From assembly GCA_022447495.1 (NCBI GenBank), contig JAKVBH010000018.1, positions 1-64,000 of the forward strand: a stretch of 64,000 bases of DNA, given 5' to 3'. Below are positions 1 through 64,000 of this stretch, in pieces. Every line of letters starts with the position of its first letter. Positions within the stretch are counted from its first letter, which is position 1. The notes below the pieces were generated by a model. That model was not told the origin of the DNA, did no database searches, and was given only the letters and a program-made list of their open reading frames with translations. The stretch comes from Marinovum sp. (GTDB taxonomy: Bacteria; Pseudomonadota; Alphaproteobacteria; Rhodobacterales; Rhodobacteraceae). Made by a program: the position numbers and the translations under genes.

Positions 1-1
1 C

Positions 2-115
2 CAGAGGCTCAGGGCGAGGGACTTCGAAAGGCAGGTCGCAGAAATCCAAGTCCGCATCGCCGTCCATAACCGCTACAACGCCCTTGGCATACCAATCACA
101 CAGCCCGCGGGTTAA
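2..115 (+). CDS. C-terminal end of an unidentified protein (truncated by window start)
   Basis: An open frame of 37 codons enters from the left edge and stops at TAA 113-115. The readable tail contains ARDFERQVAEIQVRIAV and ends GIPITQPAG. Its composition (charged helix, then a short hydrophobic tail) looks like real protein, but I do not recognise the family. The 384 bp that follow before the ABC transporter operon suggest it belongs to a separate transcription unit. Only the last residues are visible, so no function can be given. Confidence 0.4.
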   Translation, partial: QRLRARDFERQVAEIQVRIAVHNRYNALGIPITQPAG

Positions 116-499
116 GTGTGTCCGGGGATAGGGAAAGTCCACCCCTAAAGCCGTTTGTGCAACAAAGCCTGTTTGATCCCGAGGTTTAGTGGCGTCATCT
201 TTTCAACTGGTTTGGAGGTGGCTGTTTGTTTTGCCCCGGTTCGCTTTGGCGGTGGGCGTGCGGCATGTACGATTCTCTTTGATGTCCACGTCCATGCGCT
301 TATCGCGCGTGTCTTGTGCCCTCTCAAAGCGCGTTTGAGGGGCGCGTGAGGCGGGCAAACTACTGGAATGACCCAACAATGGGCGGTGCGCGGCGTTTAT
401 GTGGATTAATTTTTTTCTTCCCCGTTGCATCCGGGGAGCCGCAGCGCTTAACCTCAGGTCAGACAAGGGGAAAACCCCGGGGACAACAGGGAGCCAAGT
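116..499. other. Non-coding leader region upstream of the polyamine transporter operon
   Basis: This 384-bp gap has no convincing gene; the short frames in it have no recognisable protein character. It should contain the promoter of the operon beginning at 500, but I could not pick a clear -35/-10 pair. A T-rich tract at about 409-419 is followed by a small hairpin, CCCCG (420-424) pairing with CGGGG (432-436). A purine-rich AGGGAG at 488-493 is the probable ribosome binding site of the first gene. Confidence 0.5.
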
Positions 500-1603
500 T
501 TGGCCGACACTGGACGAAGCGATGCGTTCGTAGAGTTTGAACGCGTGCAGAAAAGTTATGACGGCGAGAATCTCGTCGTCAAAGACCTAAACCTTTCCAT
601 GCCTAAGGGCGAATTCCTCACGATGCTTGGGCCTTCGGGGTCGGGCAAGACCACGTGTCTTATGATGCTTGCGGGTTTCGAGACGGCGACTCACGGCGAC
701 ATTCGCCTTGATGGTACGTCGATCAACAACATCCCACCGCACAAACGCGGTATTGGCATGGTGTTTCAGAACTACGCGCTCTTTCCGCACATGACGGTGG
801 CCGAGAACCTCTCGTTCCCGCTCGAAGTGCGCAAGATGGGCAAGTCTGAGCGCGAGGCCAAGGTCAATCGTGCGTTGGAGATGGTGCAAATGGGGGCCTT
901 TGGCGGCCGTCGTCCGGCACAACTCTCCGGTGGTCAGCAACAGCGGATCGCCCTGGCGCGGGCCCTGGTGTTCGAAGCGGAGCTTGTGTTGATGGACGAG
1001 CCGCTCGGCGCGCTCGACAAACAGCTGCGTGAGCATATGCAGTTTGAAATCAAACGGATTGCCGACAATCTCGGCATCACCGTGGTCTATGTGACCCACG
1101 ACCAGACCGAAGCGCTGACCATGTCGGACCGTGTCGCGGTGTTTAACGACGGTGTGATTCAACAGTTGGCGCCGCCTGATACGCTTTACGAGGCGCCAGA
1201 GAACAGCTTCGTGGCCCAGTTTATTGGTGAGAACAACACGCTTGAGGGTGTGGTCACTGAGATGATGGGTGACGCCTGTGTTGTCCGTCTCGATGACGGC
1301 TCCGAACTTGATGCCACACCAATCAACGTCAGCAAAGTGGGCGAGCGCACACGTGTTTCGATTCGCCCCGAACGCGTGGAGTTCAACAAAGAGCGTCTGA
1401 GCCCCGATGCGCACACGCTCAAAGCGCAGGTGATGGAGTTCATCTATATGGGCGACATTTTCCGCACGCGCCTCAAAGTGGCGGGCAATGACGAGTTCAT
1501 CATCAAAACACGCAACGCCCCAGACCAAGTCCGCCTTGAGCCCGGTTCCGAGATCGAAATTGGCTGGCTCGCGCGCGATTGCCGGGCGTTGGATGCATCT
1601 TAG
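500..1603 (+). CDS. potA: Polyamine-type ABC transporter ATP-binding protein
   Basis: Cytoplasmic ATPase that should energise uptake of putrescine/spermidine-like substrates with the two permeases encoded downstream. The 367-residue protein has Walker A (GPSGSGKTTC, about residues 44-53), the ABC signature LSGGQQQRIALARAL, Walker B (LVLMDEP), a switch-region THDQTEA and a C-terminal TOBE-like domain of about 120 residues. Length fits PotA/CysA-type subunits. The start is a TTG at 500 behind AGGGAG with 6-7 nt spacing; no ATG lies nearby in frame before the conserved core, so TTG is my choice. It is the first gene of an operon continuing to about 6295. The ABC class is certain; the polyamine substrate is inferred from family resemblance and the partner subunits. 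Confidence 0.88.
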   Translation: MADTGRSDAFVEFERVQKSYDGENLVVKDLNLSMPKGEFLTMLGPSGSGKTTCLMMLAGFETATHGDIRLDGTSINNIPPHKRGIGMVFQNYALFPHMTVAENLSFPLEVRKMGKSEREAKVNRALEMVQMGAFGGRRPAQLSGGQQQRIALARALVFEAELVLMDEPLGALDKQLREHMQFEIKRIADNLGITVVYVTHDQTEALTMSDRVAVFNDGVIQQLAPPDTLYEAPENSFVAQFIGENNTLEGVVTEMMGDACVVRLDDGSELDATPINVSKVGERTRVSIRPERVEFNKERLSPDAHTLKAQVMEFIYMGDIFRTRLKVAGNDEFIIKTRNAPDQVRLEPGSEIEIGWLARDCRALDAS

Positions 1604-1711
1604 ACTTTTGAATCATATGTTGGGGCCGATCGCCTCGACATATCGGTCACTGGGACGCGCCCGTTGTTCTGGATTGGCCATCACTGAAAACGGGCACAGG
1701 GAGAATAGCAC

Positions 1712-2815
1712 ATGAAAAAGACTGCTCTTCTGGCCACCTCGGCGATTGTCGTCGCGTCCATGGCCACTGCTGGCGGCCACATGGCTTCCGAGATGACACT
1801 CGTCTCTTGGGGCGGCGCCTACCAAAAATCTCAGGACCGCGCATACGCGCAACCCTATGCCGAGATGAACGATGGCTTTAGCTACAACTGGGATGAGAGC
1901 TCTGCCGAAGCCGTGGCCAAGCTGCGCGCGATGAACGAAGCAGGCAACATCACATGGGATCTCGTTGACGTTGTGGCCGCTGACGCCATACGTCTGTGTG
2001 ACGAAGGTCTTGCAATGGAAATCGACGCCGACGAAATGCTCGCCGCAGCACCAGACGGTACATCTGCATCAGATGACTTCGGTGACCTATTGGTCTCCGA
2101 CTGCTTCATCCCACAGATCGTCTACTCCACAACCTTCGGCTACCGTACCGATCTCGTGGGCGACACTGCACCCAGCGACATCTGCGCCGTGTTCGATCTT
2201 GAAGCCTACCCAGGTAAGCGCTCCCTTGAGAAGCGCCCGATCAACAACATGGAATGGGCCTTGCTCTGTGACGGTGTTGCCAAAAAAGATGTCTATGACG
2301 TTTTGGAAACCGAAGAGGGTCAAGACCAAGCGCTTGCCAAGCTCGACACCATCAAAGACAGCGTTGTCTGGTGGTCCGCAGGCGCTGACACCCCGCAGCT
2401 TTTGGCTGACGGCGAAGTTGTTATGGGTTCGACCTACAACGGTCGTCTCTTCTCCGCGATCGAAGAGCAAAGCCAGCCAATCGGCATGCTCTGGGATGCG
2501 CAGGTGTTCGACCTTGATGGCTGGATTATCCCAGCAGGTCTTCCAGAAGATCGTCTTGCCCGTGCATTGGACTTTGCAAAATTCGCCACAGACACCCAGC
2601 GTCTTGCGGATCAAGCGAAGTACATCTCCTACGGTCCTGCGCGTGCGTCCTCCGCACCGCTCGTGGGCGACCACGCTGACCTCGGCATCGCAATGGCACC
2701 ACATATGCCAACCGATCCAAACAACGCCAAGAACACGTTCCTCTATAACTACGAGTTCTGGGCCGACTATCGCGACGATATCGACGCGAAATTCCAAGCG
2801 TGGCTCGCGCAATAA
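1712..2815 (+). CDS. Periplasmic solute-binding protein of the polyamine-type ABC transporter
   Basis: Substrate-binding component (family 1, PotD/PotF-like), 367 residues, secreted to the periplasm. The N-terminus MKKTALLATSAIVVASMATA is a classical Sec signal peptide, with cleavage likely near ATAGG. The mature part begins with the typical strand TLVSWGGAYQ, followed by the lobe containing WDLVDVVAADAIRLCDEG. The start ATG 1712 is preceded by an AGGGAG motif (about 1698-1703). It lies 108 bp after the ATPase gene and is followed by a strong stem-loop (2832-2862), often seen after binding-protein genes whose product is needed in excess over the membrane subunits. The exact ligand cannot be read from the sequence; polyamine or a related cation is the best guess. 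Confidence 0.85.
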   Translation: MKKTALLATSAIVVASMATAGGHMASEMTLVSWGGAYQKSQDRAYAQPYAEMNDGFSYNWDESSAEAVAKLRAMNEAGNITWDLVDVVAADAIRLCDEGLAMEIDADEMLAAAPDGTSASDDFGDLLVSDCFIPQIVYSTTFGYRTDLVGDTAPSDICAVFDLEAYPGKRSLEKRPINNMEWALLCDGVAKKDVYDVLETEEGQDQALAKLDTIKDSVVWWSAGADTPQLLADGEVVMGSTYNGRLFSAIEEQSQPIGMLWDAQVFDLDGWIIPAGLPEDRLARALDFAKFATDTQRLADQAKYISYGPARASSAPLVGDHADLGIAMAPHMPTDPNNAKNTFLYNYEFWADYRDDIDAKFQAWLAQ

Positions 2816-2831
2816 GCGAAACCATGCGAGT

Positions 2832-2862
2832 GTTCAGGGGAGAAGCGTTTTCTCCCCTGAAC
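2832..2862 (+). terminator. Intra-operon stem-loop after the binding-protein gene
   Basis: Perfect 13-bp inverted repeat, left arm 2832-2844 (GTTCAGGGGAGAA) and right arm 2850-2862, with a 5-nt loop. It lies between the binding-protein stop (2815) and the DUF1330 start (2879). There is no long U tract, and the AGGAGG Shine-Dalgarno of the next gene follows at about 2867-2872. It therefore looks like an attenuator or mRNA-stabilising 3' structure rather than a full terminator. Confidence 0.7.
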
Positions 2863-2878
2863 CTCCAGGAGGCATACA

Positions 2879-3184
2879 ATGCCTAGAGGCTATGTCATCG
2901 CGCGCATGGGTGTTCGTCACCCAGAGGCGCTCCGCACGTATGTTGAGAACTCTGGTCCAACCATTGCGCGCCACAATGGGCGCGTCATGATCAAAGGTTG
3001 CCCAGCAGGAGTGGTTGAGGGCGAAAGCTACGAAATTCAGGTAATGGTCGCATTACCCACATACGACGACGCATGCGCATTCTATTTTGATCCAGTCTTT
3101 CAACAGATTATAGAGTTCCGCCAAGCTTGCGGTGAGAACATCTTGATCCTGGAGGAGGTGGTGCCCGCGGCCAGCGCAGCATAA
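2879..3184 (+). CDS. DUF1330 family small protein (copy 1)
   Basis: 101-residue cytoplasmic protein of the DUF1330 family, a ferredoxin-like dimeric alpha/beta-barrel fold. Visible signatures are the N-terminal strand MPRGYVIARMGVRHPEALRTY, the central RVMIKGCPAGVVEG segment and FDPVFQQIIEFRQ near the C-terminus. The start has a strong ribosome site (CCAGGAGGC just upstream). It sits inside the polyamine transporter operon between the binding protein and the permeases and is followed by a paralogue. No enzymatic function is established for the family; co-transcription suggests a role in metabolism of the imported compound, which is inference. Confidence 0.8.
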   Translation: MPRGYVIARMGVRHPEALRTYVENSGPTIARHNGRVMIKGCPAGVVEGESYEIQVMVALPTYDDACAFYFDPVFQQIIEFRQACGENILILEEVVPAASAA

Positions 3185-3260
3185 AAGCGCAGGCAATACG
3201 GCATCGAAAATTAAGAACGTAGCCTTGGGCATGAACGCGCAGGGCACCGGGGGAAATGTG

Positions 3261-3554
3261 ATGCCAAAGGGCTATATCATCGGTTTGGGGACCGTGCGCA
3301 ATCCAGAAGCGTACAAACCCTATGCCCGAGCAAACGACGAGATTTTTCCTAAGTTCGGAGGAAGGTTCCTCGTCCGTGGCGGGCAATCCCAAGTTCTGGA
3401 AGGTGAGACCCACGCCCGTCAGGTCGTGATCGAATTTCCGTCCTATGAAGATGCGCTCGCCGCATATAACTCTCCAGAATACCAAGAAAATTTGAAGATC
3501 CGTCAGGCCCATGCCGAGACGATCTTGATCGTTGTCGAAGGATACGAACCATGA
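3261..3554 (+). CDS. DUF1330 family small protein (copy 2)
   Basis: 97-residue paralogue of the preceding protein. It shares the N-terminal MPKGYIIGLGTVRNPEAYKPY pattern, a central GGRFLVRGG and a C-terminal EYQENLKIRQ helix. I chose ATG 3261 because it aligns with the start of copy 1 and has GGGGGAA 7 nt upstream; an in-frame ATG at 3225 would add 12 poorly conserved residues. Its stop overlaps the next gene's ATG (3551-3554, ATGA), indicating translational coupling with the first permease. Tandem duplication of a DUF1330 gene inside a transporter operon is uncommon; function unknown. Confidence 0.78.
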   Translation: MPKGYIIGLGTVRNPEAYKPYARANDEIFPKFGGRFLVRGGQSQVLEGETHARQVVIEFPSYEDALAAYNSPEYQENLKIRQAHAETILIVVEGYEP

Positions 3555-5110
3555 GCGACGCCACTTCTTCGGGCCCCATGCTCGCCGCCGACGGCACACC
3601 GCTGAAAACCTCGCTGGCGCGGTCGCTGCGGATGCGCAAGCTGCGGGCCCTCATGCTTATCGCGCCGCTGTTACTCTTTGTGCTGATCACTTTCATCGCG
3701 CCGATCTTGCAGATGCTGTTGCGCTCGGTGGAAAACCAGATCGTCTCTGACACGCTGCCCGAAACCGTGGTCGCGCTGGAACAATGGGACGCCACAACGG
3801 GCGATATCCCAGGCGAATTTGCCTTTGAGGCCATTTACTTGGACTTGGCAATTGCAGTGGAGCAGAAACTCCACACCCGCTTGGGTTCGCGTCTCAACTA
3901 TGAAGAGACGGGCATGGCGAGCCTTTTCAGGAAATCTGGCCGCCGTATTGGGCGCTTTGATACCGATGTCTACACGGACCAGTTCACTGATCTCAATGCA
4001 GCGTGGGAAGACCCTGAGACGTGGTACGAAATATTTGGCGACGAACGAAATGTGGCAGAGTTGCCGCTTGTCGGTCGTAGCTGGCAACGATGGGCAGCCT
4101 TGTTTGAGGCCGAAGGAGAGACGGTCGGGAAACGAGACCTAGAGGACTTTCTCTTCGCAGCTTTACACTACGAGACACGCCAAGATCGCTACATAACCAG
4201 CGAGAATCCGTTGTTGTTGCAAGCAATGCGAGCCCAAAGCGAAACGCCCTTTGAAACGTCACGGCTCATTCCTCAGTTCGAAGACGCCGACGAGGACTGG
4301 CTCGATCACGCCGTCTGGCAGACGATCAAGACCTACAGCCCGCGCTACACCTCCGGCTATTTCCTTAACGCCATCGACATGGAAAAGAGCCCCGAAGGCG
4401 CAGTGGCCAAGCCCGAGAACCTACAGATCTACATCAAGCTCTTCTGGCGCACGCTCTTTATGTCGTTGGTGATCACGGGCTCCTGTATCTTGCTCGGCTA
4501 TCCAGTGGCCTGGATTCTGGCGAACCTGCCCTCGCGCAGCGCCAACCTTCTATTGATCCTCGTGCTTCTGCCGTTCTGGACCTCGCTTCTGGTTCGGACA
4601 TCTGCGTGGAAAGTGATGCTTCAAGACCAGGGAGTGATAAACAACGTGTTGGTCTGGATTGGGCTCGTGGCCGAAAATGACCGCCTAGCGCTTATCAACA
4701 ACCAGACGGGCACGATCATCGCGATGACGCATATCCTGCTCCCGTTTATGATATTGCCGCTCTACTCGGTGATGAAAACAATCTCGCCAAGCTACCTGCG
4801 CGCCGCGAAATCGCTAGGCGCGACCAATTGGACGGCCTTCTGGCGGGTCTACTTCCCGCAATCGGTGCCGGGCATCGGTGCGGGGTCGATCCTCGTCTTT
4901 ATTCTGGCCATCGGTTACTACATCACCCCTGAGATCGTGGGCGGCACCTCGGGGATCTTTATCTCCAACCGAATCGCCTATCACATCTCTTCAAGCCTGA
5001 ACTGGGGCCTTGCCGCGGCGCTTGGCGCCATCCTACTCGTGCTCGTTCTGGGCCTCTACTGGTGCTACGACAAGATCGTGGGCATCGACAACGTGAAGCT
5101 GGGGGGCTGA
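3551..5110 (+). CDS. potB: ABC transporter permease, PotB-like, with large periplasmic insertion
   Basis: Inner-membrane permease subunit, 519 residues against about 285 for E. coli PotB. The first membrane segment lies at about residues 34-60 (MLIAPLLLFVLITFIAPILQ). A hydrophilic stretch of about 230 residues follows before the remaining membrane segments (from about residue 300), which carry the BPD_transp_1 domain. The cytoplasmic EAA-type loop that docks on the ATPase is seen as YLRAAKSLGATNWTAFWRVYFPQS (shown in part). The gene is coupled to the DUF1330 gene by a 4-bp overlap and followed 3 bp later by the second permease. The extra domain is presumably periplasmic and could contact the binding protein; that is inference. 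Confidence 0.85.
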   Translation: MSDATSSGPMLAADGTPLKTSLARSLRMRKLRALMLIAPLLLFVLITFIAPILQMLLRSVENQIVSDTLPETVVALEQWDATTGDIPGEFAFEAIYLDLAIAVEQKLHTRLGSRLNYEETGMASLFRKSGRRIGRFDTDVYTDQFTDLNAAWEDPETWYEIFGDERNVAELPLVGRSWQRWAALFEAEGETVGKRDLEDFLFAALHYETRQDRYITSENPLLLQAMRAQSETPFETSRLIPQFEDADEDWLDHAVWQTIKTYSPRYTSGYFLNAIDMEKSPEGAVAKPENLQIYIKLFWRTLFMSLVITGSCILLGYPVAWILANLPSRSANLLLILVLLPFWTSLLVRTSAWKVMLQDQGVINNVLVWIGLVAENDRLALINNQTGTIIAMTHILLPFMILPLYSVMKTISPSYLRAAKSLGATNWTAFWRVYFPQSVPGIGAGSILVFILAIGYYITPEIVGGTSGIFISNRIAYHISSSLNWGLAAALGAILLVLVLGLYWCYDKIVGIDNVKLGG

Positions 5111-5113
5111 TCC

Positions 5114-6295
5114 ATGGCAACGCTCACACCTGTGACCCCGCAACCGCTCTCCTTCGTGGCCCCAGTCGTCGCCACCTTTGGTGCTCTGGCCGGTGTCTTT
5201 GTCGGCGCGGCCAATGGCTCCGTGCTCATCGGTATCCTCATCGGTGCAGCCGCACTTGCGTTGATCGCTGCAATCCTGCGCACGGCGCTGGTCTCGCAAA
5301 TGTCGCTTGGCAAATGGCTATGCATCGCGGGCTTCGCCGTCGTGGGCTTCTTGCTCGCCGGCGCGTCTGGTCTCATTGTTGGGACTTTGATGGGCTGGTT
5401 CTTTGGCTGGTTCACCTATTGGCTCGGCGAAGGAAGCTATCGCGCACCGCTCGCTCCCTACCTGACCTCGGGCCAAGTGCTTTGGCATTACACCTTCCGC
5501 GTGATCTGTGGCGCGATCTTCGTCTTCTTGATCACACCGATCATCGTGGTCATGCCGCTGAGCTTTAATGCACAGGACTTCTTTACGTTCACCGAAGAGA
5601 TGCTCCGACTCGACCCAGCGGGCTACTCGCTGAAGCACTACAATGACTTCCTGACCAACCCTGAATGGACAGGCGCCGTATGGAACTCCGTGAAAATCGC
5701 GCCAGTGGCCACAGCCATTGCGGTCGTTCTGGGCACAGTGGCCGCCATCGGATTGAGCCAGTCGCACGTTCCTGGGCGCCAAGCGATCATGGCGATCCTT
5801 ATCTCCCCCATGATTGTGCCGCTTATCATCTCGGCCACAGGCATGTATTTCTTCTATTCTGACATCGGCCTTGTGGGCACCTATTGGGGCATTGTGCTGG
5901 CACATGCGGTGCTCGGTATTCCCTTTGTGATCATCACCGTGACTGCAACCCTGGTGGGGTTTGACCACTCGCTCACCCGCGCCGCCGCGAACATGGGCGC
6001 TGACCCGGTCACGACCTTCTTCCGGGTTCAGATGCCCCTGATCCTGCCCGGCGTGATCTCCGGCGGCCTCTTTGCTTTCATCACGTCCTTCGACGAAGTG
6101 GTGGTGGTCCTCTTCCTCGGCTCAGCAGACCAGCAAACTCTACCGTGGCAGATGTTCACGGGCCTGCGTGAACAGATCAGCCCAACGATCCTTGCAGCTG
6201 CAACGATCCTGGTTGCAATCTCGATTGTTCTGCTAACCGTGGTGGAACTCCTCCGCCGCCGCTCCGAACGCCTCAGAGGAATGAGCCCGGGTTAG
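5114..6295 (+). CDS. potC: ABC transporter permease, PotC-like, with N-terminal membrane extension
   Basis: Second inner-membrane permease, 393 residues, longer than the usual 260-280 for PotC. The first about 115 residues contain three to four hydrophobic segments (for example SFVAPVVATFGALAG and IAGFAVVGFLLAG) not found in standard PotC. The regular BPD_transp_1 core follows, with its first helix at ICGAIFVFLITPIIVVMPLS and the EAA loop RAAANMGADPVTTFFRVQMP (residues about 290-310). It is the last gene of the operon, 3 bp after potB, and ends in a region holding inverted repeats shared with the convergent ilvE gene. Permease class is firm; substrate is inferred. Confidence 0.85.
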   Translation: MATLTPVTPQPLSFVAPVVATFGALAGVFVGAANGSVLIGILIGAAALALIAAILRTALVSQMSLGKWLCIAGFAVVGFLLAGASGLIVGTLMGWFFGWFTYWLGEGSYRAPLAPYLTSGQVLWHYTFRVICGAIFVFLITPIIVVMPLSFNAQDFFTFTEEMLRLDPAGYSLKHYNDFLTNPEWTGAVWNSVKIAPVATAIAVVLGTVAAIGLSQSHVPGRQAIMAILISPMIVPLIISATGMYFFYSDIGLVGTYWGIVLAHAVLGIPFVIITVTATLVGFDHSLTRAAANMGADPVTTFFRVQMPLILPGVISGGLFAFITSFDEVVVVLFLGSADQQTLPWQMFTGLREQISPTILAAATILVAISIVLLTVVELLRRRSERLRGMSPG

Positions 6296-6303
6296 AGAGA
6301 GAT

Positions 6304-6384
6304 TGGGGGCTCTGCCCCTTCGCCCATGGCGCTCCCCTGGGATACTCAAGGCCAGAAGAAACACGCGTCAGGCTTCTTCTGGCC
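6304..6384. repeat. Intergenic repeat/hairpin element between convergent genes (copy A)
   Basis: Between the permease stop and the ilvE stop. It contains a GGGGC-TCT-GCCCC hairpin at about 6306-6318, the block CCCTGGGATACTCAAGGCCAGAAGA, shown here only as key parts CCCTGGGATA and GGCCAGAAGAA, and a perfect 11-bp inverted repeat: GGCCAGAAGAA (6350-6360) with TTCTTCTGGCC (6374-6384). A related element (GGGGGC..GCCCCC plus GAGATATTT plus GCCAGAAGA) occurs inverted at 12785-12830. Both lie at convergent gene ends, so a bidirectional terminator role is likely, although there is no U tract. Confidence 0.6.
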
Positions 6385-6453
6385 GAATTGGCGTAGCCAA
6401 GAGGGGCAAAGCCCCTTCTCCTACGTCGACGCGAGGAGCGCGGCGAAACCAGT

Positions 6454-7320
6454 TTACGCGCGAACGAGCTTTTCGTAGCTCTCCGCCACGTCTTTGCAGA
6501 GCGCGCCTACTTCAAAGTTGTAGTCGCCGATCTGACCAACGGGTGTGACTTCCGCCGCCGTGCCGGTGAGCCAGCATTGCTCAAAGCTCTCCAACTCATC
6601 GGGCATGATCACCCGCTCATGGATTTTGATCTGGCGATCTTTGAGCATTCCGATCACGGTCTGACGCGTCAGGCCATTTAGGAAGACATCTGCCTTGGGC
6701 GTATGCACTTCACCGTCTTTGGTGAAGAAGATGTTCGCACCAGTGCATTCCGCCACATAGCCGCGGTAATCCATGAAAAGCGCGTCCGAACAGCCTTTTG
6801 CTTCGGCGGCGTGTTTGGACGTGGTGCAGATCATGTAGAGGCCTGCCGCCTTGGCGTGCACTGGGATGGTCTCGGGGCTTGGGCGTTTCCACTTCGCGAT
6901 ATCGATCTTCGCGCCTTTGTACTTGGCGTCGCCATAATAATTGCCCCATTCCCAGGCCGCGATGGCGACACGGACGGGATTCTTCGCCGACGCGACCCCC
7001 ATGTCTTCACCGGCACCGCGCCAGGCCACAGCCCGCACATAAGCGTCGGTTAGACCGTTCACGGTCAGAACCTCTTGCTTGGCGGCTTCGATCTCATCCA
7101 CGGTGAAAGGGATCTCGAAATCCAATTCGCCAGCAGAGAAATGCAACCGTTCAGAATGCTCACGGCTGAGGAAGATCTTGCCGCCATATGCCCGCTCACC
7201 TTCAAAGACAGAAGAAGCGTAGTGCAACCCGTGAGTGAGGACGTGGACCTGCGCATCGCGCCATTCCACCATTTTACCATCCAACCAAATTTTGCCGTCG
7301 CGGTCATCATAGCCTGCCAT
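6454..7320 (-). CDS. ilvE: Branched-chain amino acid aminotransferase
   Basis: PLP-dependent class IV aminotransferase of 288 residues. It interconverts leucine, isoleucine and valine with their 2-oxo acids using glutamate/2-oxoglutarate. The start MAGYDDRDGKIWLDGK at 7320 has GGGAG 6 nt upstream; an upstream in-frame ATG at 7389 would add 23 residues that are not part of the family core. Family motifs visible are HVLTHGLHYASSVFEGER, the PLP-lysine region TTSKHAAEAKGCSDALF, and ECTGANIFF with NGLTRQTVIGM in the second domain. It diverges from petP-petR, sharing a 180-bp control region with several dyads. Identification as IlvE rather than a D-amino acid transaminase rests on length and the EGER motif. 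Confidence 0.9.
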   Translation of the reverse strand: MAGYDDRDGKIWLDGKMVEWRDAQVHVLTHGLHYASSVFEGERAYGGKIFLSREHSERLHFSAGELDFEIPFTVDEIEAAKQEVLTVNGLTDAYVRAVAWRGAGEDMGVASAKNPVRVAIAAWEWGNYYGDAKYKGAKIDIAKWKRPSPETIPVHAKAAGLYMICTTSKHAAEAKGCSDALFMDYRGYVAECTGANIFFTKDGEVHTPKADVFLNGLTRQTVIGMLKDRQIKIHERVIMPDELESFEQCWLTGTAAEVTPVGQIGDYNFEVGALCKDVAESYEKLVRA

Positions 7321-7420
7321 GTCATTCTCCCATCCATCGGCACGCGGGCGCGTTTTCAAAAATTGCGCTTTTACGTCCGATACGGCCATAAAATTGCGCT
7401 AAAAGTAGGAATGGATAACG

Positions 7421-7459
7421 ATTCCACCTTGGAATGTCAACAAGGCTGACATAATGTCA
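7421..7459. promoter_or_regulatory. Clustered dyad symmetries in the ilvE/petP divergent control region
   Basis: Two adjacent perfect palindromes: ATTCCA-CCT-TGGAAT (7421-7435) and TGACAT-A-ATGTCA (7447-7459). A further ATGTCA half-site at 7434-7439 forms another inverted pair with TGACAT 7447-7452. They lie between the divergent start codons (7320 and 7502). Such 13-15 bp dyads are typical of MarR-family operators, so autoregulation by the adjacent MarR-type protein is a reasonable inference. Confidence 0.5.
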
Positions 7460-7501
7460 TTAAAAAAGTGCGTCTGCGTTTTCCACCGGGCGTGGGACAG
7501 A

Positions 7502-8008
7502 ATGGACGCGACCATGGTTGAAACCACCGGCGAAAAGCTTCTCTACCTCACCGATGAGCAATTGCGGCAAGGCATTGAGGCGATGTTCTTTGCTTATCGC
7601 GGCTTCACCGCCGATCCCGACCGGATTTTGCAAGACTTAGCATATGGCCGCGCGCATCACCGGGCGATCCACTTTATCAATGCGCAACCGGGCACCACGG
7701 TGAACAACCTGCTCAATATCCTCGGCGTGACCAAGCAATCCCTCAACCGCGTGTTGCGGACTTTGGTCGAGGACGGGTTGGTCGAACAACAGGTTGGACG
7801 CAAAGATCGGCGGGAACGGCATCTCTTTCTCACCGAAGACGGGCGCGCGCTTGAGGCGCGTCTTTCCGATGCGCAGCGGGCACGGATGCGTGATGCGTAT
7901 CGGCACGCAGGCTCCGATGCTGTCGTGGGCTTTCGCCGTGTGTTGGAGGCGATGATGGACCCCGAGATGCGCAGGGCCTATACCTCTCTAAGAGAGGGAA
8001 AAGAATGA
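7502..8008 (+). CDS. petP: MarR-family transcriptional regulator (PetP-like)
   Basis: 168-residue DNA-binding regulator. The winged-helix segment is seen in TTVNNLLNILGVTKQSLNRVLRTL (recognition helix region) followed by the wing VGRKDRRERHLFLTEDGRAL, the standard MarR pattern. I start at ATG 7502 (MDATMVET), preceded by GGGACAG; the in-frame ATG at 7454 sits inside a palindrome and adds unlikely cysteine-rich sequence. The stop overlaps the following response-regulator ATG by 4 bp. The MarR plus OmpR-type regulator pair next to each other matches petP-petR of Rhodobacter, where PetR is needed for growth and lies near cytochrome bc1 genes. No bc1 genes are visible here. Confidence 0.78.
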   Translation: MDATMVETTGEKLLYLTDEQLRQGIEAMFFAYRGFTADPDRILQDLAYGRAHHRAIHFINAQPGTTVNNLLNILGVTKQSLNRVLRTLVEDGLVEQQVGRKDRRERHLFLTEDGRALEARLSDAQRARMRDAYRHAGSDAVVGFRRVLEAMMDPEMRRAYTSLREGKE

Positions 8009-8706
8009 CCGAGCCCGACGCCCACCTACTCATTGTTGACGATGATGAACGCATCCGTGTGCTGTTGCAAAAGTTCCTGATCCGCAATGGGTTCTTGGTG
8101 AGTGCTGCGCGTGATGCCGCCCATGCAAGGCGTATTCTTTCGGGCCTCGATTTTGATCTCATTGTTCTTGATGTGATGATGCCCGGTGAAGACGGCGTGA
8201 CGCTCACCCGTGATCTGCGCCAGAAAATCCAAACGCCGATCCTCTTGCTCACCGCCAAGGGCGAAACTGAAGATCGGATCGCGGGGTTGGAAGCCGGCGC
8301 AGATGATTACCTCGTCAAACCCTTTGAGCCCAAAGAGCTGCTCCTACGGATCAATGCGATCTTGCGGCGGATGCCAGATGCGGGCGAGGCGGACACCAGC
8401 CCGAAATTCCTGTCGCTCGGCCCAGTGCGGTACGATTGTGAAACCGGCGAGATGTGGCGCGGCGAGGATATGGTTCGTCTAACTGCCACTGAAAACCAAC
8501 TGATGCGCATTTTCTCCTCAACGCCTGGAGAAGCAGTGTCTCGGTCTGAGTTGGTCGAACGGCTGGGCCGCGACAAAGGCCAGGCGCAGGAACGCGCGGT
8601 GGATGTTCAAATTACCCGACTGCGCAAGAAGATCGAGAGCGACCCAAAGCAGCCGCGTTATCTTCAGACTGTTCGGGGCGCAGGCTACATGTTGGCACCG
8701 GAGTAG
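8005..8706 (+). CDS. petR: OmpR-family response regulator (PetR-like)
   Basis: 233-residue two-component response regulator. Receiver domain (residues about 8-122) has the acidic pair DDDE, the phospho-acceptor Asp in LIVLDVMMPGEDG and the conserved Lys in DDYLVKPFEPKEL. The C-terminal winged helix (about 135-230) ends with RAVDVQITRLRKKIE and LQTVRGAGYML, diagnostic for the OmpR/PhoB group. It is translationally coupled to petP. No sensor kinase is encoded nearby, consistent with the orphan petR arrangement known in Rhodobacter. The assignment to PetR rests on family plus the petP neighbour. Confidence 0.82.
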   Translation: MTEPDAHLLIVDDDERIRVLLQKFLIRNGFLVSAARDAAHARRILSGLDFDLIVLDVMMPGEDGVTLTRDLRQKIQTPILLLTAKGETEDRIAGLEAGADDYLVKPFEPKELLLRINAILRRMPDAGEADTSPKFLSLGPVRYDCETGEMWRGEDMVRLTATENQLMRIFSSTPGEAVSRSELVERLGRDKGQAQERAVDVQITRLRKKIESDPKQPRYLQTVRGAGYMLAPE

Positions 8707-8939
8707 GCGCATCCGCAATCACATTTGGAGTTCATTGGCAAGATGAAGGGACCGGTTCGTCCTTTGCAAATTGCCTTGCTCGCGGCAGTGGGGTGGGTCA
8801 CGCAAGGGGCAAAAGGGTACTAAAGCATGTCGCGCATAGGTGGGAACCGGTTTTGTACGTTTCCACATGTGACATCACAAGGTTAGAGCGCGCGATCGGA
8901 TTTGATATGCCGCGCTCTCAGTAAGGGAGGAAATGACCC

Positions 8940-9869
8940 ATGTCGAAAACACTGGTTCTGACCCATGAAGCCTGTTTGGGACACGTGACACCAGAGGGCC
9001 ACCCTGAGCAGGTGGCGCGGCTGGATCACATTCTGCATGCGTTTCGGGCGGCGGATATCGCCACCAAGACGGCGCCGGAGGGAGATGTGGAGGATGTCTT
9101 GCTGGTGCATCCACAATCCCATGTTGAGGCGCTTGAAGCGGCCTTGCCCCATAAAAGTTTCCATCAAATCGATGGGGACACCTGGATGTCACCCGGATCC
9201 CTGACCGCCGCTTGGCGTGGGGTCGGTGCGGCCCGTGAGGCCGTGGATCGGGTGATGACTGGTGACGCGCAAAACGCCTTCTGTGCCATTCGCCCTCCAG
9301 GGCACCATGCCGAACAGACAACGCCCATGGGATTTTGCCTTTTTGGCAATGCCGCGATTGCCGCCAAACATGCGTTGGAGCGTCATGGCTTGTCTCGTGT
9401 AGCGATTGTGGATTTTGACGTGCACCATGGCAATGGCACCCAAGCGCTTTTGTGGGACGAGCCCCGCGCCTTGGTTGTCACTTCGCAACAAATGCCCCTT
9501 TGGCCAGGCACGGGTGAAGCCTCGGAGGCAGGGGCCCATGGCAACGTGCTCAATGTGCCTTTGCCGCCTGGCAGTGACGGTGCGGTGATGCGTGCTGCGT
9601 ATAAGGCGCAAGTTTTCCCCCGACTGAAAGCCTTTGTGCCTGAGTTTATTGTCATCTCGGCAGGCTTTGATGCCCATTCAGACGACCCGCTTGCGCAACT
9701 AAATTGGGTCGAAGAGGATTTCGTTTGGCTCACGCGGGAGCTCTGTGCTTTGGCGAATGAGATGTGCGCAGGCCGGGTGGTGTCTTTGCTTGAGGGCGGC
9801 TATGACTTGGCGGCCTTGGCCCGGTCGGTCACGGCTCATGTGCAAGCGCTTCAGGAGGCGGCCGAATGA
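8940..9869 (+). CDS. Histone deacetylase / acetylpolyamine amidohydrolase family protein
   Basis: 309-residue zinc-dependent deacetylase-like enzyme, cytoplasmic. Conserved catalytic features are the RPPGHHAE histidine pair, zinc ligands in VDFDVHHGNGTQ (Asp and His) and the second Asp in SAGFDAHSDDPL, plus the C-terminal LEGGYDL. Bacterial members hydrolyse acetylated polyamines, acetoin-related or other small acyl-amides; the true substrate cannot be read here. The stop overlaps xseB (ATGA), so it is first gene of the deacetylase-xseB-ispA-dxs operon, an arrangement I regard as typical of Rhodobacterales. The start is ATG 8940 following GGGAGGAAATGACCC, a strong ribosome site. Confidence 0.88.
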   Translation: MSKTLVLTHEACLGHVTPEGHPEQVARLDHILHAFRAADIATKTAPEGDVEDVLLVHPQSHVEALEAALPHKSFHQIDGDTWMSPGSLTAAWRGVGAAREAVDRVMTGDAQNAFCAIRPPGHHAEQTTPMGFCLFGNAAIAAKHALERHGLSRVAIVDFDVHHGNGTQALLWDEPRALVVTSQQMPLWPGTGEASEAGAHGNVLNVPLPPGSDGAVMRAAYKAQVFPRLKAFVPEFIVISAGFDAHSDDPLAQLNWVEEDFVWLTRELCALANEMCAGRVVSLLEGGYDLAALARSVTAHVQALQEAAE

Positions 9870-10108
9870 GTGAGAATGAGATCGAAAACCTCAGCTTTGA
9901 AGAAGCAATGCGCGAGTTGGAAGCAGTTGTGGGTCAACTGGAACGTGGGGACGTGCCGCTCGACCAATCGATTGCGCTCTATGAACGCGGAGCCAAACTC
10001 AAGGCCCGTTGTGAGGCGAAGCTGAAAGAAGCTGAGGAAAAAGTCGCGTCGATCACGCTCGACGGATCAGGGCAGCCCACGGGGACAACCCCGGTGAAAG
10101 ACCTCTAA
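9866..10108 (+). CDS. xseB: Exodeoxyribonuclease VII small subunit
   Basis: 80-residue small subunit of exonuclease VII, which degrades single-stranded DNA together with the XseA large subunit (not in this window). The protein shows the characteristic LSFEEAMRELEAVVGQLERGDVPLDQSIALYERG helical hairpin (quoted in parts: FEEAMRELE, LERGDVPLDQS, YERGAKL). Coupled to the deacetylase by a 4-bp overlap and followed 1 bp later by ispA, the usual neighbour of xseB. Length and motif match the family exactly. Confidence 0.95.
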   Translation: MSENEIENLSFEEAMRELEAVVGQLERGDVPLDQSIALYERGAKLKARCEAKLKEAEEKVASITLDGSGQPTGTTPVKDL

Positions 10109-10109
10109 G

Positions 10110-10982
10110 ATGTCGTTTCGCGCCGCGCTCAAGACCTGCGCCGCCGAGGTCGATGCCCATCTGATTGCCCAGATCAGGACCCACGACCCGATCCCGGTGG
10201 TCGAGGCGATGGCATATGCTGTGGCTGGGGGCAAAGGGCTGCGCGGCTACCTCGTGATGGAAAGTGCTCGCATTCATGGTGTCGATCCAAACCGTGCACT
10301 CTGGTCTGCGGCTGCGATCGAGGCCATCCACGCCTATAGCCTCGTGCATGATGACATGCCCTGCATGGATGACGATGATCTGCGCCGGGGCCACCCCACG
10401 GTGCATATCAAATGGAATGAGACGACGGCGGTTTTGACTGGGGATGCCTTGCAAAGCCTCGGCTTTGAACTGGTGACCGATCCTCGGTGTCACGAAAACG
10501 CGCAGGTGCGCGCCGAATTGGCTCTGACCCTGGCCCGGGCTTCTGGCGCGCGGGGTATGGTCTTGGGTCAGGCGTTGGACATTGCCGCCGAGTCGGCCGC
10601 GTCACAGCTCACTTTGGAAGAAATCACGGCATTGCAAGCGGGCAAAACAGGCGCGCTGATCTCTTGGTCGGCCCAAGCTGGAGCAATCATGGGCCAAGCT
10701 GAGACAGCGCCCTTGAGCGCCTATGCAGATGCCTTGGGCCTGGCGTTTCAAATCGCTGATGACATCCTCGACGTCGAGGGCGACGCGGAGGTTGCAGGCA
10801 AACGTCTTCAGAAAGATGCCGACGCTGGTAAAGCGACCTTTGTCTCGCTCCTCGGCCTTGAGCCGGCACGTGCACGCGCCGCTGAACTCGTGGACGAGGC
10901 GATCTCTGCACTTTCAGTCTATGGTGACAGCGCAGACGAGCTCCGCGCGGCTGCGCGATTTGTGATCTCGCGCGACACTTGA
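10110..10982 (+). CDS. ispA: Farnesyl/geranyl diphosphate synthase
   Basis: 290-residue trans-prenyltransferase that elongates dimethylallyl diphosphate with isopentenyl diphosphate to C10/C15 products in the cytoplasm. The first Asp-rich motif is [14 protein letters not shown] and the second is [17 protein letters not shown] near residue 35-42 and KAGKTGALI-like [12 protein letters not shown] complete the signature. Length fits IspA (about 290-300). It sits between xseB and dxs, the standard isoprenoid gene order, and would supply quinone, carotenoid or bactoprenol precursors, the last relevant to glycan assembly encoded downstream. Confidence 0.93.
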
Positions 10983-10989
10983 GAGCCCG

Positions 10990-12783
10990 ATGACCGATCG
11001 CCCTCACACACCACTTTTGGATTGCGTCGAGACGCCTGCCGATCTCAAAAGTCTTTCCGATGCTGAGCTTGCGCAGCTTGCCGAAGAAGTTCGAGAAGAG
11101 ACCATCTCCGTTGTGTCCGAAACCGGCGGCCATCTTGGTGCGGGCCTGGGAGTGATTGAACTCACCACGGCACTCCATGCGATTTGGGACACCCCGCACG
11201 ACAAGATTATCTGGGACGTCTCGCACCAATGCTATCCGCACAAAATCCTCACCGGACGGCGGGACCGCATCCGCACATTGCGCCAAAAGGATGGGCTAAG
11301 CGGTTTCACCAAACGCGCCGAGAGTGACTACGACCCTTTCGGCGCCGCCCATAGCTCGACCTCGATTTCTGCCGCTTTGGGCTTTGCCATGGCGCGGGAG
11401 TTGGGACAGGATGTAGGCGATACAATTGCGGTCATTGGTGATGGAGCTATGAGCGCAGGCATGGCATTTGAGGCGCTCAACAACGCCGGGCACTTGGGAA
11501 AACGGCTCATAGTGATCCTCAACGACAATGCAATGTCGATTGCGCGACCGACGGGCGCCTTGTCCTCCTATCTGGCCGAGATGGCCGAAGCAGACGCCGG
11601 CGGCCGGCTTTTCGAAGACCTCGGCTTCAACACCATCGGTCCCATTGATGGCCATGATATGTGCGCTCTTCTCACTGTTCTCCGAGAGGTCAAGGCAAAC
11701 GCCACTGGCCCCACCCTCATCCACGTCGTCACCCAAAAAGGCAAAGGGTATCCTCCAGCAGAGCACAGCGCCGATCGCGGCCATGCGCGCGACAAGTTCG
11801 ATGTGGCCACCGGCAAGCAAAAGAAGGCCCTGCCAAACGCGCCCACTTATACCAAGGTCTTTGCCAAAGCGCTCCTGCAAGAGGCCGCCTTGGACTCGCG
11901 CATCTGTGCGATCACGGCGGCCATGCCCGATGGCACTGGGCTCGACCTCTTCGGCGAGCAGCATCCCGAACGCACCTTTGACGTAGGCATTGCCGAGCAG
12001 CACGGTGTAACTTTCTCGGCGGGCCTCGCCGCGGGCGGAATGCGGCCGTTTTGCGCAATCTATTCAACCTTTTTGCAACGCGGCTACGACCAAGTTGTAC
12101 ATGACGTGGCGATCCAAAATCTGCCTGTACGCTTTGCCATCGACCGCGCGGGGCTCGTGGGTGCCGATGGCGCAACCCATGCCGGAAGCTTTGACATCGC
12201 CTACCTCGCCAATCTACCTGGGTTCGTGGTGATGGCGCCGGCCGATGAGGCCGAGCTTATGCATATGGTCGCCACGGCGGCGCGCTTTGACGATGGCCCA
12301 ATCGCGCTGCGCTATCCACGGGGTGAAGGCGTCGGTGTTGATCTACCAGCGCGGGGTGAACCGCTTGAGATTGGCAAGGGCCGCCTCATGCGTGACGGCA
12401 AAGACGTGGCGATCTTGAGCCTCGGTCCTCGGCTTGCAGAAGTACAAAAGGCAGCCGATGCGCTGAAATCCAGATTTGTGACACCCACAATCGTCGATGC
12501 TCGCTTTGCCAAACCGCTTGATCGGGACCTCATTCTCAAACTGGTCCAAGACCATTCGATTTTGATCACCATCGAAGAGGGCGCCGTGGGTGGATTTGGC
12601 TCACATGTGCAGCAACTTTTGGCCGAAGAATGCGCGTTTGATGACGGTCTTATCTTCCGCTCAATGGTGCTGCCCGACAACTTCATCGATCAATCGAATC
12701 CCAAAGACATGTACGCCACCGCTGGCCTTAACGCCGAGCATATCGAGGCCAAAGTCCTCAGTCTTTTGGCAAAGATAGCCTAG
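10990..12783 (+). CDS. dxs: 1-deoxy-D-xylulose-5-phosphate synthase with shortened internal linker
   Basis: Thiamine-diphosphate enzyme condensing pyruvate and glyceraldehyde 3-phosphate, first step of the MEP isoprenoid pathway. 597 residues against about 640 in relatives. Visible signatures are the His of [13 protein letters not shown], the ThDP motif [21 protein letters not shown], the transketolase centre with the conserved Glu of [13 protein letters not shown], and [15 protein letters not shown]. The missing length is confined to the region after [13 protein letters not shown], where about 45 residues present in standard Dxs are absent before GRLFEDLGF; also APPVG-type sequence there reads ARPTG. 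The frame is intact, so this is a genuine short form rather than a frameshift. Confidence 0.9.
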
Positions 12784-12784
12784 C

Positions 12785-12830
12785 ATCTTCTGGCTCTAAA
12801 TATCTCGGGGGTGTGGGGGCTGGCCCCCAC
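12785..12830. repeat. Intergenic repeat/hairpin element between convergent genes (copy B)
   Basis: On the minus strand this reads GTGGGGGC-CA-GCCCCCAC (12813-12830), then CCCCCGAGATATTT and GAGCCAGAAGAT (down to 12785). It matches the layout of the element at 6304-6361. It starts 2 bp after the dxs stop and overlaps the last codons of the convergent wecG-like gene, whose stop is at 12796-12798. A terminator function for both genes is likely. Confidence 0.6.
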
Positions 12831-13578
12831 TGCGACGTTGCCGCAGGGCCGCAACCAAATGGCGTGGTAAAATCCCAAAACACTGCGCATACCGCCAAAA
12901 GAGACGCCCCGGATTGCTCAACATCCGCCAGAGCCATTCCAGCGCCAATTTGCGGACCCATACAGGCGCGCGTGTCTGAGTGCCCGCGAGAAAATCGAGC
13001 CCAGCGCCGATTGACGCAAAGCCCATGTGGGGCACCACTTCGCGCCCACGCGCGGCAAGGCATTCCTGCTTTGGGGCGCCCAGAGCCAAAAAGACCAACC
13101 GTGCTCCGGCAACATCAAGCTCTGCAAAAATCTCATCTGCCCCGTCGCTCACGGGATCAAATCCCATGGCTGGCGCGATCTTGGCCACAATCGAAAGCCC
13201 TGGAATCTCAGCTTCCAGAACCACAGCCGCTTTTGCAAGAGCCACCTCGGTCGTTCCGACAAGACCTACATCGATTCCAGACGCAGCAGCCCTCTGAGCC
13301 AGTGGGACAATAAGTTCAGACCCCGGCACAAGCTCTACCGGCGTCCCCGCAAGCCGCGACAGCCAGACAATCGGATTGCCATCGGCCACAACAAGATCCT
13401 GTGCCGCATAAGCGCGTTGAAACACATCCGATTGAGAAAGCTTTACTAAATGATCAAGGTTGAGCGTCGCAACAGCAAACCCGTCACCCGCAGAGAAGCG
13501 CCGGGTGACTTCCTGCAGTAAGAGTGCTTGGGACGGAATGTTCACCTGCAGCGTATATTCTCCAACACCGAATCGCAT
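12796..13578 (-). CDS. WecG/TagA/CpsF-family glycosyltransferase
   Basis: 260-residue GT26 enzyme. Family members transfer N-acetylmannosamine, its uronic acid or glucose onto a lipid-linked sugar during surface polysaccharide synthesis at the cytoplasmic face. Motifs: VATLNLDHLVKL, DLVVADGNPIVWLSRL, the nucleotide/lipid site LALGAPKQE, GAGLDFLAGTQTRAPVWVRK and the C-terminal amphipathic EWLWRMLSNPGRLFWRY. Start at 13578 is fixed by GGAGG 7 nt upstream; the longer frame to 13941 lacks family similarity. The last residues (GGQPPHPRDI) are encoded within repeat element B. It diverges from the glycan operon at 13840, suggesting a shared pathway. Confidence 0.87.
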   Translation of the reverse strand: MRFGVGEYTLQVNIPSQALLLQEVTRRFSAGDGFAVATLNLDHLVKLSQSDVFQRAYAAQDLVVADGNPIVWLSRLAGTPVELVPGSELIVPLAQRAAASGIDVGLVGTTEVALAKAAVVLEAEIPGLSIVAKIAPAMGFDPVSDGADEIFAELDVAGARLVFLALGAPKQECLAARGREVVPHMGFASIGAGLDFLAGTQTRAPVWVRKLALEWLWRMLSNPGRLFWRYAQCFGILPRHLVAALRQRRSGGQPPHPRDI

Positions 13579-13679
13579 CAATGAACCTCCGGCGCCAAGA
13601 ATGACAAGGAACTCATGAAGAAACACCTCCCTCAAACTTTGCACAACGCTGGTGTGATCTTTGGGGGACAGATAGACGC

Positions 13680-13737
13680 TGAGGTGCGATAACACCTCAA
13701 TAGCCGCGAGAACGGAGATTTGGTCGAAATCTTGACA
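13680..13737 (+). promoter_or_regulatory. Dyad and -35-like element upstream of the glycan operon
   Basis: A perfect inverted repeat TGAGGTG-CGATAA-CACCTCA (13680-13699) is followed by TTGACA at 13732-13737, a consensus -35. The corresponding -10 (around 13755-13760, AGAACT) is poor. It lies in the 261-bp divergent region between the WecG-like gene and the operon starting at 13840 and could be an operator or hairpin controlling either unit. Confidence 0.4.
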
Positions 13738-13839
13738 AATTTTCCTGATGAAACAGAACTGAGTAAGGGAGCAGACCCGTGCCAGTGAAGGTTCGTTTGA
13801 ACGTAATGCCTTCGGCAGCCCAGCAATGCGGGGTGTGCC

Positions 13840-14961
13840 ATGGGTAAGCTTGCCCTGATCGGCGCGGGTTTTGTGGCCGACCTCTACATGCGGTCCTTCG
13901 CGCTTTACCCCAAAATCGAGATCGTCGCCGTTTGGGACCATAACCCAGAGCGGTTACATGCATTTTGCGCCCATTGGTCGCTGCCTGTTGCAACTTCATT
14001 GGCCGATGCGTTGGCCAAGCTCCCAACGGGTGGGGTGGTGTTGAACCTCACCAATCCGGGAAGCCACTATGACGTAAGCCATGCCGCGTTGGCGGCAGGT
14101 CACCATGTTTATTCCGAAAAGCCCTTGGCCATGGATATGGACCACGCTCGCGCCTTGCATGCTAAGGCTCAGGCGTCGGGTCTCCTGCTTGCGTCTGCCC
14201 CCTGCTCAATGCTCGGCGAAGCGGCCCAAACACTCATCCACGCGATCCGCACCGAGGTGTGTGGTACGCCCCGTCTGGTCTATGCCGAACTTGACGACGG
14301 TTTCGTGCCACAAGCGGCCTATCGCGACTGGATCTCAGACAGCGGGGCCCTCTGGCCTGCGCGCGACGAATTTCAAGTGGGCTGCACTCTTGAACACGCA
14401 GGCTACTACCTCACTTGGCTCATCGGCGCCTTTGGCCCGATTGCCAAAGTGGCCGCTGCCTCGGCCTCAGTCATCCCTGGGAAAGAGGGCGACACACACA
14501 CGCCCGACGTCTCCATCGCAACGCTGTTTTTCGAAAATGGCATGGTTGCACGGCTCACGTGTTCCATAGTGGCCCCCCATGATCATCAGATCAGGGTGAT
14601 CGGCGACGCAGGTGTGCTGCATATGAAAAAAGCATGGGACAATGCGGCACCGCTCAAATTCCATCGCCGCATGTCGATCCGTCGCCGTCTTGTGGAGCAT
14701 CCCATTGGGCGTCGTATCCGGCTCAAAGCGCCGACACATCCCAAAGTGAAGCGCTGGGGCGCTGCGGCCATGAATTTCGCACTGGGGCCGGTTGAGATGC
14801 TGGGCGCCATTGCTGAAAATCGACCCTGCCGTTTGTCTTCGGACGTCGCTTTGCACCTAAACGAAGTCACCCTCGCCATCCAATCCGCAGGCGACAGCGC
14901 GGGCGTGCAAGAGATGACAACGCGCTGCGAAAGACCGGAGCCGATGCCATGGGCACGATGA
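13840..14961 (+). CDS. Gfo/Idh/MocA-family sugar oxidoreductase
   Basis: 373-residue NAD(P)-dependent oxidoreductase. The Rossmann start LALIGAGFVADLYMRSF (residues 4-20), the catalytic lysine in YSEKPLAMD and the C-terminal alpha/beta domain with DGFVPQAAYRDWISDSG support the family. Such enzymes oxidise or reduce sugars or nucleotide sugars, for example at C3 of UDP-GlcNAc-type uronates. It is the first gene of a run of five overlapping or closely spaced genes (13840-20139); its last 13 bp overlap the epimerase start. The substrate is not readable. Confidence 0.82.
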   Translation: MGKLALIGAGFVADLYMRSFALYPKIEIVAVWDHNPERLHAFCAHWSLPVATSLADALAKLPTGGVVLNLTNPGSHYDVSHAALAAGHHVYSEKPLAMDMDHARALHAKAQASGLLLASAPCSMLGEAAQTLIHAIRTEVCGTPRLVYAELDDGFVPQAAYRDWISDSGALWPARDEFQVGCTLEHAGYYLTWLIGAFGPIAKVAAASASVIPGKEGDTHTPDVSIATLFFENGMVARLTCSIVAPHDHQIRVIGDAGVLHMKKAWDNAAPLKFHRRMSIRRRLVEHPIGRRIRLKAPTHPKVKRWGAAAMNFALGPVEMLGAIAENRPCRLSSDVALHLNEVTLAIQSAGDSAGVQEMTTRCERPEPMPWAR

Positions 14962-15860
14962 CGCTTCTCGTCACCGGGGCCAGCGGGTTCATTGGCCAAG
15001 CGGTTGTGCAAAAAGCACGCAGGGCGGGCCACGCCGTGATCGCCTTGGTGCGCAGTGCGACCTCTGGCCTTGCGGAATGGGCGCTGGATGAGGGGATCGA
15101 ACGGATGAGTTGTGATCTCGCCTCTCCGAACGCTGCGCTACTGGATGCCCTTGAACGGGCGGACTGCGTGATCCACTGTGCGGCCTCCATGACCGGCAAC
15201 ACCGCAGCGCATGCTCATGACACCAACGCCGCCACCCGGGCGTTGCTTGAGGCGATGCCGGAATCAAGCAAGCTAGTGCATCTCAGCACAATCGCGGTAT
15301 TTGACTTTGCTGCGCTGCCCGACCGGGCCACATTGAATGAGGCAAGCCCGCTTGAACGCGCTCCAGAAGGCCGCGATGCTTATGCCGCGAGCAAACTGGC
15401 GCAAGAGCACACGGTGTACACGATGGCTTTGGCCAAGGATTTCGATCTGACGATTTTGCGTCCGGGAATTGTGTTTGGCCCCGGACGACTTTGGCATGCG
15501 CATTTGGGGCGGATCGTTGGGCCGTTTCTACTTTATGCCGGTCAAGACGGGGAAATGCCCGTGGCCCATGTGTCGTTGACCGCCCGCGCGATCCTTGCCG
15601 CAGCGGAACGCCCCGCCAACGATCCCATCTTGATCCTCGACGATGATCGACCAAGTGTGACCACCTACCTCGCTGGGCTTCGCAAGAAACCGTTGCTGCG
15701 CATTGCGCTTCCCCCGATCCTTTGGGAACGGTTGTTGACACCCCAAACGGCGGCGGCGCGGTTTAAACCGCTCCTGTTCGACAACAGCCGCATGAATCGG
15801 GTTCTTGGCGTCACCCAAGAGGCCTCGTTTGAGGAACTGATGCGGGAGGCACAAGCATGA
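14949..15860 (+). CDS. NAD-dependent epimerase/dehydratase (extended SDR)
   Basis: 303-residue extended short-chain dehydrogenase acting probably on a nucleotide sugar. The nucleotide-binding motif TGASGFIGQAVVQ is at residues about 9-21, the downstream DCVIHCAASMTG is typical, and the catalytic YAASKLAQEH holds the Tyr-x-x-x-Lys. An alternative start at 14958 (MTLLVTG) would remove only three residues. It overlaps its neighbours on both sides (13 bp and 4 bp), so it is translationally coupled within the glycan operon. The reaction (epimerisation, dehydration or reduction) cannot be distinguished by eye. Confidence 0.82.
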   Translation: MGTMTLLVTGASGFIGQAVVQKARRAGHAVIALVRSATSGLAEWALDEGIERMSCDLASPNAALLDALERADCVIHCAASMTGNTAAHAHDTNAATRALLEAMPESSKLVHLSTIAVFDFAALPDRATLNEASPLERAPEGRDAYAASKLAQEHTVYTMALAKDFDLTILRPGIVFGPGRLWHAHLGRIVGPFLLYAGQDGEMPVAHVSLTARAILAAAERPANDPILILDDDRPSVTTYLAGLRKKPLLRIALPPILWERLLTPQTAAARFKPLLFDNSRMNRVLGVTQEASFEELMREAQA

Positions 15861-17062
15861 GCCAACGTATCGCCTATATCACTGGCGAATACCCCCGCGC
15901 CACCGACACGTTTATCCAACGCGAGGTCGCAGCGTTACGCGGGTTAGGTATGACTGTGATGACCTACTCCGTGCGGCGCACCGGCCCCGAACACATTGTC
16001 GGCCCCGAACAGGCGCAGGAGCAGGAGCAGACATTCCATATCCTTGAAGCTGCTAAACGGCCAAAGACATTTTTTGCGGCGTTGAAGCGCGCGCTGGGCA
16101 ATCGCCAACGTCTCTGGTCAGCGGTGAAACTTGCGGCACGCACGGCGCCTCCGGGGCTGCGAGGTGCGCTTTATCAGGTGTTCTATTTCGCTGAAGCCTT
16201 GGTCCTAGCTGACGAGATGGCCACGCAAAACGTAACGCACCTTCATAACCACATCGCCAAGTCCTCTTGCACCGTGGCCATGCTGGCCTCTCAACTCTCG
16301 GGCATCCAATTTTCATTCACCTTGCATGGGCCAGATATCTTCTTTGAACCGATGCATTGGCGGCTGGACGAAAAGGTCGCGCAGGCATCGTTTGTGGCCT
16401 GTATCTCGGACTTTTGCCGATCCCAGGCGATGGTTTTTGCTGACCGCGCGCATTGGGACAAGCTCAAGATCGTGCATTGCGGCGTCGATCCATTGCTCTA
16501 TGCCGAAACGCCACCACCAGGCGGTCAAAAACTCCTTTTTGTGGGACGTCTTGCCGCCGTTAAAGGGGTCGCTGTCCTGCTCGAAGCGCTGAAGCCGCTG
16601 ATCCAAGACCACCCTGATGTCCACCTGTCGCTCATAGGTGACGGGCCCGAACGCAACGGCTTGGAAGAGCAGGCCCGCGCGCTTGGCCTCCAAGATCACG
16701 TCACGTTTCTGGGTTATCGCAACCAAGCCGAAGTGGCCGATGCCTTGGCCGAGCATGATCTCTTTGTGCTTCCGAGTTTTGCAGAGGGCGTCCCCGTGGT
16801 GTTGATGGAAGCCATGGCTGCTGGTCGGCCCGTCCTCACCTCGCGCATCGCGGGTGTGCCTGAGTTGGTCGATGATGGCGTGTCGGGCCTTTTGGTCCCC
16901 CCCGGCAACGTTGATGCACTGGGTGCGGCGTTGTTGGAACTTCTGAAAGACTATGATCTGGAAATCATGGGCAGCGCGGGGCGCGCCAAGGTGGTGGCCG
17001 AGTTTGACGTGGCTCGCGAGGCAGAAAAACTCGCCGGACACATTGAGGCCGTGCGTCCATGA
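15857..17062 (+). CDS. Glycosyltransferase family 4 (colanic-acid type)
   Basis: 401-residue retaining GT-B glycosyltransferase, predicted to add a sugar to a lipid-linked glycan intermediate on the inner membrane face. The N-terminal half carries YITGEYPRATDTFIQREVAAL, a hallmark of exopolysaccharide WcaL/WcaC-like enzymes. The C-terminal Rossmann half has FVGRLAAVKGVAVLLEA, a GDGPER turn and the EX7E-type LPSFAEGVPVVLMEAMAAGRPV donor-binding motif. Start overlaps the epimerase stop by 4 bp (ATGA) and its own stop overlaps the following GT2 gene, so it is central in the operon. Donor sugar unknown. Confidence 0.88.
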   Translation: MSQRIAYITGEYPRATDTFIQREVAALRGLGMTVMTYSVRRTGPEHIVGPEQAQEQEQTFHILEAAKRPKTFFAALKRALGNRQRLWSAVKLAARTAPPGLRGALYQVFYFAEALVLADEMATQNVTHLHNHIAKSSCTVAMLASQLSGIQFSFTLHGPDIFFEPMHWRLDEKVAQASFVACISDFCRSQAMVFADRAHWDKLKIVHCGVDPLLYAETPPPGGQKLLFVGRLAAVKGVAVLLEALKPLIQDHPDVHLSLIGDGPERNGLEEQARALGLQDHVTFLGYRNQAEVADALAEHDLFVLPSFAEGVPVVLMEAMAAGRPVLTSRIAGVPELVDDGVSGLLVPPGNVDALGAALLELLKDYDLEIMGSAGRAKVVAEFDVAREAEKLAGHIEAVRP

Positions 17063-18033
17063 GCTTGCCCGACCTCATTCTTATTGGCCGGAACGAAGGC
17101 GCGCGCTTGCACCGTTGTTTGATTTCTGCCCAGGGCAAAGCCCGCCGCATGGTCTATGTCGACAGTGGATCCGACGATTACTCAGTTGTACTTGCTGCGG
17201 AGAATGGGGCCGAGATCGTCCGCCTGTCAGACGACGCGCCCTTTACCGCCGCACGGGCGCGACACGAAGGGTTCGAATATCTCGAGGCCACGGGAGGCGT
17301 GGCTGAGTTTGTGCAATTCATCGACGGCGATTGCGAGATTGACCAAGACTGGATCGCCACAGCCCAACGCGCCATTTCGGAGCAGACAACTTGGGGTATG
17401 GTCACCGGATGGCGCTCCGAGATGTTTCCGCAAAAATCGCTCTACAATGCGCTTTGCCATGTCGAATGGCGCCGCCCAGCCGGGCAGATATTGGCATGTG
17501 GAGGCGATATGATGGTGCGCGCAGAGGCATATCGCCAGGCTGGTGGGTTTGATGCCCGAGTGATTGCTGCCGAAGACGACGAGTTTTGCTGCCGTCTGCG
17601 CAAGGCAGGTTGGCACCTTGAACGCTTGCCCCACGAGATGACGCGCCACGACGCGGACATGTCTCGCTTTGGCCAATGGTGGAAACGGGCCGAACGCACA
17701 GGCCACGGATTTGAACAGGTTAATGACCTGCACCCCGAGTATTTCCGCCGTGAGCGGCTGCGGATGTGGTTTTTTGGTGCGATTCTTCCGCTTCTTTTTC
17801 TCTGCGGGCTTTTGCTCTTTTGGCCGCTCTCAATCCTCGTGCTCTTGGCCTATGGGCTTTCCTATTGGCGCACGGTCCGCGGGTTAGAGGCGGCTGAAAA
17901 ACTACCACGCGATGAGGCGTTGCGGCATTCCGTGTTGCTCAGCCTATCGAAAATTCCAAATGTTTTAGGGGCCTTGCGGTATCGTCTGCGCAAACAGCGT
18001 GGGGCGGACATGGTCTTGATCGAATACAAGTGA
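17059..18033 (+). CDS. Glycosyltransferase family 2 with C-terminal membrane segments
   Basis: 324-residue GT-A glycosyltransferase. The acceptor-side start LPDLILIGRNEGARL and the DxD-type metal motif FIDGDCEID (about residues 92-100) fit GT2. A second domain carries AAEDDEFCCRLRKAGW, the ED-type catalytic region. Residues about 236-272 are strongly hydrophobic (ILPLLFLCGLLLFW and ILVLLAYGLSYW), indicating membrane anchoring. Coupled by a 4-bp overlap to the GT4 gene and followed 9 bp later by the fused oxidoreductase gene. Confidence 0.85.
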   Translation: MSLPDLILIGRNEGARLHRCLISAQGKARRMVYVDSGSDDYSVVLAAENGAEIVRLSDDAPFTAARARHEGFEYLEATGGVAEFVQFIDGDCEIDQDWIATAQRAISEQTTWGMVTGWRSEMFPQKSLYNALCHVEWRRPAGQILACGGDMMVRAEAYRQAGGFDARVIAAEDDEFCCRLRKAGWHLERLPHEMTRHDADMSRFGQWWKRAERTGHGFEQVNDLHPEYFRRERLRMWFFGAILPLLFLCGLLLFWPLSILVLLAYGLSYWRTVRGLEAAEKLPRDEALRHSVLLSLSKIPNVLGALRYRLRKQRGADMVLIEYK

Positions 18034-18042
18034 GACACCGTC

Positions 18043-20139
18043 ATGAGTGATATCAGAGTAGGCATGATCGGCGCAGGCTACATTGCAGCATGGCATGCCG
18101 ACGCGATCCGAGCGACACCCGGCTCCCGTTTAACCGCCGTGTGTGATCTATCTTCCAGCGCCGCCGAAGGCTTTGCGGCTGGTTACGGCCTCACGCCTTA
18201 CACATCGGTGGAAGCAATGTTGGAGAGCAACACGCTTGACGCAGTCCACATCACCACCCCACCGGGCAGCCACGCCCCACTCGCCATCCAGTGTTTCGAA
18301 GCTGGGCTGCATGCCATGGTCGAAAAACCGGTGGCCGAAAGCGCAGCCGACACACGTCGTATGGCCGAAGCGGCGCGCAAAGCCGGCGTGACCTTTGCGG
18401 CAGGGCATAACTTCCTGGGTATGCCATCCTATGTGCGGCTCAAGGAAATGGTGGACACTGGCCAACTGGGTCGGATTGTCAGCGCAGAAGTGCATTGGCA
18501 TCTCCCGCTCGCGCCCTTGCGCTCTGGGCCATACGGTCTCTGGCTTCTGCGCGAGCCTCGTAATCTTATCCTTGAACTAGGGCCTCACTTGGTGGCCTTT
18601 GCCCAGGACTTGTTTGGCCCCGTTGAGATGTTGGGAGCAACTTCCACGCATCCGGTCGAACTGCCCGGCATGGGCAAACGCGATCAGGTCTATCGCTTCA
18701 CCGCGCGGGCGGGCGAGACCGAGGTAACCTTCATGGTCTCGCTTGTGGAAGTGATTGATGACCGCAGCGTGGTCGTCCGTGGGTCCTCCGGTATTGCGCG
18801 TCTCGACTACGCCAATGACGCGCTTACCACGCGGTTTGACAACACCTCTGACATTGTTCTCAATCCGCTGCGCGCCTCGCTCAGCCAAGCTTGGGGCCAT
18901 ATGCGCGAAGGCATCGGCAACGCTGTGACACAGGTAGGCTCGCTCAACCGGAAAGGGCCCTACGCCCTCTCCTTCCGAGGCAGCTGTGGCGCATTCTATC
19001 ACGCCGTCCAAAAGGGCACGGCACTCGACCCGCGCTTTGACGGCAGTGCTGCTTTGGGCGTCATGGAAAGCCTTGAGGCCGCGATCGGGTACTTGCCAAA
19101 AGCGAAGGCGCCCAAGCTTCCCGCCAAAACGCGGGAAACGACGCCCAAGGCGGTTGTCATCGGCGGCACTGGCTTCATCGGTCGCCACCTCACGCGTGGT
19201 CTGGTAGCTCAAGGTCAAGACGTGCGCGTGCTCTCTCGTGGCCGTCACGGCCCTTTTGGCGACTTGCCCAATGAGGTTGAAACCGTTGGTGTCTCGCTTT
19301 CCGATCGCGCGGCTTTGGTCGAGGCGTTTAAGGATGTGGACGTCGTCTACAACCTTGCCAAATCCCTAGATGACACCTGGGAAGCAGCGCTCAAAAACGA
19401 TGTGGGGGTGACCGAAACCATTGCTGAGGCTTGTATGGACGCCGGTGTCAAAAGGTTGGTCTATACTGGCACGATAGCGTCCTTTGACATGTCTCAACGG
19501 TTTGGAAGGATCACCGAAGCCACTGGATTTCCCGAGGACCTCTCGGACCGCAACCTTTATGCGCGGTCCAAAGCCGAATGTGAAAAGCGGCTGATGACAA
19601 TGTATGAGGACCGCGGATTGCCCGTGACCATTGCACGCCCTGGTATTGTGATCGGCCCAGGTGGACCACTGCAGCATTGGGGCATCGGCCGCTGGCACGG
19701 TGCCGGCGCAGTCAAGCTCTGGGGTGATGGTAACAACGTGCTGCCATTTGTGCTCATCGATGATGTGGTCGACGGGCTTATCGCAATGGGAAATCACCCT
19801 GACGCCGTGGGCGAGAGCTTCAACCTTGTAGGCGATCGCATGATGACGGCGCGCCAATACTTCAAGGCGATCGAGGATCAACTGGGCGCTCGGATCACCG
19901 TGACATCGGGGTCATTGCACATGCTTTGGATCATGGATGCGATCAAATACCCGCTCAAACGGTATGGCCTGGGCCGTAAAGGCGCGGTGCGCGCATCACT
20001 CAAAGATTGGCAATCACGGGCACATTTGACCCCCTTCGACAACGCCAAACCCAAGGATATGTTGGGCTGGGCACCGGAAACAGATCAGACAGAAGTGATC
20101 CGAAAGGGCATCATAGAGGCCGGATTGTTCGGATTTTGA
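18043..20139 (+). CDS. Fusion protein: Gfo/Idh/MocA oxidoreductase plus NAD-dependent epimerase
   Basis: 698-residue two-domain protein. Residues 1 to about 350 form a Gfo/Idh/MocA oxidoreductase (VGMIGAGYIAAWHADAIR, then MVEKPVAESAADTRR with the catalytic Lys). Residues about 365-698 form an extended SDR with TGFIGRHLTRGL at the nucleotide site and the catalytic YARSKAECEKR. The two domains correspond to the two separate enzymes encoded at the start of the same operon (13840 and 14949), so one pair appears fused and one not. Such bifunctional proteins may carry out oxidation followed by epimerisation or reduction of one nucleotide sugar. Last gene of the run; a perfect 8-bp hairpin (20130-20151) spans its stop. 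Confidence 0.85.
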   Translation: MSDIRVGMIGAGYIAAWHADAIRATPGSRLTAVCDLSSSAAEGFAAGYGLTPYTSVEAMLESNTLDAVHITTPPGSHAPLAIQCFEAGLHAMVEKPVAESAADTRRMAEAARKAGVTFAAGHNFLGMPSYVRLKEMVDTGQLGRIVSAEVHWHLPLAPLRSGPYGLWLLREPRNLILELGPHLVAFAQDLFGPVEMLGATSTHPVELPGMGKRDQVYRFTARAGETEVTFMVSLVEVIDDRSVVVRGSSGIARLDYANDALTTRFDNTSDIVLNPLRASLSQAWGHMREGIGNAVTQVGSLNRKGPYALSFRGSCGAFYHAVQKGTALDPRFDGSAALGVMESLEAAIGYLPKAKAPKLPAKTRETTPKAVVIGGTGFIGRHLTRGLVAQGQDVRVLSRGRHGPFGDLPNEVETVGVSLSDRAALVEAFKDVDVVYNLAKSLDDTWEAALKNDVGVTETIAEACMDAGVKRLVYTGTIASFDMSQRFGRITEATGFPEDLSDRNLYARSKAECEKRLMTMYEDRGLPVTIARPGIVIGPGGPLQHWGIGRWHGAGAVKLWGDGNNVLPFVLIDDVVDGLIAMGNHPDAVGESFNLVGDRMMTARQYFKAIEDQLGARITVTSGSLHMLWIMDAIKYPLKRYGLGRKGAVRASLKDWQSRAHLTPFDNAKPKDMLGWAPETDQTEVIRKGIIEAGLFGF

Positions 20140-20151
20140 CCGAAAAATCCG
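20130..20151 (+). terminator. Hairpin spanning the stop of the fused oxidoreductase gene
   Basis: CGGATTTT (20130-20137) pairs perfectly with AAAATCCG (20144-20151) around a 6-nt loop containing the TGA stop region. There is no U run beyond it, so termination strength is doubtful. Confidence 0.4.
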
Positions 20152-20180
20152 ATATTCTGACCCACTTTCGCCAGATTGTT

Positions 20181-20210
20181 TTGCCCATATATACGCTGAG
20201 GCGGTATAAA
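20181..20210 (+). promoter_or_regulatory. Candidate sigma-70 promoter of the BY-kinase gene
   Basis: TTGCCC (20181-20186) and TATAAA (20205-20210) separated by 18 bp, about 90 bp upstream of the start at 20297 and just after the preceding hairpin. Match is moderate at -35 and good at -10. Confidence 0.4.
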
Positions 20211-20296
20211 AATCGTCCCTTTGTGAGCGAGCATGACGAAGTTCTATGACATCATCTTGGCAAATCCTGTGATGTTGCCGTCTTTGGGGGCGGTCG

Positions 20297-21370
20297 ATGA
20301 TGAATAATAAGCGATGGATCAAACGTAGCACTCCGATGTCGCCAATGGCGCCTTTGAAAAAGCGCGTTAAACCCGCTGCCACAGCAAAAGCGGAGGAAAC
20401 GACGGTGGAGCGTTCCCAGAACAGGCAAGCGCCAGCGCCCACAGCAAAAGCGAAACCAACGCAGAAGGTGACAAAGGTGGTCATTAAGAAAGCCCGCCCA
20501 ACCGCCCCAGCACGTATGGACACTCCGAAACCGAAATCCACTATGCCAGAACCTCAAGCACAGGCAGCGCTCGACGCCGTCCCGCAAGAACCGCAAGAGT
20601 TGTCGCCGATGATTCAAGATGGTTTGGTCGCCAGGCCCGAGGCTGACAACCTTTGGGACTATCTGGACACCTTCACAGTGAATGAGCGTCACCTTGAATC
20701 AAATCGTATCGTAACCGCCACCCGGCGCGACCCGTGCCATGCGGCGTTCGACGTATTGCGGACTAAGATATTGCAAACACTTCGAGACAACGGTTGGAGT
20801 CGCGTGGCCATCACATCCCCAACCGCAAATTGTGGCAAAACGTTTATGTCCGTGAATCTGGCGCTGTCCTTTTCGCGTCAACTAAACTGTCGAACTATGC
20901 TTCTTGATTTTGACATGCGCCATCCCTCAGTGGCCAAGGTGCTTGGCATATCAGAGCCCGGTAGCATGGGAGAATTACTACGCAATGAGGCAGAGGCCGA
21001 AGACGTGCTTCTTCGTCCCGGCAGAAACGACCTCAAAATCGGAGCGAATTTGGCCGTTGGTGCCAACGGCCGCCGTGAAGACTATGCGTCGGAGCTTCTC
21101 CAACAACCCATGACTTCGGACATCCTCGATGACCTCGAAGAGGAACTAGAACCTGATGTCATGCTCTTCGATATGCCTCCTGTGCTTGTGAACGATGACG
21201 TTCTCGCGGCGCGGCCGCTCTATGATGCGGTTCTTCTTGTGGTGGGCGGTGGCATCACCAAACCCCAGGAGGTGCGATTGGTCGAGCAGCGTTTAGGCAC
21301 AGAAACGCCGCTGCTTGGTATTGTATTGAATCGATCTGAAGGCGTTTCGTCGAAAGTCTATAGCTACTGA
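20297..21370 (+). CDS. BY-kinase/CpsD-like ATPase for polysaccharide export or chain-length control
   Basis: 357-residue cytoplasmic P-loop protein of the bacterial tyrosine kinase/CpsD group. Residues 1-100 are a Lys/Ala/Pro-rich linker with no clear fold. The ATPase domain follows: Walker A TSPTANCGKTFMSVNLAL (about 173-190), Walker A' MLLDFDMRHPSV and Walker B DVMLFDMPPVLVND. The C-terminus has only two tyrosines (VYSY) instead of the tyrosine cluster of classical BY-kinases, so autophosphorylation may be limited. It is separate from, and convergent with, the Wzz-type membrane protein, the split arrangement also known for CpsC/CpsD. Start ATG 20297 follows GGGGGCGG. Confidence 0.82.
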   Translation: MMNNKRWIKRSTPMSPMAPLKKRVKPAATAKAEETTVERSQNRQAPAPTAKAKPTQKVTKVVIKKARPTAPARMDTPKPKSTMPEPQAQAALDAVPQEPQELSPMIQDGLVARPEADNLWDYLDTFTVNERHLESNRIVTATRRDPCHAAFDVLRTKILQTLRDNGWSRVAITSPTANCGKTFMSVNLALSFSRQLNCRTMLLDFDMRHPSVAKVLGISEPGSMGELLRNEAEAEDVLLRPGRNDLKIGANLAVGANGRREDYASELLQQPMTSDILDDLEEELEPDVMLFDMPPVLVNDDVLAARPLYDAVLLVVGGGITKPQEVRLVEQRLGTETPLLGIVLNRSEGVSSKVYSY

Positions 21371-21374
21371 TCTA

Positions 21375-21391
21375 GCTCTACGACGTAGAGC
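21375..21391. terminator. Short perfect hairpin between convergent kinase and wzz genes
   Basis: GCTCTAC (21375-21381) - GAC - GTAGAGC (21385-21391), 5 bp after the kinase stop. A second pair, TTAACC/GGTTAA, lies near 21440-21463. Both sit between convergent stops (21370 and 21463), consistent with a bidirectional termination region, though U tracts are absent. Confidence 0.4.
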
Positions 21392-21462
21392 GCCGATGCC
21401 AGACGTTGCTCCAGAACCAAATAACTAAGTGACGACCTGGTTAACCGAGCCGGTGATCTTGG

Positions 21463-22767
21463 TTAAAGCCGGGCGTTGTGGCGATCGCCCATCTTAAAAA
21501 GGCCTAAGCCCTCGACCCTATCTCGCATGATCGTCCAAAGGGCAGGCCCAGCGGCGAGCACCGAACCAATCACTGCAAGTTTTGCGACATTGCGCATCCG
21601 ACGTTCACCCCCGGTGGACACATGTGGGATCGCGATGACGGCTTGCACACCCAAGGCACGCTCAAGCTGCGCTGAATTGCGGATCGCGGGGTTTAGGAAT
21701 TCCAAGCCGAGCGCGACACCAAGGGCGAGAATAACGGAGGCCAAACCGCCCATAATCGCGGTTTTCTTGCGACTACGGGACACGGGGTATTCAGGAATAA
21801 GCGCGGTTTCGAGAACCTCGAAACGTTCAGTTTGCTGACGCGATTGCAGAGTGTTGGCGGTCTCGGCTTCAGCCAAACGGCGCGTCACCACGGAATATTC
21901 ATCCTGAAGGCGTGTCAAAGACCGGTTCAACAGAGACAACTCTTGCTCCACTTGAGGACCGTTCACGATGGCGGCTTCAGCTGTGGCAACGCGGTCACGA
22001 ATTGCAGTGCGTTGAGCGGTAAGAAGCGCAATTTCATCTTCTACATTGGAACGTGCGCGGCGCGTGTTGCTCTGGAGTTCAAGAATCTGTTGCTCGATCT
22101 CCAAATCCGCCTCGACAAAGGTTGATATCTGGGTGCGCTGCGCAGCCACAGCTGCGGGCAGGCTGGCGGAATTTATCTGTTTGAAAGTGGCAAGCTCTTG
22201 TTCAAGCGCTGTGATGTCACGCGCATACCGCGCTTCCTCTGCCAAGAAGAAGGCCAGCGTTTCTTGCGCGGCGAGCGCCTGACGCGAGGTGCCCTGATCC
22301 ACGATCCGTGCCAACAACTCGTTGGCGACATCGGCGGCCTGTTGAGGATCCCCCATGGTCACCGTAATGATCAAACCGGTCGGGTTCGCGTTCGGCGCCC
22401 ATGGTTGTGACGCATCCGTGATTGCCGTGATCCGCGCCGATTCGCGCAATTGCGTCACTTTTAGGCCCAACGACAGATCCGAGTCCGCGAAGAGGTTATA
22501 GTCTTCGATAATCTCAATGAGGTTGTCGCGCGCCATCATGCGCTGTTCAATCAGTTGAAGTTTGTGCGCGGCATCAGTGCGACCAGTGCGCTGATCCACG
22601 ATTTGCGCGTCTTCCAACTGAACTAAAGCATTGGTTTCATATATTTTCGGCTGCTTCAGTGCAAAGTGTACAGACAGCAGGCAGCCGACAACCGTCAGAA
22701 GCGCCACGAGCGGAGCACGCCGGCGCAACACGTTGATAATATCGGCAATTGATCCCAACTGGTTCAT
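21463..22767 (-). CDS. Wzz-type polysaccharide chain-length determinant protein
   Basis: 434-residue inner-membrane protein of the Wzz/polysaccharide co-polymerase family. It has an N-terminal membrane helix (APLVALLTVVGCLLSVHF, residues about 18-35). A long periplasmic region rich in coiled-coil heptads follows (for example ARYARDITALEQELATFKQ). A second membrane helix (MGGLASVILALGVALGLEFL) comes next, and a further hydrophobic stretch close to the C-terminus. It has no attached kinase domain. Start ATG 22767 has GGAG upstream; a longer frame to 22860 would place an unlikely Arg-rich leader before the helix. It should work with the adjacent CpsD-like ATPase in polymer length control. Confidence 0.83.
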   Translation of the reverse strand: MNQLGSIADIINVLRRRAPLVALLTVVGCLLSVHFALKQPKIYETNALVQLEDAQIVDQRTGRTDAAHKLQLIEQRMMARDNLIEIIEDYNLFADSDLSLGLKVTQLRESARITAITDASQPWAPNANPTGLIITVTMGDPQQAADVANELLARIVDQGTSRQALAAQETLAFFLAEEARYARDITALEQELATFKQINSASLPAAVAAQRTQISTFVEADLEIEQQILELQSNTRRARSNVEDEIALLTAQRTAIRDRVATAEAAIVNGPQVEQELSLLNRSLTRLQDEYSVVTRRLAEAETANTLQSRQQTERFEVLETALIPEYPVSRSRKKTAIMGGLASVILALGVALGLEFLNPAIRNSAQLERALGVQAVIAIPHVSTGGERRMRNVAKLAVIGSVLAAGPALWTIMRDRVEGLGLFKMGDRHNARL

Positions 22768-22838
22768 TATTGGTGCACTCCACAAACGCCCCCGCCTGCG
22801 CGGACCTACGTCCCTCGCAGATCCGTCAAGACCGTAGC

Positions 22839-22876
22839 AAATTGCGCCACATTTCGCCACAATTTTTGCGCAATTT
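22839..22876 (-). promoter_or_regulatory. Inverted and direct repeats upstream of wzz
   Basis: AAATTGCGC (22839-22847) and GCGCAATTT (22868-22876) form perfect 9-bp arms 20 bp apart. Between them are two copies of a CGCCACA(A)TTT block (22846-22855 and 22857-22867). The element lies 72 bp upstream of the wzz start codon at 22767 and is a plausible operator. Confidence 0.4.
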
Positions 22877-22987
22877 GTCCGGAAACAATCGGTTTCTCGA
22901 CGGACAATATTTCATAAAATCAGCATATTAATCGAAACGCTTGGCTGTGTTCGCCAAGACGCGATGATAGCCGCGTACCCCTCATGA

Positions 22988-25900
22988 TTAATGCATGCGA
23001 CGCGCGCGCATTTCGCGACGCCGCGCGATTGCGTTTTTGCGGCGATCAGCCCGCGTATTACCAAGACCGGCCACCTCTTGGGTTGTTGGAGCCGGTGCAT
23101 CGTTCGCAGGCGTGCCAGACGCAAGGCCTGGATTCACTTGCACAATCCGCGCCACAAGACCTGAGAGTGTTGGGTAGCCAAAAATGTCAGCAATGCTCAA
23201 ACGATCGGCCCCAAGTTTGGAGCGCAACGCGCGGTGTACTTGCACCGCCAAAAGCGAATGCCCGCCCAGATCAAAAAAACTATCGTGAGGTTGAATATCT
23301 GAAACGCTCAGCGCGTTTGACCAGACCTTTGCGACGGCTTCGGTCATGTCGAGAGACGGCGCCGCCGCAGGTTTTGCCACAACAACTTTACGTGGTTTGA
23401 CCGCAACTTGTGGCAGCGGTTTAGGTGCAGTTGCGACAGGGGTCAGGTTAGTTTTGATCTCCTTAGGATCAGGCAAGGCTTTGCGATCTATCTTTTGGTT
23501 CGGCGTCAGCGGAAAAGCATCCAGCACAACGACTTGGTTTGGCACCATGTAGCCGGGCAAATGCGTCGCCAAAGCCTGACGCATTGCACCCGGTTGGGCA
23601 TCGCCAAGAATGTACCCAACCAGTTGGTCGCGAGCTCGCACGACGCAAACGGCCTCCGTGACACCGGGCTGAGCCATGAGAACGGCTTCGATCTCACCCA
23701 TTTCGATGCGGTGTCCACGCAGTTTGACTTGGCCATCGGCCCGTCCAATATACGCCAGCGCGCCATCAGATTGCCAACGGACCAGATCGCCCGTGCGATA
23801 GAGATGTCCTTTGCCAAACGGATTTTCGATGAACCGTTCAGCCGTCAGGTCGTCGCGTTTCCAATAGCCTCGCGTGACACCCAAGCCGCCAATCAAAAGC
23901 TCACCCTCAACGCCAACCGGAACGGGCACACCTGCCTCGTCCACGACGTAAACTTCGGTGTTCGCAATTGGTGTGCCAATGGGTGCGATGGCCTGATCGG
24001 AGCGCGCAGCAGCCGTGGTGGACCAAATTGTGGTTTCGGTCGGCCCATACATATTCTCGACCGATGCATTGGTAACGTCAGCCAGTTGGGCCACCAAACC
24101 GCCTGGCAATGCTTCGCCGCCCAAAAGGATTTGGCGCAGGTTCCCAAGAGCCTTGGCGGTCTCAGGTTCCCCCAACAACAGGCGTGCCATCGACGGTGTA
24201 CACTGCATGTGGCTCACGCCATGACGACGGATCTGCGCGGCGATAGAGCGGTCCTGGGGATCAATCTCCACGCCTGCATTCGCAGCGGCTACGACTTTGG
24301 CCAGCGGTCGCAGACCGTCGAGCACGGTGTCTCGGGCAATGCCATAATCGATAAGGCAGGCCACCTCGGTCACGCCGATATTCTTAAGGTCTTCGACCCG
24401 TGCCAAAGCATCTTCGACGGTTCCAAAGAGGCCGCTGTCGGTGAAATACCGTTCGAATGCAAACTCCAGGATCGCGTCCAATTCGTCTTCGCTCAGGCCT
24501 TCAAGATCGAGTTCAAATGCGTTCTTCGCCCCTTCGGGTCGTTTGAACGCGGGGAAGGCCCAGGCGTATTGCTTGATCAACGCCGCCGCTGCGCGCAAGT
24601 AATCCTTCATTGGCTCGCGCGCGACCTCGCGGGCTGCGTCACGACTATCCGCCAGGAAGGTGTGAAGCATCAGAGTGACTTGGAAATCTGTCGGATCATG
24701 CCCCGCATCGCGGAGCGCGGCGTGGTAGATTTTGATCTTTTGCGCGACCTCATCCACCGATTGGCCCAGCAAATGGGTGAGGACGTTGGCCCCCATGCGA
24801 CCCGCATCCTCCCAGGTTTTCGGATTACCCGCCGTTGTGACCCAAACGGGTAGCTCCTTGGACACCGGACGCGGCTGCGTCACCACGGCGTGCATCTTGC
24901 CGTCTTGACGTGGGAAGCTGACTTCCTCGCCCCGCCACAACGCGCGCAACTCTTCGATCTGACGCAACATGGCGGCTTTGTTTTCTGGTGGCGTATTCTC
25001 AGGACGCAGAACGAAATCGTCCGGCTGCCACCCGCTGGCAATCGCCATACCAGCCCGCCCGCCAGTCAGATTGTCGATCACTGACCATTCCTCAGCAATA
25101 CGGGCGGTGTGGTGAAGCGGGGCGACACAGGACCCGGCGCGCACGCCAATGTTCTGTGTAACCGCGGCCACGGCGGCGCCGGTCACCGAGGGGTTTGGAT
25201 AGGGTCCCCCGAAGGCGTGGAAATGCCGCTCGGGTGTCCAAACCGCGCAAAAACCGTTCTTGTCGGCGAACTTCGCACCTTCCAGGAGGAGTGTATATTT
25301 GTCCCGGCCTACGCCGTCGTCATTGCCCCAATAGAAAAGGCTAAAGGCCATCTCTTGATCGGACACTGCCATGGTCTGCGCCGCTTCGAGACGGTCTTGT
25401 TCGGAGACAAGAACCACACGCGCGCCGCGCGACAGCGTGTAGAAAATCTCGAGCACCGATATGTCGAAGCTCAGTGAGGTGAGCGCGAGCCAACAATCCG
25501 ATGGGCCCGTCGGCGTTCGCGCATCCATGCCAGCAAAGAAATTGATGACGTTGCGGTGTTCGACCATCACCCCTTTGGGGCGCCCGGTGGAGCCAGAAGT
25601 GAAGATCACATAGGCGAGGTCTTCGGGCTTTGCGATGTTTTCCAGCGGCGCGGTGTCGGCGTTTTCGACGCGCGGATCACCATCGAGCAAGAGCATGTCG
25701 ACATCCATGTCCGCCATGGAATCACGGGTCGCTGCCTCGCAAAGGATCACCTGCGCAGCGCTGTCTTCGGCAAAAATCGCCAGCCGGTCGCGCGGGTAAG
25801 ACGGGTCCATCGGAACGTAGGCCGCACCCGCTTTGTGGATCGCCAAAGCGCCGACAACGAGATGCGTCGATCTTGCCGTGCAAAGGCCTACGAGGTCTCC

Positions 25901-27553
25901 CGGTCGCACACCCATGGCGATCAAAGCCCGCGCAGCGGCGTTGGCCCGGGCGTCAAGCGCGGCATAGCTAAGTTTGGTATCCCCCACGATGATCGCAGTG
26001 GCATCCGGCTGCGCGGTCACTTTTGTGGCAAAAGCGGTGACCATGGTTTGGGTCGCGTCGATCTGGGTTTCGGTTTGATTCCAACCAGTGATCACCAAAG
26101 CGCGCTCGGCCTCGCCCATGCTGGGCAATTCACGGCCGTGTGCTTCCGCCTCCGCCATGGCAATAAGCCGCTCAGACAACAGCACCGCCATCTCCGCACT
26201 GATGCGCGCGCTGTCAGTGTAGAGCCCATCAGGCGTAAGGGTCAGCGCCGCACCGGGTAGCGCTGCATCTTCGAGAGAAACCCCAATGTCGGGCTGCGTC
26301 AACTCGCGGAGATCGGGGAACCGTTGTAGTAAGTCCAGCGCAAATCCAGGAAGCGCCAACACATCATCCAAAACATCTTGGGCACCAAAAGGCACCCAAC
26401 CCATGGCAACAGGCCCTTGGCCGGAATGCAAAAGCGCGACATCGCAGGCATCCATTCCACAGGACGTTTGGGCGAAATGCACCGCCACTTTGACCAGACT
26501 CTCAGACGTCAATTGCGGCAGCGCAAGCTTGGTGTGCTCGACCGTACCCTGGGCTTTAACCCCAGGCCAAATTGCTGGTTTCATGCCGCGTAGACGGGAC
26601 AGCCAATGGGTTTTCGCGCGACCCAGAACCTGCGCCTCGGCACGCCAATCGGCGGCGTCCGCGTCTGAGATCAGGGGGAGTGTACCCGCCTCGACGAGCT
26701 CTGGTTCTTGCAAAAGCGGGGTCAAAAGCCCAGTGAGCTTGAGCGCGCCATCGGCAAAACCAACAATGAGCGCATCCGTACCGACGCGTTTGAAAGCTCC
26801 AGGTGCGAGAACCTCCGAACACGGCTGTGCACCACGCACCATCCAAAAGGCATCCCCAGTCCAAAGTTTAGCCATGCCAATCGGGTTCGCGTAATCGCCG
26901 TGATCCAGTGCCTGCACCAAGCGCAGCGCCACGTCGCGACCGCGATCCACGCGCAGGGCGCCAGCGGCGTCAGGGCGTTCAAATTTGCCGACATAGGACC
27001 GCTTGCTCATGTCTTGGACTACTGCATTGGGCAGACCCGATTCGAGTGCGCTGATTACATCTCCAAAGCTATCAATAGCGGCGGCATAGCATTTGGTGTT
27101 GAGCGAGAGCGCCGTATCCCCATCGACCACGTCAAAGCTGCGTTGAACGATGATATCGCCCCCGTCGACCTCGGGTGTGATGCGATGCCAGGTGATGCCA
27201 TGGCGTGTCTCACCGGCAATCCGCGCCCAAACCGGCGCATTCAGCCCAGCATAGCGCGGCAAAAGCGCATCGTGGAAGTTTACCGCACCGCCCTTTGCGT
27301 GTTCAATCAGCACCTCTGGCAGGAGGCGCAAGTTCGCAATTGAGAGCACCCAATCGATCTCAAGATCCGCCACGCGCGATGCCAAATCTGTACCAGGGGC
27401 TTCGACGCGCAAACCTTCGGCACGCGCCCAATCGGCCAAGTCCGCCTTACCGGTCGACAAAGCCGCCACGCGATGCCCGGCTTCACGCCATTGCGCCAAG
27501 CACTCGCGGGTCAGGGATTCATCGCCGATGATGAGTGCGCTAAGCTGGGTCAT
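22988..27553 (-). CDS. NRPS-like protein: formyltransferase - split adenylation domain with luciferase-like monooxygenase - PCP
   Basis: 1521 residues. Domains: FMT-like formyltransferase (1 to about 300; NFHDALLPRYAG with N92 and H94, GGDII with D133). Residues about 310-490 resemble the C-terminal part of a condensation domain but lack HHxxxDG. Adenylation core A1-A4 (about 500-715; TSGSTGRPKG, SFDISVLEIF). A luciferase-like FMN monooxygenase is inserted between A4 and A5 (about 730-1090; TPERHFHAFGG, ASGWQPDDFVLRPEN), as in the MupA/Atu3671 group. A5-A10 follow (NMYGPTETTIW, YRTGDLVRW, NQKIDRKALP), then PCP (DLGGHSLLAV, S433 of the final third, residue 1433). The Arg-rich tail lacks a release domain. 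Pocket residues read D-I-L-Q-L-G-M-I-W-K, one change from the glycine code. Start 27553 has GGAG upstream and overlaps the GT2 stop by 14 bp. Confidence 0.88.
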   Translation of the reverse strand: MTQLSALIIGDESLTRECLAQWREAGHRVAALSTGKADLADWARAEGLRVEAPGTDLASRVADLEIDWVLSIANLRLLPEVLIEHAKGGAVNFHDALLPRYAGLNAPVWARIAGETRHGITWHRITPEVDGGDIIVQRSFDVVDGDTALSLNTKCYAAAIDSFGDVISALESGLPNAVVQDMSKRSYVGKFERPDAAGALRVDRGRDVALRLVQALDHGDYANPIGMAKLWTGDAFWMVRGAQPCSEVLAPGAFKRVGTDALIVGFADGALKLTGLLTPLLQEPELVEAGTLPLISDADAADWRAEAQVLGRAKTHWLSRLRGMKPAIWPGVKAQGTVEHTKLALPQLTSESLVKVAVHFAQTSCGMDACDVALLHSGQGPVAMGWVPFGAQDVLDDVLALPGFALDLLQRFPDLRELTQPDIGVSLEDAALPGAALTLTPDGLYTDSARISAEMAVLLSERLIAMAEAEAHGRELPSMGEAERALVITGWNQTETQIDATQTMVTAFATKVTAQPDATAIIVGDTKLSYAALDARANAAARALIAMGVRPGDLVGLCTARSTHLVVGALAIHKAGAAYVPMDPSYPRDRLAIFAEDSAAQVILCEAATRDSMADMDVDMLLLDGDPRVENADTAPLENIAKPEDLAYVIFTSGSTGRPKGVMVEHRNVINFFAGMDARTPTGPSDCWLALTSLSFDISVLEIFYTLSRGARVVLVSEQDRLEAAQTMAVSDQEMAFSLFYWGNDDGVGRDKYTLLLEGAKFADKNGFCAVWTPERHFHAFGGPYPNPSVTGAAVAAVTQNIGVRAGSCVAPLHHTARIAEEWSVIDNLTGGRAGMAIASGWQPDDFVLRPENTPPENKAAMLRQIEELRALWRGEEVSFPRQDGKMHAVVTQPRPVSKELPVWVTTAGNPKTWEDAGRMGANVLTHLLGQSVDEVAQKIKIYHAALRDAGHDPTDFQVTLMLHTFLADSRDAAREVAREPMKDYLRAAAALIKQYAWAFPAFKRPEGAKNAFELDLEGLSEDELDAILEFAFERYFTDSGLFGTVEDALARVEDLKNIGVTEVACLIDYGIARDTVLDGLRPLAKVVAAANAGVEIDPQDRSIAAQIRRHGVSHMQCTPSMARLLLGEPETAKALGNLRQILLGGEALPGGLVAQLADVTNASVENMYGPTETTIWSTTAAARSDQAIAPIGTPIANTEVYVVDEAGVPVPVGVEGELLIGGLGVTRGYWKRDDLTAERFIENPFGKGHLYRTGDLVRWQSDGALAYIGRADGQVKLRGHRIEMGEIEAVLMAQPGVTEAVCVVRARDQLVGYILGDAQPGAMRQALATHLPGYMVPNQVVVLDAFPLTPNQKIDRKALPDPKEIKTNLTPVATAPKPLPQVAVKPRKVVVAKPAAAPSLDMTEAVAKVWSNALSVSDIQPHDSFFDLGGHSLLAVQVHRALRSKLGADRLSIADIFGYPTLSGLVARIVQVNPGLASGTPANDAPAPTTQEVAGLGNTRADRRKNAIARRREMRARRMH

Positions 27554-28553
27554 GGGTTTTATCTCCGAGGGGGCGAATTTGGCGCGCCTTGACTTTCCAA
27601 GGCCACAAGGCTCGGAAATCGTGGGCAATCAAATCGCGTAGAAAATGCTTGGGGTCGGCGGGAGGTCGGCTTTGGATCGCCGCGCGCAGCCGCCAGATCA
27701 GCCCCCCCAAGACATGCGCCTTGGTGGCCAAAACGGCGGTAAGCCAACCATGGTTTTTGGTGAAGTAATGTGACCGGCTGTCGAGCCAGAAGCCGGGGAC
27801 ACGGTCCCAGGTCTTCATACCCGTCGATACGCTGCCAATATGGGCGACACGGCTTTGCGGGATGTACCATGTTGGCCACCCGGCGCGCGCAGCGCGCAAA
27901 CACAGATCGGTCTCTTCAAAGTAAAGAAAGAAGGTCTCGTCAAAGAGGCCAATCTCTTCAAGCACCTCGCGGCGCATCATCAGGCTCGCCCCGGCCAGCC
28001 AATCGACCCGTTCGGGACGGATCGGCAATTGGTCCAAAGGCATTCGATGGTGGGCAAGCAAACGTGTGATTGGCCCGGTGCGTGCGGCGCCTTCAAACTC
28101 GCTGAGTACAGAAGGAAACCGGAACGCGGTCACATGGCCGTCGCCGTCTTCGCCATGTATGTGCGAGCCGACGAAACCCACTTTGGGGTTTTGCACCAAA
28201 TGGTCGTAGAGCACTTCAATGGCATCGGGCGCTGGGAAGGCATCAGAGTTCAACAAGTAGTAGAAATCCGGTGCGCTGCCGTCGGAGAGCCCGGCGCGCA
28301 TACCCACATTGTTGCCTGCGCCATAGCCGCCATTCCAGCCGGACTCGATCACACGGACGTTGTCCCAACCGCGTTCTGTCACGTGTGCTGAGAGAGCCTC
28401 AAACGAACCATCGCCGCTATCGTTGTCGACAATCACCATCTCAGCAGGCAACCGACCCAACGCGTGCATGGCACTATCGGCGGCGCGCGCCGTCATCTCT
28501 GCGGTGCGATAGTTGAGTAAGACAGCAAGGAGGCGCGGCGCAGTCATGGTCAT
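27540..28553 (-). CDS. Glycosyltransferase family 2 (rhamnosyltransferase-like)
   Basis: 337-residue GT2 of the WbbL/RfbN-like type, predicted to transfer a deoxysugar such as rhamnose. Motifs are VLLNYRTAEMT and VIVDNDSGDGS at the N-terminus, YYLLNSDAFP (DxD equivalent), GASLMMRREVLEEIGLFDE and the FLYFEETDLCLRA catalytic region. It sits between the PKS (stop 28554, adjacent to this start) and the NRPS-like gene (14-bp overlap), so all three are almost certainly one transcript. That placement argues that a sugar is attached to the polyketide/peptide product or its carrier; the acceptor is not known. An internal ATG at 28547 is an alternative start. Confidence 0.88.
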   Translation of the reverse strand: MTMTAPRLLAVLLNYRTAEMTARAADSAMHALGRLPAEMVIVDNDSGDGSFEALSAHVTERGWDNVRVIESGWNGGYGAGNNVGMRAGLSDGSAPDFYYLLNSDAFPAPDAIEVLYDHLVQNPKVGFVGSHIHGEDGDGHVTAFRFPSVLSEFEGAARTGPITRLLAHHRMPLDQLPIRPERVDWLAGASLMMRREVLEEIGLFDETFFLYFEETDLCLRAARAGWPTWYIPQSRVAHIGSVSTGMKTWDRVPGFWLDSRSHYFTKNHGWLTAVLATKAHVLGGLIWRLRAAIQSRPPADPKHFLRDLIAHDFRALWPWKVKARQIRPLGDKTHDPA

Positions 28554-31500
28554 TTACTCCGCTGCCTTTGAGAGCTCTTCATCGAACAGCTCCTCTGGTT
28601 CTGCCTCTTCGATCGCCCGGCGCATAGAGGCCGCGAGAACTCGGACGTGTGGCTCAAGCACCATGGAATCGTGGTCACCAGGAACCTCTTCCACCGCGAT
28701 GCCGGGCACGAATTGGCTCCAGTCATTGTCGTGGAAGAGATACGCGCGCTCACTGCTCACCAACTGACCGTCGGAGACGGTCCAGTGGCCCACAAGCGGT
28801 GGTCGGAAGAGATGCAAATTGCCCTGCCACGGACGTACTTGGTACGCGTTTACGGCCGCGATAAAGGCGGCTTCGATCTCTGCATTGTGAAAGGCGTGAT
28901 CGTCGCCAGTGTTCTCCACCGTGCCTTGGCGTTTTGCGATTTCCCAAGCGATGCGGTTCTTGAGCCATTTGAACGGATAGGCGGGCCCCTTGCGGCGCAG
29001 CTCTTGGAGTTGGATCAATATTCGGTCGCGGCGCTCCAGCGGGCGGCGCACGGGAAGAGGCGTATCCAGCAGGATCAAGATACCCACGTGTTGGCCTGCG
29101 GCTTCAAGTTGCCGCGCGATCTCAAAGGCCGTGATGCCACCGCCAGAGAACCCACCCAGGTAGTAGGGGCCCTCAGGCTGCACCGCACGCATCTCAAAAA
29201 TGTAGTCGCGGGCCGCCTCTTCGATGCTCCGATGCGGGTCTTCGCCGCCATAAAGGCCACGAGCTTGCAGGCCGAAGAAGGGCCGATCCGCGCCCAGCAA
29301 ATGGGCCAGATGACGCAGGTTAAGGACATTGCCGAACATGCCCGCGACCAAGAAGAACGGCGCTTGCGAGCCGCCCTCGCCTTCGTGCATCGGCACCAGA
29401 TGGCGGAAGCGTGGCTTGGCCTCTGCCATGGGCGCCTCAGAGGCGACGGTTGCCGTTTGATCGATTCCTGTGCGCTCCACGATCATCGCAGCACAGGTGC
29501 GGATCGTCGGCGCTTCAAAGAGGACCGATATCGGGAAGTCAACACGATAGGTCTTTTTGACCATCGCAAAGAGCCGCACCGCAATGAGCGAGTGCCCCCC
29601 AAGGTCAAAGAAGCTGTCGTCAATCCCCACTTGGGTCACGCCCAAAAGCTCGGACCAGAACCCGGCAAGGGTCTGTTCGATCTCCGTTTCGGGCACGGCA
29701 TAGTCACTGTCGAGGTCGGGTCTTTCAAAGGCGGCGCCAAGCTGGGTCGCCTCTTCCTGAGCCGCTGCCTGGGCGATCAAGTCCTCTATGGGTAGTGAGG
29801 AGACCACGACTTGTGACTCGGGTCTCGCCAGTGCGCGCAAGAATGCATCGGACCCTTCATGGGCGAGAATGCCTTGGGTCAGATTGTGACGCAGGCGTAG
29901 CTCCGCAGGCGAAAGCGGCGCGGCGGGGCCTGCATCGTCAAAGGTCAGCTCGGCCTCGCTGAGCGGTGGCATGGCACCGAAACTGCCCGCGAAATCAAGG
30001 CGTTTGATCTCAAACCCGCTGATCTCAACACAGACGGCACCGTCGGGGTCAAAGACCGTAATGTCGAACTTGGCTGTGGCGCTCGTGGCGGTGTTTTCAG
30101 CCGCGTTACGGACCCAAGAGATCGCTTCCTCAGGTAACATTTGGTGCACATCGATGCGCCCGTAGCGCATGGGAACCCACAGCGTTGCGCCATCGTAACC
30201 CTTGATCAACTCCATGCCCCAACCGGTGGCAATGTCCATCAGAGCGGGGTGTAGAGCGTAACCTGCGGCGAGATCGCCCGTGGCATGTTGTGGCAGTCGT
30301 ACACGGGCCAGGCCTTCACCCTCACCCAGGACTTTGCCGCGCAGCACGGACCAGCGTGGCCCAAAGGCCAAGTGACCTTCCTGCGCAGAGCGGATTGGGA
30401 TGTCGCTCTTGGATAACGCAGCCATGCGCGCCGAGACGGTCTGCAAATCAATCTGCGCCGTTTTGGCCTTGGCGTTGAGCAGAACCAGCGCCTCGGCGTG
30501 CAATTGCCAGGCTTTGCGACCCTCGAACATAATCGCAGAACGGACCGCAACATCATAGCCGCGTTTGGACCGGGCCAGTGTGACGCGCACGTCTTTTGCC
30601 GCCGAGACCTGCAATGGGCGCAAGAAGCTCAGATCACGAACAGAGAAGGCGCCCGTTTCACCTTGAGCGCGCAACGCCTGAGCGATCAGTTCGATATACC
30701 CGGTACCTGGGAGGATCGCGGCATTGTCATGACGCGTACGGTGTTCATTGAGCACCCAAAGCGCATCGACATCCCAAGTCGCCTCAAAGGCGCGGGTGTT
30801 GTCGCGATCAAAGGTCGCCACGTCGAGCAACGGCACATCCGTGGGTGTACGCGGTTGTTCTGGCATATCGCCATCTCGGGCGGCCACGCTTTCTGCGGCC
30901 ATGCCAACGTCGGACCAGATGCCCCAGTTGAGCGCGACCACGCGGGTCTCGCTGCCCACGCGGGACGTGGCATAGGCATTGAGGTATTCGTTGGCGGCGA
31001 CGTAGTCGACCTGACCTGCAGGCGCAGTGACCGTGGAGGTCGAAGAAAAGAGAACCATCCAATCAAGCACACCATCGGGGAAGAGCGCATCGAGGACTTG
31101 GAGGCCATGGATCTTGGGTGTGAAGACGTCTTCGATCTCAGCTGGGCGTTTGGCCATGAGCGGGCCATCGTTGATAACGCCAGCCGCATGCACAACGCCG
31201 TGGATACCGTCCGCTGCTTGGCGGAAGTCTTTGGTGGCCTTTTCCATGGCGGGCTGGTTACAGACATCTGCCTGAACGACATGCACAGCAGCACCCTGGG
31301 CTTCGAGCTGTTGCACAGCGGCGATGCGCCGCGAGATGCGCTCTAGCGGCCCGAAGTCAGCGATATGACGATCCCAAGCGCTGCGCTCGGGCAATGCGCT
31401 ACGGCTCACCAGACCGATATGTTTGGCACCTTCTGCAACGAGACGTTCGGCAACGCTTAGGCCGATACCACCGAACCCCCCGGTGACAAGATAAGCGCCG

Positions 31501-34500
31501 CCATCGCGGACTTTGGGCGCCTCCGCCTCGGCTAGTGGCATGGTCCGTACAGTGCGTTCGTAGCGTTTAGGTCCACGCAGCGCAGCTTCATAAGCGCGCG
31601 GTGGCGACAATAGGTCTTCGAGCAACGCATCGGTCAGCGCGGACAGATCACGAGGCGAAGACTTCCCAAAGAACGACTTGACCGGTTGTTCTGGCAAGGT
31701 GACGTCGATGGCGGCAACCGAGACCGAGGGAAGCTCCCGCGGGATCACCCGCAGGGGGCCAGAAAGCGTCGACTTCTGCGGGTACGTCAGTTCTTCAGAA
31801 CGCGCACGCACTGCACCGTTGGTCACGGCGGTGATGTGCACATCGCTGACGCCCTCAGTCTCCAAGGCTTGTGCGAGGAAGAGCAGCGCGTAGAAGCCCT
31901 GTTCCTGAACACGGTGGAAGAAGGAGGAACCGGGACGATGGGATTCATCTTTGGTCACCAACCAGAAATGGGCCACGCGACCAGGCACGATGCCCCGCGA
32001 AAGTAAGTCTTGGATCAGGAGGTCATAGCCCTCTCGCCCGCGCTCTGGCGAGAGGATGTAGTCGGTCTCATCGAGTCGTGAAAAGGTGTCGCCTGGACGG
32101 ATGCGCACAACGGTATGGCCGCCATTGGCCAGGCGATCCCCAAGCCCACGCGCGAGCCCGGCATCGTCTTCAAAGATCAGCCATGTCTCGGGCGTACTAT
32201 CGGTGAGATTATCCGCCACATCGATTTCGCAAGGCGCGACTTGCGGTACCCAAGCAATGCGCGCGCCCCAGTCTTCGATTTCATCAGAGCGGGTGAGGAA
32301 ACTCTCCTCGGCGCTCTCGCGGGCTTGGCCAGGCTCGATGAAATAGGTCTGATGTTGGAAGGCATAGGTCGGCAAAGGCAGGCGACGACGGGGGATGTCG
32401 CTCCAGATTTGCTCCCAATCGATCTCCACGCCCAGCGCGTTGAGGCGCCCGAGTGTCAGAAGGAACTGTGCGTCGTCTTCGATCTCATCTTGCGCATGGC
32501 GCAGGGTGCCGAGGACTTGGTTTGCTGGCACAGAGGGGTGCATACGCGCCAGCGACGTGAGTGCTTTGCCTGGGCCAACCTCCAGGAAAACACGAACAGG
32601 GGTTTCGGCAAGCGTGGCGATGCCATCCGCAAAACGGACCATACCGCGCAGGTGATCCACCCAGTAGTCAGGATCGCAGGCCTCTGCGTCGGTGAGCATT
32701 TTGCCAGAGCGGTTGGAGATCACCGGGATTTGCGGCGCATGCAGCGACATGGAACGCAAATGCGTGCGGAAATCATCCAATATCGGTTCCAGTAGGTGAG
32801 AATGCGCAGCGATGTCGATGGCGATGCGCTGGCATTCGATCTCGCGCTGGGCGAGTTCGTTTTCAAGCGCGCCGAGCGCCGCTTTGGGACCGGAAGCGAC
32901 AGAGAGGCCCGGGGCGTTTTCGGCACCGATATCGATGTCATCAGGCAAGAGCGGGCGCAGTTCTTTGGCGGACAAGGCTACAGAGAGCATTCCGCCAGGG
33001 GCCACGGTATCGAACAGCGTACCGCGCTTGTGCACGAGACCGATGCAATCCTCAAAGGACATGACACCTGCAACTGCTGCGGCTGCGTTTTGTCCCATGG
33101 AGTGACCGATCAAAGCGGCAGGTTCGACACCCCAAGACATCCAAAGTTGCGCCAAGGCGTATTCCACGATCATGGTGAGCGGGAGTTGCAGCGAGGGTTG
33201 GGTGAGGCGTTTGTCAGCCTTGGCGTGGTCCTCTAGCGCGGGCAGCCACAGCGCGCGCATGTCTTCTGATGTGAGCGTGGCGAGGTGCTCGAGTCCGCGG
33301 TCCATCCATTCCGCAAAGACCGGCTCAGTCTCGTAGAGGTCCCGCGCCATGCCTGCATATTGTGCACCGCCACCAGGGAACATGAAGACAACCTCGGGGT
33401 CCTCCTCAAGGGCGGCATGTGTGAAGACGCGGCGCGGATCGTTCGAAGCCAAACGCTCGGCGGCTTCGGCCGCCGTTCCCGCCACGGTGACCAGGCGATG
33501 TTCGAAATGGCGGCGCCCTTCTTCGAGTGTGAAGGAGACATCAGCCAAGTTGATGTCAGGATTGGCGCGCAGGTATTCTGCAAGGCGCGCGGCATTGGTC
33601 TCCATCGCGGCCTTGCTGCGGCCCGTAACTGTTATGATGTGATACGGCCAATCAGAGGTTTCGCTTTCAGCGAATTTAGGTGCTTCTTCGAGCACGATAT
33701 GAGCATTTGTTCCGCCCACACCAAGGGAATTCACGCCGGCGCGGCGCGGTGCACCGTGGCGTGGCCATGGTGTCAACGCGGCATTCACCGCGAAGGGGGA
33801 GGTTTCGAAATCAATCGACGGGTTTGGCGCTTCATAGCCCAGCGAAGGCGGCATCGCCTCGTGATAGAGCGCAAGGCTGGCTTTAGCGAGCGAGGCCACA
33901 CCAGCCGCTGTATCGAGATGGCCAATGTTGGTTTTGACCGATCCAATCCGGCAATAGTTCGTGGCCTCCGTGCTTTCGCGAAACGCCTGAGTAAGCGCTG
34001 CCACTTCGATGGGATCGCCCAGATACGTTCCAGTGCCGTGGCATTCAACATATCCCACGCTGTCCGCGGTTACACCCGAGACTGCCAAAGCCTCGGAAAT
34101 GGCGGCGGATTGCCCTTCGACAGAGGGGGCCAGGTAGCCGGCCTTTTGCGCGCCGTCATTGTTGACGGCAGAGCCTTTTATAACGGCCCAAATGTGATCG
34201 CCGTCCAAAAGTGCGTCTTCGAGGCGGCGCAGAACCACGACGCCCACGCCAGAGCCAAACACCGTGCCTTGAGCGCGATGGTCAAAGGCGTGGCAGGCGC
34301 CGTCGGGCGAGAGGATCTCGTTTTCCTTATAGAGATAGCCGCGCGCATGGGGCATTTCGATGGTCACGCCACCGGCCAAAGCCATGTCACACTCACCATT
34401 GAGGAGCGCCTGCGCGGCATAGTGCGTGGCCACCAGCGAGGTTGAACAGGCGGTTTGCAAGTTGATTGAGGGCCCTTGCAGGTTCAGGATGTGGCTTAGC

Positions 34501-35033
34501 CGCGTGGCAAGGAAATCTTTGTCGTTGCCGGTATGACGAAGCAGGAACATGCCCGTCTGATCGACCAGATCGGGGTTCGAGCAGATGTTGAAATAGAAAT
34601 AGCTGCCCATGCCGCAGCCTGCGTAGACCCCAATGGGGCCGTCGAAATAATCGGGCACATGGCCCGCGGTTTCCAAGGCTTCCCAAGAAACCTCTAGGAA
34701 TTGGCGGTGTTGCGGATCTAGGATCGCCGCCTCCTTGGGCGAGAAGCCAAAGAAATCGGCGTCGAAGCCCGCGAAATCGTCGAGCATAGCCGCATAGGGT
34801 ACGTAATTGCTCTGCGCCATGCGACCGGGGTTTTCACCGGCCTCTTTAAGGGTTTCGCTAGACAGCTTTTTGATGGAAGAGGTGCCGGAACGGAGATTTT
34901 GCCAGTACTGTTCGGGGTTCTGAGCACCGGGCACGCGCAACGCCATGCCAACGATGGCAATGTCAGTGTCGCCCGAAACATAACCTTCCAACTCGGTACC
35001 CTCGAACGCGGTGCTTTGGTTGTCCTGCGACAT
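28554..35033 (-). CDS. Type I polyketide synthase, KS-AT-KR-DH-ACP-TE
   Basis: 2159-residue single-module PKS. KS (about 22-450): Cys196 in TACSTSL, His332 in CHGTGT, His372 in NIGHLDT. AT (about 548-850): GHSMG with Ser645; specificity motif AAHSH, not decisive. KR (about 1175-1375): GGFGGIG, Ser/Tyr1344/Asn1348 in VDYVAANEYLN. DH (about 1420-1690): His1431 region with the usual Gly of HxxxG replaced by His, then Asp1600 in LHPALMD. ACP (about 1780-1855): Ser1815 in DLGGHSL. TE (about 1890-2140): Ser1963 in GFSGGG, His2121. Placing KR before DH differs from the standard DH-KR order. It begins a three-gene operon with a GT2 and a monooxygenase NRPS-like gene. Start ATG 35033 follows a purine-rich GAGGGGGAA. 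Confidence 0.9.
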   Translation of the reverse strand: MSQDNQSTAFEGTELEGYVSGDTDIAIVGMALRVPGAQNPEQYWQNLRSGTSSIKKLSSETLKEAGENPGRMAQSNYVPYAAMLDDFAGFDADFFGFSPKEAAILDPQHRQFLEVSWEALETAGHVPDYFDGPIGVYAGCGMGSYFYFNICSNPDLVDQTGMFLLRHTGNDKDFLATRLSHILNLQGPSINLQTACSTSLVATHYAAQALLNGECDMALAGGVTIEMPHARGYLYKENEILSPDGACHAFDHRAQGTVFGSGVGVVVLRRLEDALLDGDHIWAVIKGSAVNNDGAQKAGYLAPSVEGQSAAISEALAVSGVTADSVGYVECHGTGTYLGDPIEVAALTQAFRESTEATNYCRIGSVKTNIGHLDTAAGVASLAKASLALYHEAMPPSLGYEAPNPSIDFETSPFAVNAALTPWPRHGAPRRAGVNSLGVGGTNAHIVLEEAPKFAESETSDWPYHIITVTGRSKAAMETNAARLAEYLRANPDINLADVSFTLEEGRRHFEHRLVTVAGTAAEAAERLASNDPRRVFTHAALEEDPEVVFMFPGGGAQYAGMARDLYETEPVFAEWMDRGLEHLATLTSEDMRALWLPALEDHAKADKRLTQPSLQLPLTMIVEYALAQLWMSWGVEPAALIGHSMGQNAAAAVAGVMSFEDCIGLVHKRGTLFDTVAPGGMLSVALSAKELRPLLPDDIDIGAENAPGLSVASGPKAALGALENELAQREIECQRIAIDIAAHSHLLEPILDDFRTHLRSMSLHAPQIPVISNRSGKMLTDAEACDPDYWVDHLRGMVRFADGIATLAETPVRVFLEVGPGKALTSLARMHPSVPANQVLGTLRHAQDEIEDDAQFLLTLGRLNALGVEIDWEQIWSDIPRRRLPLPTYAFQHQTYFIEPGQARESAEESFLTRSDEIEDWGARIAWVPQVAPCEIDVADNLTDSTPETWLIFEDDAGLARGLGDRLANGGHTVVRIRPGDTFSRLDETDYILSPERGREGYDLLIQDLLSRGIVPGRVAHFWLVTKDESHRPGSSFFHRVQEQGFYALLFLAQALETEGVSDVHITAVTNGAVRARSEELTYPQKSTLSGPLRVIPRELPSVSVAAIDVTLPEQPVKSFFGKSSPRDLSALTDALLEDLLSPPRAYEAALRGPKRYERTVRTMPLAEAEAPKVRDGGAYLVTGGFGGIGLSVAERLVAEGAKHIGLVSRSALPERSAWDRHIADFGPLERISRRIAAVQQLEAQGAAVHVVQADVCNQPAMEKATKDFRQAADGIHGVVHAAGVINDGPLMAKRPAEIEDVFTPKIHGLQVLDALFPDGVLDWMVLFSSTSTVTAPAGQVDYVAANEYLNAYATSRVGSETRVVALNWGIWSDVGMAAESVAARDGDMPEQPRTPTDVPLLDVATFDRDNTRAFEATWDVDALWVLNEHRTRHDNAAILPGTGYIELIAQALRAQGETGAFSVRDLSFLRPLQVSAAKDVRVTLARSKRGYDVAVRSAIMFEGRKAWQLHAEALVLLNAKAKTAQIDLQTVSARMAALSKSDIPIRSAQEGHLAFGPRWSVLRGKVLGEGEGLARVRLPQHATGDLAAGYALHPALMDIATGWGMELIKGYDGATLWVPMRYGRIDVHQMLPEEAISWVRNAAENTATSATAKFDITVFDPDGAVCVEISGFEIKRLDFAGSFGAMPPLSEAELTFDDAGPAAPLSPAELRLRHNLTQGILAHEGSDAFLRALARPESQVVVSSLPIEDLIAQAAAQEEATQLGAAFERPDLDSDYAVPETEIEQTLAGFWSELLGVTQVGIDDSFFDLGGHSLIAVRLFAMVKKTYRVDFPISVLFEAPTIRTCAAMIVERTGIDQTATVASEAPMAEAKPRFRHLVPMHEGEGGSQAPFFLVAGMFGNVLNLRHLAHLLGADRPFFGLQARGLYGGEDPHRSIEEAARDYIFEMRAVQPEGPYYLGGFSGGGITAFEIARQLEAAGQHVGILILLDTPLPVRRPLERRDRILIQLQELRRKGPAYPFKWLKNRIAWEIAKRQGTVENTGDDHAFHNAEIEAAFIAAVNAYQVRPWQGNLHLFRPPLVGHWTVSDGQLVSSERAYLFHDNDWSQFVPGIAVEEVPGDHDSMVLEPHVRVLAASMRRAIEEAEPEELFDEELSKAAE

Positions 35034-35096
35034 CCCAGATTCCCCCTCGGCGTCAGATGTGGCTATCCGACGATTACGGTTAAAGTGAGGCTTGGG

Positions 35097-35134
35097 ATTC
35101 TAAACAATGCCCCTCTTTTGTCATAGTTTATGAC
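35097..35134 (-). promoter_or_regulatory. Promoter-like sequence with palindromic operator upstream of the PKS operon
   Basis: On the minus strand ATGACA (35124-35119) and TAGAAT (35102-35097) are spaced 16 bp, resembling a sigma-70 promoter about 65 bp before the PKS start. A perfect palindrome GTCATA-GTT-TATGAC (35120-35134) covers the -35 hexamer, the layout of a repressor or activator operator. Confidence 0.5.
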
Positions 35135-35257
35135 TTGTCAGATATTTTTGAAAAAATGCCGGGGAATTTAAAGCCGGATGCCCCTACTCATTAGGATAGC
35201 AGACCCGCGCATAGGGCTATTTCGCCGATATTTGAGAATGTTGCGAGACATACTGTG

Positions 35258-36091
35258 CTACCGGCCCCGCTCCCACGCGGTCGAACGCCGCAGTTTTGTA
35301 GCCAAGGCGACGCCTGCGTAAACTGCGAATCCGCATGGGTCTCGCAAGGCAAGCTTAAGTTGGTCGGCCTTGGGGAAGGGCGGTTTATCGTCATTGCCGA
35401 GGAGCTCGGGAAACCGCGCAGCGATCTCTTGGACACCAAGATCTTGGCGACGGCGCACCCGCACAAGCGCATCCCAACCCTCAACCAAGGGCCAGTAATA
35501 ATCAGCCGCAACTTTGTGACGCTCGCTTGTCGCAAACATAAGACGGGCGTAAATGTCGTCCGAGATGATCTCAGGCCAATCGTCCCAGCGCGCGCGACCT
35601 GCGGCATTCACCGCAAATAGCCCGGCCCCTTGGACACCTGTGGTCATAAACGGCACCTGAGCATAGATGCGGGCGTAGGCACGGGTTGTGGCCGTCTTTG
35701 GCGGCGCTAGGTGCAAGGTACCACTGCCATAGGCGGGTGCGTCGATACTGAGCGCGTCAATCAATTGAGCCAAGAGCGGTGGAGAGACAACGACATCTGC
35801 GTCGAGATAGACGCGTACGGGACCCAAGGTGGCGGCGTCGCCTGCATTGAGTGCGCCTGTTTTACCGCCCTCGGTCAAATTGTGGACCTCAAGCGACCAC
35901 CCGCGTTCCTCATGCTCGCCTGCAAGTCTCTGTGCTTGTGCAACAGTGTCATCGCTACAGCCGTTGGCGACCACTAGCACTTGCGCCTCTAACTCGCCTT
36001 TGGAAGCCAGCAACGCCTTCAGGCACGGCACAATTGTCTCGGCCTCATTGTGGGCCGGGATAATCACCGAGACTGCGGGCGACTGCGCCAT
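35258..36091 (-). CDS. Glycosyltransferase family 2 (ExoA-like)
   Basis: 277-residue GT-A enzyme. The start MAQSPAVSVIIPAHNEAETIVPCL, NGCSDDTVAQAQ and the metal-binding YLDADVVVSP are classical GT2 signatures. GNDDKPPFPKADQLKLALRDP in the C-terminal part is typical of exopolysaccharide biosynthetic GT2 proteins. No transmembrane segment is obvious. The ribosome site AAGGATAAATA precedes ATG 36091. It is divergent from the GT4 gene at 36208 and separated from the PKS promoter by 224 bp, so it is probably its own transcript within the same glycan region. Confidence 0.85.
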   Translation of the reverse strand: MAQSPAVSVIIPAHNEAETIVPCLKALLASKGELEAQVLVVANGCSDDTVAQAQRLAGEHEERGWSLEVHNLTEGGKTGALNAGDAATLGPVRVYLDADVVVSPPLLAQLIDALSIDAPAYGSGTLHLAPPKTATTRAYARIYAQVPFMTTGVQGAGLFAVNAAGRARWDDWPEIISDDIYARLMFATSERHKVAADYYWPLVEGWDALVRVRRRQDLGVQEIAARFPELLGNDDKPPFPKADQLKLALRDPCGFAVYAGVALATKLRRSTAWERGR

Positions 36092-36207
36092 TATTTATCC
36101 TTAATTCTATGCGATACCAAATTCGTAGCATGCGTGCCCAAGGTATTTACATGAAATTGTGGCCGAAGGATGATCGACGTGCCAATGGTTTGTAATTGAT
36201 CCTATGA

Positions 36208-37470
36208 ATGGCTCCCGTGTCCCAATTCGTGTCTCACTCTGTGTCCCAACCTGTATCCAAATCAGAGCCTTTGAAGATAGGCTATCTTGTGCCTCAGTTT
36301 CCGGGGCAGACGCATATCTTTTTTTGGCGTGAGATTGCAGAGATGGAGGCGCGCGGCACGATGCCCGTGCTCTTCTCAACGCGTCCGCCACCGCCTGGCC
36401 TCATCAGCCATGCATGGACCGAAGAGGCCATGGCTCGGACGACCTACCTAGGCAAACTTGCACCTTTGGATGTCTTGGCCACGCTGCCCCGCCTACCTTG
36501 GGGTGAGATTGCCGTCGAAGCGCGCCGTGACGGCAAGGCCGTGATCAAAGACACGCTGATTTGTGCGGGGGCAGCACTGGCACTCAAGCGGGCCTGCAAA
36601 GCGCAAGGCATTGACCACGTGCATGTCCATTCCTGCGCGCGTGGCGCCATGATCGCAGCATTTGCCAAAGCGTTGGGTGGGCCGACCTACTCGATCACGC
36701 TGCATGGACCGCTCTCGGACTACGGTCTTGCGCAACCGTTCAAGTGGCGTAACGCGGCCTTTGCCACGGTGATCACCCGCAAACTCATCGCAGAGATGGA
36801 AGCGGCACAGCCAAACGATCTGCCATCTCGAATGATCCTACGGCCCATGGGGGTGAACACCGATGTGTTCAAACGCGTGGCCCCTTATGCCCCTGTTGCA
36901 AAAGAAGAAATTCTCAGGATTTTTGCTTGTGGGCGGCTCAATATCGTTAAAGGTCACCAGGACCTCATTTCTGCAGTGAAAAGGCTACTGAACCGGGGCC
37001 GCAAGGTCTCGTTAGAGATCGCAGGCCAAGATGATGATGGCGGTTCAGGCTATCGCCTTGAATTGGACGCTTTGATCGCACGTGAAGGCCTTGGAGATCA
37101 TGTGACCCTGCTTGGGGCCATTGATGCCGACCTGGTACGTGTGAAGCTTTTAGAAGCGCATATCTTCGCGCTTGCATCATGGCATGAGCCGTTGGGTGTG
37201 GCTTACATGGAGGCCATCGCCTGTGGCGTGCCGACAATTGGAACACAGAGCGGCGGTGTGCCAGAGTTGATAACGGATGGCGTCGAAGGTTTGCTCGTTC
37301 CGCCCAAAGACCCAGAAACGTTGGCCCAAGCCATCGCACGAATTGCCGATGATCCAGAGTTAGCACACACCCTGTCGACCACAGGTCGCGAGAGGATGGT
37401 CCGCGAGTTCTCCGCTCATCTGGGAGCTGAAACGATCATCAAAGAGACGTTAAAAACGCTTGCAGGCTAA
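36208..37470 (+). CDS. Glycosyltransferase family 4 (colanic-acid type)
   Basis: 420-residue GT-B glycosyltransferase, related to the protein at 15857. The N-terminal domain has IGYLVPQFPGQTHIFFWREIAEM and VHVHSCARGAMIAAFAKALG. The C-terminal domain has GRLNIVKGHQDLISAVKRL, the donor-site ASWHEPLGVAYMEAIACGVPTIGT and a GGVPELITDGVEGLLVPP loop. The first about 20 residues (SQFVSHSVSQPVSKSE) are a low-complexity repeat, so translation may start a little later. The stop overlaps the end of the convergent small lipoprotein gene by 4 bp. Confidence 0.86.
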   Translation: MAPVSQFVSHSVSQPVSKSEPLKIGYLVPQFPGQTHIFFWREIAEMEARGTMPVLFSTRPPPPGLISHAWTEEAMARTTYLGKLAPLDVLATLPRLPWGEIAVEARRDGKAVIKDTLICAGAALALKRACKAQGIDHVHVHSCARGAMIAAFAKALGGPTYSITLHGPLSDYGLAQPFKWRNAAFATVITRKLIAEMEAAQPNDLPSRMILRPMGVNTDVFKRVAPYAPVAKEEILRIFACGRLNIVKGHQDLISAVKRLLNRGRKVSLEIAGQDDDGGSGYRLELDALIAREGLGDHVTLLGAIDADLVRVKLLEAHIFALASWHEPLGVAYMEAIACGVPTIGTQSGGVPELITDGVEGLLVPPKDPETLAQAIARIADDPELAHTLSTTGRERMVREFSAHLGAETIIKETLKTLAG

Positions 37471-37640
37471 TTGCCGACGGTGATGGTGACAGGGCCCTTT
37501 TTGACCTTCACGCTGGCGTTCGGGATGATCCCATTGGGACCAATAGAGATTCCAAGGTTCGTTGTCGGTCGGATCGGTGCGCCATCGGCGCCACAGGCCG
37601 CAAGAGCGGTCAGAGCCATGAAAAGAAGCGCAGGTCTCAT
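37467..37640 (-). CDS. Small predicted lipoprotein
   Basis: 57-residue protein with a lipoprotein signal: [16 protein letters not shown], where LAAC is the lipobox and the cysteine would be lipidated. The mature part is only about 42 residues ([14 protein letters not shown], then [14 protein letters not shown]), so it is probably a small anchored peptide. Its ATG overlaps the argH stop (ATGA), so it is translationally coupled to argH, and I start at 37640 rather than the ATG at 37658 for that reason. Such tiny lipoproteins behind argH occur in related bacteria; the function is unknown. Confidence 0.7.
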
Positions 37641-39028
37641 CCCAGTATCTTCCTCCATCGTGCCATCTGTGCACGTACTTGGCTGGGCGCAGTGCCTCCG
37701 TAGGACGTACGCGAGGCGACCGAGTTGTGCACACCCAACACATCATAGACCAATGCAGTGATCCCGTCATGCACTGAAGTCATCTCGTCTAGAGTGAGAT
37801 CGGGAAGGTCCACGCCTTTGGCTTCGGCCAGAGCCACCAAAGATCCGGTGACATGGTGCGCATCCCGAAAAGGCAGCCCGAGCACGCGCACCAACCAATC
37901 GGCAAGATCGGTTGCGGTGGAGAAGCCAGAGCCCGCCGCCACTTCCAGCGCGGCGCGATTGCCCTGCATATCCGAGACCATGCCGGTCATGGCCGCCAGT
38001 GCGAGCATGAGGTTGTCGGCAGCATCAAAGACCTGTTCTTTATCTTCTTGCATGTCCTTGGAATAGGCCAGTGGCAGACCTTTCATCACCATCATGAGGG
38101 CAACATTGGCCCCAAAGATGCGACCGATCTTGGCTCGAATGAGCTCGGCAGCGTCGGGGTTCTTCTTTTGCGGCATGATGGACGAGCCAGTGGAGAATCT
38201 GTCCGAGAGCGTGACAAATCGGAATTGGGCAGAAGACCAAATCACAAGTTCTTCCGCCATACGGCTCAAGTGCATCGCACAAATCGACGCAGCGCCCAAG
38301 AACTCCAACGCGAAATCGCGGGCGGACACGGCATCCAGCGAATTGGCCATGGGGCGGTCAAAACCCAGCGCGTCTGCAGTCATTTGACGATCAATTGGGA
38401 AGGACGTTCCGGCGAGTGCCGCAGCGCCCAAGGGGCTTTCGTTCATTCGCGCGCGCGCATCGGCAAAGCGCGACCGATCGCGGGCAAACATTTCGACATA
38501 GGCCATCATATGGTGACCCCAGGTCACGGGCTGCGCAGTTTGAAGGTGAGTAAAACCAGGCATCACCCAATCGGCACCCGCCTCCGCTTGATCCAAAAGG
38601 GCCCGGATCAAAGCATCAAGGGCGCCATCGAGTGCGTCCAACTGGTCTCGCACCCAAAGGCGGAAGTCCGTAGCCACTTGATCGTTGCGCGATCGACCGG
38701 TGTGCAGCCGACCAGCTGCGTCGCCGATCACCTCTTTGAGACGCGCCTCAACATTCATGTGGATGTCTTCGAGCGCGGTGGAGAACGCAAAATAGCCCGT
38801 TTCAATCTCTGACAAGACCGTGAGCAACCCTTCCCGCATCGCCTCTGCATCGCTAGGTTCGACTATGCCTGTGGCGGCCAGCATTGCCGCATGGGCACGT
38901 GAGCCCGCAATATCCTGGGCCGCCAAGCGTTGGTCGAAGCTAATCGAGGCATTAATCGCCTCCATGATAGCATCCGGTCCCGAGGCAAAGCGGCCGCCCC
39001 ACATCTGATTTGAGGTTGAGTCTGACAT
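37637..39028 (-). CDS. argH: Argininosuccinate lyase
   Basis: 463-residue cytoplasmic enzyme cleaving argininosuccinate to arginine and fumarate, last step of arginine synthesis. Motifs: [24 protein letters not shown] at the N-terminus, [15 protein letters not shown], the [15 protein letters not shown] active-site region and the fumarase-superfamily signature [16 protein letters not shown]. Start ATG 39028 ([12 protein letters not shown]) has AGGA upstream; an upstream ATG at 39118 would run through the divergent tlpA gene. The start codons of argH and the divergent thioredoxin gene share the same CATG. Confidence 0.95.
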
Positions 39029-39617
39029 GAGTTTCCTGCGGTCTTTCAGCGCTGCGCTGTTGGTGTCTGCCCCGCTGTATCTTGGTGCGGGCGCAATCGC
39101 AAATGCCTCTGATGTCACGCCCGTGCTCGCCGCTGCCGAAGCCGAGCTTGAAGGCTCGATGAAAAAACTGCTTTTTCACGATAAACCTAAGGCGCATGCC
39201 TTTGTTCGGTTCACCGATTTCGACGGAAATCCACTTTCGATGGCGGACTACCAAGGCAAATGGGTTATTCTGAATTTCTGGGCCACATGGTGCGCGCCGT
39301 GCCGTGAGGAAATGCCGTTGCTTGATGCACTGCAGGCGGAGTTTGGCGGCGATACTTTTGAGGTGGTGACGCTGGCCACGGGGCGCAACAACCCGGCGGG
39401 CATGATCCGGTTCTTTGACAAGGCCGGGGTCACAAACTTGCCAATGCATCGCGACCCCAAACAGAAAGTGGCGCAAAGCATGGGCGTCATGGGTCTTCCG
39501 ACCACGTTGGTGCTCGACCCTCAAGGGCAAGAAGTCGCCCGAATGCAGGGTGAGGCGGATTGGGCGTCTGATTCGGCCAAAGCGATGGTGCGGGCGTTGC
39601 TGGGTGCTAAGAGCTAG
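39027..39617 (+). CDS. TlpA-family thioredoxin-like protein
   Basis: 196-residue exported thiol-disulfide protein. It starts with a hydrophobic signal segment ([23 protein letters not shown], shown in part), so it acts in the periplasm. The redox motif WCAPC lies in [20 protein letters not shown] and the cis-Pro region in [12 protein letters not shown]. TlpA-like proteins reduce disulfides for cytochrome c or copper-site maturation; the precise partner is not indicated. Its ATG overlaps the argH ATG on the opposite strand (CATG), and a GAGG motif inside argH's leader provides the ribosome site. Confidence 0.88.
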
Positions 39618-39627
39618 GGCTCTAAAA

Positions 39628-42600
39628 TCAGAGCATGTTGGTGGGGATGGCCCCATCGTCAAATTGCAGCGTCTCAACGGCCACGATGATGGTGCGGACA
39701 CCGTCTCTGATCGCAATGGTCTGATCACCGTCCCATTCGAAGAGATAATCGCCAAAGAACCCAGGCATAACGGCGGTATCCTCCCCTGGGCCACCGTGTA
39801 AACGGTCGGATTGACCTAGGCCGATGAGTGTGTCGTTCCCGGGTCCGCCCACCAGGATGTCCTCCTCTGTGGTCCCGCGCAACGTGTCATCGCCCTCTTC
39901 ACCTCGGGCCATCACGCCATGCACAAAGGCGTCGGCGCGACGCGATTCCCACCAACCTTGTTGGTCCGCATTGAAGCCAAGGAGGGCGTCCCAACGGGCG
40001 GTTTCATCATCGATATGGCGCAGAGCGCCCCAACTTCCGTATTGGCTGGGGGGCGCGATATCGACGAACGCGTTGTAGAGCGCGCCCCCTGTGTCGCGCC
40101 ACGCGGTCAGCAGCTCGCGATAAATCTGGGCCATTTCGGGTGAGTAATTGAAGTCCTGCATGAATTGCACAAGTTTTTCGTTGGAGGACCATTCGCCATG
40201 GGGCGCCACGTGGGTGCCGCCTTCGTACATGACCATCTCCATGCCGTAGCTGGCCGCGGTTTTGGCGTGATAGGGCCAGAGTGTTTCGACCAGTTCCGGA
40301 AGAGAAGTCTCACGCAAAAGCGCAGCGGTCGCCGGATAGGCCGCACTCAGGTCGCGCTCTTCGACAAACTCACGCAGTGCAACGCGTTGCAAACCTTGCG
40401 CCTCGCCTTCGGCACGGATGTCGGCTTCGGCGGCATCAATCCACTTGATGAGTTGGGGCGCGTATTCATCGCCGCCCAGCTCGAACCCAAAGTAACCCGT
40501 CACCGCGTATGCTTTGAACCGGTCCCCTGGTTTGGTGTTGCCTTCTGCGACCCAAAGCGGAGCTTCGAGAAGCGGCTCTTCAAGGCCCAACCAGCCGGAA
40601 TGCACACCAATCGTGGGCACAACGCGGTTTTCGTCTCCCGCGTACACCTCGTTCCAGATGTCCGCCATTTGCGCGGCGCGCAGACCAGCCCATTGCATCC
40701 AAGCATCATCCTTGGCTTTGCGGCCCCAGCGTTCCTTAGCCATGTCGCGGGCGTGCACGGCCTGTTGAAAGATGAAGTTCCATACTTCATTTGAATACTC
40801 GACATACACTTTAAGCCGCGGATCAAGCCCATCGCGCATGGCGGTGGCATAGCGGCGCATAAAGTCGTCATCGGCCAGATGCGGCATGTTCACCCAAGGG
40901 TCCGCGCCGATGAGATTGGAGAGCCGAATGAGATGCTCCACGGGGACGCCGGAGCCTACGAACGTGTAATGCTCTGGCCGCGCGCGGTCCGCCCAAGTGG
41001 CTTTCTCGGATCCATTGGTGAAGGTCCAATCCATAAATCGCAGTGCACGGAGATCTTTGATCTTTTCAATGAAATCTGGGTTATAGATCACCCCTGCCTC
41101 ATGCAGTTCGATATGATCTTCGTGTACAATCTCGATGTTGCGAATGGGGTCTTGGGGATCGACGGACCGGATCGCGACAGCAACGAGCCCCTCGCCGGAG
41201 GGACGGTAGGAAAACCAGATCTCTTTGTCGGTGCCTTCCGTCCGTTCAGGTCGGGCAATGCCGCCAATCGACAGGTCGCCCTGTCCCTCCCATTTTACAC
41301 GATAGCGACCTGTGATGGAGGTTTGATCTTCGTGCTGATCGGTGAGGACGAAGCTCTCGATCTGTGTCGCGCGGGTTGGAATGGAAACGGGCCAACCATT
41401 CTCGTCGAGATGACCCTCCGCCGCGAGGTCCTTGGCGCTGATCGCGCCCCATTCGCTGGCGGTATGCCCAACCCAAGGACGCGCGGTCTTCATAATGTCG
41501 ATGAACGGATGCTGTGTGGACCAATCGGCGACACCATTAAGGCCCATGGCCAAGCTTGGATTGGTCAGACCTACTGCATTAGACGCGGTCTCAGCTGGCA
41601 ATGGAGCGGGCGCGGCAATTGGGATGATGGCTTCCGCCATGACCTCCGCTTTTGGTTGCTTGATGACTTTGGCTTCGACCGCGGCAGCTTGCGTCGCAGC
41701 CGACTGAGCCGCTGGTACAGGTGCCGTTGATTGTGCGAAGTCCAAATCAGCTTGGACTGCAGCCCATATGTAGTCGCGTACCGCTGCGTAATTGTCGAGC
41801 ACCGTGTCATGCACACCGTCAAAGCGGCTGAAGTTCGCAGGCGGCGGTGTTTCGTAGACCACCGAATAAGTGACCATCGCCGCCAGGAAATAGGTTGTCG
41901 CCGTGCCATGCGGCGCATCGTCTAGGTAGAGGTCCGTTGGACGTAACTCGTTCAGAGGACCATCCGTTATGAGCCCAGAGATCACCGAGCCCGCCGGAAT
42001 GAAACCAACATCCAAACCGGGAACCGCACTTTGGACAGCGGCGTGGTATTCCTCAAACCACAGGTGATAATCGCCAAGCGCATAGGCGTTGTACTGACGA
42101 AATTTCCGCCGCGTCGGCGGGAACTGACCTAATTCGGCCCACCCCTCATATATGAAGGCCCGCGGGGTTTTGCCTTGGGCTTCGACCCAAGAGAAGACGT
42201 CAACGGTCGCACTCAATGGAGATTGGCCGGTTGTGTTGCCGCCCTCGTAGGGCGCGTCGGGGCTTTGGTATTGAATGAAATTCGCGGGATTCAGTATCAC
42301 CGTATCGATAGAAGAATTGGCAAAGCTGGCGCGCTCTGGGCTCCAGCCACCACGTACTTCTACGAAGGACCAATTGGGTTGCGGCGGCAACGTATTGGCA
42401 AAGTCGCGTACAAAGCCCCACTGACCATCCAATCGCAGCTCGCGACCATCCGCTTGGGCCAACCGACCGAGCCAATGGGGAACCGTGGTGTCGTCGCTGT
42501 TGCTGAGATGATGAAAGAGCGAGTTGCCCCAAACATACGCCGTCACAGATTGCGGACCCGATTGCGCGGAGGCCGTTGTGGCAAAACCGATAGCCAAAAG

Positions 42601-42630
42601 GGCCAAAAGCCCTTGTCGAAGACACTTCAT
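39628..42630 (-). CDS. Large secreted glycosidase-like protein with RTX-type C-terminal repeats
   Basis: 1000 residues. The signal peptide MKCLRQGLLALLAIGFATTASA is cleaved after ASA. The N-terminal about 280 residues describe a GDSL/SGNH-like fold (VTAYVWGNSLFHHL). An Ala/Pro-rich linker (about residues 300-365) follows. The central-to-C-terminal about 500 residues hold an acidic pair resembling clan GH-A glycosidases: YSNEVWN with Glu615 preceded by Asn, and MVMYEGGTH with Glu803. Near the C-terminus are calcium-binding repeats (GGPGNDTLIG, LHGGPGEDTA). RTX-type repeats usually mark type I secretion and calcium-dependent folding, though here a Sec signal is also present. Start chosen by the signal peptide and GGGGG upstream. 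Polysaccharide modification is a plausible role, by inference. Confidence 0.7.
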   Translation of the reverse strand: MKCLRQGLLALLAIGFATTASAQSGPQSVTAYVWGNSLFHHLSNSDDTTVPHWLGRLAQADGRELRLDGQWGFVRDFANTLPPQPNWSFVEVRGGWSPERASFANSSIDTVILNPANFIQYQSPDAPYEGGNTTGQSPLSATVDVFSWVEAQGKTPRAFIYEGWAELGQFPPTRRKFRQYNAYALGDYHLWFEEYHAAVQSAVPGLDVGFIPAGSVISGLITDGPLNELRPTDLYLDDAPHGTATTYFLAAMVTYSVVYETPPPANFSRFDGVHDTVLDNYAAVRDYIWAAVQADLDFAQSTAPVPAAQSAATQAAAVEAKVIKQPKAEVMAEAIIPIAAPAPLPAETASNAVGLTNPSLAMGLNGVADWSTQHPFIDIMKTARPWVGHTASEWGAISAKDLAAEGHLDENGWPVSIPTRATQIESFVLTDQHEDQTSITGRYRVKWEGQGDLSIGGIARPERTEGTDKEIWFSYRPSGEGLVAVAIRSVDPQDPIRNIEIVHEDHIELHEAGVIYNPDFIEKIKDLRALRFMDWTFTNGSEKATWADRARPEHYTFVGSGVPVEHLIRLSNLIGADPWVNMPHLADDDFMRRYATAMRDGLDPRLKVYVEYSNEVWNFIFQQAVHARDMAKERWGRKAKDDAWMQWAGLRAAQMADIWNEVYAGDENRVVPTIGVHSGWLGLEEPLLEAPLWVAEGNTKPGDRFKAYAVTGYFGFELGGDEYAPQLIKWIDAAEADIRAEGEAQGLQRVALREFVEERDLSAAYPATAALLRETSLPELVETLWPYHAKTAASYGMEMVMYEGGTHVAPHGEWSSNEKLVQFMQDFNYSPEMAQIYRELLTAWRDTGGALYNAFVDIAPPSQYGSWGALRHIDDETARWDALLGFNADQQGWWESRRADAFVHGVMARGEEGDDTLRGTTEEDILVGGPGNDTLIGLGQSDRLHGGPGEDTAVMPGFFGDYLFEWDGDQTIAIRDGVRTIIVAVETLQFDDGAIPTNML

Positions 42631-42849
42631 ACCAACCCCCAATGCGGATCCTCCCCTTATATACGTGGCATGAGTATGGGGCAAAACTTAGGCGATTTAA
42701 GCTATGTCACTGCGGTTTTCACAATTGCATGAGCGTTGAACGATTTCACTATGTATTCACGATAGATTGGCGGGGCGTTTACGCATCTCAACCATAGTAA
42801 TAGTTAAATATTTGACACGACTAAGGGCGCGAGCGAGCGCAAACATTGA

Positions 42850-43482
42850 ATGACCAATCGTTTATTTAGCGTCGATGCGCTATCACTTTCTCTTGTTGCG
42901 CGCGATACTCAAACCCTTGTGGTACATGCCCAAGGCCGCGCTCCGACGACCGGTTGGAACCATGCCGAATTGCGCCCCCTCGTCTATGTTTCGCCACCTG
43001 AAGACGGGATGTTGGAACTTGATTTCTTGGGTGCACCAAGTCGGACCGGTGGCCCCACGTTGCCAATCCCTGCGCCCATGGCTGCGGAGATCACGCTCTC
43101 TGATGTCGATCTCGAAAATTTCTGGGGGTTGGGGTGTCCGTTGACCGGGGTACGATGCCACGCGGCGGCGAACCTCAAGTCCGTGCCTTTGAGCACTGCT
43201 CGTCGTTCTATGCCGCATCAACCAAGCTTCCACGCTCTTGATCGTGCCTCTGAGAATGCCCCCAATTTTAACAAAGATATTCTGCCGCTCTTTCGGGCGC
43301 AGGATTGGAACACCATGCCAACGCAATTCAAACCAACAGATTCTGCCCATGAATTGCTCAGAGCCCAAGGAGTTGAGTTGATGCATGCGATGGAACAAGG
43401 GAAATGGCCCAAGGACGGCCCTTGGCCAGAGGCCGATGTCGCCCTGTTTTCGAAGTGGATTGCAGCAGGAAGCCCCGCCTGA
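42850..43482 (+). CDS. Conserved-looking hypothetical protein
   Basis: 210 residues with no signal peptide or membrane segment. The N-terminal half looks like a beta-rich domain (SLSLVARDTQTLVVHAQG, then LVYVSPPEDGMLELDFLG). The C-terminal half is helical, with FNKDILPLFRAQDWNTM and a final ALFSKWIAAGSPA. I do not recognise the family. It faces the large secreted protein across a 219-bp divergent region and converges on the regulator gene that ends at 43492. Codon use resembles its neighbours, so it is probably real. Confidence 0.55.
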   Translation: MTNRLFSVDALSLSLVARDTQTLVVHAQGRAPTTGWNHAELRPLVYVSPPEDGMLELDFLGAPSRTGGPTLPIPAPMAAEITLSDVDLENFWGLGCPLTGVRCHAAANLKSVPLSTARRSMPHQPSFHALDRASENAPNFNKDILPLFRAQDWNTMPTQFKPTDSAHELLRAQGVELMHAMEQGKWPKDGPWPEADVALFSKWIAAGSPA

Positions 43483-43491
43483 ACCGATCCG

Positions 43492-45105
43492 CTAGGCCTT
43501 GCGAGAGGCCAAAGTCCTCACGCGGCTCAAATCCACTTCTGGAGTGCGGCGCAACAGGGCAACGGGATAATTGGCATCTTCGAGCATGTGAGCGGCGGTG
43601 AAATCCGGCTCCACGACTTGCAACGTCTGCATCGTAGCCAAGGCCTCGTCCCACTCTTCATCCTGAGCATGCAGTACCAATAGATGGCGCAATGCAGGCC
43701 GATAGTGAGGACAGGATGCAGCCGCCGAGCGAAAAAGCTCTTTGGCTTCGCTCAATCGTCCCAAGGCCAGAGCAGCACCCGCCAATTGGCCTTCTGCCCA
43801 GAATGCAAATTGCGAGCGTTGCGTCAAATACCGAGCAAACTGTGCCGCCTTATAGGATGCCTCTGCGTCAGACAGCATCATCCGCGACGCCGACAAAGCC
43901 CACCAGGCCATAGGGTTGCCCGGGTTAATCCGAACCGAGCGGCGCGCCAATTCCAAAGCGCCATCTGCATCCCCCGACACGTAAAGCGAGGAATTTGCCA
44001 AAAGGGCCAGCACCATGGAATTTCCTGGTTCCCGTTCCATCGCCTGCGATGTGAGCGCAAGCGATTCCTCTTTGAGCACGTCAAAATCGCTGCGCAGCCG
44101 TTCAAGTTTTTGCACTTCGCGCACCTGGGCACGCCACGCCAGATATACCCCACGTGGTTGAATGTGATAAGCTTTGCCAAAGAGGTCGTCGGCACTTTGG
44201 ACCATCTCTGGTCGCATCGTGAAAAGCCGCCTCATACCCAAGCGACAGAGCGCATCGGCGTCATCACATTCCGCCGCATTGGGTTGGGAAAGAACGATAT
44301 TTTCCGCGACACTTTCGGCTAATTCACAGGTGAGTTTGAGGATTTCCGGTTGATCCGGAGACATGGCGCCAAAGTTGCGGATCGCCCGAAATCCCGACCA
44401 GACTTGGCGGTTGGTGCTCACATCAAGCAACGCAGATCGCACACCAAACTCACTTGGAGCAGGGTTCGATCCTTCGATATCGACAATCCAGCCGACGTCT
44501 TTGCCGGGGGATTGATCGGATTGCATGACCGGCAGCGAAAACTCTTCGGTCAGCGATCTGATGACCACATCCGCTACTAACCGCTCCGCCCACCATGTTG
44601 AGGACGACTTGTCTGGTGTCGTGCGGATCATGATTGTCTGGGTCACCCGATCGCGCAACGGCATTGCCACAGAGCGCAGAGGCGATACAATCGCCGGGGT
44701 CGTGATATCACCTGCGCGGGCGCTGCGCTCGAACGAAAGCCATGCCTCAAATTCCTCGTCGCGCACATCGAGTCCCTCGAGGAATTCAAACCGGGGATCG
44801 GAGATCAATTCGACTTGGCTAAGATCCAGCCAGACTGACTGTCGGTCCGCATCCAAAATATGATCCCACGCGCCAAGACGTTTGCGCAGTTGAACCAACG
44901 CCTGACGAAGGCTGGCAGACGCCTGGGCCTTGCCGCGATCGCTCCAAAGCTTGGATTGTAACCAGGCACGGGTTCGTTTGCCCGATGCACTCGTGGCCAG
45001 CAGAGCGATGGCGGCACATTCCTTCGTACCCTTCGGTGTCACATCCTGGCCGTCTGGCGCTTCAACCCGAAACGCCCCGGTCATATGAATGCGCACTTGT
45101 GCCAA
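43492..45105 (-). CDS. SARP-like transcriptional regulator with TPR domain
   Basis: 537 residues. The first about 100 form an OmpR/SARP-type winged helix (VRIHMTGAFRVEAPDG, then SKLWSDRGKAQASASLRQALVQLRKRL), the DNA-binding head seen in SARP/BTAD regulators. A middle domain of unknown function follows. From about residue 270 the protein is made of helical repeats fitting TPRs (for example SDADALCRLGMRRLF-like and NSSLYVSGDADGALELARRSV). It lies divergently to the haloperoxidase-subtilase operon with a perfect 17-bp direct repeat between them (45206-45222, 45230-45246), making local control likely. A signal such as a peptide could be sensed by the TPR part; that is speculation. Confidence 0.78.
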   Translation of the reverse strand: MAQVRIHMTGAFRVEAPDGQDVTPKGTKECAAIALLATSASGKRTRAWLQSKLWSDRGKAQASASLRQALVQLRKRLGAWDHILDADRQSVWLDLSQVELISDPRFEFLEGLDVRDEEFEAWLSFERSARAGDITTPAIVSPLRSVAMPLRDRVTQTIMIRTTPDKSSSTWWAERLVADVVIRSLTEEFSLPVMQSDQSPGKDVGWIVDIEGSNPAPSEFGVRSALLDVSTNRQVWSGFRAIRNFGAMSPDQPEILKLTCELAESVAENIVLSQPNAAECDDADALCRLGMRRLFTMRPEMVQSADDLFGKAYHIQPRGVYLAWRAQVREVQKLERLRSDFDVLKEESLALTSQAMEREPGNSMVLALLANSSLYVSGDADGALELARRSVRINPGNPMAWWALSASRMMLSDAEASYKAAQFARYLTQRSQFAFWAEGQLAGAALALGRLSEAKELFRSAAASCPHYRPALRHLLVLHAQDEEWDEALATMQTLQVVEPDFTAAHMLEDANYPVALLRRTPEVDLSRVRTLASRKA

Positions 45106-45205
45106 TTTATTGCTCGCCCCATTAATTAATATGGCTCAAATTATAGCCAAAACTCGTCGCTCGTCAGGTCTTTTCTTAGGTTTTATTTATCACAGGGGCA
45201 TTTCA

Positions 45206-45246
45206 TGAATCTTCCGTTAATTCAATTCGTGAATCTTCCGTTAATT
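45206..45246. promoter_or_regulatory. Direct repeats in the regulator/haloperoxidase control region
   Basis: TGAATCTTCCGTTAATT occurs identically at 45206-45222 and 45230-45246, start-to-start spacing 24 bp (about two helical turns). It lies about 88 bp upstream of the haloperoxidase start and 101 bp from the divergent regulator start. SARP-type regulators bind direct repeats on one face of DNA, so this is a candidate binding site for the adjacent regulator. Confidence 0.55.
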
Positions 45247-45333
45247 GCCGAGGTCTCATTATTTTTTAGTGGATCGCGGGAATTGGCGTTGTCTAGGGTT
45301 CATGTGGATGCGTGAATTTTGGAGGGATGACAG

Positions 45334-46482
45334 ATGGGAAGTTTTGGTGGGCCCGGCGGCGGTCCGGGTGGTGGGCCCGGCGGCGGTCCGGGTGGTGGTC
45401 CGGGCGGCACCTCATCCGATGTCGGCGTCACAGGCGAAACGTTCCTGGCACGCCATGCGGGCGGCTATGCATCACCCATGCTCAGTACAGCGCTCATTTC
45501 GACGCGGGACGGTATTACAGGATTTTGGAACGGTAACGTCACAGCTGAAGGCGATGTCGAATTGCCAGATGACGACGCATATCTGTCTAGGATCCGCCGC
45601 CCTTCTCGAGCACTTATGCTCGAAAACCGCCTGAGCGGACATTTGATCGGCGATGGGAATGGCGCAACAAAGACAGCAACTCTGAGATTGGACGGCACGC
45701 CGATTTTTACGCTGGAGCGACCAGACCTTCCGTATTTCCACCAACAGCTTGTTTGGCTTCGCGCCTATGCCGATCTTCGCGGCGACCGCATAGGCGAGAT
45801 TTTTGAACAGATCGATGACATGCTGTCGTTTTTTGGCGCTCTGGGTTTTCTCGACAATGGGCGGCGTGCAAACTCCTTAATGCTTCTGGCAATCACGCGG
45901 CGCGCCGCGATCCACGCAGAAGTGCCCTTTAAGTACTATTGCCGCGCGCCCAGGCCGATTGATTTGGCGATGGAGGTGCAACCGATCATCCAAACGCCGG
46001 ATCACTCAGCCTTCCCGTCTGGCCATGCCACAGAAGCCTTTGCCATCGCGACGGTTTTGCATCGCTTGCATTCGTTCGAAAGCGCGGCGGAGGGTGTTGC
46101 GAAACAAGCATTGCCGTTCCGGGTGGCCCAACGGATCGCCGCGAACCGGACAATTGCGGGCGTACACTACCCCGCAGATAGCTTGGCCGGCGCGGCTTTG
46201 GGATGTGCGGTCGGCGAGGCGATCTATGCCTTGGCCCATGGCAGCGAGTTTGCCATTGGCGGGCTTACCAGAGCGGATTTTGACGCGATGGCGCCAGACA
46301 ATCCGGACTTCTTGCTCAGCAACTTTGACCAAGTACCAATCTTGGGCACAAGCAAGGTCAAGAAAGATGATATTGTCGCTGCGATCTGGGCGCGCGCTGC
46401 CGATGAATGGCCGAAACAGACACCACCTGAAGACCCTGGTCAAACCGAAACCAAAGATCCAAACGTGGGGCGGGTAGGATGA
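45334..46482 (+). CDS. Vanadium-dependent haloperoxidase/PAP2-family protein with Gly-Pro-rich N-terminus
   Basis: 382 residues. The first about 26 are an imperfect GGGP repeat (GGPGGGPGGGPGG), encoded by tandem 24-bp units. The core carries the three phosphate/vanadate motifs of the PAP2/haloperoxidase superfamily: Lys200 with Arg in KYYCRAPRP, Ser229-Gly-His231 in FPSGHATEAF, and Arg272...His278 in NRTIAGVHYPADS. The length before the motifs resembles haloperoxidases more than lipid phosphatases, and membrane helices are lacking. Whether it halogenates, or is a phosphatase, cannot be settled by sequence alone. The start follows GGAGGGATGACAG; its stop overlaps the subtilase start by 4 bp. 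Confidence 0.78.
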   Translation: MGSFGGPGGGPGGGPGGGPGGGPGGTSSDVGVTGETFLARHAGGYASPMLSTALISTRDGITGFWNGNVTAEGDVELPDDDAYLSRIRRPSRALMLENRLSGHLIGDGNGATKTATLRLDGTPIFTLERPDLPYFHQQLVWLRAYADLRGDRIGEIFEQIDDMLSFFGALGFLDNGRRANSLMLLAITRRAAIHAEVPFKYYCRAPRPIDLAMEVQPIIQTPDHSAFPSGHATEAFAIATVLHRLHSFESAAEGVAKQALPFRVAQRIAANRTIAGVHYPADSLAGAALGCAVGEAIYALAHGSEFAIGGLTRADFDAMAPDNPDFLLSNFDQVPILGTSKVKKDDIVAAIWARAADEWPKQTPPEDPGQTETKDPNVGRVG

Positions 46483-48569
46483 TCGGCACCCCCTCTTGGG
46501 GCGCGTGGCAGCGGCTTGCGGCCGAGATCGACCCATATGTGCATTGGTGGCAAGCTGCCGATGGTAGCGGCGAATACGCGCGCGAGAACTTTCCGGTAAG
46601 CCACGTGGACACCCCCCATTTCCACCGGGGACGAGCGACTTCGGGCACCTCTGCGCCAAGCTATACCCATGCTGCCTTTACAGATGGCAGCGAAATCCCT
46701 GTCCCCCGCGACAGCCGCAATCCGGGCTGGCCCGATGTGACGGATTGGTTGCCGCAGGAATGCCTCGACGCCTTTGCTGCTGATCAAGCGCTTTATGATT
46801 TGGCAGAAGAGACCGTCCTTTTGGGCGTTATCGACACCGGCATCCCGCTCCATCACCGAAGATTCAGGCTTCCTTCTGGCGAGAGCCGGTTTCTGGCCGC
46901 GTGGCAGCAGTCGGCGCAGTGGGACACGCTGTCTCAGGGCTATTTGCCCTTTGGGCGCGAGCTGTACCGTACCGACATTGAAGACCACCTTTTGACCGCG
47001 TCGCGAAGCAAAGACCTTCAAGGCAGTGTGGATGAAGCGGCGTTCAATCGTGCCGCTGGTCTCGTTGAACCATTGCGCCCGCGAGGCCAAGGCAATCGCG
47101 ATCTTGATCACCCCAACGCCCACGGTGCCCACGTGCTTGACTTGGCGGGAGGATTTGATCCGACCACGCAAACCGACGAAGCCGCCCGGTGTCGCATCCT
47201 GGCCGTGAACTTGCCGCCGCCCTTCTCGCACGGCCCGCATGGCAACTTCTTGCAGTTTTTCGCTTTGCTTGCCGTCGAGCGCATCGTCGCGCTGGCGGAA
47301 GCCGCGTGGATTGCGCGCTTTGGTGATGCTCCCGGGCGCTTCCCGTTGGTGATCAACTTCTCCTACGGCATGCACGCTGGCCCCAAGGACGGCGCGCTCC
47401 CGTTTGAGGCCGCCATTCGCGATCTGATGCAGGGGTATTCGGATCGAGGCGGCGCATTGCGGCTCTGCATGCCATCGGGCAACAACAATCTAGAACGCAA
47501 CACTGCGCGTATCACGCCACCAGCCAACGGTTTGGTAACGCTCAATTGGCGGATAACGCCTGAAGACCATACCTCAAATCTCGTTGAGCTCTGGTCACAG
47601 CCCAAAGCCTCTCCGCCCATGGGTGGAGCAATGTCCCTTTCGTTGACGGAACCTGGAACCAAACGCAAAGAGCTGCCAGCCTTTCCCAGTGATAAAGACG
47701 GCCACTTGGTCAGCGGCTACTGTGATTTGACGAACACCAAAGGCGACGTCATCGCCCGTGCTTATGTGCGCCCGCGCATCGATGGTCGTGGTGAGCACAG
47801 GGTGCAATTCATCCTATGCGTGGCCCCATCGGCCATGAAGGAACCCCTTTCCGGCGTTGGCACGGCGCCTGCAGGCGCTTGGGAGATCGGCATTGCATGG
47901 CCTGGAAACCGCGACACCTGGATTGATGCGCATGTGCAAGTAGACCAATCTGCGGAACTCTTTAGCGACACCGGACGACGGGCCTATTTCGAAGATGCCG
48001 CTTATAGGGGCCGCGACAATATGGGTAAGCTAATCGACAGCTACCCCTATCCGTACCGCCCACTTCCTCCGCCTGCGTCGCCTATTCGGCGCCGTGGCAC
48101 GCATAATCCTTTGGCCACCTCGCCAGGGATCGTCATGGTCGCGGGATACGAGGCCAAATCCGGCGCGCCTGCGAACTATTCTGGCGCATCTTGGGACGAG
48201 GCTGTGGCGGCGGGGCACACGCCCGACATCACTGTCGCATTGCCCTCAGAAGACGCCAAATCCGTCTTTGGCCTATTGGCCGCCGGGTCGTCGGACGGCG
48301 CCTTGACGGCGTACCGTGGGACATCAATGGCCACCGGTTTGGCATCGCGCCGTATCGTCGAGGAGATGCTCAGAGGCACAAGCGGTGACAGCGACCCTTC
48401 GAACGTGGGCACGCCGACATGGCTTGGTAGTGAGGCCAACACGTTCGAAACCTTCCTACGTCCTGCGGGTTACAGTGATGCCGCCGAGGTCAAGGTGGGG
48501 CAGGGTCGCCTGCCCTATCCCAAGACATATCGATCCGGCGCGGTGCCTCGGGTGCCTCAGTGGGACTAA
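46479..48569 (+). CDS. Subtilisin-like (S8) serine protease
   Basis: 696 residues with all three catalytic residues: Asp119 in LGVIDTGIPL, His215 in HGAHVLDLAGG and Ser616 in GTSMATGLASR. The oxyanion Asn is probably in MPSGNNNLERN. About 110 residues precede the Asp motif and an insert of beta-type sequence lies between His and Ser. No signal peptide is visible, so location is uncertain; it may act in the cytoplasm or be exported with help. It is translationally coupled to the haloperoxidase gene, an unusual pair. Its N-terminal region could be an unusual propeptide. A hairpin follows 1 bp after the stop. Confidence 0.82.
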   Translation: MIGTPSWGAWQRLAAEIDPYVHWWQAADGSGEYARENFPVSHVDTPHFHRGRATSGTSAPSYTHAAFTDGSEIPVPRDSRNPGWPDVTDWLPQECLDAFAADQALYDLAEETVLLGVIDTGIPLHHRRFRLPSGESRFLAAWQQSAQWDTLSQGYLPFGRELYRTDIEDHLLTASRSKDLQGSVDEAAFNRAAGLVEPLRPRGQGNRDLDHPNAHGAHVLDLAGGFDPTTQTDEAARCRILAVNLPPPFSHGPHGNFLQFFALLAVERIVALAEAAWIARFGDAPGRFPLVINFSYGMHAGPKDGALPFEAAIRDLMQGYSDRGGALRLCMPSGNNNLERNTARITPPANGLVTLNWRITPEDHTSNLVELWSQPKASPPMGGAMSLSLTEPGTKRKELPAFPSDKDGHLVSGYCDLTNTKGDVIARAYVRPRIDGRGEHRVQFILCVAPSAMKEPLSGVGTAPAGAWEIGIAWPGNRDTWIDAHVQVDQSAELFSDTGRRAYFEDAAYRGRDNMGKLIDSYPYPYRPLPPPASPIRRRGTHNPLATSPGIVMVAGYEAKSGAPANYSGASWDEAVAAGHTPDITVALPSEDAKSVFGLLAAGSSDGALTAYRGTSMATGLASRRIVEEMLRGTSGDSDPSNVGTPTWLGSEANTFETFLRPAGYSDAAEVKVGQGRLPYPKTYRSGAVPRVPQWD

Positions 48570-48596
48570 AGCTCCAAGCCTCGCTCGTTGGGAGCT
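48570..48596 (+). terminator. Hairpin downstream of the subtilase gene
   Basis: AGCTCC (48570-48575) pairs with GGAGCT (48591-48596), extended by AA/TT with one bulged G. It starts immediately after the stop codon and would end the haloperoxidase-subtilase transcript. No U tract. Confidence 0.4.
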
Positions 48597-48653
48597 GGCC
48601 CGAAATTTGCGTTCCGTTGGCTCAATCAAGAGCGGCTTTTCTGCGATGTGATG

Positions 48654-49667
48654 TCAATCGTACCGCAGTTCCGTGGCCTTGCCTCGGAAGATGTAATAGC
48701 TCAGCGCCGTGTAGCCCAAGATCGTGGGAAGCACGAACAGAGTGCCTGTCAAGATAATGATCAAGCTTTCTGGTGCCGACGCTGATTCATAGATCGTCAA
48801 CCGCTCGGGCACGACATAAGGGTAGAAGCTATAAGCCATACCCGAAAAGCTGAGCGTGAAAAGTGCCATCGTCGCGGCAAACGGCGTCCAAGCATAGCGG
48901 TCGCCGTCCATAGGCAGACGGCGCAACTTCCACCAGAGGTATGCCACCAGTGCACCCGAAAGGATCGGAAGAGGCGAGAGATAGAGCATCGCTGGCCAAT
49001 CAAACCACTTGTCAAAAATGCGTGTGCTCACAAATTGGGTTGCAAGCGAAATCGCACCAATGCCCAAGACCAGGCCCCAAATGCCATCCTTGGCCCAGCC
49101 CACCGCGCGGGCCTGCAACGCACCATCAGTTTTGAGGATCAACCAAGCCGCGCCAATCGCGCTATACCCCACGGTTAAAAAGACCGCCGTTAGACTGGCA
49201 AAGGCCACATGCGCCCACGTCCAGCTCAGACCCATGATATACATGCCGAGCATGAACCCCTGTGACAGCGATGCCAGCAGCGAACCCGCAAAGAACGCAA
49301 TGTTCCAAAAGCCCTTTTGCTTGGCAGGGGCTTTTGCGCGGAACTCAAACGATACGCCGCGCAGAATGAGGCCTAAGAGCATGAGGAAAACCGGGAGGTA
49401 AAGCGCCGTCAGGATAATTCCATGGGCGGATGGAAAGGCCACAAGCAGAATGCCAATGGCCAAGATCAACCAGGTTTCGTTCGCGTCCCAAAACGGGCCA
49501 ATCGAAGCGACCAGGCGATCTTTCTCGTTTGCATCCGCAAGCGGCATCAAAAGGCCAACGCCAAGGTCGAACCCATCCAACACCACGTAGATGAGAATTG
49601 ACAGGCCCATCAAAGCAGCAAACGTAAAAGGTAGCCAGACATTTGGATCTCCGAACAGTTCCATCAT
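48654..49667 (-). CDS. cydB: Cytochrome bd-type quinol oxidase subunit II
   Basis: 337-residue membrane protein with about eight hydrophobic helices, partner of CydA in the terminal quinol oxidase. The signature LIYVVLDGFDLGVGLLMPL and DANETWLILAIGILLVAFPSAHG near the N-terminus are diagnostic of CydB/CioB. Its start lies directly after the cydA stop (49668), so the two genes form one unit. It would give respiration at low oxygen or when haem-copper oxidases are inhibited. Confidence 0.93.
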   Translation of the reverse strand: MMELFGDPNVWLPFTFAALMGLSILIYVVLDGFDLGVGLLMPLADANEKDRLVASIGPFWDANETWLILAIGILLVAFPSAHGIILTALYLPVFLMLLGLILRGVSFEFRAKAPAKQKGFWNIAFFAGSLLASLSQGFMLGMYIMGLSWTWAHVAFASLTAVFLTVGYSAIGAAWLILKTDGALQARAVGWAKDGIWGLVLGIGAISLATQFVSTRIFDKWFDWPAMLYLSPLPILSGALVAYLWWKLRRLPMDGDRYAWTPFAATMALFTLSFSGMAYSFYPYVVPERLTIYESASAPESLIIILTGTLFVLPTILGYTALSYYIFRGKATELRYD

Positions 49668-51059
49668 TTACTCTCCCGGCTGCAAGAGTTGTAGCTCTGC
49701 CTCGCCCGAGCGCGGGTAACGACGGTTACTCAACGCCTCACCCTGAGTAGCCTTACGCGCCAAGTATGTGATTGTGGCCATATAAGCGAAGATCAACGCG
49801 GCATAGATTGCCAAATAGATGAGCAGCGTGCTCAAAACCAGTGGTGCTGGCACGTCGGCCACGGCCTGCTTGGTGGTCATCACGCCTTGGACAAGCCATG
49901 GCTGGCGTCCAATTTCGGTTGTGTACCAGCCAGCCAACGTCGCAATCCAACCCGAGAACGTCATGGCCACAAAACCATAGAGCAACAAGTTTGGCATCTC
50001 GGCGGCTCCGCGACGGCGCAGCATGTGGGCCCCAAGCCAACTCAGTAATAGCATTGTCATGCCGGTGCCAACCATGATCCGGAAGCCCCAAAATACCGGT
50101 GCCACGGGAGGGTGCATCGCTGTGCCATCTTCGGCCACAAAGTCATTGAGACCCGGCACCACGCCGTCCGGCTTATGTTTGAGGATGATCGAAGCGCCGC
50201 TTGGGATGCCGATCTCAAACCGGTTTTCCCGCGCGTCTTCATCTGGCAACGCAAAAAGTAGGAGTGGCACATTGGATTGGGTTTTCCAATTGCCCTCCAT
50301 GGCGGCAACCTTCTGAGGTTGATTTTCGAGCGTGTTCAGCCCGTGCATGTCGCCTGCATAAATCTGGATAGGGATCAGGCCAGCGGCCAACAAAATACCT
50401 ACGCGCAGCGTCGACAGCACACTTTCTTTACGGTCACCCCAAAGAAGGCGCAGGGCAGAAATGCCCGTCAACAAGAACGCCACGGTCAAGCCAGAGGCCA
50501 ATAGCATATGGGCCAGGCGATAGGGCAGCGACGGGTTAAAGATGATCGCCAACCAATCGGTGGCATGGGCAACCCCATCGCGCATCTCAAACCCTACGGG
50601 AGTGTGCATCCACGAGTTGAGAACCAAGATCCAAAAGGCCGACATCGAGGTGCCAAACGCCACTAGAAACGTCGCCATTGTGTGGACCCAGTTGGGTACG
50701 CGGCTCGCCCCAAAGAGCATGATGCCCAGGAACACCGCCTCCAAAAAGAAGGCCGTCATCACCTCATATGCAAGAAGCGGACCCGCGATATTGCCGACGG
50801 TTTCCATAAAGCCCGGCCAATTGGTTCCGAATTGGAACGACATGGTGATGCCGGACACAACGCCCATCGCAAAGCTGAGCGCGAAGACTTTGACCCAGAA
50901 ATAATATGCGTCCATCCACTTCGTATCGCCGGTCGCGTTAGACCGTAGCTTCATAAACAGAAGGACCCAGCCCAAAGCGATCGTGATCGTCGGGAAGAGA
51001 ATGTGAAACGAGATATTGGCGCCAAATTGGATGCGCGACAAAAGAAACGTGTCCATCAC
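49668..51059 (-). CDS. cydA: Cytochrome bd-type quinol oxidase subunit I (CIO type)
   Basis: 463-residue integral membrane subunit that binds the b- and d-type haems and oxidises quinol. Visible are the N-terminal haem-ligand region RIQFGANISFHILFPTITIALGW, the GTNWPGF segment, and the loop sequence with the short Q-loop after QIYAGDMHGLNTLENQPQKVAAMEG. The overall length (463 versus about 520 for E. coli CydA) points to the cyanide-insensitive CIO-type subgroup. It is followed directly by cydB. No cydX-like small subunit is evident downstream. Confidence 0.92.
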   Translation of the reverse strand: MMDTFLLSRIQFGANISFHILFPTITIALGWVLLFMKLRSNATGDTKWMDAYYFWVKVFALSFAMGVVSGITMSFQFGTNWPGFMETVGNIAGPLLAYEVMTAFFLEAVFLGIMLFGASRVPNWVHTMATFLVAFGTSMSAFWILVLNSWMHTPVGFEMRDGVAHATDWLAIIFNPSLPYRLAHMLLASGLTVAFLLTGISALRLLWGDRKESVLSTLRVGILLAAGLIPIQIYAGDMHGLNTLENQPQKVAAMEGNWKTQSNVPLLLFALPDEDARENRFEIGIPSGASIILKHKPDGVVPGLNDFVAEDGTAMHPPVAPVFWGFRIMVGTGMTMLLLSWLGAHMLRRRGAAEMPNLLLYGFVAMTFSGWIATLAGWYTTEIGRQPWLVQGVMTTKQAVADVPAPLVLSTLLIYLAIYAALIFAYMATITYLARKATQGEALSNRRYPRSGEAELQLLQPGE

Positions 51060-51212
51060 GTAGCCTTTCCACGAAATTCCATTCCTGCCCGATATATATT
51101 GCGTGCAGACTGGGGGTCAGGTCCCTGCGACTATCTGCGCCGCGTCAATTTTAGCGACCATTTCTCTGATCCACGGCTCGTTTCCGTTGGGATAGGTACT
51201 AAGTATCGAGAG

Positions 51213-51686
51213 ATGATCGAGGTTGTTCCAGAAAACGTCCAAAACTACCCGAGACCGCCCGCGCTTGAACCATGTTCCCATGTACTTCGGGTAGATTTTG
51301 GCCGCGAGACGATTGTCGAGACCTCCAATGCGTGGCGTGTTCTCGAAACGCACCATGCACCGACTTACTACATCCCAGCCGACACGGTCAGAGCCAAGTT
51401 GATCGCGGCACCTGGGCGGAGCATGTGCGAATGGAAGGGGCAAGCGTGTTACTGGGATATCGTTGTAGGCGAGCACCGCGCGGCAAGAGCAGCGTGGAGT
51501 TATGCACACCCAACGTCGCGCTTTGCGCCAATCGCCAACCACCTGGCAATTTATGCCCATAAGATGGACGCTTGCTTCGTCGCGGGCGAGCGCGTCCAAC
51601 CCCAACCTGGCGACTTTTACGGTGGCTGGGTTACGTCCAATTTGTGCGGCCACGTCAAAGGCGCGCGCGGCACCGAGCATTGGTGA
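51213..51686 (+). CDS. DUF427-family protein
   Basis: 157 residues with the DUF427 core: RVLETHHAPTYYIPADTV, then CEWKGQACYWDIVVGEHRAARAAWSY and the C-terminal ANHLAIYAHKMDACFVAGERVQPQPGDFYGGW. The start is uncertain: ATG 51213 (MIEVVPENVQNYPRPP) fits the usual N-terminus but has a weak GAGAG ribosome site; the longer frame from 51003 includes non-family sequence. Members are small beta-rich cytoplasmic proteins of unknown function, often near oxidoreductases. The next gene starts 7 bp downstream. Confidence 0.75.
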   Translation: MIEVVPENVQNYPRPPALEPCSHVLRVDFGRETIVETSNAWRVLETHHAPTYYIPADTVRAKLIAAPGRSMCEWKGQACYWDIVVGEHRAARAAWSYAHPTSRFAPIANHLAIYAHKMDACFVAGERVQPQPGDFYGGWVTSNLCGHVKGARGTEHW

Positions 51687-51692
51687 CGCATC

Positions 51693-53045
51693 ATGGCTGA
51701 AACTCCGGGATCTCGTCGACGCACAGCATCGGTTCCAACCGGAAAACTGCCGCGCATGGTGCGTATCGGCGGCCTCAGCGCCGGTATTGGCGCACGGGCA
51801 CTTGGCGGGGCAATCACTGAGCTTGCGTCTGGACGCAAACCAAATCCCGCTGATTTGTTCTTTACCCCCACCAATGCGCGCCGTGTGGCCGACACACTGG
51901 CCAAGATGCGCGGAGCCGCGCTTAAGGTTGGCCAGATGATGTCGATGGATGCGGGCGATGTTTTACCGCGTGAGATCGCTGCCATTCTAGATCGCCTACG
52001 CGATGATGCTGATCCGATGCCGCCCAAACAATTGCGCGATGTGCTTGATCGTGCCTGGGGCAAAGGGTGGCTCAAACACTTTGCCCGTTTCGACGTGCGC
52101 CCCATGGCCGCCGCCTCGATCGGTCAGGTGCACCGTGCTCGCACGAAGACCGGCCGAGATTTGGCGATCAAAGTGCAATACCCCGGCATCCGATCCGCTA
52201 TAGACAGCGATGTCGACGCGGTTGCGCGGATTATTCAAATGTCGGGCGCACTTCCCAAGGAGCTTGACCTCAGCTCCGTTTTTCGCGACGCCAAAGCGCA
52301 ACTGCATGACGAAGCGGATTATCTTCGCGAAGCACGAGCCATGACGATGTTCGCGGACCTCCTCGAACATGACCCATCGTTCACCGTGCCGCGCCCAGAC
52401 GCGGCGTTTTGCACCGACGATGTATTGGCCATGGATTACATCCATTCGCGCTCCATCACCGATTTGGTTGAGGCCTCGCAAGAAGAGCGGGATCAGGTCG
52501 CAGGCCACTTGATCACGCTGGTTCTGCGCGAGCTTTTCGACTTTGGCTTAATGCAAACCGATCCGAACTTTGCAAACTACCGCTTTGACCCGGAAACTGG
52601 TCAGATTGTGCTCTTGGACTTTGGCGCGACGCGCACACTTGAACCACCAGTTCAAACCGCATTCCATGATCTGATGACCGCAGGCTTTGCCTATGATGAT
52701 GATGCCGCCGCACGCGCCGCCGAGACACTTGGGCTTTTCGATCCCGCATGGCCCGATGCGCATCGCGCCATCATGATGGAGATGTTCAATCTCGGCATGG
52801 ATGCGGTACGGCTGGACAATATCTTCGATTTCGACCGAAATCCGCTCTTCACCCAACTGCGCGATCGCGGGCTTGAGATTGGGACCGAACGCGACTTTTG
52901 GCATGTGCCGGCCACCGAAACTCTTTTGGTACAGCGCAAAGTTGCGGGCACTTATCTCCTCGCCGCGCGGCTCCGCGCCAAGGTGAACCTCAACACAATC
53001 GTCCAGCAGTTTTCAGAGCCGGGCCCCAAAGCGCTTAGCGCGTGA
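51693..53045 (+). CDS. ABC1/AarF/UbiB-family atypical kinase
   Basis: 450-residue kinase-like protein of the UbiB/COQ8 family, generally linked to ubiquinone synthesis or to ABC1 functions. The diagnostic KxGQ motif is seen in ALKVGQMMSMD; the Ala-rich loop in AAASIGQVHRA; the catalytic lysine in AIKVQYPG; the metal-binding QTDPNFANYRF; and the DFG-like LLDFGATRTLE. It has no obvious membrane helix at the C-terminus. It follows the DUF427 gene by 7 bp and precedes the tetronate operon by 58 bp. Family is certain; the specific role is not. Confidence 0.87.
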   Translation: MAETPGSRRRTASVPTGKLPRMVRIGGLSAGIGARALGGAITELASGRKPNPADLFFTPTNARRVADTLAKMRGAALKVGQMMSMDAGDVLPREIAAILDRLRDDADPMPPKQLRDVLDRAWGKGWLKHFARFDVRPMAAASIGQVHRARTKTGRDLAIKVQYPGIRSAIDSDVDAVARIIQMSGALPKELDLSSVFRDAKAQLHDEADYLREARAMTMFADLLEHDPSFTVPRPDAAFCTDDVLAMDYIHSRSITDLVEASQEERDQVAGHLITLVLRELFDFGLMQTDPNFANYRFDPETGQIVLLDFGATRTLEPPVQTAFHDLMTAGFAYDDDAAARAAETLGLFDPAWPDAHRAIMMEMFNLGMDAVRLDNIFDFDRNPLFTQLRDRGLEIGTERDFWHVPATETLLVQRKVAGTYLLAARLRAKVNLNTIVQQFSEPGPKALSA

Positions 53046-53070
53046 CCATCTGGTGAGAGTACCGTACATC

Positions 53071-53088
53071 TTGCGCAAGTTTGCGCAA
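53071..53088 (+). promoter_or_regulatory. Tandem palindromic octamers upstream of the tetronate operon
   Basis: Two copies of the self-palindrome TTGCGCAA, at 53071-53078 and 53081-53088, start 10 bp apart, one helical turn. They lie 16 bp before the ATG of the first operon gene, in a 58-bp intergenic gap. This is a strong operator-like pattern, although no regulator gene is found beside it. Confidence 0.5.
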
Positions 53089-53103
53089 ACATGAGGGTCC
53101 GTC

Positions 53104-54003
53104 ATGGGACAGAAGATTGCGGTCATCGGGCTTGGATCGATGGGATACGGGATTGCTCAATCCTGTCTCCGAGCGGGTCATAAGGTCTTTGGCGCCGATG
53201 TCCGTGCCGAGGCTGTTGAACGCTTCCAAAGCGAAGGCGGTCAAAGCGGTGCTCTTGCCGATCACCTCGGCAACATCGATACGGCCGTCCTTGTCGTTCT
53301 CAACGCCCAACAAACCGAAGCAGTTTTGTTTGGCGAGGACGGGATTGCACCTAAGATGAAAGCGGGTGCCTTGGTTGTCGGCTGTGCCACCGTGCCGCCC
53401 GCATGCGCCACACACCTCGCACAGCGCTGCGGCGAGCTTGGCCTCCACTACCTCGACGCGCCAATTTCAGGTGGGTCGATCAAAGCCGCGGCAGGTCAGC
53501 TTGGCATTATGGCATCCGGAACGCCAGGAGCTTTTGACGCCGCCGAGCCAATGCTCACCGCCTGCGCCGAAACCGTTTTTCGCCTAGGCGACAGCGCGGG
53601 CATGGGATCCGCTATGAAAGCCGTGAACCAACTGCTCGCCGGGGTGCACATTGCCACTATGGCAGAGGCGATGAACTTTGGTCTAAGCCAGGGCATCGCG
53701 CCGGGCACCTTCCTAGAGGTGATCTCAAAATGCGCCGGGTCTTCATGGATGCTTGAGAACCGCGCGCCCCATATCGTAGCCGGTGACTATACCCCGCATA
53801 GCCAAGTGAATATCTGGCCCAAGGACCTCGGCATTGTTGGGGAAATCGCGCAAGCCAGCGGCGTGGAAACCCCTATTGCCGAGACAGCCTTGGCCCAATA
53901 CCGGCGTGCCGTGGACATGGGACTGGGTCACGAAGACGATGCGGCGGTGATCAAGGTCTATGCCAAGGCGGCGGGCCTCGTCCTTCCGGGAGAAGATGCG
54001 TGA
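53104..54003 (+). CDS. ltnD: L-threonate/tetronate dehydrogenase
   Basis: 299-residue NAD-dependent beta-hydroxyacid dehydrogenase that would oxidise a tetronate (L-threonate or D-erythronate) to 2-oxo-tetronate. The Rossmann motif VIGLGSMGYGIAQSCL starts the protein, the substrate-binding LDAPISGGSIKAAAGQLGIM is conserved, and the catalytic lysine lies in MKAVNQLLAG. It is the first of four overlapping genes that together match the known tetronate pathway of dehydrogenase, isomerase, kinase and decarboxylase. The stop overlaps the kinase start by 4 bp (GTGA). The specific name rests on this operon context. Confidence 0.87.
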   Translation: MGQKIAVIGLGSMGYGIAQSCLRAGHKVFGADVRAEAVERFQSEGGQSGALADHLGNIDTAVLVVLNAQQTEAVLFGEDGIAPKMKAGALVVGCATVPPACATHLAQRCGELGLHYLDAPISGGSIKAAAGQLGIMASGTPGAFDAAEPMLTACAETVFRLGDSAGMGSAMKAVNQLLAGVHIATMAEAMNFGLSQGIAPGTFLEVISKCAGSSWMLENRAPHIVAGDYTPHSQVNIWPKDLGIVGEIAQASGVETPIAETALAQYRRAVDMGLGHEDDAAVIKVYAKAAGLVLPGEDA

Positions 54004-55232
54004 AACTTGGTTGCATCGGCGATGACTTCACAGGCTCGAGCGATCTAGCCAACACCTTAGCCAAAGCAGGGATGCGCACGGTTCAATACACTGGAATCCC
54101 GTCCGTGCCGGCAGCCCCCGACATCGAAGCTGGTGTGGTGTCGCTTAAATCGCGGTCGAGCCCGGTAGGGGACGCCATCGCACAATCGCTCGCCGCGCTC
54201 GATTGGCTTTTGGCGCAAGGCTGCACGCAGATTTTTTTCAAATACTGCTCCACCTTTGATTCCGCACCAGAGGGCAACATCGGCCCGGTCGCGGATGCTT
54301 TGGCGGATCGGTTGGGCGCGGATCGCGTGATCGTCTGCCCTGCTTTCCCTGGCACTGGTCGGTCTCTCTACCAAGGGCATCTCTTTGTCAAAGACACGCT
54401 CTTGAGCGAAAGCGGCATGGAAACCCATCCGCTGACGCCAATGACGGACCCCGACATCCGCCGCTGGCTGCGCCATCAAACGTCAAACGGTGTCGGACAT
54501 GTGAATGTGCATGATGTGTTTGCCGGTGCGCAGGCCATCAAAGCCGGGCTCGACCGCGTGCATGGAAATGGCCAACGCTTTGCCGTGGTTGACGCACTCA
54601 AAGATTCAGACTTGATGGAAATCGGCGCCGCGGCTACCGATCTCAAACTCATCACTGGCGGCTCTGGTGTCGCCATGGGCCTGCCCCGCAATTTTGGCTG
54701 CACCCCTGGCACTGCGACTTGGCATGGCCAAAGTGGTCCGTCCTTGATGATCTCTGGGTCGTGCTCGCTGGCGACACAGGGACAAGTGGCGTATCACGCC
54801 GCACGTTACCCAAGCTTGGCGTTAGATGTGGGCGCAATCATCGCAGGCAAGACAACACCTGATGCAGCGCTTGGATGGGCCCTGAACGCGGGGGGGCGTC
54901 CATTGATCTATAGCTCTGCCGCGCCTGAAGAGGTTGCAGAAACCCAAGAACGTTTTGGGCGAGATGCCGCCGCGACAGTCATCGAGGACTTCTTTGCCAA
55001 ACTTGCCCAAGCAGCAGTCGCCAAAGGCGTGCTCCGCATCATCATCGCGGGCGGCGAAACATCTGGCGCTGTGGTCGAGGCCTTGGATCTCACATCGCTT
55101 GAGATCGGGCCTGAGATCGACCCAGGCGTGCCCGCTTTGCGCGCGTCTCCCAATTTGGTTCTGGCGCTAAAATCCGGCAACTTCGGCTCCGAGGATTTCT
55201 TTGAAAAAGCGGATGGAGTACTCAGCACATGA
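54000..55232 (+). CDS. otnK: 3-oxo-tetronate kinase (DUF1537 family)
   Basis: 410-residue four-carbon acid sugar kinase, N-terminal substrate domain plus C-terminal nucleotide-binding domain. The N-terminus has LGCIGDDFTGSSDLANTLAKAG and the C-terminal part IIIAGGETSGAVVEALD, both family hallmarks. It would phosphorylate 3-oxo-tetronate at O4. The GTG start overlaps the preceding gene by 4 bp and its stop overlaps otnC by 4 bp, so the four proteins are translationally coupled. Function assigned from the pathway reconstruction known for DUF1537. Confidence 0.88.
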   Translation: MKLGCIGDDFTGSSDLANTLAKAGMRTVQYTGIPSVPAAPDIEAGVVSLKSRSSPVGDAIAQSLAALDWLLAQGCTQIFFKYCSTFDSAPEGNIGPVADALADRLGADRVIVCPAFPGTGRSLYQGHLFVKDTLLSESGMETHPLTPMTDPDIRRWLRHQTSNGVGHVNVHDVFAGAQAIKAGLDRVHGNGQRFAVVDALKDSDLMEIGAAATDLKLITGGSGVAMGLPRNFGCTPGTATWHGQSGPSLMISGSCSLATQGQVAYHAARYPSLALDVGAIIAGKTTPDAALGWALNAGGRPLIYSSAAPEEVAETQERFGRDAAATVIEDFFAKLAQAAVAKGVLRIIIAGGETSGAVVEALDLTSLEIGPEIDPGVPALRASPNLVLALKSGNFGSEDFFEKADGVLST

Positions 55233-55876
55233 CTGAAAACGCCCTAAGAGAGCAAATGTGCCTGCTGTCGCAATCCCTGTTTGAACGCGGTCTCACACAT
55301 GGAAGCACCGGCAACATCTCCGCGCGCACCGAAGATGGCGGCCTTCTGGTGTCTCCCACAGGAACAAGTTTTGGCAGGCTCGACCCTGGGCGGTTGAGCC
55401 GCTTTGACGCGCAGGGCAACTTTCTCAGCGGTGACAAACCAACCAAAGAAATGCCGCTGCACAGTGCTTTCTATGAGACACGTTCAACGGCTGGTGCAGT
55501 GGTCCACCTACATTCCTGTCACTCCGTTGCGTTGTCGATGTTGCCGGATAATGACGAGGACAACTTTCTCCCGCCACTCACGCCCTACGCGATCATGCAA
55601 TTGGGCCGGGTCAGGCTTTTGCCTTTCTTTGTACCGGGCGACGCGGCGATGGGCGATGCGATCCGTGGCCTCGCGGGCAAGCACAGCGCCGTCATGCTGG
55701 CCAACCACGGACCGGTCGTTGCAGGCAAAACTGTTGAAGCCGCCTGCAATGCGATCGAAGAGCTTGAGGCCACAGCACGGCTTGCGCTGATGCTGCGCGG
55801 TCTGCCCGTGCGCGGCCTTGACCCCGAACAAATCCAGGCCGTGGTGCGCAAGTTCGATATCGAGTGGGACACATGA
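55229..55876 (+). CDS. otnC: 3-oxo-tetronate 4-phosphate decarboxylase (class II aldolase family)
   Basis: 215-residue zinc-dependent class II aldolase/adducin-family enzyme, expected to decarboxylate 3-oxo-tetronate 4-phosphate to dihydroxyacetone phosphate. Conserved GLTHGSTGNISARTEDGGLLVSPTGTSFG, the metal-binding HLHSCHSVALS and the NHGPVVAG histidine are visible. Length (about 215) is normal. It overlaps otnK and otnI by 4 bp each. Confidence 0.87.
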   Translation: MTENALREQMCLLSQSLFERGLTHGSTGNISARTEDGGLLVSPTGTSFGRLDPGRLSRFDAQGNFLSGDKPTKEMPLHSAFYETRSTAGAVVHLHSCHSVALSMLPDNDEDNFLPPLTPYAIMQLGRVRLLPFFVPGDAAMGDAIRGLAGKHSAVMLANHGPVVAGKTVEAACNAIEELEATARLALMLRGLPVRGLDPEQIQAVVRKFDIEWDT

Positions 55877-56622
55877 CGCAATTCTCCGCCAATCTCGGCT
55901 TTCTTTGGAACAATATCCCCCTTTCTGAGGCGATCTATGCTGCAGCAGCGGCAGGGTTTGACGCCGTGGAATGCCACTGGCCCTACGATCAGACGATCAA
56001 AGATGTTCAAGCCGCGCTGCGCAACACATCCCTGACAATGCTGGGTTTGAACACACGACGTGGTCAACCAGGTGAAAATGGGCTCGCCGCCTTGCCTGGC
56101 CGTGAAGGAGAGGCTCGTGCTGCGATTGATGAGGCCATTGCCTATGCCAATGCCATCGACGCCCAAGCGATCCACGTGATGTCTGGTTTTGCCAAAGGCC
56201 CAGACGCAAAAGCGACCTTTCTGGAAAACCTCCGCTACGCGACAGAGCAGACGGAGCGCACGATTCTCATTGAGCCACTCAACCGCCATGATGCGCCCGG
56301 CTACTTTCTCGAAACCACAGATCAGGCGTGCGACATTATCCACACGCTCGGACATCCATCGGTCAAATTGATGTTCGACTGCTATCACGTGGGCCGTTCT
56401 GAGGGCGACTTGACAACGCGACTAGAGGCCTTGCTTGACCACATCGGCCATATCCAATTCGCATCTGTGCCGGATCGCGGCACTCCAGATCATGGCGAAT
56501 TGAACTACCCCATGATCTTTGAACATATCGCCGCGTTGGGGTGGAACAAACCGTTGGGTGCAGAATACAAACCAACCGGTCCCACAGCTGATAGCCTAAG
56601 TTGGCTGCAATCACTGCGCTGA
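55873..56622 (+). CDS. otnI: 2-oxo-tetronate isomerase (hydroxypyruvate isomerase-like)
   Basis: 249-residue TIM-barrel isomerase (AP endonuclease 2 superfamily, Hyi-like) that would convert 2-oxo-tetronate to 3-oxo-tetronate. Visible features: FSANLGFLWNNIPLSEAI at the N-terminus, the catalytic Glu in ILIEPLNRHDAPGYFL and the metal-binding region LMFDCYHVGRSEGD, with HIQFASVPDRGTPDHGELNY. I use ATG 55873, which overlaps the otnC stop (ATGA), rather than 55864. Last gene of the operon; the predicted products are dihydroxyacetone phosphate and CO2. Confidence 0.87.
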   Translation: MTQFSANLGFLWNNIPLSEAIYAAAAAGFDAVECHWPYDQTIKDVQAALRNTSLTMLGLNTRRGQPGENGLAALPGREGEARAAIDEAIAYANAIDAQAIHVMSGFAKGPDAKATFLENLRYATEQTERTILIEPLNRHDAPGYFLETTDQACDIIHTLGHPSVKLMFDCYHVGRSEGDLTTRLEALLDHIGHIQFASVPDRGTPDHGELNYPMIFEHIAALGWNKPLGAEYKPTGPTADSLSWLQSLR

Positions 56623-56834
56623 GCGGATTGGTAAACCGCCAATCTAAGGAGCCATTCCTGGTCTGGAAGATGGTGCTTCTAGGGAATTGGACCAGCTTAT
56701 CCTTGCCTCTCATATCCACGCAATATGGATGACAATGCCGTTGGTTGGTGCGGAACGTTTTGCAAGTTTAGTTGCAATCGCCCGGCGCGATGATACGGAG
56801 ATCAATTCCTGTGATCTTCATAGGGTTTCTGAGT

Positions 56835-57287
56835 CTATTCACAGAAATTGACAGACGATGCTCTAAGTGAGAAGGCTCGCAGGCCCCCGATATTCCTACT
56901 GCATCGTGGAGCGCTTTCAGTATCTCGGCAAAGCGCTACAGGTCTAAGGATTGTCCCGGTTGGACCGGTGGTTGCCTCGCTTGGGCGCAAAACTAGGTAC
57001 CCCGCGCCACCCACTTGATCAGAAGTGCCATCTAACAAGAGCAGCGGACCTGATTGGTCTCCAAAAATGCGTGGTGCAGGTCCTTGTCCACCACCAAATT
57101 TTAGATCGCCATCAATCACTTCAATAACTGTTTCCCAGCAAGGCCCGTTGCCGATTTGCAAATATGCCGGTGTTTCTTGATCCATTGACCTTGCAAGAAT
57201 TGAAATGAAGTTCTCTGTTGCCTGAGAGTTTTTAGTTTGTGCGTTTGCCGCACCAACCATTAATAAGAAGATCAGTAGGGATCGCAT
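56835..57287 (-). CDS. Small secreted protein of unknown family
   Basis: 150 residues. MRSLLIFLLMVGAANA is a clear Sec signal peptide with cleavage after ANA. The mature part has four cysteines (GPCWETV, VALCRDTE, PRCSRN and a C-terminal FCE), which could form disulfides in the periplasm. A beta-rich segment includes GDQSGPLLLLDGTSD. A TTG at 57305 would add six residues and is less likely. No family recognised; it is monocistronic. Confidence 0.6.
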   Translation of the reverse strand: MRSLLIFLLMVGAANAQTKNSQATENFISILARSMDQETPAYLQIGNGPCWETVIEVIDGDLKFGGGQGPAPRIFGDQSGPLLLLDGTSDQVGGAGYLVLRPSEATTGPTGTILRPVALCRDTESAPRCSRNIGGLRAFSLRASSVNFCE

Positions 57288-57537
57288 CCTGGAGTAGCCT
57301 TTCAAAGTAGCTTTGTCGGCGTCCTTGATTCGGGTGGCTAGGTTTCATTAAGGCTAGATATAAAGGTCTGTGTCTACACAATATTGTTTGCTTTTCCCAC
57401 CACGGTAAGCCGTCTATCGTGCAACGCGCAGCATTCGACGAAATGAGATTACAGCTGACATTGCACCCGTTTCGGGAAGTTAAACTTCAACAGTCAATAG
57501 CACGCGGTTCGGATGGAACAGCGCTAGACCATCGGGT

Positions 57538-58062
57538 CTATTCGCCGAATGCTGGATCGCTCATCATCAGCTTTGTGATCGCGTCCATGAGACCACTTTC
57601 CTTCATGGTTTGAATGTTCAGCTCGGCAAGCCCGCAGTCCGAGGTTGCATCGGCGAAGCTGTCCTGTGGTGAAAGAAGCGCAATCAACTCATCATCCGTC
57701 GCCAATGAAGCAAACGTTATGTCAGTGCGTGTTTCGACAACATCCAGAAATGCAATCGCTTGATCCCGCATAGCATTGACCTGGGACAGTTTGCCCTGCT
57801 CCGAAAGTCTATCGTACACACACGCGGTGCCCTCGGTGTGTGCTTCGCTCCATTCAAACTCCGGCACTAACTCTTCCAGAGAAGGGTCTAGTCGCACATA
57901 TAGTTGCATCATGGAGGGCCACATTACAGCGTTCATGACACGCATTTCCTCAACGAAATCAGACTTTTCTATGCGACTGAAATCAACATCCGGGTCAATG
58001 TTCTGGGCTATTGCGCCAAGTGGAAAAAAAGCAAGTGCAATGGATAGAAGTCTGGTCTTCAT
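57538..58062 (-). CDS. Small secreted protein (DUF2059-like)
   Basis: 174 residues with a signal peptide (MKTRLLSIALAFFPLGAIAQ, cleavage after AIA or AQ). The mature region is mostly helical and acidic (SDFVEEMRVMNAVMWPSMMQ and ITKLMMSDPAFGE) with two cysteines. The helical character and size recall DUF2059 periplasmic proteins, but the match is by eye and weak. I chose ATG 58062 with GAGA upstream; ATG 58074 is also possible. It lies next to, but is not obviously related to, the previous secreted protein. Confidence 0.6.
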   Translation of the reverse strand: MKTRLLSIALAFFPLGAIAQNIDPDVDFSRIEKSDFVEEMRVMNAVMWPSMMQLYVRLDPSLEELVPEFEWSEAHTEGTACVYDRLSEQGKLSQVNAMRDQAIAFLDVVETRTDITFASLATDDELIALLSPQDSFADATSDCGLAELNIQTMKESGLMDAITKLMMSDPAFGE

Positions 58063-58376
58063 AAAGGGTCTCATTTCTTAAGGATATTTAACCAAGTCGC
58101 TTTTTATTTTGACAATTTTGAGCGTTTGCGTCTGCGTTTTCAACTCTGACGAGGGTCTTGGCTACAAGATCACTGATTTTGAGGGTTTCGCGGGTGTGTT
58201 TTCGGACCCTGTGTTCGATATGATCTTCACGTAAGCGGTCCTTATTCAGTGCCGCACGTCGATGGCGTAGAGCGTGAGAGGATCGTCGCCAAAATGCGGG
58301 TGCGTGATGGCCTTCAATTAGCAGTCCAGCCAAGGCATTTCGATACGGCGCGACTGGTCGGCTTTAGGATCAGAAC
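58063..58376. other. Gap with no recognisable gene
   Basis: About 310 bp between the small secreted protein and the transposase relic. A minus-strand frame of 81 codons (58088-58333) exists but its Arg/His-rich composition has no recognisable protein character. I see nothing that can be named. Confidence 0.5.
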
Positions 58377-58575
58377 TCATAAGCAGAATATGAAGGTTGC
58401 TGCGAGGGCGATTGCGTAGAGGAATACGGTTGGTGATCTGTCGTAGCGGTTTGCGATGCGCCGCCAATCTTTGAGCTTGCCGATCATCCACCCGAGCCCG
58501 ACCTCGGCTGTTTGGAAAGTACGGACGAAGCCGCTGCATTTGATCTTCGTTCAGCCAATAAAGAATGCTCATCAT
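58377..58575 (-). pseudogene. IS5-family transposase relic with internal deletion
   Basis: On the minus strand the N-terminal piece reads SILYWLNEDQMQRLRPYFP then RARVDD. It then runs into the C-terminal piece GKLKDWRRIANRYDRSP, followed by YAIALAATFIFCL and a stop. The two ends of an IS5/IS427-type transposase are joined directly, so roughly 180-200 residues are missing and the junction is out of frame. The short GGGGG/CCCCC hairpin just beyond the start codon (58576-58596) may be the old IS end. Confidence 0.75.
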
Positions 58576-58783
58576 ATCCCCCCTAAAACTGGGGGCCGTG
58601 AATCATGATAGCGCCACAAGCTTAATCAGTTAATGGGTCCTGATCCTAGAAATTACCAAGAGATTGTATTAGGCTTTTTGACATCTGCGATCCTTGGTCA
58701 TGTTTGGTTTACGCAACGTCAATCCTACGTCATAAGCACGGAAATTCTTCGATAGCCCTTAAATCGCAGCAGAGAAAAAGAAC

Positions 58784-61618
58784 GTGTCAAAAACCGTCGC
58801 AGCCGAAATCGTCCATGCCATCAAATCCCATGCAGATCGTCTCTCCCTCTCGGACAGTCGCCGCCAAATCAATTATGCGCAGCTGGGCCAGTTTGTTTCG
58901 GCCCTTGGTGAGGAAATTCGCGCGCATACCGTTGTAGGTGTGTTCGGCGCGCCGGGACTTGTCATGGGGGCAAGCGCAATTGCCTGCGTCATTCATGGCC
59001 GGCCTTTTGTGCATCTCGACCCGGCTATGCCGCAGATGGTGCTGCACAACATCCTGTCAGAGCTTGAGGTTGGACTCGTCATTCTATGCGAGCCTCCCGC
59101 GCCGGGGCAGCTTCCCGGAAATTGCGAAACGCTTGAGGCTGAGGCTGTACTGCTAGAAGTTGAAGCGGGCGACCATACCAATGCAACGGAGATAGAAGCC
59201 GCCGCGGCGGCGCCAAGCGATCCAATCTATCTTGTAGCCACCTCTGGCACCACAGGTCGGCCCAAGTGTATTCCCGTCTCGCAGGACGCGGCCTTCTTGT
59301 CGTATCATTGGCGCGACGCCCACACTCCCTATGCGCCCAAGACCCGCGTGGGCATTTATGTCTTTGCCATCTGGGAAATGTTCCGCCCACTGCGCAATGG
59401 CGCGAGCCTTTGGTTCCCCGACGCCGGAACACTCTTTGCGCCCGCTAAATTGGCCGCATTTCTGACCGAGAACCGCATTGATGAGATGCTCTTTACCCCG
59501 TCCTTTTATGACACCTTTTTGAATGCTTTAGACCCGACGCAGGCCGCCGGCTTGCCGCTGTCACGCGTGATACTCAACGGGGAAGTGGTGAGCGATGATC
59601 TGATCCGGGCTTCGCTGGCGAAACTGCCTCAAGCCGCGCTTTGGAACCTATATAGCATCTGCGAAACCCATGATATCTGTATGACACACCTCACAGAGCC
59701 CGCGGGTGATCGACCTGCCTCTGTCGGTATCCCGATGGAGTATCTCCGCGCGGTGATCCTTGATGAGGCGGAACAACCCTGCGCACCAGGCGCGTCTGGA
59801 CAGCTCTTTTTTGAAGGCCCTCGCATGCTTGGTCCCGGTTATGTGAACCGCCCCGAAGAAACGCGTCTGCGCTTCCGCGAACTAGAGATTGAAGGCCGCC
59901 AGACCCGGCTTTACGACACGGGTGATCAGGCGCGTCAGCACGCCGACGGAACGCTCTATATCGAAGGGCGTATTGCGCACATGCTGAAGCTGCGCGGTTA
60001 TTCGATCCAGACGCGAGAGCTGACAGAAACCATGCGCAGCAGGCTCGGCTTTTCCAGTGCGGCGCCTTGGGTGTCAGAGGTGGGCAGCCGCGGGCAAAGC
60101 CTGATATTCTATTTTGCCGCTGACGCTGCGCAGGCAGAGCGCAATGCGCGCGATTGGGGGCTGGTACCCGGCACAAACCCGATCCCGGGATCGCTGGCCG
60201 CTGATTTACGCGCGGTGCTGCCACATTACTGTGTGCCAAGCTACCTTGTGCAAATGGACTCGCTGCCGCTGCACCCGGTTTCCGGCAAGGCGGATGTGCG
60301 CGCACTGCCAAAGGTCGAAGACAGTGCGTCGCACCGTGGCACGTCCGAGGATGTGGTGATCGCAGCCGCCGCGCATGCAATGTCCTGCGCGCACAGCGAT
60401 ATTGATCCGGCGCTGAGTTTTCACAATCTGGGTGGGGACTCGCTGATGTGCGTGAAACTGATGTTTGAGCTGGAAAAGATCTATGGCCTGCCCGTGGATT
60501 TCGATCTGGCGATGAACGTGCCGCTGCATCGGCTTGACCAACTCTTGACGCAAGAGGCGGACGCGCCTGCTGCCTTTGAAGACTTCGATCGTCCGGGAAT
60601 ATTTCTGACCGGGGTGACCGGTTTTCTTGGCGGCCATGTGCTAAAACAAGCCGCCCATACTCTGCCCGAGGGCGATGTGGTCTATTGTCTCGTGCGCAAC
60701 AAGGACCGCGCGGCGCGGGACAGGCTTGAGGCAGTGGCAAAGCTTCACGGCGTTGATGCCAGCCGCTTTGTGATCGTGAACGGCACACTGGATGCGCCGC
60801 AATTCTCACTTGATCAGGCACAATATGCGGCACTCGCTAAGGCCGTCACACGGGTCATTCATTGCGCAGCAATGGTGAACCTCGCCATCGGACGACAAGA
60901 GATGTTGGACTGGTCCGCACGCGGGATTACAACGATATTAGAGTTCTGCGGTGATGCGGGAGCTGATCTGCGCTTCACCTCGTCCACTTCTGTTTTCCCA
61001 GATCGCGGAGGTCCATGGCCAGAGGGGCTGACCCCGGTTTGGGCGGGTTGCACAGGCTACGGCGCGGCCAAAATCGCTGCTGAGGCTACCATTCGAAACG
61101 GAGAAATCCCGGCTGCCATCCTTCGGCTACCATCCCTTTATGATCTGGAGGCACCGAACCCCCGCGACATTTATGAGATCATTCTAGAGGCGTCCTACCG
61201 AGCAGGTCACATGCCGCAGGGCCTGACTTTCCCAATGGTCGACGTAACGGCCGTGGCTGCGTTCTTGCTGGGGGATATCACCACACCTGAGGCTGCGATC
61301 TATAACCTGATCCCAGATCAACGTGTCGCCACGGCGACCCCGCAGCCTTTGGCGACGCAGGAGTGGTTGGCCAAGGTGACGCTAGAGCCCGGCATAGCAG
61401 GGGTGATTGTAGACTATCCGGATACTTTGCGTGCTGACGCGCGATTTGAAAACGGGCAAGCCCGCGCGGCTTGGTCGAGGATGAGTGATGAACCATTTGA
61501 GGCGCTTTGTGTCGCGGCAACCCTGTTAGAGCGCCGTGCGCAAGCCTACCAGGGTGAGCCTGCGTTGATCTCGAAGTCCGACATGGTCAGCGCTCGCGCC
61601 GCATCGCTGGCCAAATAA
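58784..61618 (+). CDS. A-T-reductase enzyme (NRPS-like carboxylic acid reductase)
   Basis: 944-residue protein, cytoplasmic. Adenylation domain (1 to about 510; ATSGTTGRPKCIPV, YDTGDQARQHADGTLYIEGR), carrier domain (about 520-595; NLGGDSLMCVK with Ser553) and terminal thioester reductase (about 605-944; LTGVTGFLGGHVL, Tyr759-x-x-x-Lys763 in TGYGAAKIAAE). Such enzymes activate an acid, load it on the carrier and release an aldehyde or alcohol with NADPH. In the acid pocket the Asp that normally binds the alpha-amino group aligns with Val193, so an alpha-amino acid substrate is unlikely. The gene is monocistronic or first in its unit; the last 73 bp overlap the convergent SDR gene. Start ATG 58784 lacks a strong ribosome site. 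Confidence 0.85.
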   Translation: MSKTVAAEIVHAIKSHADRLSLSDSRRQINYAQLGQFVSALGEEIRAHTVVGVFGAPGLVMGASAIACVIHGRPFVHLDPAMPQMVLHNILSELEVGLVILCEPPAPGQLPGNCETLEAEAVLLEVEAGDHTNATEIEAAAAAPSDPIYLVATSGTTGRPKCIPVSQDAAFLSYHWRDAHTPYAPKTRVGIYVFAIWEMFRPLRNGASLWFPDAGTLFAPAKLAAFLTENRIDEMLFTPSFYDTFLNALDPTQAAGLPLSRVILNGEVVSDDLIRASLAKLPQAALWNLYSICETHDICMTHLTEPAGDRPASVGIPMEYLRAVILDEAEQPCAPGASGQLFFEGPRMLGPGYVNRPEETRLRFRELEIEGRQTRLYDTGDQARQHADGTLYIEGRIAHMLKLRGYSIQTRELTETMRSRLGFSSAAPWVSEVGSRGQSLIFYFAADAAQAERNARDWGLVPGTNPIPGSLAADLRAVLPHYCVPSYLVQMDSLPLHPVSGKADVRALPKVEDSASHRGTSEDVVIAAAAHAMSCAHSDIDPALSFHNLGGDSLMCVKLMFELEKIYGLPVDFDLAMNVPLHRLDQLLTQEADAPAAFEDFDRPGIFLTGVTGFLGGHVLKQAAHTLPEGDVVYCLVRNKDRAARDRLEAVAKLHGVDASRFVIVNGTLDAPQFSLDQAQYAALAKAVTRVIHCAAMVNLAIGRQEMLDWSARGITTILEFCGDAGADLRFTSSTSVFPDRGGPWPEGLTPVWAGCTGYGAAKIAAEATIRNGEIPAAILRLPSLYDLEAPNPRDIYEIILEASYRAGHMPQGLTFPMVDVTAVAAFLLGDITTPEAAIYNLIPDQRVATATPQPLATQEWLAKVTLEPGIAGVIVDYPDTLRADARFENGQARAAWSRMSDEPFEALCVAATLLERRAQAYQGEPALISKSDMVSARAASLAK

Positions 61619-62319
61619 GCGGCAAGTTCGGCGACCTCTTCGGGTTGCACAAGCTGCTGTTGCGGGTTGGATTTGGCATACTCCACCCGCACCTCTTCAA
61701 GACTTTGACCTGTCACCGCCATATCTGCGTCAATGAACTTGCGTAGCATTTCGGTTTCAACCCAAGTGGGGCTGATCGACACACAGGTGACGCCATGGGC
61801 GGCCCCTTCAAGACTAACGCAGCGCCCCAACCCCAGAAGTCCTGCCTTTGACGCGCAATAGGCCGCATTATTGGCCATACCCGTATGGGCAGCCATGGAG
61901 GCAAGGTTGATAATTCGCCCCCAGCCAGCTGCTTTCATATGCGGCATCACCGCGCGTATCATGCGAAAACTGCCGGTCAGGTTGATGTCGATCTGGTCCA
62001 GCCAAACATTTTCAGGATGGCCGATAATCGCCGCTTCGTCATAGACACCTGCAGCGTTCACCAAGACATCGACGCCGCCACGCTCTGTCACAACGTCGGC
62101 GACAAAGCGGTCCACGCTGTTGCTTGATTGCACGTCCAATGACGAGGCCTTTATAGACCCGGCATCAGCGCCTAGCTTGGCCTTCACATGGGCCGCGTCC
62201 ACAGCTCTGCGTGCGCCAACATAAACCGCAGTACCATCCTGAAGCAGTCGCCGCGCAATCGCCAGCCCCATACCCGAAAGCCCACCGGTCACAATCGCGG
62301 TTCTGGATTTGGATGACAT
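61546..62319 (-). CDS. Short-chain dehydrogenase/reductase
   Basis: 257-residue classical SDR. TAIVTGGLSGMGLAIARRL holds the nucleotide-binding motif TGxxxGxG, NAAGVYDEAAI is the typical NAAG, and NNAAYCASKAGLLGLG contains the catalytic Tyr-x-x-x-Lys. Its C-terminus (NAGSPW) resembles 3-hydroxybutyrate-dehydrogenase-like members. The 3' end overlaps the convergent A-T-reductase gene by 73 bp. Substrate unknown; it could work on the aldehyde made by the neighbour, a guess from position. Confidence 0.85.
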   Translation of the reverse strand: MSSKSRTAIVTGGLSGMGLAIARRLLQDGTAVYVGARRAVDAAHVKAKLGADAGSIKASSLDVQSSNSVDRFVADVVTERGGVDVLVNAAGVYDEAAIIGHPENVWLDQIDINLTGSFRMIRAVMPHMKAAGWGRIINLASMAAHTGMANNAAYCASKAGLLGLGRCVSLEGAAHGVTCVSISPTWVETEMLRKFIDADMAVTGQSLEEVRVEYAKSNPQQQLVQPEEVAELAAYLASDAARALTMSDFEINAGSPW

Positions 62320-62637
62320 CTCGCCTGCCTGTTTAGAATGCCCAATTGCTAGACCTTCTATGGAAAGCGGCAGGTAACTTACAGCAAATTCTAGAGACGG
62401 CTTTTACGGCAGGCCATTTGAAAAAATCCGACAAAACGCCAATTCAAATTTAGGAACATCAAAGCATGATCACCAGATAACTAAAGGAGCGTCTGCGATA
62501 GAAATCGTGCTATGGTGCTGCCCCTACGGAAGCTGGCGTCAATTTTCTGTTAGCCGCGCATTTCGTCGCTGCTATCTACCTCGTAAGACAGACAATCAAT
62601 TGCGGAATTTGGACGACAGCACGAACCGCAGTAGAGC

Positions 62638-62675
62638 CATTCGCGCATGCTGAAATGCATCAGGATGCGCGAATG
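62638..62675. repeat. Long imperfect hairpin (perfect 11-bp outer stem)
   Basis: CATTCGCGCAT (62638-62648) and ATGCGCGAATG (62665-62675) are perfect complements. Inside, after a G-G mismatch, CTGA pairs with TCAG around the loop AATGCA. The result is a stem of about 15 pairs. There is no U run on either strand, so it may be a regulatory RNA element, an element end or a structured repeat. Confidence 0.6.
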
Positions 62676-62811
62676 CCTGGTCTGGGAAAGCTGCGCCGCA
62701 GCGCTCGGTATTGATGTGAATGACTGGTTGGGGCCGGTTGCGACAGGTGGCTGAACAGATCCATGAAGATTCCGTGACCACTCCGCGCGCGCCCCTGGTT
62801 TCAATCAGAGT

Positions 62812-62846
62812 TATCTGCACGGTTCAGGGGGTGAAACGTGCAGATA
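62812..62846 (-). terminator. Hairpin downstream of the aminotransferase gene
   Basis: TATCTGCACG (62812-62821) and CGTGCAGATA (62837-62846) are perfect 10-bp arms around a 15-nt loop, 7 bp past the minus-strand stop at 62853. Likely the 3' structure of the aminotransferase transcript; no U tract. Confidence 0.5.
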
Positions 62847-62852
62847 GCTGAC

Positions 62853-64000
62853 TCAAGCAGGTTCCCACAGCCCCGCGTCTTTGACCGCGGCCATGCCTTG
62901 ATCGAGGCTTTTCCAGGCGCGCTCGATGAGGATGTCGATCTCTGCGGGCGTGATCACGAGCGGTGGAGCGATGATCATGCGATCGCCGACGTGGCGCATC
63001 ACCAGGTTGTTTGCAAAGCACCGTTCGCGGCACATGAAGCCCACGGTTCCCGCGTCGGCTTTGAATTTGGCGCGGCTTTCTTTGTGTGGCGTGAGTGCCA
63101 TGGAGCCCATGAGACCAGTGATCCGCGCCTCGCCCACCATTGGATGGTCAGTCATTTGTGACCATTTTTCAACGAGATAGGGCGCGGCGACATCGCGGAC
63201 GTGGTCGACAATTCTCTCTTCTTGGAGGATGCGCAGGTTCTCAAGCGCGACAGCGGAGGCCACCGGATGACCGGAGTAGGTGTAGCCATGGTTGAATTCG
63301 TCCTGGGCGATGACCGAGGCCACCTCGTCGGACACAATCGAGCCGCCGATGGGTTGGTAGCCAGAGGAGAGGCCCTTGGCGATGGTCATGATGTCTGGTG
63401 TGATTCCCAGGGTCTCAGAGCCAAACCAATTGCCCGTCCGGCCAAAGCCACAGATCACTTCATCTGCGATCAGCAGGATGCCGTAGTGGTCACAAATTCT
63501 TTTGATTTCAGACCAGTAGCACTCAGGAGGAATGATCACGCCACCGGCGCCTTGAATCGGTTCACCGATAAAAGCGGCCACGTTTTCGGGCCCGAGCTCT
63601 TCAATGGCGGCTTCGAGTTCTTGGGCGCGGGCAAGGCCAAACGCCTCGCGTTCCATGTCGCCGCCTTCGGACCACCAATCGGGTTGGTTGATGTGATGAA
63701 TGCCTGGAATTGGCATGCCGCCTTGTTCGTGCATCGCCGACATGCCGCCAAGGCTGCCTGAGCCCACAGACGAACCGTGATAGGCGTTACGCCGCGAGAT
63801 GATGACGCGTTTCGACGGCTGGCCCTTCATGGCCCAATAATGGCGCACCATGCGGATATTCGTGTCGTTGGCCTCTGACCCTGACCCAGCAAAAAAGACA
63901 TGGTTAAGATCGCCTGGCGCCAGCTCCGCCAACTTTGCCGAAAGCGCAATCGCCGGGACGTGGGAGGTTTGAAAAAACGTATTATAGTAGGGCAGTTCTG
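62853..64000 (-). CDS. Class III aminotransferase (putrescine/omega-amino acid type), N-terminus outside the window
   Basis: PLP-dependent omega-transaminase-family enzyme; the visible 382 residues lack the N-terminus, which continues beyond 64000. Motifs: VFFAGSGSEANDTNIRMVRHYWA, AYHGSSVGSGSLGGMSAMHEQ, the PLP-Asp region LLIADEVICGFGRTG and the PLP-lysine region TIAKGLSSGYQPIGG. The C-terminus IERAWKSLDQGMAAV is typical. Members use polyamines, beta-alanine or 4-aminobutyrate with pyruvate; given the polyamine-type transporter at the start of the window, a polyamine donor is plausible but unproven. Hairpin follows the stop. Confidence 0.88.
   Translation of the reverse strand, partial: ELPYYNTFFQTSHVPAIALSAKLAELAPGDLNHVFFAGSGSEANDTNIRMVRHYWAMKGQPSKRVIISRRNAYHGSSVGSGSLGGMSAMHEQGGMPIPGIHHINQPDWWSEGGDMEREAFGLARAQELEAAIEELGPENVAAFIGEPIQGAGGVIIPPECYWSEIKRICDHYGILLIADEVICGFGRTGNWFGSETLGITPDIMTIAKGLSSGYQPIGGSIVSDEVASVIAQDEFNHGYTYSGHPVASAVALENLRILQEERIVDHVRDVAAPYLVEKWSQMTDHPMVGEARITGLMGSMALTPHKESRAKFKADAGTVGFMCRERCFANNLVMRHVGDRMIIAPPLVITPAEIDILIERAWKSLDQGMAAVKDAGLWEPA

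Follow-up and report, generated by a model that had tools for sequence, protein, structure and literature searches.

What acyl unit is made by a protein in which a formyltransferase, an adenylation (A) domain split by a luciferase-like monooxygenase (LLM) and a carrier domain (PCP) are joined in one chain, and where does that unit go? The question is raised by a gene in the window, the 64,000-nucleotide stretch of Marinovum sp. contig JAKVBH010000018.1 (assembly GCA_022447495.1) that was analysed here. The features on which the analysis rests are collected in Table 1.

Table 1. Features of the window around the NRPS gene (aa, residue numbers in the encoded NRPS protein)
Feature	Positions	Strand	Evidence
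NRPS protein, 1521 aa, probable loading module	22988..27553	-	formyltransferase, putative vestigial C lobe, LLM-split A domain, PCP, basic tail
Formyltransferase, both Fmt subdomains, aa 1-290	26684..27553	-	triad N92/H94/D130; ArnA/Fmt profile match
Putative vestigial C-like segment, aa 330-500	26054..26566	-	McyB/Txo C-domain ends in profile search; without HHxxxDG
A domain part 1, up to A4, aa 505-732	25358..26041	-	AMP-binding 509-727
LLM FMN monooxygenase insert, aa 737-1087	24293..25345	-	TIGR04020, 481 bits vs cut-off 244
A domain part 2, before A5 to A10, aa 1091-1365	23459..24283	-	TIGR01733 second stretch 1099-1302; AMP-binding_C 1287-1354
Carrier domain (PCP), LGGHS with S1433	23144..23338	-	PF00550 E 1.1e-11
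Basic C-terminal tail, ARRRxMRAxR	22991..23062	-	kept in most close relatives
Family 2 glycosyltransferase between PKS and NRPS	27540..28553	-	domain match; 14 bp overlap with NRPS start
Type I PKS, 2159 aa, KS-AT-KR-DH-ACP-TE	28554..35033	-	domain matches; NRPS partner
PKS thioesterase (TE) domain (release)	28614..29351	-	PF00975 E 1.8e-20; GFSGGG, LLDTP, GDHDSMV
Exopolysaccharide (EPS) genes: WecG/TagA glycosyltransferase, Gfo/Idh/MocA, epimerase, GT4, GT2, Gfo/Idh-epimerase fusion	12796..20139		
Polysaccharide tyrosine autokinase	20297..21370	+	TIGR03018 E 4e-26, below cut-off
Polysaccharide chain-length determinant, XrtA type	21463..22860	-	TIGR03007 E 4e-32, below cut-off
Family 2 glycosyltransferase of EPS region	35258..36091	-	
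EpsE-type family 4 glycosyltransferase	36208..37470	+	NF041876 585 bits vs cut-off 400

Layout of the NRPS protein

The gene is a single open frame that starts with ATG at 27553 and stops at 22988-22990; a longer frame from a TTG start is possible but unnecessary. Pfam profiles matched it in the order Formyl_trans_N (residues 55-156, E 1.3e-19), AMP-binding in two stretches (E 2.2e-89) on either side of Bac_luciferase (747-1062, E 5.6e-44), AMP-binding_C (1287-1354) and PP-binding (1406-1470). Frame and matches together bear out the initial annotation of a formyltransferase fused to a monooxygenase-split A domain. An end-to-end alignment with 16 homologues of 41-56% identity revealed the same layout throughout, a degree of sharing in the sequences that is far beyond chance. 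The protein itself carries no TE or R domain. Its basic C-terminal tail is a candidate docking element to the PKS described below. The catalytic motifs are conserved, and a dead enzyme was rejected on that ground.

The N-terminal domain matched ArnA/Fmt profiles at an E-value of about 1e-31, with its N, H and D residues aligned with the Fmt/ArnA catalytic triad. An AlphaFold model of residues 1-515 was confident (pLDDT 89), and in a Foldseek search of this model ArnA (E 1.5e-24) and Fmt were matched over about 300 residues, and both Fmt subdomains are therefore present. The triad is intact in the window protein, so that the dead formyltransferase site that would have spoken against the initial annotation was not seen, and also in 75 of the 78 NRPS relatives. 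At one of the three exceptions, a Deinococcus locus (L020), a 304-aa formyltransferase-like frame lies just upstream.

Between formyltransferase and A domain lies a segment that is poorly conserved among relatives (20-34% identity). A Pfam scan of residues 331-515 found no reliable domain and a single Condensation match (E 0.26), and the match of this region to McyB/Txo C-domain ends is partly common with the start of A domains. HHxxxDG is absent from residues 1-720, in agreement with the initial annotation, which had seen no active-looking condensation domain. Because of the partly A-shared profile match and the missing motif we label the segment a vestigial C domain, and tentatively regard it, from the sequence, as the end of a former condensation domain. 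The A domain and PCP thus stand in one protein with an N-terminal formyltransferase and without an active upstream C domain.

The A-domain pocket was read by the motif anchors FDxS, xQCTPS, LGGE, YGPTE and NxKxDRK. It comprises D697, I698, L701, Q1117, L1143, G1145, M1168, I1176, W1177 and K1354, all ten residues at the positions reported initially. The resulting DILQLGMIWK is one change from the glycine code, which we take to be DILQLG(L/M)(I/V)WK. Among the NRPS relatives DILQxGMIWK is nearly invariant, the position of L1143 being variable. On these residues and their conservation, the A domain is predicted to activate glycine, as the initial annotation had proposed.

The LLM insert lies between A4 (LSFDISVLEIF, 694-704) and A5 (NMYGPTE, 1167-1173) and scored above the curated cut-off of TIGR04020, the MupA/Atu3671 family. 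It also matched the solved PuwE domain (6ket) with an E-value of 6.6e-96. The domain is complete in sequence. The model of the A domain with its insert was of moderate quality (pLDDT 72, pTM 0.56), and no conclusion was drawn from it. An insertion at the same place in a glycine A domain is known from the myxothiazol and melithiazol synthetases (PMC10204066, PMC11342130), so the parallel drawn in the initial annotation was correct.

Relation to known systems and to a partner PKS

LgrA of linear gramicidin has the same formyltransferase-A-PCP order as the window NRPS, and LgrA in the PDB was matched in sequence, with the match in the formyltransferase covering only its first subdomain. Unlike the window protein, LgrA uses valine and lacks an LLM. 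A formyltransferase-A(Gly)-PCP module that starts a PKS has been proposed for conglobatin CongA, and PCP formylation has been tested for linear gramicidin (PMC4504003). The CongA and oxazolomycin loading modules resemble the window system in their N-terminal formyltransferase, glycine A domain and PCP, followed by a PKS that receives an N-formylglycyl starter (PMC4504003). They differ in that no monooxygenase insert is described, in their larger PKS, and in the formation of an oxazole with a CongE/OzmP-type enzyme (PMC4504003), for which we noticed no candidate at the window locus.

The glycine A domains of MtaG (myxothiazol) and MelG (melithiazol) share the A4-A5 monooxygenase with the window NRPS (PMC10204066, PMC11342130). 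Their module is terminal and yields an amide, whereas the window NRPS would start a chain: it has an N-terminal formyltransferase, no working C domain and a partner PKS. SolF of solanimycin likewise combines a glycine A domain with a flavin monooxygenase and gives alpha-hydroxyglycine, but its insert lies between A8 and A9 of an elongation module and the formyltransferase is absent (PMC10204066). The PuwE LLM belongs to the same subfamily, with a 2-hydroxy carrier-bound chain as its proposed product, and is found next to the aminotransferase of a PKS-NRPS rather than within an A domain (PMC4219810). A literature search, with subscription papers outside its scope and hence a weak absence, returned no account or product of this domain combination or of the NRPS-PKS pair. 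Each piece of the system has precedent; the present analysis chiefly adds that the NRPS has a conserved partner, the PKS, and lies among polysaccharide genes.

The PKS, the interposed glycosyltransferase and the NRPS apparently form one operon in which the first two genes lie directly upstream of the NRPS gene; the glycosyltransferase ATG adjoins the PKS stop codon (TAAATG), and in most Rhodobacterales loci a glycosyltransferase is kept at that position. The initial annotation had stated that there was no release domain. This holds for the NRPS protein itself and not for the system, as the adjacent PKS carries ACP and TE; a reading of the NRPS as an orphan module that lacks release was rejected for the same reason. 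Neither this partner nor the EPS genes around it had been noticed in the initial annotation. Most of 67 related PKSs retain the catalytic motifs of KS, AT, KR, ACP and TE. The DH motif of the window PKS departs from HxxxGxxxxP, with the histidine and a later aspartate present at altered spacing, and its AT motif is AAHS, neither HAFH nor YASH. The KR of this PKS stands ahead of the DH, opposite to the usual arrangement.

Long homologues of NRPS and PKS occurred in the same 14 of 37 same-family genomes, a co-occurrence of 14/14 with a chance of about 1.6e-10 if the genomes were independent, which they are not. One further genome (G022) contained lower-identity fragments of both. Among 61 genome-contig loci with at least 9 kb of flank on both sides, picked by similarity to the NRPS, mostly from Rhodobacterales and phylogenetically non-independent, a PKS KS of the partner kind lay near the NRPS in 59, one of them doubtful (L100, 43% identity, distant). 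Over these 59 loci NRPS and PKS distances were correlated with r = 0.959, a value reached in 0 of 5000 permutations. At six loci of other groups (L066, L077, L082, L085, L090 and L091) the PKS gene follows directly on the NRPS gene, as would be expected of an NRPS that loads the PKS. The conserved partner, with its ACP and TE, marks the system as a hybrid NRPS-PKS line.

A PPTase gene adjoins the NRPS gene in most relatives. It is absent from the window, and no PF01648-type PPTase was found in the organism's own assembly (G000), which is 78% complete; the absence there is probably a matter of missing sequence. In one near-complete genome (G009:C3:516544-528498) both homologues are broken into several frames, by decay of the copy or by sequencing errors. 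An Aliiroseovarius plasmid locus (L019, 15004-28743) encodes a 41% identical formyltransferase-A[LLM]-PCP protein followed by a larger PKS-NRPS protein of 3082 aa, and this pair lies near exosortase XrtD and VPLPA-CTERM genes.

The polysaccharide setting

Polysaccharide genes span positions 12796-37470 of the window, so that the pair is located within an EPS cluster. Two or more EPS markers other than glycosyltransferases were present at 39 of the 61 loci compared to 0 of 20 control stretches (p = 1e-7, uncorrected for kinship), the controls being arbitrary 20-kb stretches from four genomes and somewhat shorter than the loci. The link is not universal. Annotated plasmids of Ruegeria, Paracoccus and Shinella have the same EPS setting, with an annotated PPTase in Paracoccus and Shinella. 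In Alphaproteobacteria the pair usually lies in EPS clusters.

Outside Alphaproteobacteria the setting was mixed. A Salinivenus MAG and two Deltaproteobacterium MAGs carried glycan or exosortase genes close to the pair, and no polysaccharide gene was found among those neighbours within 10 kb that were scanned in Acanthopleuribacter, Ramlibacter, Rhodopirellula and a Chloroflexi MAG. This indicates that NRPS and PKS together make up the core unit, most often housed in an EPS cluster; the pair can stand alone outside such clusters.

Other genes of the window are recorded here as side observations. The plus-strand frame at 18043-20139 encodes a 698-aa fusion of a Gfo/Idh/MocA oxidoreductase and an NAD-dependent epimerase, and a protein of similar size annotated as an epimerase is encoded in the Shinella cluster (L017, 34276-36339). 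Encoded separately at 58784-61618 on the plus strand is an adenylation-carrier-thioester reductase protein of 944 aa, which probably turns a carrier-bound acid into an aldehyde; a short-chain-dehydrogenase-like frame overlaps its end. A 1018-aa protein with RTX calcium-binding repeats is encoded at 39628-42684 on the minus strand, and the 696-aa product of 46479-48569 (plus strand) had no Pfam or NCBIfam match.

Proposed pathway and alternatives

The comparisons establish, at the level of sequence, the layout of the NRPS, its intact catalytic motifs, its association with a single PKS lineage and, in Alphaproteobacteria, its usual place among polysaccharide genes. With moderate confidence we read the NRPS as the loading module of a two-protein hybrid line that makes an N-formyl-(alpha-hydroxy)glycyl unit, extends it by one malonate, processes it by KR and DH and releases it by TE. 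We call it a loading module because it has no working C domain, begins with a formyltransferase and lies in the gene order described. The A domain would activate glycine and load it onto the PCP. With formyl-tetrahydrofolate as donor, the N-terminal domain would formylate the amino group, as LgrA does and as CongA is proposed to do. Using reduced FMN and oxygen, the LLM may then place a hydroxyl group on the alpha carbon of the glycine or formylglycine bound to the carrier. Such flavin monooxygenases have been assigned two roles: alpha-hydroxylation of substrates bound to a carrier in the case of solanimycin, puwainaphycin and palmerolide, and shortening of the chain by a Baeyer-Villiger reaction in the case of calyculin and mandelalide. 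Given these roles, the loaded unit is by analogy most likely N-formyl-alpha-hydroxyglycyl or N-formylglycyl.

We infer the steps after loading, the product and its attachment to a glycan. The N-formyl-(alpha-hydroxy)glycyl unit would be handed to the PKS KS and receive one malonyl unit, the KR would reduce and the DH dehydrate the extended unit, and the TE would free a small, unsaturated C4 amino-acid-derived acid, for instance 4-formamido-4-hydroxybut-2-enoic acid or a cyclised form. At EPS clusters the acyl group would most likely be joined to the polysaccharide or its lipid-linked precursor, in a reaction for which the TE or a transferase encoded nearby is a possible catalyst; this is the weakest step. 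The LLM could also act on the nitrogen or on a later intermediate, and the PKS could act more than once.

The chemistry at the loaded glycine admits other outcomes. N-formyl-N-hydroxy groups occur in siderophores, and this precedent, together with the free amine that the substrate offers before formylation, speaks for the LLM acting on nitrogen to give N-formyl-N-hydroxyglycine, an iron-binding hydroxamate. The initial annotation favoured this product, which has less precedent than hydroxylation of the alpha carbon, the role given to the LLM subfamily in the literature; TIGR04020-type and related enzymes are there assigned carbon oxidation, either alpha-hydroxylation or Baeyer-Villiger, and no siderophore receptor was seen among the scanned neighbours in the window. 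We regard N-hydroxylation as quite improbable. Another outcome would be for alpha-hydroxylation to be followed by collapse of the carbinolamide and loss of formamide, leaving a glyoxylyl thioester for the PKS to extend. The insert at the same position in myxothiazol and melithiazol leads to such a cleavage, with a two-carbon glyoxylyl unit left (PMC10204066, PMC11342130), but alpha-hydroxyglycine is retained in solanimycin and skyllamycin (PMC10204066), and with formamide as waste the conserved formyltransferase would have no clear purpose. We therefore hold the glyoxylyl outcome unlikely and keep the N-formyl-(alpha-hydroxy)glycyl unit as the preferred reading.

Two further alternatives concern the polysaccharide setting. 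The formyltransferase might act on a nucleotide-linked amino sugar in the manner of ArnA or WbkC and be merely fused to the NRPS, since its fold most resembles those of ArnA, Fmt and WbkC and its gene belongs to a glycan cluster. At 75 of 78 loci, some of them with no glycan genes detected nearby, it is fused to A and PCP, which argues against this, as does the PCP-bound amino acid that is the substrate of LgrA and the proposed substrate of CongA. We consider an amino-sugar substrate very unlikely. The pair might instead make a secreted metabolite, the polysaccharide genes being merely frequent neighbours. We consider this rather unlikely. In its favour, polysaccharide genes were undetected beside the pair in L077, L081, L082 and L091, and the Aliiroseovarius relative precedes a larger PKS-NRPS, while the overlapping, interleaved glycosyltransferase gene and the strong EPS linkage in Alphaproteobacteria stand on the other side.

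The two proteins, with their simple predicted substrates, form a small system directly amenable to study in vitro. Only tentatively do we suggest that the acyl group made by this widespread NRPS-PKS pair, oxidised and derived from N-formylglycine, becomes attached to bacterial EPS. If the product is carried on the glycan, an assembly-line enzyme would decorate the surface coat of bacteria that are common in the sea and in soil.
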